DNA of 29,265 nucleotides from a virus: IMG/VR virus record IMGVR_UViG_3300017963_003227, positions 1 through 29,265 of that record. One strand, given 5' to 3'. The notes beneath the pieces were generated by a model. The model saw only the letters and a program-made list of their open reading frames with translations, did not search any database and had not been told where the DNA came from. A program made the translations under genes and the position numbers. Positions 1 to 29,265 of the stretch are shown here, piece after piece. Numbering within the stretch: the first letter of the stretch is position 1; each line of letters begins with the position of its first letter.

Positions 1-2
1 CA

Positions 3-662
3 GAAGGCATGTGTGTCCTTCAACAATACACAGACCGTCTCTTGAAAGAGCGGTTGCCCGAACTAAAATCGCACAAACGCCAAGTGCGGTTCTCTGAAGA
101 CCAAGGTGATGAAATCGACTATGACCGGCTGCGGGCTGGTCAACCCTACTGGCGAACCGTGGAAAGAGAAGTCACAGAAGGGCCCACTGAAGTCACTATC
201 GTGATTGACACTTCTACCGAAGCATACCGAAGCAGTCATGACATCCTCTGGCGGGGTGCTGCCGCTCTTGCTCTCGCCAAGATTCTTGAAGAGAAAGGAT
301 ACGTCACCGAGATATGGGTTACAAACGGCACTAGGCTTTACCAAAGAAACAGGACCCCAGTTATGACTGCTTGCTGTCTGAAAAGATGCAGTGACCCTCT
401 TGACGTTTCTACGCTGATTAACACGGTAGCAGGTTGGTTCTACCGCACTTTCACCTTTTGTCTACTTCGCACTATCTGTAGAGACCAGGGTGAAAAACCA
501 GCACTAGGTCTAGGGCCAGTCTACCTTAGTAACGCTACAGACTTAGATCACATAACTCCCGATGAGCTACGTGTTTTTTCTGCTGGAGTCTACACGTTTG
601 ACGGGGCATTCAATGTTGTGCGAGATGAACTACAAAAGCTTCATGAACGTGACGAACGGTAG
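3..662 (+). CDS. VWA-like phage protein, 5' truncated by window edge
   Basis: The frame is open from the first bases of the window and the ATG at 9 has no ribosome binding site, so the true start is probably upstream and this is the C-terminal part. Visible residues include the stretch VTIVIDTSTEAYRS, a beta strand with a D-x-S/T-type turn followed by a helix rich in Ala/Leu (ALALAKILEEKG) and a second strand (VTEIWV). This is the layout of a von Willebrand A-like fold. It recalls the phage DUF7192 proteins, which carry a FxxD...G..D...aGqP segment before such a fold; here that segment is RFSEDQGDEIDYDRLRAGQP. The family assignment is from memory and the function is unknown. It is the first of a run of plus-strand genes. 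Confidence 0.7.
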   Translation, partial: EGMCVLQQYTDRLLKERLPELKSHKRQVRFSEDQGDEIDYDRLRAGQPYWRTVEREVTEGPTEVTIVIDTSTEAYRSSHDILWRGAAALALAKILEEKGYVTEIWVTNGTRLYQRNRTPVMTACCLKRCSDPLDVSTLINTVAGWFYRTFTFCLLRTICRDQGEKPALGLGPVYLSNATDLDHITPDELRVFSAGVYTFDGAFNVVRDELQKLHERDER

Positions 663-684
663 CATGCTACAAGAAACGTTTTTC

Positions 685-706
685 AGGGGCAACCCCCCCT
701 TTTTTT
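685..706 (+). terminator. Weak intrinsic terminator candidate
   Basis: AGGGG (685-689) can pair with CCCCT (696-700) across a 6-nt loop and is followed by a run of seven T. The stem is only 5 bp, so termination would be partial. It lies between the VWA-like gene and the next small membrane protein. Confidence 0.3.
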
Positions 707-730
707 CGTACAAGAGGAAGGAGCAAGATT

Positions 731-916
731 GTGATAACCCATAACCGACTGTCTTTACAGGAGCCTTGTATGTTCAAACCAGAACCAGAAAAAGCACCTT
801 TGCCCATTTTTGCCGTGCTTCTTTACGCATGCTTTGTACTCGCTGGTATCTTGAGTGCTTGGTACACTGTTTGGTACATCGCAGCCCTTGCTGTTCGTCG
901 TGGCTTAGGCCTGTAA
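731..916 (+). CDS. Small membrane protein
   Basis: This is a short protein with one long or two short hydrophobic segments: IFAVLLYACFVLAGILSAW followed by YTVWYIAALAV, ending in a basic VRRGLGL tail. Two starts are possible in the same frame. GTG 731 has GAGGAAGGAG at 714-723 with 7-nt spacing (61 aa). ATG 770 has AGGAG at 759-763 with 6-nt spacing (48 aa). Both ribosome sites are good, so dual start usage is conceivable. I do not recognise a family. The size, hydrophobicity and place among early-type phage genes would fit a host-membrane protein, but this is only context. Confidence 0.6.
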   Translation: MITHNRLSLQEPCMFKPEPEKAPLPIFAVLLYACFVLAGILSAWYTVWYIAALAVRRGLGL

Positions 917-951
917 CCCCTTTCAATTACAAAATTACAAGGATCACTATC

Positions 952-1287
952 GTGTTGTCTTACACTTTTGAAATTCCCAGGCGAGTAAAACATTACAGAG
1001 GGTTCTGCGAATACAAACCAGGCCAACATATCTCAACACCACCAGATGCCAAAACATTTCTGGTGATTGTGCCTTCCAAAAACAACTTTGCAAACTTTTG
1101 GATTGTCCAACAGAGTCTGCAAGTTGACAGGTTCCACAACCTGGCCCGCTATTATCGGGACAAGTACAAATTGGATGCGGTTCCTGCCCACGTCATCACA
1201 ATTGACAGCGGTGAGCAGTGGGTTGTTACTTTAGCCGTTCATTCGCAGTTTCCATTCCTATTCTCTGACAAAAAAGACAAGACGTAA
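952..1287 (+). CDS. Hypothetical phage protein
   Basis: The frame is open further upstream, but the start chosen is GTG 952, preceded by AAGGA with 8-nt spacing. A start at 766 would overlap the previous gene almost completely. The protein is 111 aa, soluble and mixed alpha/beta by eye, with aromatic and basic residues (RRVKHYRGF, WIVQQSLQVDRFHNLARYYRDKYK) and a C-terminal strand pair (HVITIDSGEQWVVTLAVHSQFPFLF). I do not recognise it. It lies in the same plus-strand run as its neighbours, with a 35-nt gap before. Confidence 0.6.
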   Translation: MLSYTFEIPRRVKHYRGFCEYKPGQHISTPPDAKTFLVIVPSKNNFANFWIVQQSLQVDRFHNLARYYRDKYKLDAVPAHVITIDSGEQWVVTLAVHSQFPFLFSDKKDKT

Positions 1288-1326
1288 AGCAAGTGTTACT
1301 CTGTCTCAAACAAGGGAGCGTCAAAA

Positions 1327-1533
1327 ATGTCTCGCTACAAAGATGTTTTTCATATGGAAGTGTTAGTGCGGCCCAACGACCAAGAGGGACCAGAAGGAGT
1401 TGTTAAGATTCATATCACAGCCACTTCTGAACTGATGGCCCGGCGTGCCGCTCTAGAAGGGGCGTGGTTTAACGATATGCTAGTCAGTAGAATTGTCTCA
1501 ATCAAAAAGGATACAAAGCATGAAGATGTGTAG
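1327..1533 (+). CDS. Hypothetical small protein
   Basis: This 68-aa protein starts at an ATG preceded by AGGGAG. Its sequence alternates strand-forming stretches (FHMEVLVRP, GVVKIHITATSE) with one helix (ELMARRAALEGAWFNDML) and a last strand (VSRIVSIKKD), a compact beta-beta-alpha-beta pattern common in small phage proteins. No family was recognised. Its end overlaps the start of the next gene by 14 nt, suggesting translational coupling. Confidence 0.6.
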   Translation: MSRYKDVFHMEVLVRPNDQEGPEGVVKIHITATSELMARRAALEGAWFNDMLVSRIVSIKKDTKHEDV

Positions 1534-1744
1534 CTTAGTGTCTCTGATCCGAGAATTGGAAAAAGAAGTAGAATCCAACGGACTAGACCCACCGTTTCCT
1601 GACAAACTAGCCTGGATTTGTTCTGGTGTTCTTACCTTGGACCCTCCAACAGACGTTCTGATGGCTTGCATGAGGGTTGTCTACAAAACAGGATACTATT
1701 ACGGCAAAAAAGATTTTGTTAAGACACTAACAGACAAAAACTAA
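1520..1744 (+). CDS. Hypothetical small protein
   Basis: The start at ATG 1520 is chosen because AAGGA lies 8 nt upstream inside the end of the previous gene; the longer frame from 1493 has no ribosome site. The product is 74 aa: an N-terminal amphipathic helix (SLVSLIRELEKEVESNG), a Pro-rich turn (LDPPFPDKLAWICSG) and a C-terminal helix ending in lysines. No family was recognised. The 14-nt overlap with the upstream gene and 22-nt gap to the next suggest one transcript. Confidence 0.6.
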   Translation: MKMCSLVSLIRELEKEVESNGLDPPFPDKLAWICSGVLTLDPPTDVLMACMRVVYKTGYYYGKKDFVKTLTDKN

Positions 1745-1766
1745 CCCAACCCCAAGAGAGGATACT

Positions 1767-1970
1767 ATGACTCCAAAACAAGCAGCTAAACAGATTGGGT
1801 GTTCTCCCAGCCATGTGAGACACCTTGTGCGTTCCAAAAAACTCAAAGCCACAATGAAAAAGATTCCAGGAGGTTTTATGTACAACATCCCTCTTTGTGA
1901 AGTACTGCGTTACGCTAACAAAAAACAAAGGGGTGGATGGCCACGGGGCCAAGGCTATGTTTGGAAATAA
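1767..1970 (+). CDS. Excisionase/MerR-like HTH DNA-binding protein
   Basis: This 67-aa protein has the layout of the HTH_17 (excisionase/MerR-like) domain: T-P-K-Q-A-A-K-Q-I-G-C-S as the first helix, then SHVRHLVRSKKLKA as the recognition helix and basic turn, then the wing PGGFMYNIPLCEVLRYANKK. The C-terminus is Gly/Trp/Arg rich (RGGWPRGQGYVW). AGAGAGGA precedes the ATG. In phages such proteins serve as excisionases or as small transcription regulators. Without an integrase in view the second role is as likely. Its target sites are unknown; the palindrome at 5305-5326 is one candidate. Confidence 0.75.
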   Translation: MTPKQAAKQIGCSPSHVRHLVRSKKLKATMKKIPGGFMYNIPLCEVLRYANKKQRGGWPRGQGYVWK

Positions 1971-2007
1971 CCTTTTTCAACTCTACACAGTCAAAAGGAA
2001 ACGTCAC

Positions 2008-2199
2008 ATGTTATCTGAAGTAGAACAACTACACTACTACTTTCGTCCAGCGAATGCCCCTGCCTTAGCCATGCAACCCTGGAAAAATATGTCCGAAAAA
2101 GAGTGCCGTATCCAGGCAAAGCAAACCGGCACTCATTTTTTCCAAATCCAACAACGCAATCGTAACCAAAACAAGAAAGGATTGAGTCATGAACCGTAA
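2008..2199 (+). CDS. Hypothetical small protein
   Basis: ATG 2008 has AAAAGGA upstream with suitable spacing. The open frame reaches further back to 1897, but that part overlaps the HTH gene in another frame. The 63-aa product is polar, rich in Gln, Asn and aromatic residues (EQLHYYFRPANAP, THFFQIQQRNRNQNKK). No domain was recognised. Its last 11 nt overlap the start of the PEP-CTERM gene, so the two are probably co-translated. Confidence 0.55.
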   Translation: MLSEVEQLHYYFRPANAPALAMQPWKNMSEKECRIQAKQTGTHFFQIQQRNRNQNKKGLSHEP

Positions 2200-2779
2200 C
2201 ACCATACACTGGATCGTCTTGAGTACTCTTGTAGGATTCCTTGTGTTCGTTTTTCTTAGCAGCCTCAGCAAAGGAGAAACGATCACCGACAACTTCCAAC
2301 AAGGCAAACGATTACAGTGGTCTAGCAACAAGATCACTACTGCTCCAAAGGGCGAAAAGTTCTTGGGACCACTAGGGCAAACATCTCTCACAATTCAGAT
2401 GCCCGACTATTGGCACTACGTCCTAATCTCCTGGGACGTGTACGCTATCGGTTCTTGGCCGAAAGGGCAGGCCTGGACCATGTCGCAGTACACCCCTAGC
2501 AATGACCGAACTCAAGTGTTTCTTGGTAATCACCTACTCGATGCTATCGGTTCAGGAAAGCTAGTCGAGCGAAACACGTTAGGCTACTCTGAAGGTGACC
2601 GCGTGTATCGTATGTCTACGCAACTCTCAGGGCACGAAGAATGGTATCGTCTTGACTTTAATGGAGGTAGTGCTCGATGGGGTATCGACAACGTAACCGT
2701 GATGACCGTAGTACCTGAGCCAAGCACGCTCATGATGCTGATCGTCGGTGGCCTTCTGATATGGAGAATAAAACGATGA
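2189..2779 (+). CDS. PEP-CTERM sorting-signal surface protein
   Basis: This 196-aa protein has both signals of an exosortase substrate. The N-terminus is MNRNTIHW followed by a hydrophobic stretch to about residue 28 (signal peptide). The C-terminus has Pro-Glu-Pro at 176-178 (VPEPST), a transmembrane stretch LMMLIVGGLLIW and a final basic IKR, the canonical tripartite PEP-CTERM signal. The segment just before, WGIDNVTVMTV, is also typical of these proteins. The middle (about 35-165) is beta-rich, Trp/Tyr rich and of unknown fold. In hosts with exosortase/archaeosortase systems such proteins are exported and transferred to the envelope or a glycan layer. ATG 2189 follows AAGAAAGG with 8-nt spacing. 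The gene ends in an ATGA junction with the next membrane gene. A PEP-CTERM protein encoded by a phage is unusual. Confidence 0.85.
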   Translation: MNRNTIHWIVLSTLVGFLVFVFLSSLSKGETITDNFQQGKRLQWSSNKITTAPKGEKFLGPLGQTSLTIQMPDYWHYVLISWDVYAIGSWPKGQAWTMSQYTPSNDRTQVFLGNHLLDAIGSGKLVERNTLGYSEGDRVYRMSTQLSGHEEWYRLDFNGGSARWGIDNVTVMTVVPEPSTLMMLIVGGLLIWRIKR

Positions 2780-2997
2780 AACAGACTAACGAGAAAGACC
2801 GTCATAAGAGACAGAGACTCAGCCCGCATGATCTCGATGTCCTTGGCACGGTTATTAGCTTTACTATACTGGGAGGAATACTTGGAGCAGGGTTTGGTTA
2901 CTTAATCTACTTCACAGAAGTGTCGTGGTATAAAGTGGTACTTCCCATGGCTCTTGTAGGGCTTGTTATACTTCTCTTTCACCGAATGACTCGTTGA
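2776..2997 (+). CDS. Small two-segment membrane protein
   Basis: ATG 2776 forms an ATGA overlap with the stop of the PEP-CTERM gene and has GGAG 9 nt upstream. An in-frame ATG at 2761 is also possible. The 73-aa protein has a basic N-terminal tail (NEKDRHKRQRLSPHD), two hydrophobic segments (LGTVISFTILGGILGAGFGY and VVLPMALVGLVILLFH) and a short basic end. The topology suggests both ends in the cytoplasm. No family was recognised; the length and shape would fit a holin-like or superinfection-exclusion protein, but nothing specific supports either. Tight coupling with the PEP-CTERM gene suggests that the two act together at the envelope. Confidence 0.65.
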   Translation: MKQTNEKDRHKRQRLSPHDLDVLGTVISFTILGGILGAGFGYLIYFTEVSWYKVVLPMALVGLVILLFHRMTR

Positions 2998-3007
2998 AAG
3001 AAGTCTA

Positions 3008-3088
3008 CTGATTCTGATTCTGTTGGCCCTTATGGCCCTCGTCGTATTTGTATTTACTGCGCCAATAACAAAAGGAACTCAGCCATGA
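3008..3088 (+). CDS. Possible short hydrophobic peptide upstream of helicase
   Basis: The only gap in this plus-strand run holds an open frame encoding ILILLALMALVVFVF followed by TAPITKGTQP. Its stop forms an ATGA overlap with the helicase start. The start codon is unclear: there is an ATG at 3032 in the middle of the hydrophobic part, or upstream CTG/TTG codons with a poor GAAAGAAG site. It may be a real small membrane protein or a leader peptide, or chance. Confidence 0.3.
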   Translation: MILILLALMALVVFVFTAPITKGTQP

Positions 3089-4653
3089 GTCTAAGTCAAT
3101 CCATTACACGACAAAGAAAACGAAAGACCAAAAAGACGGCCCCTCACCTAATGATTTTTGCTCTTGCTGGAACGGGTAAGACAACTACTATTGTTGAGGG
3201 AGTCAAAAATCTAATGGGCTTCTCTTCTTCAATCAGTCCCAGTTCTCAACAGAGGGCTATTTGGGATGCTATCGCACTATCCAAGAATCCTCGCTCTGTT
3301 TGTTGTGTCGCTTTCAGTAAAGCGATTCAAACAGAATTACAAAAACGGGTTCCACCCGGCTGCACTACAATGACCGCTCACTCAATGGGATTCAAAGCTA
3401 TCACTAAACACTTTGGTCTCAAAGGGCGGAATATTGTCAACGGCAAACGTACTGAAGAGATCATTGCTGAGCTCCTCAATAGAGACATTTGGCAGCTACG
3501 CAGTAAAGAGCGGGAAATGCTTTCCGCAACGTGTCGTTTGGTTGATCTTTGTAAGATGACTCTTACAGGACACATCCCACATGAAAAGGATTGGCCTACA
3601 AGTCTAGTCAGTCTTGCTTCGCACTATGATGTAGACCTTGGTAATCGTCTCGAAACAATCCTGGACCTAGTGCCTCGTGTCCTGGAAAGAACAAAGGACG
3701 TACAACAGGATGGACGTTTTGATTATGCTGACATGGTTTGGCTTCCTGTTGTTCTGAACCTTCCCTTGTTTTGTTATGACCTGTTGTTTGTGGATGAAGC
3801 ACAGGACCTTAACCGGGCCCAACAGGAACTCATGCTACGGGCTGGTAAACGTCTTGTGCTTTGCGGTGATCCAAAGCAGGCCATCTTTGGTTTTGCAGGA
3901 GCAGACTGTGAAAGTATGCCACGAATGCACCGTTTACTCTCAGAAATGCCAGCAGGCTGTGTCTCTTTACCGTTGACGATCACCTATCGGTGCGCTAAGT
4001 CTGTTGTGGCAGAAGCTCAACAGTTCGTTCCTGACTACCAAGCCCATGAGAGCAACCCTAATGGGGCAGTTCAAACGATCAGTTTTCGTGCGTATAAAAC
4101 ATCCATAGCAGATGGTGATATGCTTCTTTGCAGAACCAATGCTCCTCTTGTTTCGCAGTGCTTTCAGTTTCTGAAAGAAGGACGTAAGGCTGTCATTCAA
4201 GGCCAAGACATAGGCACTCGTCTCAGCGGTCTTATTAAACGACTGAAACCAGCTTCCATAACTGACCTACAAGAGAAGCTTGACTCCTGGCTTTCCTTAG
4301 AGACGACACGTGAAGGTACTCGTCCGGTTCCAAACGAAAATCGGATCATTGCTCTTCAAGATCGTCACTCTTGTATCATGGCTTTCATAGAAGACGCTGC
4401 TACGCCAGAAGAGGTCATTAAACGAATTGATAAAATCTTCACGGACGAAGAGACAACCGGCATTAAGCTTAGCAGTATTCACAAAGCCAAAGGATTGGAA
4501 GCAGACAACGTTTTTATCTTGGACCCCTCTCTGCTTCCATACCCTATGGCCCGAACAGCGTGGCAAAAAGAACAGGAGTACAATTTGTACTACGTTGCTG
4601 TTACGCGGGCAAAGCACACTCTCACTTACGTTGGTCCCAAGAAAAAAGCGTAA
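3085..4653 (+). CDS. UvrD/PcrA-like superfamily 1 DNA helicase
   Basis: This 522-aa protein shows the SF1 helicase motifs in order: Walker A ALAGTGKTTT (Lys32), motif Ia CCVAFSKAIQTEL (72-84), a TxTAHS-like element (about 93-99), Walker B FVDEAQD (234-240), motif III GDPKQAIFGFAGAD (260-273), motif IV TYRC (299-302), motif V SIHKAKGLEADNVF (464-477) and motif VI YYVAVTRAK (502-510). All key residues are present, so it should be an active 3'-5' ATP-dependent DNA translocase. It is shorter than cellular UvrD (about 700 aa), with reduced 1B/2B subdomains, as in phage forms. The likely role is phage DNA replication, recombination or repair in the cytoplasm. AAAAGGA precedes the ATG. Confidence 0.93.
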   Translation: MSLSQSITRQRKRKTKKTAPHLMIFALAGTGKTTTIVEGVKNLMGFSSSISPSSQQRAIWDAIALSKNPRSVCCVAFSKAIQTELQKRVPPGCTTMTAHSMGFKAITKHFGLKGRNIVNGKRTEEIIAELLNRDIWQLRSKEREMLSATCRLVDLCKMTLTGHIPHEKDWPTSLVSLASHYDVDLGNRLETILDLVPRVLERTKDVQQDGRFDYADMVWLPVVLNLPLFCYDLLFVDEAQDLNRAQQELMLRAGKRLVLCGDPKQAIFGFAGADCESMPRMHRLLSEMPAGCVSLPLTITYRCAKSVVAEAQQFVPDYQAHESNPNGAVQTISFRAYKTSIADGDMLLCRTNAPLVSQCFQFLKEGRKAVIQGQDIGTRLSGLIKRLKPASITDLQEKLDSWLSLETTREGTRPVPNENRIIALQDRHSCIMAFIEDAATPEEVIKRIDKIFTDEETTGIKLSSIHKAKGLEADNVFILDPSLLPYPMARTAWQKEQEYNLYYVAVTRAKHTLTYVGPKKKA

Positions 4654-4718
4654 CGGTTCGTGGTAGTCACTTTCGTTTTGTTTTCCCCCCCTTTAACTTT
4701 TTCCAAAGGAGCGTTAGG

Positions 4719-5120
4719 ATGAAGAAGACAGTAAAGAAAAAGAAGAGAAGTTACAAGAGAGTGCGATACAGTGAAGTACACTCGTTGCTTGCCAAAGGAT
4801 GGACCCTCAAACAGATTGCTTCACATCTAGGCATCTCTAACAGTACGGCTAGTCGGGCTGCAAGAAGCCACCGACCGTTTACATCAGTGAAAGAGTCTGC
4901 CGTTTCTGACAAGACTTCCGCCAGCGTTGTTCTTAGTCTGTTTCCCGACACCCATCCTGCTCGAATACAGGTTTATAACAACCACTCTCTACAAGGCACC
5001 GTTATTATTACAAAAGACGGAATCAGATACCGTCGTGCTAATGGAAAAGCAGAAGGGCGGACGTTTTCATGGGCTGCCCTAGAGGCACTCAGCAAGGTTG
5101 GTTTTATTACAGGACAGTGA
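4719..5120 (+). CDS. HTH DNA-binding protein with basic N-terminus
   Basis: ATG 4719 has a strong AAAGGAG with 7-nt spacing; the frame is open upstream to 4560 but that lies inside the helicase gene. The 133-aa product begins with a highly basic tail (KKTVKKKKRSYKRVR), followed by a homeodomain-like helix-turn-helix, AKGWTLKQIASHLGIS then NSTASRAARSH (about 25-52). The C-terminal half (about 75-130) is beta-rich (ARIQVYNNHSLQGTVIITKD, then IRYRRAN) and ends in a helix (FSWAALEALSKVGFI). It is probably a sequence-specific regulator or a small DNA-packaging/replication accessory protein. The HTH call is firm and the role is not. Confidence 0.75.
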   Translation: MKKTVKKKKRSYKRVRYSEVHSLLAKGWTLKQIASHLGISNSTASRAARSHRPFTSVKESAVSDKTSASVVLSLFPDTHPARIQVYNNHSLQGTVIITKDGIRYRRANGKAEGRTFSWAALEALSKVGFITGQ

Positions 5121-5122
5121 CC

Positions 5123-5308
5123 ATGAAAAAGAGAAAGAAGAGAGAAGAGACAGAGCCAGAATGGATCATCTCTTCTTGGAGTAGAGAAAAGCATTGCTGG
5201 ATTGACCGTGGCATCGTTGTCGCAGTCAATGCACAAGTAGCTACAGCCCGCAGTCGAGAGTTACTAGGGATAGACGACCAGGTGGTTCTCAAAGCTATCC
5301 AAGCGTAG
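5123..5308 (+). CDS. Hypothetical small basic protein
   Basis: ATG 5123 lies 2 nt after the HTH gene stop, with AGGA 8 nt upstream. The 61-aa protein starts with a charged stretch (KKRKKREETEPEW), then strand-forming residues (IISSWSREKHCWIDRGIVVAVNA) and a helix (ATARSRELLG), ending IDDQVVLKAIQA. No family was recognised. It is the last gene of the plus-strand run; an inverted repeat begins in its stop codon and a strong terminator follows. Confidence 0.6.
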   Translation: MKKRKKREETEPEWIISSWSREKHCWIDRGIVVAVNAQVATARSRELLGIDDQVVLKAIQA

Positions 5309-5326
5309 TATACCGCCGTATACTAC
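5305..5326. promoter_or_regulatory. Perfect 9-bp inverted repeat
   Basis: GTAGTATAC (5305-5313) and GTATACTAC (5318-5326) are perfect inverted repeats around the 4-nt spacer CGCC, and include the stop codon of the preceding gene. No T-run follows, so it is not a standard terminator. It may be a dimeric repressor operator or an RNA hairpin protecting the 3' end. Confidence 0.45.
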
Positions 5327-5351
5327 CAGTCAACCACTCCTCTACCTTTTC

Positions 5352-5391
5352 TAGCCCTACCGGGATTAAACCCCCCCGGTAGGGCTATTTT
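5352..5391 (+). terminator. Strong intrinsic terminator ending the plus-strand operon
   Basis: TAGCCCTACCGGG (5352-5364) pairs perfectly with CCCGGTAGGGCTA (5375-5387): a 13-bp GC-rich stem, 10-nt loop, then TTTT. It lies 43 nt after the last plus-strand gene. The side facing the minus-strand operon has no suitable T-run, so it serves mainly the plus strand. Confidence 0.9.
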
Positions 5392-5515
5392 CGTGCGCTT
5401 ACGGTATCTAGACTACCTAAGCTACCTAACTTCTAAAATCCGAATTAGAGCGTAGAGGGGCGTAGAGGGCGAGATAGCCACAAAAAGGATACGGAGATAC
5501 CGAACGACCGCCGGA

Positions 5516-5553
5516 GGGCCTTAGACGGCGTGCTAGGGGCCTTAGACGGCGTG
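5516..5553. repeat. 17-bp direct repeat, two copies
   Basis: GGGCCTTAGACGGCGTG occurs at 5516-5532 and again at 5537-5553, exactly 21 bp apart (two helical turns). This spacing is typical of paired protein-binding sites such as iterons. Its role is unknown. Confidence 0.7.
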
Positions 5554-5555
5554 GT

Positions 5556-5576
5556 AAAAAGGGACCTACCCCCTTT
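5556..5576 (-). terminator. Weak terminator candidate for the minus-strand operon
   Basis: Read on the minus strand, AAAGGG (5576-5571) pairs with CCCTTT (5563-5558) across a 7-nt loop and is followed by two further T. It lies about 50 nt past the stop of the last gene of the late operon. The stem is short, so this is tentative. Confidence 0.35.
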
Positions 5577-5624
5577 CCGGGCAGGAAGGAGCGAAATCCT
5601 ACCCTTCCAGGGGGTAGGAACCCC

Positions 5625-6533
5625 CTATCTCCAATACGGATTTTGCCGGTGAGACGACCTAACCGACGATAGGTGCGGGTAGTCATTTACGTGCTCCCGC
5701 ATTAGAGGGTACGCATCCCACGGGTCTGTCCTTTGCCAATAGGCGATAGCAAGAGAAGCACGCCAGTATTCTTGGAGGCTTGGATTCAACATAGCCGCAA
5801 AGAAGCTAAACGTACTGCTAGGGCCTAGCAAGATGTCACAGAGAGAAAGCAAGTGAAAGTCAGGATACCAGTCCATAGCCCTACTGTCTTTCGTTTTGAG
5901 ATCGTAAGAAAGATACGTACAATCTGCCATCGGTTTGTTTTCAAGAGCAATACCAAGAGTCTCTACCGTCTGAGGATTGAACTCCCTGAACTTTTCTACT
6001 AGTGACAGTGCCTCTGTTGCAATGAACAGGACGGGCCTTTTGAAACGGCTCCAATTTTTGTAGAGCCAGTTCAAATACCATTCGGTAGGTATGATAGGAA
6101 AGATGCCTCTACCATAGTCTCCTCTGCGAAGATGGATTCCAATTATTGTTTCTCCCGCTTGCTGTAATTGTTCTTCTGCTGGGCGCAGTCTTGCAGCTAC
6201 TTTTGGAACAGGGGCAAACAACAAACGTATCTGGTCTTGGTGTGTCTTGTAGTAGCTTGTGTGGTATTGGGCGTACCCTCGAAAGTCTTTACCAACCAGT
6301 TCGTCACCTTCTGGGGGAGTAGGATGCTGAAGACCGCTGCCTGGCTCTGTCCATACAGGCAGCTTCGTTGTAATAGAAGGATTGGAAGCACCAAACAGAT
6401 GAGTGCCTACCCAAGCGGGTAATTCTAACTGTGCGCCATACTGTTGTGCATACTCCGTTAGAAATGCGTACTGAAAGAACTGATTTCCTGCCCGTCCCCA
6501 CCTACCGAATTGGCTCATTGTGACACGGTTCAT
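5625..6533 (-). CDS. GT11 alpha-1,2-fucosyltransferase-like enzyme
   Basis: This 302-aa protein carries the GT11 landmarks in order: GRAGNQFFQYA near the N-terminus (13-23), IHLRRGDY (133-140; the HxRRGDY GDP-fucose-binding motif of alpha-1,2- and alpha-1,6-fucosyltransferases) and DFHLLSLCDILLGPSSTFSF (225-244, the family's later conserved motif). Length matches bacterial GT11 enzymes (about 290-310 aa). It should transfer L-fucose or a related sugar from GDP-fucose to a terminal sugar. No GDP-fucose synthesis genes are present, so the donor must come from the host or from genes elsewhere. Its ATG overlaps the upstream GT2 stop by 4 nt. It is the last gene of the late operon. Confidence 0.85.
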   Translation of the reverse strand: MNRVTMSQFGRWGRAGNQFFQYAFLTEYAQQYGAQLELPAWVGTHLFGASNPSITTKLPVWTEPGSGLQHPTPPEGDELVGKDFRGYAQYHTSYYKTHQDQIRLLFAPVPKVAARLRPAEEQLQQAGETIIGIHLRRGDYGRGIFPIIPTEWYLNWLYKNWSRFKRPVLFIATEALSLVEKFREFNPQTVETLGIALENKPMADCTYLSYDLKTKDSRAMDWYPDFHLLSLCDILLGPSSTFSFFAAMLNPSLQEYWRASLAIAYWQRTDPWDAYPLMREHVNDYPHLSSVRSSHRQNPYWR

Positions 6534-7330
6534 TGTAGGGCCTCTATAAGGTGACGTAATTGGGTTAGCAATATTTCCCCTAGTTCTGCTTTTTCTTTGG
6601 GGGACCTAGCATAATTGCCGTCGTCTCCTGTTGCATAGTGGTGAAGGTACTCTAGTCCTTCCACTATACCAATAGACCCCCCTGCTTGAACCCACAAATA
6701 GTTCAATAAAAAAGAGTCACAAGCATCAAACACCATACGCCAATAATGGCTTTTCCGTTTCTTCTCTTGGATACCCAACCAGTTAGGTAACAGTAAGTCA
6801 GCCCGTTGTCCACGGTATTTTCCAAACACTTTCATAAATGTCTTTTGGTGGACAACCTGATTGCCTGTGTTAAAGAAACAAGGAAAGGAAGGATGTCTGA
6901 TGATTCTTTTGAGAGTCTTTCCGTTGTAGCTTCCAATTAGCTCTCTGTAATCAAATTTAGGCTTGGCAAAGCTAGGACAATACCAACTTTTTTCTGTACG
7001 CCAAAGAGATAGGACCTTGTCAATGTATCCTGCATCCATGCAGTTATCTGAATCACAAGTGATAACCCAAGCACTTGTACTGCGGGCAACGGCTTCAATT
7101 TTGTTTACAAAAACACCCAGGTTTTGAACGTTGCTACCTATCCAAAGTTTCTTGGGTTCTTTGGATAAAAGTGCTAACAATTCGGAATAGCGTTCTGAGC
7201 CATCGTCTACAATAACAATTTCACGTATTGACGGGTGCTTCTGAGCGTAGCTAATACATTGTAACAGTCTATTTCCGCAACCGCGACGTTCTTCCATTTC
7301 ATCGAATGCGGTTATTGCTAAAGTCAGCAT
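6530..7330 (-). CDS. Family 2 glycosyltransferase
   Basis: ATG 7330 is preceded by a near-perfect AGGAGGT with 6-nt spacing and lies 1 nt after the upstream stop, so it is preferred over an in-frame ATG at 7375. The 266-aa protein has the GT-A opening LTLAITAFDE, the nucleotide-binding VIVDDGSE (39-46) and the metal-binding DxD in TCDSDNCMDAGYID (91-104), all GT2 hallmarks. The C-terminal part includes conserved-looking HPSFPCFFNTGNQVVH and Trp-rich segments. It probably transfers one sugar from a nucleotide-sugar donor in the cytoplasm; donor and acceptor cannot be told from sequence. It belongs to the glycan cluster. Confidence 0.85.
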   Translation of the reverse strand: MLTLAITAFDEMEERRGCGNRLLQCISYAQKHPSIREIVIVDDGSERYSELLALLSKEPKKLWIGSNVQNLGVFVNKIEAVARSTSAWVITCDSDNCMDAGYIDKVLSLWRTEKSWYCPSFAKPKFDYRELIGSYNGKTLKRIIRHPSFPCFFNTGNQVVHQKTFMKVFGKYRGQRADLLLPNWLGIQEKKRKSHYWRMVFDACDSFLLNYLWVQAGGSIGIVEGLEYLHHYATGDDGNYARSPKEKAELGEILLTQLRHLIEALQ

Positions 7331-7331
7331 G

Positions 7332-8003
7332 CTAGTACCTCCTGTCCTTACTGGTAAAAAAGTTACTTTCTTCATTTTTAGGCAGAGGCATATCCTCTTT
7401 TGCTACAATTGCCTTTTGTAAAAAGATCAGCCCGTTGTTTCTTCCTGCAAGAGGTTTGCAGGTGTCACAACCTATTACAGCTACTTGAGCAATCGTGCTC
7501 TGACTACGAATGATCGCTGCCCACTCTTCCTCAATGAGGTGCAGTATTGTAAAATGCCCTGGATCAGTCCAGCTTTTATGAAAGATGGAGAAAGCGTCTT
7601 CAATACAGTACCATCCACCGGGGTTAACAAAGGGCCATAAGGCTTTGAAGGATTCAACATGGTGCCACCCTCTGTGACTCCCGTCGTCTATAACAAGAGT
7701 TAATGGTCCTTCTACTTTTGCTACTTCTTCCAAAAAGCTTTTGTTACCTTGGTCTCCCTGGTAACATTGGATCCTTTCTTCTCCTTTTAGCATGCTTTCC
7801 TTTGTAATATCAACACCAACTATGTTTGCAAGAGGAAAAAAGTCACGCCACATGCGCAGAGAACTGCCACGCATAATTCCTAGTTCCAACAGGGTGAACC
7901 GTTCCTCTCTAATCGGTTTGAATCGTTCTTCATAATGGTTCAGATAGTTGTGACCTACTTTGTCCGTCTTGTTTTTGACACCCAATTCAACTAGTGTAGC
8001 CAT
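7332..8003 (-). CDS. Macrocin-type class I SAM O-methyltransferase
   Basis: The 223-aa protein opens with GVKNKTDKVGHNYLNHYEERF, matching the TDK..H.Y...YE.. start of demethylmacrocin/TylF/MycE-like sugar O-methyltransferases. Motif I is LLELGIMRGSS (38-48), the SAM ribose-binding acid is in IVGVDI (Asp65), and VIDDGSH (104-110) with GGWYCIED (129-136) holds the metal-binding acids of this family. It probably methylates a hydroxyl of a sugar. The C-terminal tail (from about 190) is charged and may be disordered. Its start overlaps the preceding gene's stop by 1 nt. The enzyme class is firm; the sugar is unknown. Confidence 0.82.
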   Translation of the reverse strand: MATLVELGVKNKTDKVGHNYLNHYEERFKPIREERFTLLELGIMRGSSLRMWRDFFPLANIVGVDITKESMLKGEERIQCYQGDQGNKSFLEEVAKVEGPLTLVIDDGSHRGWHHVESFKALWPFVNPGGWYCIEDAFSIFHKSWTDPGHFTILHLIEEEWAAIIRSQSTIAQVAVIGCDTCKPLAGRNNGLIFLQKAIVAKEDMPLPKNEESNFFTSKDRRY

Positions 8004-8908
8004 CAGTTACTCCTTTTAGGAAAAACAGTACCGAATGCAGCCAAGTTTTCTGCGTAAAATTCGTGACACACTTTGTCTAGTCGGGGCAGAGAGTATGCAT
8101 CCATGTCAGGCGTTTTTTCAATCCAAGGAGCGTACCACCGACCATAGTGCAGAGCAACAGGTATTTCTCCTCCACGCCACCCTCTAGCAATTGAAGGCAC
8201 TCTTGCATTCTCCTCATCTAAGCCCCAAAAGCACCAGGCCTTTTCTCCTACTTGTGCCATGTCTTCATGCATAAGTAAGTCAATAATCTGTTCGTCAGTT
8301 CCTCCTTTTTCTGGGTTGTTACAGACATGGTACTCTTGCTGTAGTTCGTTCAGTCTTTGTACGGTGGTAGCAGGAATACTTTGTGGTTCCCATAACAACA
8401 GGGCAGTAGACCACATTTTATCCGCAGAAAGAACGTGCGGAAACTGTTCTGCCATTCTTTCATAGATGGCTGTATGCTCTTTCCATTCTTCGTCCCAAAT
8501 TTGCCAACCCATAAACACAGGGACTTCTTCACGGCTAGAAAGAATCCGCTTGCGAATCTTACAGCCAAATCGAGCAGAGAGTTTTTCGCGAGGCCACGCT
8601 GTAAGTTGATCAAACAGAGGCTGGAAGGGTTGTTGCACAAGCACGTCAGCGTCAAGATAGAAAGCTTGCTCCCAACGATTGAGTTGTTCATCAAAGATGC
8701 GAAATTTGGCAAGGAAACCTTGCTCTTCCACTTCTAAAGTGTGAAACCCTCTTGACTCTAAATCATCTATCTCTTTGGAAGGCAGGTGTGAACACACCCA
8801 TAGATAGTCGCCACGATACTGTCCCTGGTTATGACAGTTTACAGCAAGTGACTTGTAGTGGGGTAGGTAAGCTTCATCTGTTACAAAAACAACAACTGTA
8901 CGGCTCAT
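8003..8908 (-). CDS. GT8-like glycosyltransferase, third of three tandem paralogs
   Basis: The 301-aa protein begins with a strand VVVFVTDEAYLPHYKSLAVN (about 5-24), followed by FLAKFRIF (65-72) and the DxD strand FYLDADVLVQQP (83-94). This is the order of GT8/GT-A glycogenin-like transferases. The C-terminus has ALHYGRWYAPWIEK and VCHEFYAENLAAFGTVFPK, shared with the two upstream paralogs at 8910-9743 and 9740-10624. The DxD residues are intact. It probably adds a hexose or similar from a nucleotide sugar. Three diverged copies in a row suggest duplication and specialisation on successive sugars or sites. Confidence 0.78.
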   Translation of the reverse strand: MSRTVVVFVTDEAYLPHYKSLAVNCHNQGQYRGDYLWVCSHLPSKEIDDLESRGFHTLEVEEQGFLAKFRIFDEQLNRWEQAFYLDADVLVQQPFQPLFDQLTAWPREKLSARFGCKIRKRILSSREEVPVFMGWQIWDEEWKEHTAIYERMAEQFPHVLSADKMWSTALLLWEPQSIPATTVQRLNELQQEYHVCNNPEKGGTDEQIIDLLMHEDMAQVGEKAWCFWGLDEENARVPSIARGWRGGEIPVALHYGRWYAPWIEKTPDMDAYSLPRLDKVCHEFYAENLAAFGTVFPKRSN

Positions 8909-8909
8909 G

Positions 8910-9743
8910 TTAAGTGTTTTCTTTCTTAGGAAAAACAGAGGCGAAAGCGTTTCGATGTTGTACGTATGCTTGGTAACAAGTTTTGCCTAAAGGATTGTTG
9001 TAGTACCCTCCAGCCCCTTCTATTTTCTCTATCCAAGGGGCGTACATACCCCAATAGTGCGACACAACAGAAGGGTTGTCAGCCTCATCAAAAGCAAACC
9101 AAGTAACACACCATTTAGGTAAGGGGGCGAGTCTGTCGTACAAAGCAAGGTTCATTACCTGTTGATCGTACTCTCCTGGATTGATTTTACAAAAACGATC
9201 TTGAATGTCGTTCATGCAGACTACTGTGCCTTTTGGAACCCTTTGCGGAGAAAAGAGGACAGCACTACTAACGAAGATACGTTTGTGAATAATAGAAGAG
9301 TATTGCTGTTCTAGTCTCAAAAAAGTGTCTTTTTGTTCTTGAGGGTCAACCCCTTCCTTTTTACAAAAGTGTAGCCAGTCGTCCATGATGGTCGTCTTTT
9401 GCGACCCATCAAAGAAAATTTTGTCAGGCTGGTCATATAGTACTGATAAGATTGTGTTCAAGTTTTTTTGCACTAGAGCATCGCAGTCTAGGTACAAAAC
9501 AAACTGCCATACTCGTAACCAATCATCAAAGATGCGAAATTTGATACGGTTAGTCCAACTCTTCTCTGGAGCACGTAAAATTGTAATACCCCGATTCTCT
9601 ATTGAGAAAGTGTTACAACCGCCTGGACAAATCAAAACAAAGTCTCCTTGCCAATTGCCTTGTTTTGCACAGTTCACAAACAAACTTCGAGCATGATCTA
9701 AGTAAGCACCATCAGCAACCAAAACTAGTGCATGTGGTTTCAT
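8910..9743 (-). CDS. GT8-like glycosyltransferase, second of three tandem paralogs
   Basis: The 277-aa protein is similar along its length to both neighbours: ALVLVADGAYLDHARSLFVN at the start, IKFRIFDDW (67-75), DxD strand LYLDCDALVQ (83-92; Asp-Cys-Asp) and the C-terminal APWIEK...CYQAYVQHRNAFASVFPK signature. Its ATG overlaps the upstream paralog's stop by 4 nt. The DxD motif is intact, so it should be an active metal-dependent transferase. Donor and acceptor are unknown. It lacks the R-G-W-R-G-G/D-E segment found near the C-terminus of the other two copies, which may reflect different acceptor use. Confidence 0.77.
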   Translation of the reverse strand: MKPHALVLVADGAYLDHARSLFVNCAKQGNWQGDFVLICPGGCNTFSIENRGITILRAPEKSWTNRIKFRIFDDWLRVWQFVLYLDCDALVQKNLNTILSVLYDQPDKIFFDGSQKTTIMDDWLHFCKKEGVDPQEQKDTFLRLEQQYSSIIHKRIFVSSAVLFSPQRVPKGTVVCMNDIQDRFCKINPGEYDQQVMNLALYDRLAPLPKWCVTWFAFDEADNPSVVSHYWGMYAPWIEKIEGAGGYYNNPLGKTCYQAYVQHRNAFASVFPKKENT

Positions 9744-10624
9744 ACTATTGGGAACTCCTCATTAAATGCCTTTACGCATTCAGCGTAGAATTCGTGACAC
9801 ACAACGTTTAATCGGTGATTACGGTATCCTCCAGTTTCGGGAGGCAACCCCAAGGCTAGTAACCCTTTCAAGGCGTCTCCCTCTGGAGGGTACTTTACAA
9901 TCCAAGGAGCCATCCACCGCGTGTAATGTAGGATTACAGGCTCCTCATCTCCTCTCCATCCTCTGCCTACACTCTTTACACGATTACAAGGCCAATCGTT
10001 GCCCATGAAAGTCCAGTAGTCTTTTCCAGCTTCCTCTAGTTGATCATACAATAGTAGGTTGACCAACATCTGATCAGCACAAGTAGGATTGATCTCTTTG
10101 AATTCTTCATGCAACTGGCGTAATCTTTCTTGAGTGTCTGGAGGTAAGCTTTTAGGACGAAAGAAGAGGATAGCCATATTGAACATTTTGTTCGTAACAT
10201 GAGGGTACAATTCTTGGACACGAAGGTAAGCGTCTGTGTGTTCTTCCCTTTTTTCATCCCAATGTTTGAGAGCACTTAGAGTGTCTCCATCCTCTTGGTT
10301 TGCTAGTAGTTTTGGTAATCGTGACCGCAGTCCATCAAAGACTTTTTGTAGGGGTCCTTGGACTACAATGTCTAAGTCTAGAAGAAGACACTCATCCCAA
10401 CGGTGAAAGAACGGAGTAAAAGCATGAAACTTGACCATAAAGTCCCAAGAACCTTTTACTTCATAGACATGGATTCCACGATGTTGAAAGTCTGATGCGC
10501 CTCCTCCTGGAGTGATGATACAAAAATCCCCTTTCCAACCTCCTTGTCTTTTGCAGTTGACAAGAACATATTTGGCGTGGTCAAAATAGTTTTGGTCAGC
10601 AACAAAGCAGATAACCTGGTTCAA
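9740..10624 (-). CDS. GT8-like glycosyltransferase, first of three tandem paralogs
   Basis: The start is taken as TTG 10624: AAAAGGAG lies 8 nt upstream and the codon overlaps the FkbM stop as TTGA, mirroring the ATGA junctions elsewhere in the operon. The longer frame to 10681 lies within the FkbM gene. The 294-aa protein has VICFVADQNYFDHAKYVLVN (4-23), FMVKFHAF (62-69), DxD strand LLLDLDIVVQG (80-90), NMAILFFRP and the shared C-terminal LHYTRWMAPWIVK and VCHEFYAECVKAFNEEFP. It is probably a metal-dependent transferase in the same glycan pathway. It has a small insert (PPEGDALKGLLALGLPPETG) relative to the other copies. Confidence 0.78.
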   Translation of the reverse strand: MNQVICFVADQNYFDHAKYVLVNCKRQGGWKGDFCIITPGGGASDFQHRGIHVYEVKGSWDFMVKFHAFTPFFHRWDECLLLDLDIVVQGPLQKVFDGLRSRLPKLLANQEDGDTLSALKHWDEKREEHTDAYLRVQELYPHVTNKMFNMAILFFRPKSLPPDTQERLRQLHEEFKEINPTCADQMLVNLLLYDQLEEAGKDYWTFMGNDWPCNRVKSVGRGWRGDEEPVILHYTRWMAPWIVKYPPEGDALKGLLALGLPPETGGYRNHRLNVVCHEFYAECVKAFNEEFPIV

Positions 10625-11382
10625 AAGACTAGCTCCTTTTTGATGGCGCCAAAGTACCTTTGCTCTTCTTCTAAAACACATTGATGAGTTTCTTTTAGAG
10701 CATCTACTAGCCCATGTTCAATCAATACTTTGTTTGTTTCGTGTTCTGTTCCGGTTCCTTTTGTGTAGTAGTGCGTTTCCATTGTAAGCACATCAACCCT
10801 TCGCAAAGCCTGTAATGAAGGCTTGTGAGTGATTATGCAATTTTCTCCCCCTTCACAATCCAATTTCAGTAACAGTCTGTCGGTTGGACAGACCCACTTT
10901 TCAACCAAAGCGTCTAAACTGATTGGGGAAATATGCGGACATTGATTGTAGATAGGCAGTGCGTCTCTACCCGCCTGTCCGGGAGGAGAAGCCATTTGCT
11001 CTACAGGAAAACCAATTTGGTCTTGGGTAACGTAGCTGTTTGTTGCGCTGTAATAAGACTCTGCTGTGTCTTCTGAAAGACCTTGCCATACAGGCCCAGT
11101 AGCTAATGCTAATTGAAAGCACTTAACACGGGGTAGGTGCTCTACAAATGATTTTAATCCTGCAAAAGTAACAGGGTCAGGTTCAATTGCTACGATCTGA
11201 GCCAGAGGAAACAAGCACCGTGCAAAGGTAGTAAAGCTTCCAACGTTGGCACCTACATCCAAAACAACGTCAGGGATAATAGGACAAGACTTTAATCGGT
11301 AATAGTCTTTGCCACAAACCTCATTGAAACAGAGTTCAAATTCCCGTTTGTACGTTTCTGTGTACTCTTGCTGGCTGAGCAT
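10621..11382 (-). CDS. FkbM-family SAM methyltransferase
   Basis: The 253-aa protein has motif I VVLDVGANVGSF (39-50), acidic motif II VAIEPDP (64-70) and the FkbM landmark LKLDCEGGE (172-180), where the conserved D-x-E-G-x-E element sits at the end of a strand. FkbM enzymes methylate hydroxyls, often on sugars or polyketides. Between the SAM fold and the FkbM motif is a longer, less conserved stretch (about 100-160) that may hold the acceptor. The ATG follows the previous gene by 22 nt and has no clear ribosome site. It is one of three FkbM proteins in the cluster. Confidence 0.85.
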   Translation of the reverse strand: MLSQQEYTETYKREFELCFNEVCGKDYYRLKSCPIIPDVVLDVGANVGSFTTFARCLFPLAQIVAIEPDPVTFAGLKSFVEHLPRVKCFQLALATGPVWQGLSEDTAESYYSATNSYVTQDQIGFPVEQMASPPGQAGRDALPIYNQCPHISPISLDALVEKWVCPTDRLLLKLDCEGGENCIITHKPSLQALRRVDVLTMETHYYTKGTGTEHETNKVLIEHGLVDALKETHQCVLEEEQRYFGAIKKELVF

Positions 11383-11403
11383 AAAACACTATCGCTTGTT
11401 GAG

Positions 11404-12120
11404 TTAGTTGGTTGTATCGTTGGTAGTAGCTTCCCCAGAGGTGAACTTTCGATTCTTTGCCCACACGTGGATACAAGCCCCATAACACTTAGTCCAAACA
11501 GTATGGGATTGCGCTAGTTCAAAAATAAAACGGTAAAGGGTTTCTGCAACGTGGGGAACACAACTACCGCATTGAGCCCAGACATGAAGTTCTGCTGCGA
11601 AGTATCCAGAGTTCAAAATCACTTGCTTGCTTTTCTTCTCGGTGATAGCAAACAGTTCTGCGCTTTCGCAGTCCATCTTGACTACGTACTTTTTGCCCCT
11701 ATGAACATTGTAGAGTTCAGCAAGAGAAACACTTTGAATTTTACTAGGTTGTAAGTTTTCGTGCCAACAAGGGTGGTCTCGATTTACTACCATCCAGTGT
11801 AGCGGGGGTGTTGTCGGTTGCGGCTCAAACATTTCTCCTTGTCCTAATGCCTTTTGAACAGGAAAAACGTTAGAGTACCCCAACTGTTGTGCATTAGTGA
11901 CAAGTCTTTTGAAGCTCCAAGGATTGGGTTCTACTGCTACAATTTTGGTAAGTGGAAAATTGGCAGCAGCAAACATTGTAATACTGCCCACATCCGCACC
12001 TATGTCATAAATAACGTCAGGAACAAACGACAATTTTTTCAATCTATACTCGTCAGCAGAGCCAGCAGACAAAAACAGAGAATTCAGTTCGTCATCAGTC
12101 ATGTTTTCTTGCTCTGTCAT
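11404..12120 (-). CDS. FkbM-family SAM methyltransferase
   Basis: The 238-aa protein resembles its downstream neighbour: VIYDIGADVGSITMF (36-50), VAVEPNPWSF (61-70), then VKMDCESAE (147-155) in the place of the usual D-x-E-G-A-E, with Ser replacing the conserved Gly. The N-terminus (MTEQENMTDDELNSLFLSAG) is an acidic helix. A C-terminal stretch of about 70 aa contains several Cys, Trp and His residues (HVWAQCGSCVP, WTKCYGACIHVWAK). It is probably a sugar O-methyltransferase; the Gly-to-Ser change may alter substrate choice. A 4-nt gap separates it from the upstream methyltransferase. Confidence 0.8.
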   Translation of the reverse strand: MTEQENMTDDELNSLFLSAGSADEYRLKKLSFVPDVIYDIGADVGSITMFAAANFPLTKIVAVEPNPWSFKRLVTNAQQLGYSNVFPVQKALGQGEMFEPQPTTPPLHWMVVNRDHPCWHENLQPSKIQSVSLAELYNVHRGKKYVVKMDCESAELFAITEKKSKQVILNSGYFAAELHVWAQCGSCVPHVAETLYRFIFELAQSHTVWTKCYGACIHVWAKNRKFTSGEATTNDTTN

Positions 12121-12124
12121 GAAG

Positions 12125-12658
12125 TCACTCCTTTGTACGCTTTTGGAACACCCAAGTAGCTAACCGTTCTTGAGTAAGAAAGTAAGGTAGATTATTGACT
12201 TTACTAAACTGGTCTACGTCTTTTGCTACAGGGTTGTCTCCACAGTAGTCATGTCCTAACAGGTATCCACCCTGTTTAACTTTAGGCAACCAAGCATTGA
12301 TATCTTGAGCCACTTGAATATGGTCTGCGTCAATGTACACCCAATCAAAGTAGTCTTTAGGAAAGAGAGTAGCAGCAGCAAGTGACCATTCACGTAAAAT
12401 ACGTACTGCGGGGTTGTTTGCATACCGTTCCAAGAGTGTGTAGTAACTTTTTAAGTAGTCTTGGTTGATCTTATCAACAGTCAAAGGGTCCCAACCAGGA
12501 GGACACTGCCAGCAGTCAATTAGATAAAAACGTCGTGGGCTGTTTTTTTGAAGAATTTGTTGAGAAAATTGCCCATCTAACACTCCAACTTCTGCTGCAA
12601 CCCCGTAGCAAGGCAAAGTAGCCATAAGGGTTGTTCTGCTTGTAAGGTCTAGTCTCAT
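12125..12658 (-). CDS. Class I SAM methyltransferase, second of a tandem pair
   Basis: ATG 12658 gives an ATGA overlap with the upstream gene and is preferred over the in-frame ATG at 12676. The 177-aa protein has motif I AEVGVLDGQFS (22-32), a D-C-W element (LIDCW), YIDADH with the following IQVAQDINAWLPKVKQGG, and LLGHDYCGDNP. This is the Methyltransf_24 layout, where the D-x-D-H acids may bind a metal or the substrate. It closely resembles the preceding gene. It probably methylates a sugar or phosphate-linked hydroxyl; the substrate is unknown. Confidence 0.8.
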   Translation of the reverse strand: MRLDLTSRTTLMATLPCYGVAAEVGVLDGQFSQQILQKNSPRRFYLIDCWQCPPGWDPLTVDKINQDYLKSYYTLLERYANNPAVRILREWSLAAATLFPKDYFDWVYIDADHIQVAQDINAWLPKVKQGGYLLGHDYCGDNPVAKDVDQFSKVNNLPYFLTQERLATWVFQKRTKE

Positions 12659-13209
12659 CGTTTTTGTACCGCCCAACTAGGATAGTTCTTTTCGTACAAG
12701 CTGTCTCCTTCTGTTACGAACAAAGGTAGCTTTTCCTTTTTAACAAACGTATCAACATGATGCTTTACCCGCAAGTGGTCTCCGCAGGTTAGGTAGTCAT
12801 GTCCGGTAAGCCACCCCCCTCGTTTAATTTTTGGCCACCATGCTGCAATGTCTTGGTCTACTTGGGTGTGGTCTCCGTCAAGGTATACCCAATCAGGAAA
12901 AAGGAAAGGAGTGGCGGCGGCAAAAGACACAGAGAAGTCACGAACGATCTGCACCCTTGCAAGGAGAGCAAACTTGCCACACACTGCTTGGTATCGTTGT
13001 TCCTGCTCCGGCTGAGAGACGTTAGCAGCATCCTCTTCATGTTCCTTTCCTTGTAGAAACAACCAGGGGTCAACTAGGTAGAGGACAGAAGGAGTACAAA
13101 CCTGTAATAGTGTCTCAGAAAACAAACCTTCTGACACTCCTACTTCAACACCTACTCCGTTTTTGGGAAGAGAAGCCATCAGTGTAGATCGGTTTTTCAG
13201 GTTGAGCAT
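12655..13209 (-). CDS. Class I SAM methyltransferase, first of a tandem pair
   Basis: The 184-aa protein has motif I VEVGVSEGLFS (21-31), LVDPW (45-49), VYLDGDHTQVDQDIAAWWP (108-126) and LTGHDYLTCGD, aligning segment by segment with the next gene (12125-12658). Both belong to the Methyltransf_24 group. Start codon ATG 13209 overlaps the epimerase stop by 13 nt. The pair probably arose by tandem duplication and then diverged, as identity by eye is concentrated in the SAM and DxDH motifs. Its role is presumably in tailoring the same glycan. Confidence 0.8.
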   Translation of the reverse strand: MLNLKNRSTLMASLPKNGVGVEVGVSEGLFSETLLQVCTPSVLYLVDPWLFLQGKEHEEDAANVSQPEQEQRYQAVCGKFALLARVQIVRDFSVSFAAATPFLFPDWVYLDGDHTQVDQDIAAWWPKIKRGGWLTGHDYLTCGDHLRVKHHVDTFVKKEKLPLFVTEGDSLYEKNYPSWAVQKR

Positions 13210-14096
13210 GTTGCTTTAATCCCTTCTGGTAAAGTAAAAAATGAACGAAGAGAGGGTAACAAGGAATGCATGAGGGTTGTGTCTAACTGTTGGTGCTCTA
13301 TTTCTTGTAGTGTTTTTGGTCCGGGTAGGCTTACTGGACTACACTCTCTTTTCATAGTTGAGCAGATTAACTGAATAATCTCTGTTACTGTAGCCATCTC
13401 TCCAGAGCCTACGTTGATTGTTTTACCCCAAGGAATTGCTTCCATTAGGCCAACAACAACAGCAATGAAATCTTTTATATAGATGAACTCTCTAGAAAAA
13501 CGATCTGCTCCAGTTGTGATCTCTGGCTGGTGCCCTGCACGTAGTCTTTTGATAGTGTTAGGGATGAGTCGGCTTTTGTTTGGATCACTAGGACCATACA
13601 CGTTTGCTGATCGAACAGTAAATACAGGTACACCAAAGTTTTTGTAGTAGCATCTAGCAATGTGACCAGCACAGGCTTTTGACGCCTCATAAATACCTGT
13701 CGGATTTAACGCTTGGTCTTCTTTGTAGGGCAGAGGTCCTGGTCCATATGATTTATCACTCTCCATACACATAACCCCTTTGATCTGTTCTGAACGGCGA
13801 CAAGCTTCCAGCAAAGCAGCAGTACCCATAATGTTAACAGAAAAGCAGTCAAGAGGGTCTTGGCAGCAGTGCCGGACAATAGACCGAGCAGCACAGTGGT
13901 AAACAAAGTCTATTTCCAAATTGACAAGTAAACTCAGTAGTCTGTCTGTGTTTGTAACGTCAGCCTGAACTGCGTGAAAAGTAGCTGTTGATGGGAAGCG
14001 ATCATGGTAGACGCCAACAACGTAGTGTTCCTTCTGTAAATACCTACAAAGATGGTTTCCAATAAACCCAGCAGCACCAGTAACCAAAACGTTCAT
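13197..14096 (-). CDS. NAD-dependent NDP-sugar epimerase/dehydratase
   Basis: ATG 14096 is chosen: AAAGGAG lies 8 nt upstream and it overlaps the fusion gene stop as ATGA. The 299-aa protein starts directly with the Rossmann motif NVLVTGAAGFIGNHL, followed by DFVYHCAA, the Ser-Asp-Lys active-site element MESDKSYG, the catalytic YxxxK (IYEASK) and SANVYGPSDPNKSRLIPNT. The last element and the length are reminiscent of CDP-glucose or GDP-mannose 4,6-dehydratases and related extended SDR enzymes. It probably converts a nucleotide sugar used by one of the neighbouring transferases. It is the only visible nucleotide-sugar enzyme in the cluster, so other donors must come from the host. Confidence 0.88.
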   Translation of the reverse strand: MNVLVTGAAGFIGNHLCRYLQKEHYVVGVYHDRFPSTATFHAVQADVTNTDRLLSLLVNLEIDFVYHCAARSIVRHCCQDPLDCFSVNIMGTAALLEACRRSEQIKGVMCMESDKSYGPGPLPYKEDQALNPTGIYEASKACAGHIARCYYKNFGVPVFTVRSANVYGPSDPNKSRLIPNTIKRLRAGHQPEITTGADRFSREFIYIKDFIAVVVGLMEAIPWGKTINVGSGEMATVTEIIQLICSTMKRECSPVSLPGPKTLQEIEHQQLDTTLMHSLLPSLRSFFTLPEGIKATCST

Positions 14097-15514
14097 TGGA
14101 CTGTCTCCTTTTGCTTTGTTTCCCAAGAACCCCAATCAAATTCGCTAAGTCTCTCTGTCCAAACGTGTGGACCAAGGTTGAAAAAGTTGCTAAACTTAGT
14201 TACTCCTTCTCCTATGTCAGAAGGTCCATCAATCTGAAAAACCATCCCAGGAACAAAACAGTAGCAATTCAATTCTGGTTGTAGTTGTATTAAAGCGTGA
14301 TCACTTCCTGTTGACTTATGCATGATCTCATTCATACGAAAGAGAATTTTGTCTGCGCTTTGAGGGTTGACCAAGTAGCCTTGATTTGAGAAGGCACCAT
14401 AGACTTTTACAATGTGTTGTGTCTCAGTTAGCTCAAAGTCTCTGCCCAATTCGGGATGCCATTTGCCCCCTGGAGTAGTATGAAACGTTGCTCCCAAAAA
14501 GAAAATGTCCCAAGGTTTGTTCAGAAAGTGTCCTTCAACGTATCTTAGGCGTTGTTGCATGTCTATACAGAGTAAGCAGTCATCTTCAAGCACCCCGATG
14601 ATTTTCCCTGTGTCTCTTGCTTCAGCTATTAGAGCAGTGTGAGAAAGCCAGTTACCTATTGTATTTGGGGTTGCTCGCATTAGAGAAACTTTTTCTTCCA
14701 AGCCAGTGTAGTCCTCTTTGCGAAGGGCGGAAAACTGTTTAACTAAAATTCCTGACCGTCGCATTTGCACTTTCATATTTTTACGACGGTCAATACGGTG
14801 AGAAAGGTTGATGTACCTCCAATCAATGTCTTCTAATTTAATTTTCACTACTGGTTCAGACATAGTTGTTAAGTACCCTCCAGCAGGAGAGATTCTCTCT
14901 ATTGCTTTTTGTTTTTCTTCCTCTGTTGGAGCCAAGCTAAGAAAGTCACAAACTTCACTCACAAACCTTGGTGGATTGTTAATAGCTCTTTCGTAGCTTA
15001 CAAGAAGAGTAGGCAGCTTTGTGTCCTGAATGAAGTCAAAGTTGCAGTTCCACCAGCGTCTGGTTTGTGCAGTGATGTCTTTTAGGGTTCTCAGTCCTAA
15101 GCTAGCATGGGCTTTGTCAAAACGTAACTCTCCTTGAATCGTTGCTAGGGGGTCCCTAGACACAAGAATAACATAAGGATTTCTTAGAAGGGGTGTAGTG
15201 TCTTGTACCCTTGTGATTCCTACTGGGTCCTTCCATCCCCAAACGTCACACTCTTTATTCCGTTGTTTAACCCGTTCTGCACGTACTTCAATGTAAGCAC
15301 TCTGCATCTTCTGGTCTTCAAAGTTAAAAGCATCCATGTCTTCTCTTGGACCTAGGTCAATTCCTAGTGCTTCAATGACGGCAGCAACCATCGACGTACC
15401 TCCCCTAGGAATGCCCGCAATAATTATGGTCTGCTGTTGAGGTCTTTCTACGTGAGCCTTTCTATTCAAAGAAATAGAAGTGTCCACTTTTCCTGTGCGT
15501 TGAAAAGTATTCAT
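14093..15514 (-). CDS. Sulfotransferase-GT25 glycosyltransferase fusion
   Basis: The 473-aa protein joins two enzymes. Residues 29-215 form a P-loop sulfotransferase: IIAGIPRGGTSM (31-42) is the 5'-phosphosulfate loop and VSRDPLATIQGELR (118-131) matches the 3'-phosphate-binding segment. From about 231 a GT25 (LPS-type) transferase begins with WRYINLSHRIDRR (232-244), then NTIGNWLSHTALI and the acidic VLEDDCLL (308-315), the E/D-D-D motif of GT25, followed by FFLGATFH and AFSNQGYLVNP. Both active sites appear intact. It probably both glycosylates and sulfates the same glycan, using PAPS from the host. ATGA junctions tie it to the genes on both sides. The fusion is unusual. Confidence 0.82.
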   Translation of the reverse strand: MNTFQRTGKVDTSISLNRKAHVERPQQQTIIIAGIPRGGTSMVAAVIEALGIDLGPREDMDAFNFEDQKMQSAYIEVRAERVKQRNKECDVWGWKDPVGITRVQDTTPLLRNPYVILVSRDPLATIQGELRFDKAHASLGLRTLKDITAQTRRWWNCNFDFIQDTKLPTLLVSYERAINNPPRFVSEVCDFLSLAPTEEEKQKAIERISPAGGYLTTMSEPVVKIKLEDIDWRYINLSHRIDRRKNMKVQMRRSGILVKQFSALRKEDYTGLEEKVSLMRATPNTIGNWLSHTALIAEARDTGKIIGVLEDDCLLCIDMQQRLRYVEGHFLNKPWDIFFLGATFHTTPGGKWHPELGRDFELTETQHIVKVYGAFSNQGYLVNPQSADKILFRMNEIMHKSTGSDHALIQLQPELNCYCFVPGMVFQIDGPSDIGEGVTKFSNFFNLGPHVWTERLSEFDWGSWETKQKETVQ

Positions 15515-16182
15515 GATCGTTGCTCAAACAAAATGTTTTCACGGGCATAGATACCAATAGGACAAAACCAAGGAGCTAACTTTTTGATTAGTTCTTCTTG
15601 TGTAGGTTCATCTGCATAGAGAGGGGTGCTATGAGACTCAATGTAAAGGTATCGAACCTTTTTGAATGTCTCTTGGGCCCCTTCAATTACAAACAGTTGA
15701 CTGCCTTGGACATCTGCCCAAACAAAGTCAATTACAGTATTAGAAGTATCACCATACCGGGTGTCGTACCATGTGTCGAGTCGAATACAAGGTACGTCGA
15801 TTGGGTCTTTGAATTTAATTTCAGGAGAACGTTGGTAATGTCCGGTAGGCTGAGAAAGGCTGCCGGAAAAGTCCCAATCCTCTCGATAGCCTGCCCGCCC
15901 TGTACTAGCGTGGAACATTCGTGAGCCATCAACATCAGCAACTGCTTTTGGCACAAGGAACACACTACTGCTTAGTTGACGTCGCTTTTGTAAATTGTTA
16001 TACCAACGGGCAATAGCTCTGCTTTCGCAGTCAAAACAAAAGATGGTTGCTTGGGGCATTGATTCTAGAAAAGCTAGCGTGTCTGTTCCTTCATGGCAAC
16101 CAATCTCTAAAATAAGAGGGGAAACTGTCTTAACAAACTCTCTGATCTCCCCAGCAGTTAGGGTGTGAGGATACTGTTTCAT
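15511..16182 (-). CDS. FkbM-family SAM methyltransferase
   Basis: The 223-aa protein has motif I LEIGCHEGTDT (25-35), acidic motif II FCFDCES (48-54) and VWADVQGSQLFVIEGA (154-169), which fits the FkbM pattern D-x-x-G-x-x......GA with Gln in place of the usual Glu residues. RYLYIES follows as the next strand. The N-terminus is short. It probably methylates a sugar hydroxyl. Its start forms an ATGA overlap with the upstream GT gene. It is more distant from the other two FkbM proteins (10621-11382, 11404-12120) than they are from each other. Confidence 0.8.
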   Translation of the reverse strand: MKQYPHTLTAGEIREFVKTVSPLILEIGCHEGTDTLAFLESMPQATIFCFDCESRAIARWYNNLQKRRQLSSSVFLVPKAVADVDGSRMFHASTGRAGYREDWDFSGSLSQPTGHYQRSPEIKFKDPIDVPCIRLDTWYDTRYGDTSNTVIDFVWADVQGSQLFVIEGAQETFKKVRYLYIESHSTPLYADEPTQEELIKKLAPWFCPIGIYARENILFEQRS

Positions 16183-16880
16183 GAGTGCGCTCCTGTAAAA
16201 ACGTTGTAAGCGGTTCCTGGAAAAGTCTCTGGTCCAGGATACCGATTAAAGCTGTTACCTATCGTACTTTTTGTCCCAATGTGCTCTGCTAAAGAAGGCA
16301 TGTGAACTAATTCAGTGTAGCCTAATGCGTTAGCAGAAAGAGAGACACCTCCATCAATGTTCCGCCACCCGTTTTTAACACATAAAGCGCGTTCAGCAAT
16401 TCTGTTAGTACCCAACAAGCCTGCAAATGAATGCCGGCTAAAAACCAACGCTTGCGCCCCTCTTCCTTTCTGATTAGAAGGATACCAACCTTTTTTGCCG
16501 TCTGCTAGCTCTTCATTCTCTTTGTAGTTACAAAGGTTGAGGTAAGCTTTCTTAGGGTATTCTCCTTGCTCAATGTACTGGCGAACCCCTTTACAAAGCA
16601 AGACATCATCTTGAAATAACGCAAAGTGAGTTGCTTGTGGATTACAAACAAGTAGTTGCCAAGCAGCAGTCATCCAGTTTGCTACAATACGAATAGGAGG
16701 GTTGTGAGTGACTACAGGCAGGCTAAACAGTTCGTATTCACTGCAAGAAGAGTCACCATCCACGAAAAGAGTAGGGTTGTGAAACCCAGCTTCTATTAGA
16801 CTTTTTAGAGTTATTGGAAAAAGATCATACCGCCGTTCAGGAACGGTCAGCAGGCCATACGCCCAAATCGGGTTCTTCAC
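16179..16880 (-). CDS. GT-A-fold glycosyltransferase
   Basis: The start is GTG 16880, with AAAAGGAG 8 nt upstream; it overlaps the end of the zinc-ribbon gene by 44 nt. The 233-aa protein begins WAYGLLTVPERRYDLFPITLKSL, followed by a strand PTLFVDGD, then HFALFQDDVLLCKGV with the metal-binding QDDV (90-93). It then has RGAQALVFSRH and RNIDGGVSL, a G-D/N-x-D-like later motif. This is the layout of small GT2/GT-A enzymes with a DDV motif. It is the first transferase of the cluster after the tail genes. Donor and acceptor are unknown. Confidence 0.75.
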   Translation of the reverse strand: MKNPIWAYGLLTVPERRYDLFPITLKSLIEAGFHNPTLFVDGDSSCSEYELFSLPVVTHNPPIRIVANWMTAAWQLLVCNPQATHFALFQDDVLLCKGVRQYIEQGEYPKKAYLNLCNYKENEELADGKKGWYPSNQKGRGAQALVFSRHSFAGLLGTNRIAERALCVKNGWRNIDGGVSLSANALGYTELVHMPSLAEHIGTKSTIGNSFNRYPGPETFPGTAYNVFTGAHS

Positions 16881-17292
16881 TTTGTTCGCTCCTTTTGATC
16901 GCTTCCAATACTAGCTTACGTGCCCAGCTACGCGCAAAGATTATCCCGCCCGGCAAGGTTGTTCCATACTTAGCTATTCTAGAAAGAATCGGTTTTCCGT
17001 CTAATTTCCACTCTCGCCGCTTAGCTTCTGCAAGTAACGCATTAACGATCTTTATAAGGTTGTCTCGGCATCTATCAGGCCCCCAACGGTTCATCTGACT
17101 GATCCACGCCCTACAAGCACAGCCAGAAACCACGTCTGTTCCTAAGCGGGACAATAACAGTGTGTGAAGTATTGTTCCTGGCACTTTTGGACACGTCCTT
17201 CTGGGGGGTTTTGTGGATTTTCCCGAATAGACCCATCCGCAGCGTGGGCAAGGGAGCCATTGCGTTCCTTGTCGTTTTATGTCGCAGTCCAT
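16837..17292 (-). CDS. Zinc-ribbon protein at the tail/glycan boundary
   Basis: The 151-aa protein begins with a treble-clef or ribbon-like LPCPRCGWVYSGKSTKPPRRTCP, in which three or four Cys could bind zinc. It continues with a CACRAWISQMNRWGPDRCRDN segment (Cys-x-Cys plus a third Cys) and a long helix (LIKIVNALLAEAKRREW). The C-terminal half is basic with aromatic residues. The M-N-x-W-G-P-D-x-C pattern is one I associate, from memory, with proteins next to glycosyltransferases in planctomycete-type prophages; no function is known to me. ATG 17292 overlaps the upstream stop as TAATG. It could be a nucleic-acid-binding or adaptor protein. Confidence 0.65.
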   Translation of the reverse strand: MDCDIKRQGTQWLPCPRCGWVYSGKSTKPPRRTCPKVPGTILHTLLLSRLGTDVVSGCACRAWISQMNRWGPDRCRDNLIKIVNALLAEAKRREWKLDGKPILSRIAKYGTTLPGGIIFARSWARKLVLEAIKRSEQSEEPDLGVWPADRS

Positions 17293-17801
17293 TAGAGTGT
17301 TGTAATTGAACAGGTTGAACTAGTTGGGTCACACTTAGGCCCTGGTGTACCATGCTCAGCATAAGGCACGTCAAAATTGGAAAAATGCATACAATCTCGA
17401 TCTTCAAAGGTTTGAAGTTCCCAAGCGATATAGTATGATACTAGTCCTCCAGCCAGTGAATACCACGCCCAGACTTCTCCTCCGGCCCATACCCAAACTG
17501 TGACCGTCACCAAAGTTGCTCCACAAGGAGCGTCGTCTGACGTGTATTGCCACGTACAGCTGTTACCAACTTCCTGAAGAAAGTCTGTAACATAGCTGCC
17601 GTTCACCTCAGTATCGCAGTCAGCACAATTATCATCTACTACACCAGAAATGTCCACCTGAATTTGATTTGGATGATCCCCAATACATCCCCCACAACTT
17701 ACACAACAATTCCCTACTGGAAGAAACCGCCATAGACCTGTTCCGGTTTTGGCAGGCAGCCAAAGATTGCTGGATCGTCTTGTGTACTTAGGTCTAAACA
17801 T
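17292..17801 (-). CDS. Cysteine-rich protein, probably minor tail component
   Basis: The 169-aa protein contains 11 cysteines: CCVSCGGC near residue 32, CADC and NGSY about 58-68, SCTWQY, PCG, and three near the C-terminus. The middle is rich in beta strand (ATLVTVTVWVWAGGEVWAWYSL). The pattern C-x-x-C...NGSY...C-x-W...PCG is suggestive of a disulfide- or metal-stabilised beta domain. No signal peptide is seen. It lies at the end of the tail gene series, 1 nt after the upstream stop (TAG-T-ATG), so a virion role is the best guess. The family was not identified. Confidence 0.6.
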   Translation of the reverse strand: MFRPKYTRRSSNLWLPAKTGTGLWRFLPVGNCCVSCGGCIGDHPNQIQVDISGVVDDNCADCDTEVNGSYVTDFLQEVGNSCTWQYTSDDAPCGATLVTVTVWVWAGGEVWAWYSLAGGLVSYYIAWELQTFEDRDCMHFSNFDVPYAEHGTPGPKCDPTSSTCSITTL

Positions 17802-17802
17802 A

Positions 17803-18381
17803 CTAGGTAGGGCATTCTGCGGCGATGACGTACCATTTAGTGTGGTACTTAACTGCTACACATTTTGTAGCTGTGGCTAAAGAATCTCCAGTACTCAAAA
17901 GCCAGTCATTTACGGTTATGTTATCTCCCGTATCAGCAAGAGTGCTTCCTGCCCAAACAGACATAGTAGCAGAACTGTCTCTTGCCAACTCTCCATCTAG
18001 TTTGCCGAAAGCGATATCAAACCCAGAGAGCAAAGCAAACCATTTGCCAAACTTTGTACGCACAACCACAATCCAATCTTGACCAATGTCAGATTGTGAA
18101 AGGTTGTAGACTGTTCTTTCAAGACCTGTCACAGCTACTAAAGCAGGAGGATCACTATCATCCAACTTGTAAATGTCACAAGTAGCACTTCCAGGTTCAT
18201 CATCGTTAGCTAGGCCTGGAATACCTCCTGAATCTTGAGGCTTCGCTAGATACACTTCTGGAGGAAGAAAAGTGTTCGGCAAGGGTGATTGGGTTGCTCT
18301 TTTTAACTTTTCTTGCTGGAACCAATCCCACATCTCGTTGAGACGGTCCTCTGCTCTTTGTGTGAGAATCTTTTGAGCCAT
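17803..18381 (-). CDS. Hypothetical tail-module protein
   Basis: ATG 18381 is chosen because it follows the previous stop by 4 nt; the longer frame to 18492 lies inside the upstream gene. The 192-aa protein starts with a charged amphipathic helix (TQRAEDRLNEMWDWFQQEKLKRA), a Pro-rich linker (SPLPNTFLPPEVYLAKP), then a beta-rich part (ATCDIYKLDDSD, LVAVTGLERTVYNLS, DWIVVVRTKFGKWFALLSG) ending VAVKYHTKWYVIAAECPT. A helical N-terminus followed by beta domains is common in tail-tip and baseplate-like proteins. No family was recognised and there is no clear ribosome site; coupling to the upstream gene is likely. Confidence 0.6.
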   Translation of the reverse strand: MAQKILTQRAEDRLNEMWDWFQQEKLKRATQSPLPNTFLPPEVYLAKPQDSGGIPGLANDDEPGSATCDIYKLDDSDPPALVAVTGLERTVYNLSQSDIGQDWIVVVRTKFGKWFALLSGFDIAFGKLDGELARDSSATMSVWAGSTLADTGDNITVNDWLLSTGDSLATATKCVAVKYHTKWYVIAAECPT

Positions 18382-18385
18382 GAGA

Positions 18386-18811
18386 CTATCTTGGAAGAAT
18401 GAGAAGGGAGAAACGAACAACACCCTTTGTTGCCCGTATTGACAACTTCTGAACAGAAACGGGTGTGCCTTTAATGGTTTCTCCTGGAGCAATAACCCAA
18501 CAAGAGTCAGGCACAGCGGGTAAGCCTAAAAGAAGTTGTTTTTGAGCTAGTTCCGCTTGTTCTTCTGGACTTAGCTTTTTGGTAAGATTCCTACCCTCTT
18601 CATTGCGAATAACAAGCATACCCTCTTGGTTAGTTAACCAACCTAGGTCGATGGCCTCAAACTGTTCTGCTGCTTTACAAGAGCGGTGATAAGCTTGTTC
18701 GTCAGATTGCAGTTCGTAAGAGTACCGTGACTCAAACGGTACTGGTTCTTGTCCAACGATTTGATGATAGACTTGCTCAACAACTGTCACGCGGTTTTTG
18801 ATGTCAGGCAT
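18386..18811 (-). CDS. Hypothetical minor tail protein
   Basis: The 141-aa protein has an N-terminal VTVVEQVYHQIVGQEPVPFESRYSYELQS, a central GWLTNQEGMLVIRNEEGRNL and a C-terminal WVIAPGETIKGTPVSV followed by LSIRATKGVVRFSLLILP. The last segments resemble a small beta-sandwich that might decorate a tail tube or tip. No family was recognised. It follows the 19265-18837 gene by 25 nt, in the series of small tail genes after the tape measure. Confidence 0.6.
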   Translation of the reverse strand: MPDIKNRVTVVEQVYHQIVGQEPVPFESRYSYELQSDEQAYHRSCKAAEQFEAIDLGWLTNQEGMLVIRNEEGRNLTKKLSPEEQAELAQKQLLLGLPAVPDSCWVIAPGETIKGTPVSVQKLSIRATKGVVRFSLLILPR

Positions 18812-18836
18812 AGTTTCGCTCCTTGCCTAAGATAAA

Positions 18837-19265
18837 TCATGCTTCAAACGCTTCTACAACTACTGAACAACTTGCGGTGTCCGCTTTGATTCTTAGTGTG
18901 TTTGTGTTTGCCCCACTCGTGCCTGGACCAGTACCGTATTCTCCAAAAAGGTTTCTAGACAATCGTAAGCACCAGGTTTCTCCTGCGCGCACTTCAGCTA
19001 GTGGGTAGAATACTCCTGTTTCTGGATCCCAAATACCTACATTAACGTAGTTGGTGCTGTCGAGGTTTGTTATTTGGCAAAGGCCAGGAATTGTCAGTTC
19101 CGATAAGTCAACATCGATACCGGCAATTGTAACGGTGAATACACCCGGAACAGGTCCCTTAAAAGAGGCCACATCAGTTTGAAAGGAAGAGGGTCGTGGA
19201 GAAGACCACTGGTTGTCTCCCACAAGAACAGTCATCCACTGCCGTATTGTTGCTTCGTTAGCCAT
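18837..19265 (-). CDS. Probable minor tail protein
   Basis: The 142-aa protein is almost entirely beta strand by eye: MTVLVGDNQWSS, GVFTVTIAGIDVDLSEL, CQITNLDSTNYVNVGIWDPETGVFYPLAEVRAG and a Gly/Thr-rich C-terminus (YGTGPGTSGANTNTLRIKAD). The I-x-N-L-D-x-x-N-Y-V-x-V-G segment is one often seen in small phage proteins encoded after the tape measure. CGGAG precedes the ATG. The structural role is inferred from position and composition. Confidence 0.6.
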   Translation of the reverse strand: MANEATIRQWMTVLVGDNQWSSPRPSSFQTDVASFKGPVPGVFTVTIAGIDVDLSELTIPGLCQITNLDSTNYVNVGIWDPETGVFYPLAEVRAGETWCLRLSRNLFGEYGTGPGTSGANTNTLRIKADTASCSVVVEAFEA

Positions 19266-19280
19266 TGTAGTGTACTCCGG

Positions 19281-20165
19281 CTATAGTGTTGTTGGAATGC
19301 CTAAGGTAAGAAAATTAGATTCACTGTATCGCTCAATGGTTATTTCCTCTGCATCATCCGCAGTATTAACAGCCTTACCAGAGGCGTTAATGAATGTTTC
19401 TACAGGGTTGCCTGGAGTGTCCGTGTTAAGAGCCACATCCCCTTCATCGTCTAATACATGCGTGCCTTTTGCTTTTACTGTCTTATCAAACCCGTTGGAA
19501 GCAATCTCAAAGTGCAAAGTAATAGTGTAGTAGTACACACAAGAGCCTTGGATTTTCCGTTCCCAATGAACGTCAGACAACAGTATTTTACGGGCAGTCA
19601 TACCCCAAAGGGTTGCACTGTTTACTGTATTCACCATTGAAGCAAACGTAGAAAGTCCCAGAGAGGAAGTGTTAACACTAATAACAACCGTTGGATGGCT
19701 GTCTCTGAACTCTCTATCAGTCTCTGGCAACAGTTGATGGGCTGCTGTTTCTATTGCGTTCCCATTACGGTCTACATCATAAATGCGGGTTTCTTTTTGG
19801 AAGTTACCACTGATCTTTGCAGGCTCAAGCAGGGGGTCTTCAATAGGAGTGTCTTGACAACGATCCATTGGTTTAGTGCTAAACAAGCACCTAACCGTCC
19901 AGTATTTGCTTTTTTCTCCTCCCCGTTGTTGTAATTGCTTGGCCCTTCGTTCTGCGCGACAGTAAGCCCAGATGTTTAGATCATTTCCTTCGTTATAAAT
20001 AGAGCCTACTAATGGCAGACCAGAAGCGTCCAGTACCGTGTCTGGACCGTCAGCGTAGTCTGTTGTCTCCACCTTATAGGTGATCCAAAAGTCACGGTGG
20101 CCTTCCTTGTTTTGATCGCCAGTCCATTCTAGTCTATCGTCAGTATGGATTACACTTGCAGACAT
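19281..20165 (-). CDS. Tail protein downstream of tape measure
   Basis: The 294-aa protein has several recognisable segments but no named domain: FWITYKVETTDYADGPDTVLDASGL, YWTVRCLFSTKP, EPAKISGNFQKETRIYDVDRNG and VYYYTITLHFEIASNGFDK near the C-terminus. It is beta-rich, with the feel of a distal-tail or baseplate-hub protein. The position 4 nt after the tape measure stop is where siphoviruses usually encode the distal tail protein, so that role is plausible. It is not proved by any motif. Confidence 0.6.
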   Translation of the reverse strand: MSASVIHTDDRLEWTGDQNKEGHRDFWITYKVETTDYADGPDTVLDASGLPLVGSIYNEGNDLNIWAYCRAERRAKQLQQRGGEKSKYWTVRCLFSTKPMDRCQDTPIEDPLLEPAKISGNFQKETRIYDVDRNGNAIETAAHQLLPETDREFRDSHPTVVISVNTSSLGLSTFASMVNTVNSATLWGMTARKILLSDVHWERKIQGSCVYYYTITLHFEIASNGFDKTVKAKGTHVLDDEGDVALNTDTPGNPVETFINASGKAVNTADDAEEITIERYSESNFLTLGIPTTL

Positions 20166-20169
20166 ACTA

Positions 20170-22509
20170 CTACTCTCCCAACGTTACAGCTTCAATATCA
20201 CTACGTTGAGCACGCATCTCTTCCAAAATTTCTTCCAGAACCATTACTCCCTTTGGTGCATTAGCGATAGATTGTTCAAAGGCTTGCCCAGGCGACAAAG
20301 GCTTAGGCATAGAATCAGGGCGGGGGATTGGAGCAAATTGAGGAGCAGCGTTAATTGGGTCTCCAGTTGCTCCTTTGGGAATGTCCTGCATCCACTGGCT
20401 GCCTGGCTTGGGAATTCTTGCGTTGATCTTTGGGATGAGTTGTCGTTCCTGCTCTTGAAAAGCCCAAATTGAATTGAGTCTTTCTACCTCTTGTTGCACT
20501 GCTTCTTGTTTTGCTCTGGCTTCTACTTGTTCTAGTGCTAATTCTTGGATGGACTTTTCTGTCTTTTGTTTTGTCACGTTGTCCATTAGTTTTTGCTGAG
20601 TACTCATTAACTCTTCTAGCTTCTCTTTCCTCTTTTGTTCTGAAGCAGCTAATGTCTGTTCAAAAATGTTTTCACGTTCTTTGGCTTTGTTTGTCCTTTC
20701 AAGAGCATCGTTCAAGTCTTTACGGTACTCTACTAGCTTTTTTTGTTGCTTTTGTAATTCCCGTAACTTTGCAATGTCTTGTTCAGTAAGAGCAAACCCT
20801 AAACGCTTGTCTGACTCTTTTCCTGTGTACTTTTCTCCCCGCTTGTCTCCCTTACGTAGAATCTTTTGAATGCTTTGTTCTTTTGCAGAGATGTCTCTAG
20901 TAGTTGCACTCGTTTCTTGTTCAAGAATCTTGCCCCGCTTACTTAGATCAGTCTCTTGCATGGCTCCCGCAATAAACTTTTGTTGGCGGGTGCCCCAGAT
21001 ACCCAACAACGCTTCACTAAGTTTTTTGCTTCTTGCCATTTCAGCATTCAGTTCTGAAATACCACTCACACTCCTCCAAAGAGCAGCGGCCAGAGCACCG
21101 ACCCCAACAACGGCCAACGTTTGGGCTACCACCGTAAAAGAACCAGACAGAGCAACTGCTGTTCCGAGCATTGAAGTTACGGTTCCAAGTGCAATCGTCA
21201 ACGGTCCTAACGCACCTACTACAAGGGCCGCTGTAATAATAATGTCTTTCGTGCCATTATCAAGCCGGTTCCACCATTCTGTAGCAGCTACTAACTTGTT
21301 TGTCAATAACTCAATGGTAGGAACTAACCGCTCTCCAATGTCAATAGCAACCACACTAAGTTTGTTGCGTACTTGCGCCATTCGATTACTGAAGGATTGC
21401 ATCTGCACTTCAGCAACATGGTTTGTTGTACCTCCTGCAGAACGCAGTTCACTTTCATACTCTCTGATAGCGTTAGAAGTACCTATCAAAGGCAAAATTA
21501 CCTGTTGTACTCTTGCTTGAAAACCTAACATGTCAAGAGTAACTACCTTTTGCTGGTCAGACATTCCTGCCAAAATAGTTTCTAGGTTGCCTACAATGTC
21601 GGCAAAGTTGTGCATTTTACCAGTAGAGTCAAATACTTCAAACCCTAATTCTCTGTGGGCTGCCGCATTATCAAGAGTTGTTTTGGACAGCAACCTCAAA
21701 AAACGATCTAGAGAGTTACCAGCCAATTCTGCTTTTACACCCTGGTCTGCTAATGCTGCTAAAACTGCAACACCTTCTTCAACATCCTTGTTGTACGCTT
21801 TCAAGGCAGCACCAGCCTTACTGGTTAGTGCAGTAGAAAATTGTTCCACAGTTGCGTTAGCTAACGTGTTTGCTTTTACAAGAACATCAGACACTCGTGC
21901 CATGCTCTGAGCGTCTTCATAGGCATCCTCCATAGTTAAACCCAAAGCACTTTGTGCGTCTGTAAGCAAGTCTGTTGCTTTGGCCATGTCAAAAGCACCA
22001 GCCGTAGCAAACTTAATGACCTGAGGTAGTAGAGCCATAGATTGCTCAGCATCTTTTCCAGCTGAAGCTAAGTAGAAGTAAGCACGGGCTAGTTCTTTTG
22101 GTCCTTGGACTGCCTCTGTAGACAAATCTAAAGAGAGTTGACGCATTCGGTCTATTTGCGCGTTAGTCACGTCCATGATAGCAATGCTTTCTGTCATTGC
22201 TTTATCAAACTGAGCAAACGACCTAACAGCCAGTCCGCCAAGAATAGTTAAGGGAGCAGTAAGACGTAATGATAAGGTCCGGCCAAGCCTAGTCATCTCT
22301 TGGCCCAGCTTTTGCATTGACCGGCCAATAATTAGAGAGGCAGTCTGATGGGCTTTAACGTACTTGCCTGTTGCCCGGTCATGAAGACGCCCCATTCGGT
22401 CAAGGTAGGTATTAGTATCCTTCGTTGCTTGTTCAAGCATCTTACGATACTCGTCACCGCGACCAGTCAGGCGAATAACTAGCTTTTCAATTTCTTCTGC
22501 TGCGGCCAT
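20170..22509 (-). CDS. Tail tape measure protein (TP901 type)
   Basis: The 779-aa protein opens with a helical lead, then a TP901/PhageMin_Tail-type core (about 85-360) that includes FAQFDKAMTESIAIMDVT, LARAYFYLASAGKDAEQSM, FDMAKATDLLTDAQSALG and LADQGVKAELAGNSLDRFL. A hydrophobic region follows (about 420-480: IIITAALVVGALGPLTIALG and more), then a long charged coiled coil (about 540-690) and a Pro-rich end. If about 0.15 nm per residue holds, the tail is roughly 115 nm, a siphovirus size. The start overlaps the frameshifted chaperone ORF by 23 nt. This is the classical position just after the chaperones. Confidence 0.93.
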   Translation of the reverse strand: MAAAEEIEKLVIRLTGRGDEYRKMLEQATKDTNTYLDRMGRLHDRATGKYVKAHQTASLIIGRSMQKLGQEMTRLGRTLSLRLTAPLTILGGLAVRSFAQFDKAMTESIAIMDVTNAQIDRMRQLSLDLSTEAVQGPKELARAYFYLASAGKDAEQSMALLPQVIKFATAGAFDMAKATDLLTDAQSALGLTMEDAYEDAQSMARVSDVLVKANTLANATVEQFSTALTSKAGAALKAYNKDVEEGVAVLAALADQGVKAELAGNSLDRFLRLLSKTTLDNAAAHRELGFEVFDSTGKMHNFADIVGNLETILAGMSDQQKVVTLDMLGFQARVQQVILPLIGTSNAIREYESELRSAGGTTNHVAEVQMQSFSNRMAQVRNKLSVVAIDIGERLVPTIELLTNKLVAATEWWNRLDNGTKDIIITAALVVGALGPLTIALGTVTSMLGTAVALSGSFTVVAQTLAVVGVGALAAALWRSVSGISELNAEMARSKKLSEALLGIWGTRQQKFIAGAMQETDLSKRGKILEQETSATTRDISAKEQSIQKILRKGDKRGEKYTGKESDKRLGFALTEQDIAKLRELQKQQKKLVEYRKDLNDALERTNKAKERENIFEQTLAASEQKRKEKLEELMSTQQKLMDNVTKQKTEKSIQELALEQVEARAKQEAVQQEVERLNSIWAFQEQERQLIPKINARIPKPGSQWMQDIPKGATGDPINAAPQFAPIPRPDSMPKPLSPGQAFEQSIANAPKGVMVLEEILEEMRAQRSDIEAVTLGE

Positions 22510-23148
22510 GCTTCTTATTCTTTTTGAATGTTTTCAAACCGACGGCAAAAGCCCAACGGCTCTTTGACATTTCAATACTTTGCTTGGTCGGTTTTGTCTT
22601 CTTAGGCTTGAAGTGCTCTACAATGGTAAGATACTCTCTATGAGTGTGTGCCTGTAAACATTCGCTTAGAGGAACACCAAGCTCTACAGCTAAGTTGATC
22701 CAACCACCGTAGACTCTGGCACGTTTTTTACCGGAGAATTACCTTCTTGAAGGGCCTTCAGTTTCTTTTGCATGGCGGTTATATCTTTGGTAAGACTCTC
22801 TTCTGTGTCTTCTCCTTCTTGCAGCTCACTTATTTCTTGGGCCTTAGTAAAAAGAGTCTTAACGACACGGTTAGGCCAACCCTGCACGTCTTTAATAGCG
22901 ATAGGTGTTGTTGATCCATCCTCTTGTACTCGAAAAAGACAAAGGGAAACCAGCAAAACTTCTACATCTGCAAGACCTTCAAAACCTGCTGCTTTTCCGC
23001 CTTCCATTTTCGCACAAGCGAGGATAGCATTCCGATATTTGCAAGCCACTACCCCATTGGCTTCACGTAGTATGTATCGCTTATCGCCTATTTCAACAGG
23101 GATTTCAATCAAATCCAGATCGGCAAAAACTAGTACTTCTGGTTCCAC
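22487..23148 (-). CDS. Tail assembly chaperone, -1 frameshifted (GT-like) form
   Basis: A -1 shift at A AAA AAC (22729-22723) lets ribosomes leave the short form after codon 142 and read 78 more residues (RARVYGGWINLAVELGV... ending KKNKKHGRSRRN), stopping at 22487 inside the tape measure gene. The expected product is 220 aa. The extra domain has no start codon with a ribosome site and is open from before the slip site, so frameshifting is the only sensible way to make it. In lambda-like tails the short and long forms occur at a fixed ratio and the long form contacts the tape measure; that is family knowledge. Confidence 0.8.
22690..23148 (-). CDS. Tail assembly chaperone, short (G-like) form
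   Basis: GTG 23148 is chosen because AAGGAG lies 6 nt upstream; the longer open frame to 23250 overlaps the major tail gene and a hairpin. The 152-aa protein (EPEVLVFADLDLIEIPVEIG...) is a soluble alpha/beta protein with a central VEVLLVSLCLFRV and an acidic C-terminal helix (EISELQEGEDTEESLTKDI). It lies exactly between the major tail protein and the tape measure and has a slippery A AAA AAC near its end. These features define the G/GT-type tail assembly chaperone pair, which holds the tape measure during tail tube growth and is absent from the virion. Confidence 0.85.
   Translation of the reverse strand: MEPEVLVFADLDLIEIPVEIGDKRYILREANGVVACKYRNAILACAKMEGGKAAGFEGLADVEVLLVSLCLFRVQEDGSTTPIAIKDVQGWPNRVVKTLFTKAQEISELQEGEDTEESLTKDITAMQKKLKALQEGNSPVKNVPESTVVGST
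22723..22729 (-). promoter_or_regulatory. Programmed -1 ribosomal frameshift site A AAA AAC
   Basis: On the minus strand the zero-frame codons are GTA AAA AAC, so A AAA AAC fits the X XXY YYZ rule exactly. A Shine-Dalgarno-like AAGAAGG lies about 12 nt upstream, a known type of stimulator. TCTAC and GTAGA downstream could form a weak stem. Confidence 0.85.
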
Positions 23149-23178
23149 TTTTAGCTCCTTTTTTGAAAATAGAAAAGG

Positions 23179-23216
23179 GGCGGTAGCTTCCTTCGTTTCC
23201 AAAAGAAGCCACCGCC
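23179..23216 (-). terminator. Hairpin after the major tail gene (attenuator/terminator)
   Basis: On the minus strand GGCGGTGGCTTC (23216-23205) pairs with GAAGCTACCGCC (23190-23179), a 12-bp stem with one G-U and a 14-nt loop, followed by CCTTTTCTATTTT. It sits 20 nt after the major tail gene stop and upstream of the chaperone ribosome site. It is a likely partial terminator that gives more tail tube mRNA than downstream mRNA, or a 3' stabiliser. Confidence 0.75.
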
Positions 23217-23236
23217 GGTCGAGGGAGAAACACCAA

Positions 23237-23719
23237 CTACGTTCCAGCAACTTCCGTCATCACAGGGGCTTGCTCGGTTCCATCAGCCGGGTCACGGTTA
23301 GTAGGCACGATTACCACAGAACACTCTGGAGGAACACCCTCTACAAGCTCACCTGGGGTAAACCGTTTTACAAACCCGTAAAAAGCCAGCGTGCTTCCAT
23401 CTGGGAAAAACACGGTGATGGTTGTTTCGTAGTTAATGATAGCCAAAATCTCATCATACACATCTGGGTCATAAGTACCCGACAAAACCATTTCTGTCAG
23501 GGTGGCTAATGACCTTGACGCTAGGGTTCTCCAAGTGCTGTTATGCTGTGTAGTGAGTTCCACTTCATCTCCTCCGTCAATTCCTGGAGGAGTAACAGAC
23601 CTTTCCCAAAATGAAATATCGGGATCAGCATGGATCTGTACGGTTGTTTGATACCCGTCTGGTAACGGAATACCAGCTGGTGTCCGTCGACTGGCTGCGG
23701 CTGTAGGGGCACTACCCAT
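23237..23719 (-). CDS. Major tail tube protein
   Basis: The 160-aa protein has the properties of a siphovirus tail tube subunit: PDGYQTTVQIHADPDISFWE at the start, then DEVELTTQHNSTWRTLASRSLATLTEMVLSGTYDP, FFPDGSTLAFYGFVKRFTPGEL, and a C-terminal CSVVIVPTN strand. The D-x-T/N-x-M-x-x-x-x-W(R)-T and F-x-G-x-V-x-x-x-x-P elements are usual in this family. Its place, followed by a strong hairpin and the chaperone pair, supports the call. It should be one of the most abundant virion proteins. Start ATG 23719 lies 16 nt after the tail terminator gene. Confidence 0.8.
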   Translation of the reverse strand: MGSAPTAAASRRTPAGIPLPDGYQTTVQIHADPDISFWERSVTPPGIDGGDEVELTTQHNSTWRTLASRSLATLTEMVLSGTYDPDVYDEILAIINYETTITVFFPDGSTLAFYGFVKRFTPGELVEGVPPECSVVIVPTNRDPADGTEQAPVMTEVAGT

Positions 23720-23735
23720 TGAAAAGACTCCTTTA

Positions 23736-24182
23736 CTAAGTGATCTGCCGTATTGCCATAACGGCGTTGATTGTCCAAAGGGAACGTTTGCTTGTTGGTT
23801 CTTTGCCTAGACTGATCGGCCCACTTTTTCTTGTAACAGCGGGTACTTGGTATGTGTTACTGCTAATTGCTACTCCAGTATTTTGAATTGTTGAGTCGAT
23901 TGCGGCCTGGATTGCTTTTACCTTTGCCCAACCTGTTGTAAAGTCAGCGGCTCTTATCCTGATTTGTATTCCATAATGCTCATCCATAACCCCATCAATC
24001 ATGTTTCTTCCGTGAATGACACTAGCAGTATCATAGATGGTGATAGTGGAGTCTGGGCTATTTATCTCTTGAGCGACTGAGATAGGCCAGTTGTCTCCCG
24101 CACTAGGGAGACTACCTACACTAAGGTCCACAAAAGCCTTTCTAAGCACCATTGAAGCAGGATGTGTTAAAGCACCAGGCAT
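23736..24182 (-). CDS. Tail terminator/completion protein
   Basis: The 148-aa protein runs LRKAFVDLSVGSLPSAGDNWPISV, TITIYDTASVIHGRNMIDGVMDEHYGIQIRIRAAD, then AKVKAIQAAIDSTIQ and a C-terminal strand ending LWTINAVMAIRQ. This matches the tail terminator/minor capsid family (Pfam 12691 type): a helix, strands with a D-T-x-x-x-x-G-R element, a helix about residues 85-100, and a final strand. It caps the tail tube and joins it to the head. The position between the gp10-like and major tail genes fits. Confidence 0.75.
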   Translation of the reverse strand: MPGALTHPASMVLRKAFVDLSVGSLPSAGDNWPISVAQEINSPDSTITIYDTASVIHGRNMIDGVMDEHYGIQIRIRAADFTTGWAKVKAIQAAIDSTIQNTGVAISSNTYQVPAVTRKSGPISLGKEPTSKRSLWTINAVMAIRQIT

Positions 24183-24183
24183 C

Positions 24184-24552
24184 TTAGAATAGTTCCTTGT
24201 CCTCTCTACAAAACGCAGACCCTTTCAAGTTACCTGTATCTACTGGAACAACCGCCTGACTGTCTCTTTGTAAAGCTAATCCTGCCAACTTCAACGCCTC
24301 AGTTACAGTGCTTCCTCGTTTGAGGGCTGTGGCGATTATTTTGGCATACCGAGACTGGTTTTCTCGAAACGGGGTTTCCAAAAACTTGGCAATCTTTCCT
24401 GGCTTGTGTGCCGCCTCTAGGTTTTCGTGAACAAAGATAGCGTAGTTTGCAGTGTAACCTACCAACACGTCTTTAATTCGGTGTGCGTCATAACGGGTTC
24501 GCAACTCTTTTAGAGTGCGGTTAAGTCTTTTTGCGCCTTGTATGATAGCCAT
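24184..24552 (-). CDS. HK97 gp10-like head-tail joining protein
   Basis: ATG 24552 is chosen; it follows the previous stop by 1 nt (TAA-C-ATG) and begins MAIIQGAKRLNRTLKEL. The frame reaches back to 24636 inside the upstream gene. The 122-aa protein has VLVGYTANYAIFVHENLEAAHKPGKIAKFLE and a C-terminal AVVPVDTGNLKGSA. The Y-A-x-x-V-H-E...H..G..KFLE...PVDTGNL-K-x-S order is the signature of HK97 gp10-like and related proteins, which join the tail to the head. A firm call. Confidence 0.88.
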   Translation of the reverse strand: MAIIQGAKRLNRTLKELRTRYDAHRIKDVLVGYTANYAIFVHENLEAAHKPGKIAKFLETPFRENQSRYAKIIATALKRGSTVTEALKLAGLALQRDSQAVVPVDTGNLKGSAFCREDKELF

Positions 24553-24553
24553 G

Positions 24554-25303
24554 TTAACTGGACCTGTCTGCTTCAGCAACAATGTTGAGAATACCTCTTG
24601 CTCTGACTTTTTGTTCAGTAACGTCCCACAGAACATAACGCCTAATGTCCGCTGTTGCCGTGTCTGTATCGTTGTCTCCAGTTACTGTGACTTGGTTGTT
24701 GTCGTCTCCTCCAACGCTAATTGTCCCATTTGAAGTTCCCGTGTCGTCAATTGTCCACAAGATGGTAGTGCGGTCATCCTTATCATACACTCTGAATTCT
24801 AGAGTTGACGCACTAAGGTCCACTGCGTCTCCGTTGTCATCAACGACGGTAAAAATAACAGGACCAAACTTTTCGTGTTGATAGGTAACAATATTGTTGT
24901 CTGAAACTGCTCCAGCAGACACCGTCACACCTACTGGAGTAAAGACAACATACATTACCCCATCTAAGTGAACCTCTTTTGTCTCCTCAATAATTCCGTC
25001 AAACTCTAATGAGACCAAAACAGTACGACTACCCGACACAAAGGCTGCATCTGGAATGTCAACACGGTACACTCCTTTGGCATTCGTTGCGTCTACTTCA
25101 ATGAATCCTCCATCGGTATGATCGGCCGTAACACTGGCTAATTCTACCAAAGGCACTTGTACTGCTGCGGCTCTGTTTCGAGTATAGTAACAAGAGACAC
25201 CAGCACTGTTGTAAGCTAGTCCAGTTTTAGCCAGTCCTGTGGTTGCATCCCGTAACCGAAAATAAACGGTGATGTTTGTCTTGCCTGGTTTAACTGCGTC
25301 CAT
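24554..25303 (-). CDS. BppU-like/Ig-like phage structural protein
   Basis: The 249-aa protein is beta-rich. Residues about 1-120 (ITVYFRLRDATTGLAKTGLAY, SCYYTRNRAAAVQVPL, GGFIEVDATNAKGVYRVDIP, RTVLVSLEFDG) form one or two Ig-like domains. The C-terminal half (about 140-245) has FTVVDDNGDAVDLSASTLEFRVYD, which resembles the BppU N-terminal/DUF2479 domain. Such domains anchor receptor-binding proteins to baseplates. It overlaps the small gene upstream by 1 nt (TGATG). It is probably a tail or neck appendage scaffold; the exact role is uncertain. Confidence 0.7.
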   Translation of the reverse strand: MDAVKPGKTNITVYFRLRDATTGLAKTGLAYNSAGVSCYYTRNRAAAVQVPLVELASVTADHTDGGFIEVDATNAKGVYRVDIPDAAFVSGSRTVLVSLEFDGIIEETKEVHLDGVMYVVFTPVGVTVSAGAVSDNNIVTYQHEKFGPVIFTVVDDNGDAVDLSASTLEFRVYDKDDRTTILWTIDDTGTSNGTISVGGDDNNQVTVTGDNDTDTATADIRRYVLWDVTEQKVRARGILNIVAEADRSS

Positions 25304-25608
25304 CAGCCCAACCCTCCTGCAATAGGCAAAATGCCTCCTACTAAGTGTCCTTCATCCCAACAAATATCAGCCGTCTCTACCGCTATCCCTCTGTATGACT
25401 CCCCCGCTTGTAGCCTGTCTGCTGCGGAAACATCGCTGTCTCCTCTGGGTAATACAGTTAAAAACGATAGATGGTCTCCTATCGTGCTGGCCCGTTTGTC
25501 TGGATCGTAAAAGGACGATGGGTATGACTCTAATCCGTCTAATGCGTCAAACTCTTCAAAGTCTAATGCATCAAACCCGTCAAAAGTTAGATCGTCAAAG
25601 TATGCCAT
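25303..25608 (-). CDS. Small acidic protein with FD-rich repeats
   Basis: The 101-aa protein has an N-terminal degenerate repeat of F-D-x-L units (YFDDLTFDGFDALDFEEF, DALDGLESY), strongly acidic and aromatic. The C-terminal part has LSFLTVLPRGDSDVSAADRLQAGESYRGIAVETAD, which looks like a folded beta domain. No family was recognised. It sits between the tailspike and the BppU-like protein in coupled order (6 nt after the spike stop), so it may connect them in the virion. Confidence 0.6.
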   Translation of the reverse strand: MAYFDDLTFDGFDALDFEEFDALDGLESYPSSFYDPDKRASTIGDHLSFLTVLPRGDSDVSAADRLQAGESYRGIAVETADICWDEGHLVGGILPIAGGLG

Positions 25609-25614
25609 CAGTGA

Positions 25615-28005
25615 TCACACCTCATACCAGGTGCCTCCCCGATTCAAAAAAGTAACCATTGTGTTAGCCGAAGGAGTAAGATTGCTTCCCGACAGAGTTA
25701 CAATATCTGAACCGTGCTCTACAACAGCGTTTCCTCCTAAAAAGAACACCCGTAAAATAAGACCATCGTATCCCTTATCAAAATCAGTGATCGTATTATT
25801 GAAATCTGCTGCAATCTCTAATACAGGGTTTGGGACCCAAATTTCTGCTGTAGGTAAACTGCTGTAAACAGACACAGTACCCGTGCCAGTACCCGATTGG
25901 TCAGAAACTGAAGCGGGGGTTGTTGCTCCTTCTACAATGTTGTTTTCTTCTGACCCGTTCCATTCTGCGATAGCTTCTGTTTCAACAGATTCATCGGCCG
26001 CAGAGTAGCAGCGGGTCTGTTTTACCTCACAACCAAAGGCATAATAACCTGAAACATAAGTGTCGTGTTCTACTGCTGCTTTGCGAATGCCTTGAGCACG
26101 GACGTTATTTACTGTACAACGTCTTGCCTTAGACTGCCACTCTACAACGTAATCACACAGTCCTTCAGCTGCGTCGTCACATATTATGTCTTCTACTGTA
26201 ACGTTCTCGCAGCCATGCAAAAGCATAATTTTACTACGAAGGATTGAGTTGGCTTCAAACCTAAGATTCTTCAATGAAGCCATTACTGAAGGATCAACAA
26301 CTAGCCCGGGGCCTCCTGCTATAATGTACTCTGTTCCGTCCCCAACAGACCCATAACCGCTAGTGTCTAGGGCAGTAACTCCTACTTCAGAATCTATTGT
26401 ACCATCCCACACCGACCATAAAGAAAAGGAGTCAGCGTCAATGTACTTTACCCGGTACCAGATATCATTGAGTTCGGTCATCCCAGTAGCTGCCATTATT
26501 TTGACATGCTGCCCTTCTACTAGGTTGTGATTCTGACAAGTAATAACACCCGGATTGGCCTTAGTGATTCCTGAGCACCGACGATAAATCAATCGGGAAG
26601 TACTGCCTGCTGAAGTCCATGCATCTGTCGTTACAAAGACACTGCTGTTAGTTACAGAAGCAACAGTGGTTTCAATCCCATCTACGTCCAAACGGATTGG
26701 ATCGCCTGCTTGCAAACCATGGTCTGTTAGCGTGCACGTCTTTTTGTCTGCTGCCACAGCGACATTAAGCGCACTGCCTGTTTGACAAGATTCTATGAGA
26801 AGAGTGTCTAGTTGTGTCCCGTTACAGTCAAGAGAAAACAACCCTCTTTCCCACGCTCTAGTTTGAGTGTAAGAACTGCCCTGATCATCGCTCACTACAT
26901 CTTCATCTATTGCTGGCCAACTAGCGTCAAGATGACTTCTAGCAGAATTACCGATCAAAGATTGGAGGTAGCATCCTCCCATATTTCTGCCTCTGAACAA
27001 CTGACCTTTGCAATACCAAAAGAAACAATTCAACAATTGGCTCCCCCAACACTCACTGAACTCTACTCCAATATGAAGAGACTTATAAATTTCCAATCCG
27101 TTAAATGTTTTACCAAACGTCTGATGACTGAGGTATGCTCCTCGGCTGAGATACTGACAATCCAAGGCAAGATTCTTTATGACTTCAAAAGCCTTACCGT
27201 TGCCTTCACCGCTGTAGTAGAGAAGGTATTGACGGTTGACTACTGACCCTGTTCTTTTCAAACAGGCATAGCCGATTCCCTCTAAGATGACGTGCTGTTT
27301 GCGAGATTGCGCAGAGTTTGCATGTCCCCGCCAACAAGTTGTCGCCCCCACTGCGTCTATGTCGGCCCAGTCTGTTGAGTAGTTTATCCAATCGTATCCA
27401 ACAAAGATAGGGGCACCAAGTAGGTAGGTACCGCTACTAAACAAAACTCGTCCTACTTTAGCAAAGGAAGAGGTTGAATAGTCAAATGCATCTATGGCTT
27501 GTTGGATTGGAATATGAGCGTTTGCTGTACTGTTATCGGGCACAGCCCCCCAGTCCTCTGGTCTTACAGTATCTTGCGGACTAGTTTCTGCTACTCTTAC
27601 TCCTCCAGCCGTACCAGCCAATCTTCCTTGTTCATCAAAGCATTGTTGCTTTGAGGGGTTCATGTAAGGTTGATTGAATGTCGCAGTCACTCCTGCTGCT
27701 AATTTTAGGACACCCCCCATAAATAGCACGGGAACTGTGAACGTGATGTCCGATTCAACTAAGTATGTACCTGGAGGAAAAACCAACCAACGACTAGCAC
27801 TCACTGCGGCTGTCAAAGCGTTGCTAATCTCAGGTTCATCGTCTGCTACCCCATCCGCCGTTGCATCATAGTTGAGAACAGAGACACCATTAATGGCGTT
27901 GACTAGTGCGTCTGCCAAGTCAGCAACAAAATCAAAAGCTTCTCCTGTAGGCTGAGGAGCAGCCATTACAGGAATACCACTACTGACGTCACTTGCTAAT
28001 ACCAC
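25615..28005 (-). CDS. Pectate-lyase-fold tailspike
   Basis: GTG 28005 is preferred: AGGAG at 28020-28016 lies 10 nt upstream and the codon overlaps the fibre stop as TAGTG. A start at GTG 28014 would be only 1 nt from that site. The roughly 796-aa protein carries a pectate_lyase_3-type opening (VLNYDATADGVADDEPEISN, FPPGTYLVESD) and a second one (VRPEDWGAVPDNSTANAHIP, FSSGTYLLG), then a right-handed beta-helix with Cys/Asn ladders. At about 411-475 and 478-550 two small domains interrupt it (TCTLTDHGLQAGDPIRL; ITKANPGVITCQNHNLVEG), after which the helix resumes (LKNLRFEANS...CENVTVEDIICDD). It is probably a receptor-binding or glycan-degrading spike; no catalytic pair could be assigned. Confidence 0.85.
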   Translation of the reverse strand: MVLASDVSSGIPVMAAPQPTGEAFDFVADLADALVNAINGVSVLNYDATADGVADDEPEISNALTAAVSASRWLVFPPGTYLVESDITFTVPVLFMGGVLKLAAGVTATFNQPYMNPSKQQCFDEQGRLAGTAGGVRVAETSPQDTVRPEDWGAVPDNSTANAHIPIQQAIDAFDYSTSSFAKVGRVLFSSGTYLLGAPIFVGYDWINYSTDWADIDAVGATTCWRGHANSAQSRKQHVILEGIGYACLKRTGSVVNRQYLLYYSGEGNGKAFEVIKNLALDCQYLSRGAYLSHQTFGKTFNGLEIYKSLHIGVEFSECWGSQLLNCFFWYCKGQLFRGRNMGGCYLQSLIGNSARSHLDASWPAIDEDVVSDDQGSSYTQTRAWERGLFSLDCNGTQLDTLLIESCQTGSALNVAVAADKKTCTLTDHGLQAGDPIRLDVDGIETTVASVTNSSVFVTTDAWTSAGSTSRLIYRRCSGITKANPGVITCQNHNLVEGQHVKIMAATGMTELNDIWYRVKYIDADSFSLWSVWDGTIDSEVGVTALDTSGYGSVGDGTEYIIAGGPGLVVDPSVMASLKNLRFEANSILRSKIMLLHGCENVTVEDIICDDAAEGLCDYVVEWQSKARRCTVNNVRAQGIRKAAVEHDTYVSGYYAFGCEVKQTRCYSAADESVETEAIAEWNGSEENNIVEGATTPASVSDQSGTGTGTVSVYSSLPTAEIWVPNPVLEIAADFNNTITDFDKGYDGLILRVFFLGGNAVVEHGSDIVTLSGSNLTPSANTMVTFLNRGGTWYEV

Positions 28006-29265
28006 TAGCTCCACTCTCCTCTAGTAAAGGTTGTACCATCGTCAGCAAGGGAAGCAGTTGCAATGTTATCGTCATCCGCATCGTTTCGTAGTGACGCTTG
28101 ACTACTTGTACGATTTTGCTCATTACGAGCAAGCGTAAACATCCAATGGACCATAGACACCATAGATGCTGTAGCCGCAGGAGCACTACTGGGTTCTGCA
28201 TAGGTATCTACATTCAAAGCGTCCACTACTTCAGCGTTCACGGCTGCAGCAGTAAGCATGTCTGTGTTTGTCGTGCAAGTTGCTATTGTTCCTGTAATGT
28301 CCGCTAAGATGTCATTAACAGTCCCTACAACACGGATACCACTACCAGCAGAAGCGTCAATGTCTATTCCATAGGTAGCTCCGTTGATATCAACTCCGGC
28401 CAAAGCGCCAGTGATTGCAACACCATGACCTCCGGCCCCATCAATGTTGATTCCGAGAGTAGAGCCATTAACAGAAATGCCTGTTCCACCCGCATTATCT
28501 ATATCAACAACGCCTGCTGCATCATTACCATTGATTGTTAGCTTATTCAGCGTCAGTCCCGTACCGCCGGTGCCGTCGAGGATGTCGTCGAGTTTCCCGG
28601 CCGAGGCGGCGGCCAGCCCGGAAAGCGTGCCGACCGAGCCGCTGAGGTTACCGGTGATGTCGGCCAAGATGTCGTTGACCGTACCAACGACACGCACACC
28701 AGAACCCGCGCTGGCGTCAATGTCGATTCCGTACGTTGTGCCCGTGCACTCAATGCCTGGACCATCGCTGCCGTCAACATCAATCCCAATCGTGGCTCCT
28801 GTAATCGACACCCCCGCGTTGACTTGGCCATCAACCTGAAGCCCCACCGTGCTGCCAATAACATCCAGGCCTACACCGGCTGAGGCGGTTACTTGTATCC
28901 CGTAAGTTGTGCCATTAACTTCAATTCCTGGCCCTGCTGATGCTGCGATGTCAACCGCGTGTGTCGTACCCGTAACCTGGACACCGATGCCACCACTAGC
29001 GTCAATGTCGAGGCCATGCGTTACCCCAGAAACACTTATGCCGGCCAGGGTGCCTGCAATCGCGACACCGTGCCCGCTGGCCCCGTCAATGTTGATGCCG
29101 AGGGTGGAACCGTTGACAACGACCCCCGCACCGCCCGCATTGTCAATATCCACGACACCCGCAGCGTCATTGCCGTTGATTGTCAGCTTATTTAATGTTA
29201 GTCCCGTCCCCCCAGTACCGTCCAATATGTCTTCCAGCTTAGCTGCATTAGCGTCAGAGAGGTTA
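28005..29265 (-). CDS. Repetitive beta-helical tail fibre, N-terminus beyond window
   Basis: The frame is open to the window end (…AKLEDI-LDGTGG), and the TTG at 29225 is only an internal codon, so this is the C-terminal part. More than 300 residues consist of short repeats of the type G-I-x-I-D-A-S-A-G-x-G-V-x-V-x-G-T, a Gly/Ile/Val/Asp ladder expected to form a beta-helix or triple-stranded fibre. Longer units are superposed: DILDGTGGTGLTLNKLTING recurs with a 645-nt period, and VVGTVNDILADITG recurs 360 nt apart. The last 100 residues (EVVDALNVDTYAEPSSAPAA onward) form a non-repetitive tip with a helix. It is probably an adsorption fibre. Base composition changes sharply inside the gene. 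Confidence 0.82.
   Translation of the reverse strand, partial: NLSDANAAKLEDILDGTGGTGLTLNKLTINGNDAAGVVDIDNAGGAGVVVNGSTLGINIDGASGHGVAIAGTLAGISVSGVTHGLDIDASGGIGVQVTGTTHAVDIAASAGPGIEVNGTTYGIQVTASAGVGLDVIGSTVGLQVDGQVNAGVSITGATIGIDVDGSDGPGIECTGTTYGIDIDASAGSGVRVVGTVNDILADITGNLSGSVGTLSGLAAASAGKLDDILDGTGGTGLTLNKLTINGNDAAGVVDIDNAGGTGISVNGSTLGINIDGAGGHGVAITGALAGVDINGATYGIDIDASAGSGIRVVGTVNDILADITGTIATCTTNTDMLTAAAVNAEVVDALNVDTYAEPSSAPAATASMVSMVHWMFTLARNEQNRTSSQASLRNDADDDNIATASLADDGTTFTRGEWS
28400..29228 (-). repeat. 645-nt-period internal repeat of the tail fibre gene
   Basis: Segments about 29228-29041 and 28583-28396 align at an exact offset of 645 nt and encode nearly the same 60 residues (ILDGTGGTGLTLNKLTINGN and onward to GHGVAI), yet differ at most synonymous positions. 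A second pair (28740-28681 and 28380-28321) is offset by 360 nt. Confidence 0.8.
28555..29200. other. High-GC block inside the tail fibre gene
   Basis: Counting by eye, 28561-28620 has 45 of 60 G/C, 28621-28680 has 37 and 29101-29160 has 37, whereas 28441-28500 has 26 and 28321-28380 has 29. The block is about 645 nt long, the same as the repeat period, and its ends fall in the repeated DGTGGTGLTLNKLT sequence. This suggests replacement or insertion from a GC-rich relative. Confidence 0.75.

Follow-up and report, generated by a model that had tools for sequence, protein, structure and literature searches.

Conserved and exchangeable glycan enzymes beside the tail genes of an uncultured phage lineage, with a probable role in tail-tip glycosylation

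Sequence comparisons point to an uncultured phage lineage in which one conserved core transferase (GT-A) is combined with a swappable cassette of glycan-modifying enzymes. We studied this arrangement in a 29,265-nucleotide stretch of IMG/VR virus record IMGVR_UViG_3300017963_003227, hereafter the window, and in its relatives. We consider it probable that the enzymes glycosylate phage tail-tip proteins in the cytosol, with GT-A as a conserved priming transferase, the cassette as variable elaboration machinery, and a candidate acceptor in the window phage.

Gene content and continuity of the enzyme block

Positions 5625 to 17292 of the window hold 15 minus-strand ORFs at a coding fraction of about 1, 14 of them encoding enzymes, so that the "twelve-gene" cluster of a preliminary description was an undercount. 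The enzyme block (16880 to 5625, minus strand) lies directly 3' of the tail genes, and the operon continues into it through overlapping ORFs with a spacing of -61 to +21 bases and without change of strand, as that description had stated (Table 1). It had also named six glycosyltransferase domains; the families are present, but there are seven domains, as its own list gives. The six methyltransferases (three FkbM-type, two Methyltransf_24 and one Methyltransf_24-like), the NDP-sugar dehydratase/epimerase and the sulfotransferase domain were all found as described, and catalytic motifs of the cassette enzymes were intact.

Pfam cut-offs were 24 bits for Glyco_transf_25, 24.3 for GT8, 23.9 for GT11 and 27 for Sulfotransfer_3. 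In the sulfotransferase-GT25 fusion the GT25 domain forms the C-terminal half, and its counterpart in the sister phage L002 consists of this half alone (60% identity); the sulfotransferase domain carries PRGGTS and SRDP motifs. The nearest NCBIfam model to the NDP-sugar enzyme was dTDP-glucose 4,6-dehydratase, scoring under its cut-off, and no NCBIfam equivalog cut-off was reached. All three GT8-like proteins keep the DxD motif, and the first alone passed the Pfam cut-off. The GT11-like protein is 47% identical to its syntenic L002 ortholog, and no complete GDP-fucose pathway was found within the window. A methylated, fucosylated, sulfated glycan had been proposed; the corresponding enzyme families are present, but the exact glycan would be a prediction from families, and "fucosylated" one from the GT11 family only.

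In a 29-kb fragment, such a cluster could conceivably be a chromosomal island captured by chance or the product of a chimeric assembly, but we regard this as extremely improbable. Independent contigs carry syntenic homologues, the ORFs are intact and overlapping, and GC content shows no break (44.0% versus 45.4%). Assembly error, which the preliminary description had named as a possible pitfall together with an island, was ruled out by L002, an independent 64.8-kb phage contig that repeats the tail-plus-glycan order at about 42-60% protein identity to the window. The ortholog cluster of L002 was itself recovered as an identical 20.7-kb sequence from two metagenomes. The number of terminator-like sites in the window was close to shuffle expectation, and an Rfam search of the window returned no RNA families.

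Table 1. Features of the tail operon and glycan cassette in the window; percentages are protein identities to L002.
Feature	Position	Strand	Basis
Terminator-like hairpin	5565..5585	-	7-pair stem with 5 G-C pairs, then T-rich tail; just 3' of cassette
GT11-like putative fucosyltransferase	5625..6533	-	HLRRGDY intact; PF01531 20.8 bits, below cut-off 23.9; PHROG 2644 2e-12
GT2 glycosyltransferase	6530..7375	-	DSD motif; PF00535 1e-10, 42.3 bits; 51%
Class I methyltransferase, Methyltransf_24-like	7332..8003	-	PHROG 21658 4e-23; PF13578 25.2 bits, below cut-off 26.3
GT8-like glycosyltransferase c	8003..8908	-	PF01501 7e-3, 16.4 bits, below cut-off; paralog; DADV
GT8-like glycosyltransferase b	8910..9743	-	PF01501 7e-4, 19.6 bits, below cut-off; paralog; DCDA
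GT8-like glycosyltransferase a	9740..10681	-	PF01501 6e-7, 29.7 bits, above cut-off; DLDI
FkbM methyltransferase 3	10621..11382	-	TIGR01444 2e-15, above cut-off; DVGANVG motif
FkbM-like methyltransferase 2	11404..12120	-	PF05050 9e-4, 19.8 bits, below cut-off 22.7; DIGADVG motif
Methyltransf_24-type methyltransferase b	12125..12676	-	PF13578 2e-12; 40%
Methyltransf_24-type methyltransferase a	12655..13209	-	PF13578 5e-11; paralog of 12125..12676
NDP-sugar dehydratase/epimerase (SDR)	13197..14135	-	GAAGFIG and YEASK motifs; Epimerase 1e-46; 46%
Sulfotransferase-GT25 fusion	14093..15514	-	Sulfotransfer_3 28.1 bits and Glyco_transf_25 26.0 bits, both above cut-off
FkbM-family methyltransferase	15511..16182	-	EIGCHEG motif; PF05050 1e-11, TIGR01444 2e-12; 57%
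GT-A core glycosyltransferase, proposed priming enzyme	16179..16880	-	FQDD metal motif; 24-sequence alignment
Small CxC-MNxxGPxxC protein (U151 domain)	16837..17292	-	Adjoins GT-A; joined to DxH transferase in some relatives
Cys- and Ser/Thr-containing tail-tip candidate	17292..17801	-	By position; C-terminus PTSSTCSITTL
T229 family tail-tip protein	17803..18492	-	Mucin-like in seven relatives, not in window
T141 tail protein	18386..18811	-	38%
T142 tail protein, candidate acceptor	18837..19265	-	Gly-Thr loop: GTGPGTSG in window, GTGTGT in relatives
T294 tail protein	19281..20165	-	Unbiased bait
Tail tape measure protein	20170..22509	-	PHROG 1533 1e-74
Three tail/neck genes (T160, T148, neck/tail completion)	23237..24636	-	Latter two: weak connector PHROGs; 46-52%
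Tailspike-like protein (pectate-lyase fold)	25615..28014	-	PF12708 5e-13

A conserved transferase and an exchanged cassette

Two scans of viral contigs, with GT-A and with T294 as bait, revealed a whole uncultured phage lineage. For T294 a six-sequence subset alignment was used, the 18-sequence version being too diverged. In nearly all of the 24 viral loci found with GT-A this gene sits 3' of tail-tip genes, and with the T294 bait tail-tip genes followed by GT-A were recovered in 14 of 16 distinct lineages; together with the synteny of L002 this bears out the comparison with related phages that had been proposed. One locus (L068) has kept the tail genes and lacks GT-A. The tape measure protein as bait gave no relative in viral contigs, although low-identity homologues exist in many phages, and a GT25 alignment recovered only the L002 phage. 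No relatives of GT-A were found by tblastn among 50,697 isolate-phage records. Among genome contigs a match occurred in one Acidobacteria MAG contig, with none in 395 other genomes of that phylum.

GT-A is the best-conserved protein of the module, with a median pairwise identity of 45% versus 38% for T294 and 20% for the tape measure. Its distances correlated with those of T294 (Mantel r 0.40, P 0.002) and not significantly with those of T142, T141 or the tape measure. Pfam gave no match to GT-A. Its AlphaFold model (pLDDT 90.8) matched GT-A folds, with POMGNT1 (2.9e-9), ppGalNAc-T2, mimivirus R655/R699 and COLGALT1 as best Foldseek PDB matches; the nearest folds to the model are thus protein-directed or protein-linked transferases, such matches being general for GT-A enzymes (TM about 0.6). 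In hhalign, GT-A showed a weak profile match to mycobacteriophage Ardmore gp87 (P 3e-4, probability 40%), a protein with putative action on virions that is encoded near the 3' end of a Cheoctovirus genome; both proteins have DD and PSLxxH motifs. GT-A is fused to a GT4-like domain in L060 and to a methyltransferase and a GT4-like domain in L050, and is separate in L077, which suggests that it acts in the same pathway as the fused domains.

The genes beyond GT-A differ between lineages, so the cassette is exchanged while GT-A is shared, and a hypervariable glycosyltransferase-rich region adjoins the tail genes. A secreted PEP-CTERM protein is encoded by the window and L002; because only these two have it, we rejected the idea that it generally accompanies the system. 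Radical SAM matches were obtained for 15 of 146 cassette proteins. Enzymes of this class are typical of the tailoring of peptides and sugar antibiotics, and together with methyl, sulfo and glycosyl transfer they resemble natural-product loci. The cassette might accordingly yield a small glycoside or a modified peptide, diffusible or secreted, with the host or competing phages as its target. However, we noticed no gene for a precursor peptide, an exporter or resistance, and the constant adjacency to tail-tip genes would be left unexplained, which makes such a product very improbable.

Some other phages use glycosyltransferases to add sugars to modified bases in their own DNA (Pyle 2024, via PMC12619734), and nine of our 24 contigs carry a thymidylate-synthase-like gene, which in the contigs inspected lies next to HAD-type and MazG-like genes. 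Base hypermodification is possible in these nine contigs. The gene is nevertheless absent from the window and L002, as well as from L012, L015, L018, L022 and L025 (77-112 kb), where GT-A and the cassette are present, and the enzymes are located in the tail operon, away from replication genes. We also know of no decoration of DNA by sulfotransferases or FkbM enzymes, which we counted against this explanation. Overall, DNA as the target of the transferases appears improbable.

Tail-tip proteins as candidate acceptors

According to the protein glycosylation reading, the cluster would be the 3' end of the tail operon, and its soluble enzymes would O-glycosylate phage tail-tip proteins in the cytosol, either ahead of tail assembly or while it proceeds. 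GT-A, the core transferase of the lineage, would most likely transfer the first sugar onto a conserved Ser/Thr site of a tail-tip protein. The genes 3' of GT-A would make up an exchangeable cassette for lengthening and decorating the primer; in the window phage this would involve sugars of GT8, GT2, GT25 and GT11 type together with six methyl transfers and one sulfate. The likely benefit would be a lineage-specific, host-like or shielded surface at the adsorption end.

Several tail-side proteins are rich in Thr. Nine of 11 Ser/Thr-rich proteins (at least 50% in a 30-aa window) are encoded between T294 and GT-A, and the mixed Thr codons in their Ser/Thr tracts argue for selection at the protein level. 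GTGT/TGTG motifs per residue are 39-fold more frequent in tail-side proteins than in cassette and minus-strand ORFs, and reach 11.9 per 1000 residues in the T142 family; these Gly-Thr repeats could be structural. Nothing in the PDB significantly resembled the structure model of T294 (pLDDT 82, pTM 0.55). T229 carries mucin-like Ser/Thr tracts in seven lineages. Downstream of it, all six mucin-like lineages with sequence beyond T229 encode an approximately 650-aa DxH/GGEE glycosyltransferase, a close homologue of which occurs in none of 25 other lineages. The Fisher P of 1e-6 overstates this association, since only about three changes are needed on a poorly resolved T294 tree, and the enzyme was first noticed in the same loci. 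With its GT2 domain and DCH and GGEE motifs the DxH enzyme is reminiscent of GT27 mucin-type polypeptide GalNAc-transferases, two relatives of GT-A by fold being POMGNT1 and ppGalNAc-T2. It differs from GT27 in that its sequence does not match the family significantly (E 0.45 for GalNAc-T7) and no ricin-type lectin domain was found; its best PDB sequence match was 6h1j, a probable beta-1,3-N-acetylglucosaminyltransferase. The terms tried yielded no paper on mucin-like, Thr-rich phage tail proteins.

Cell surface remodelling and known systems

The preliminary description had left open whether virion proteins are decorated or the cell surface is remodelled late in infection. In the latter case O-antigen, capsule or S-layer glycan would be altered, blocking superinfection or aiding release, and both the secreted PEP-CTERM protein and the pelagimyophage host recognition cluster, in or near which GT8, UDP-glucose dehydrogenase and radical SAM genes are reported and read as O-chain modification (PMC7029224), would fit. 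Against this, no flippase, polymerase, ligase or membrane-bound transferase was seen. None of 140 cassette proteins was polytopic, each having at most one marginal hydrophobic segment; GtrA flippase was absent from all 24 contigs (seven control genomes positive), Wzy_C gave nothing above cut-off with working controls, and there was no convincing Wzy or ligase, making host serotype conversion unlikely. Tyrosine integrases occurred in three of the 24 contigs, many of which are fragmentary, and in neither the window nor L002, so lysogenic conversion would not be a general use; with flippases absent and integrases rare, prophage serotype conversion was rejected. GT-A is moreover conserved above the tail proteins, which is unusual for an accessory gene of surface conversion. 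We therefore regard envelope remodelling as unlikely, and virion decoration as better supported because no membrane or flippase part was found, the first transferase is locked to the tail genes, Thr-rich tail proteins are adjacent, and motifs are shared with Ardmore gp87, which is encoded in the genome region (3' end) that harbours glycosyltransferases in related F1 phages.

Phage-encoded soluble glycosyltransferases linked to virion genes are not without parallel, and glycosylated phage virions are known. In Che8, Rita and other F1 mycobacteriophages, phage glycosyltransferases are associated with the glycans that capsid and tail-tube subunits carry (Freeman et al. 2023, via PMC11256854 and PMC12619734). 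F1 phage Maravista is described as having two or more glycosyltransferase genes at the 3' end of its genome, versus a 14-enzyme tail-linked cassette including methyl-, sulfo- and NDP-sugar enzymes in the window. Nor is the scale unprecedented, since T4-like pelagimyophages and cyanomyophages have a hypervariable, glycosyltransferase-rich host recognition cluster of about 45 kb beside tail genes, between VrlC and gp14 in pelagimyophages, with similar gene content; the excerpt of PMC7029224 reports no conserved anchor transferase for it, in contrast to the conserved GT-A and Thr-rich tail proteins found here. The tail module is also of another type, the window tail matching tape-measure and connector-type PHROGs only. 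Chlorovirus PBCV-1 offers a likeness in that cytoplasmic, virus-encoded multidomain transferases build a conserved core glycan with methylated sugars, although this is a eukaryotic virus with N-glycans on its major capsid protein, and we claim no gene homology (PMC7826918). Compared with GtrABC serotype conversion, likewise a phage-encoded glycosyltransferase set, the cassette has far more enzymes, no flippase or membrane-bound transferase, and no evident tie to lysogeny.

To our knowledge, few cases of glycosylated phage virions are known, and these involve simple gene sets. We tentatively put forward, at somewhat lower confidence than tail-tip glycosylation itself, that this widespread uncultured lineage performs modular mucin-type O-glycosylation, in which tail-tip proteins that are Ser/Thr-rich, mucin-like or bear Gly-Thr repeats would be modified by a conserved priming transferase, joined in some members by the DxH transferase. 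A swappable cassette with glycosyl-, methyl- and sulfotransferases and radical SAM enzymes would build a glycan specific to each lineage at the virion's adsorption end. As enzymes and candidate acceptors share one operon, the acceptor question is directly testable. If this proposal is true, glycans would count as a regular component of phage adsorption organs, and one that evolves, which would matter for host recognition, for shielding and for enzyme discovery.

Enzyme genes continuing the tail operon

The window comprises 29,265 bp and is an IMG/VR phage record of the linear class. Its minus strand encoded a repeat protein, a tailspike, neck/connector-like genes, the tape measure protein and small tail proteins, followed by enzymes. 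As the preliminary description had claimed for a twelve-gene cluster, these enzyme ORFs, 14 in number (16880 to 5625), continued the tail genes uninterrupted on the same strand, with spacings of -61 to +21 bases (overlaps or gaps) and a GC content of 44.0% versus 45.4% in the tail genes. The enzyme families named there were confirmed by Pfam, PHROGs and NCBIfam, except that the glycosyltransferase domains number seven and not six; they are accompanied by six methyltransferases, an SDR-type NDP-sugar enzyme and a sulfotransferase domain that is fused to GT25. Matches for GT11, two of the three GT8, one FkbM and one Methyltransf_24 fell below curated cut-offs, but the catalytic motifs that were checked were present in all 14 ORFs. 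On the plus strand, a DUF7192 protein (3-662; Pfam 4e-16) was truncated by the contig end.

Coordinates of window features, a mucin-like tail-tip protein and the DxH enzymes of related loci
Feature	Location	Strand	Details
Repeat protein	28005-29264	minus	
Tailspike	25615-28014	minus	pectate-lyase fold
Tape measure protein	20170-22509	minus	PHROG 1533, E 1e-74
Terminator-like hairpin	5585-5565		behind cassette
Mucin-like T229	L018:2832-5264		811 aa, 36% Ser+Thr, run of >30 Thr
DxH/GGEE GT2 transferase	L018:5725-7638		~650 aa
DxH/GGEE GT2 transferase	L015:7184-9196		~650 aa
DxH/GGEE GT2 transferase	L023:4628-6598		~650 aa
DxH/GGEE GT2 transferase	L025:5579-7657		~650 aa
DxH/GGEE GT2 transferase	L056:13641-15536		~650 aa
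DxH/GGEE GT2 transferase	L064:13032-15047		~650 aa

A close relative, L002, is a 64.8-kb contig of which a 20.7-kb sequence was identical in a second metagenome. It repeated the window's order: tail genes, the small protein U151, the glycosyltransferase GT-A, FkbM, GT25, epimerase, (radical SAM), GT8, MT24, GT2, MT, GT11. Enzyme identities (GT-A 43%, FkbM 57%, GT25 60%, epimerase 46%, GT2 51%, GT11 47%) were comparable to those of tail proteins (33-52%), with no BLAST match between the tape measure proteins. Because order and identities agree in this way, a recent island, or the chromosomal island caught by assembly error that had been considered before, is refuted. The sulfotransferase half was missing in L002, which had one GT8 and one MT24 gene versus three and two in the window; the window also held two extra FkbM genes. 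PEP-CTERM sorting-motif secreted proteins (exosortase substrates) were found only in these two among 23 contigs (window 2189-2779, plus; L002 16751-17389, minus), which suggests a host with exosortase.

A constant GT-A and a changing cassette

A search with a pair alignment of GT-A found 24 viral loci. The tail-protein families T294, T142, T141 and T229 preceded GT-A in nearly all of them, and the enzymes behind it differed. Among 146 cassette proteins, the Pfam census counted 17 Methyltransf_24 and 15 radical SAM proteins, besides group 1 and GT2 glycosyltransferases, UDP-glucose dehydrogenases, epimerases, C-methyltransferases and DegT aminotransferases. Radical SAM enzymes were common, e.g. 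L002:11625-12743, L004:11689-12804 and L055:13966-15048.

In the reverse search T294 retrieved 34 loci. Considered here were 16 distinct lineages that either yielded GT-A or extended 6 kb or more downstream. GT-A lay behind the tail genes in 14 of the 16; L064 carried a different transferase instead and L068 none. GT-A was the most conserved of the proteins compared (median pairwise identity 45%; T160 44%, T142 42%, T294 38%, tape measure 20%). For its distances, the correlation was significant with T294 (r 0.40, P 0.002) and not with T142, T141 or the tape measure. A tblastn search of 50,697 isolate-phage records found no GT-A. One Acidobacteria MAG contig carried it, and it was absent from a further 395 genomes of the phylum; this relative (L032:95-832) sits at the extreme start of the contig, followed by bacterial genes (malQ), and can be read as a prophage edge or a binning error. 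The core-plus-cassette organisation spans a lineage that, by two markers, lacks close isolate relatives.

The AlphaFold2 model of GT-A (pLDDT 90.8) showed a GT-A fold with an FQDD motif. Its best solved-structure matches (POMGNT1, ppGalNAc-T2, mimivirus R655/R699, COLGALT1) are mostly transferases for proteins or protein-linked sugars, at TM-scores of ~0.6 that permit no claim on donor or acceptor. Among viral models, it resembled gp87 of Mycobacterium phage Ardmore, as well as proteins of Microbacterium and Gordonia phages annotated as glycosyltransferases. Alignment of the GT-A family with gp87 by hhalign gave P 3e-4, with DD and PSLxxH motifs in common. Like the F1 phages with capsids reported to be glycosylated (PMC11256854), Ardmore is a Cheoctovirus; its gp87 is encoded close to the 3' end of the genome. 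In L050 GT-A was fused to a methyltransferase plus a GT4-like domain, in L060 to a GT4-like domain, and in L077 it stood separate (domains assigned by eye and by similarity among these loci). These fusions place GT-A in one pathway with the cassette.

Site of action and candidate acceptors

Each of the 140 downstream proteins had at most one hydrophobic segment, and that a marginal one; tape measure proteins exceeded this in the same test. GtrA was absent from all 24 contigs and Wzy_C gave no match above cut-off (control genomes were positive for both); integrases occurred in 3 of the 24. Together these sequence features argue for a soluble, cytosolic acceptor. Remodelling of the host envelope, proposed for similar pelagimyophage regions (PMC7029224), is a rival reading; the membrane machinery for it is missing here, but it may operate through modification of soluble precursors. 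Hypermodification of DNA may occur in the nine contigs that carry a thymidylate-synthase-like gene. It is unlikely as the general function, because this gene is lacking in L002 and in five contigs measuring 77-112 kb, all possibly incomplete. In L079, L080, L081 and L082 such proteins are about 350-380 aa long, VPCN replaces PCH, and HAD-type and MazG-like genes adjoin; base modification is possible for these.

The tail side, with 121,407 residues, contained 218 GTGT/TGTG motifs, mostly within T142, the tail-tip family T229 and neighbouring tail proteins, with synonymous codons mixed; the 107,765 residues encoded by cassette and minus-strand ORFs contained 5. T229 was mucin-like in seven lineages. 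Codons were checked in L018, whose Thr run used mixed codons; the others with long Ser/Thr tracts were L025, L015, L064, L023, L056 and L059. All six mucin-like lineages having sequence past T229 carried, downstream of it, a GT2 protein in which DxH and GGEE motifs were present; 25 other lineages had no close homologue. Since the mucin label needs three changes on the T294 tree, the association rests on about three events. Some of these enzymes end in U151 (CxC-MDxxGPxxC) or an NPCBM domain. The enzyme is reminiscent of GT27, yet is no significant member of that family. The window's own T229 is short; candidate acceptors there are T142 (GTGPGTSG loop), the 17292-17801 protein (PTSSTCSITTL end) and the tailspike (SGTGTGTVS).

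The observation is correct and its first interpretation pointed the right way; of greater interest is how core and cassette are organised across the lineage. Chloroviruses (PMC7826918) already offer the precedent of a virus whose core glycan enzymes are conserved and whose sugars are methylated, and glycosylated virions are known from mycobacteriophages.
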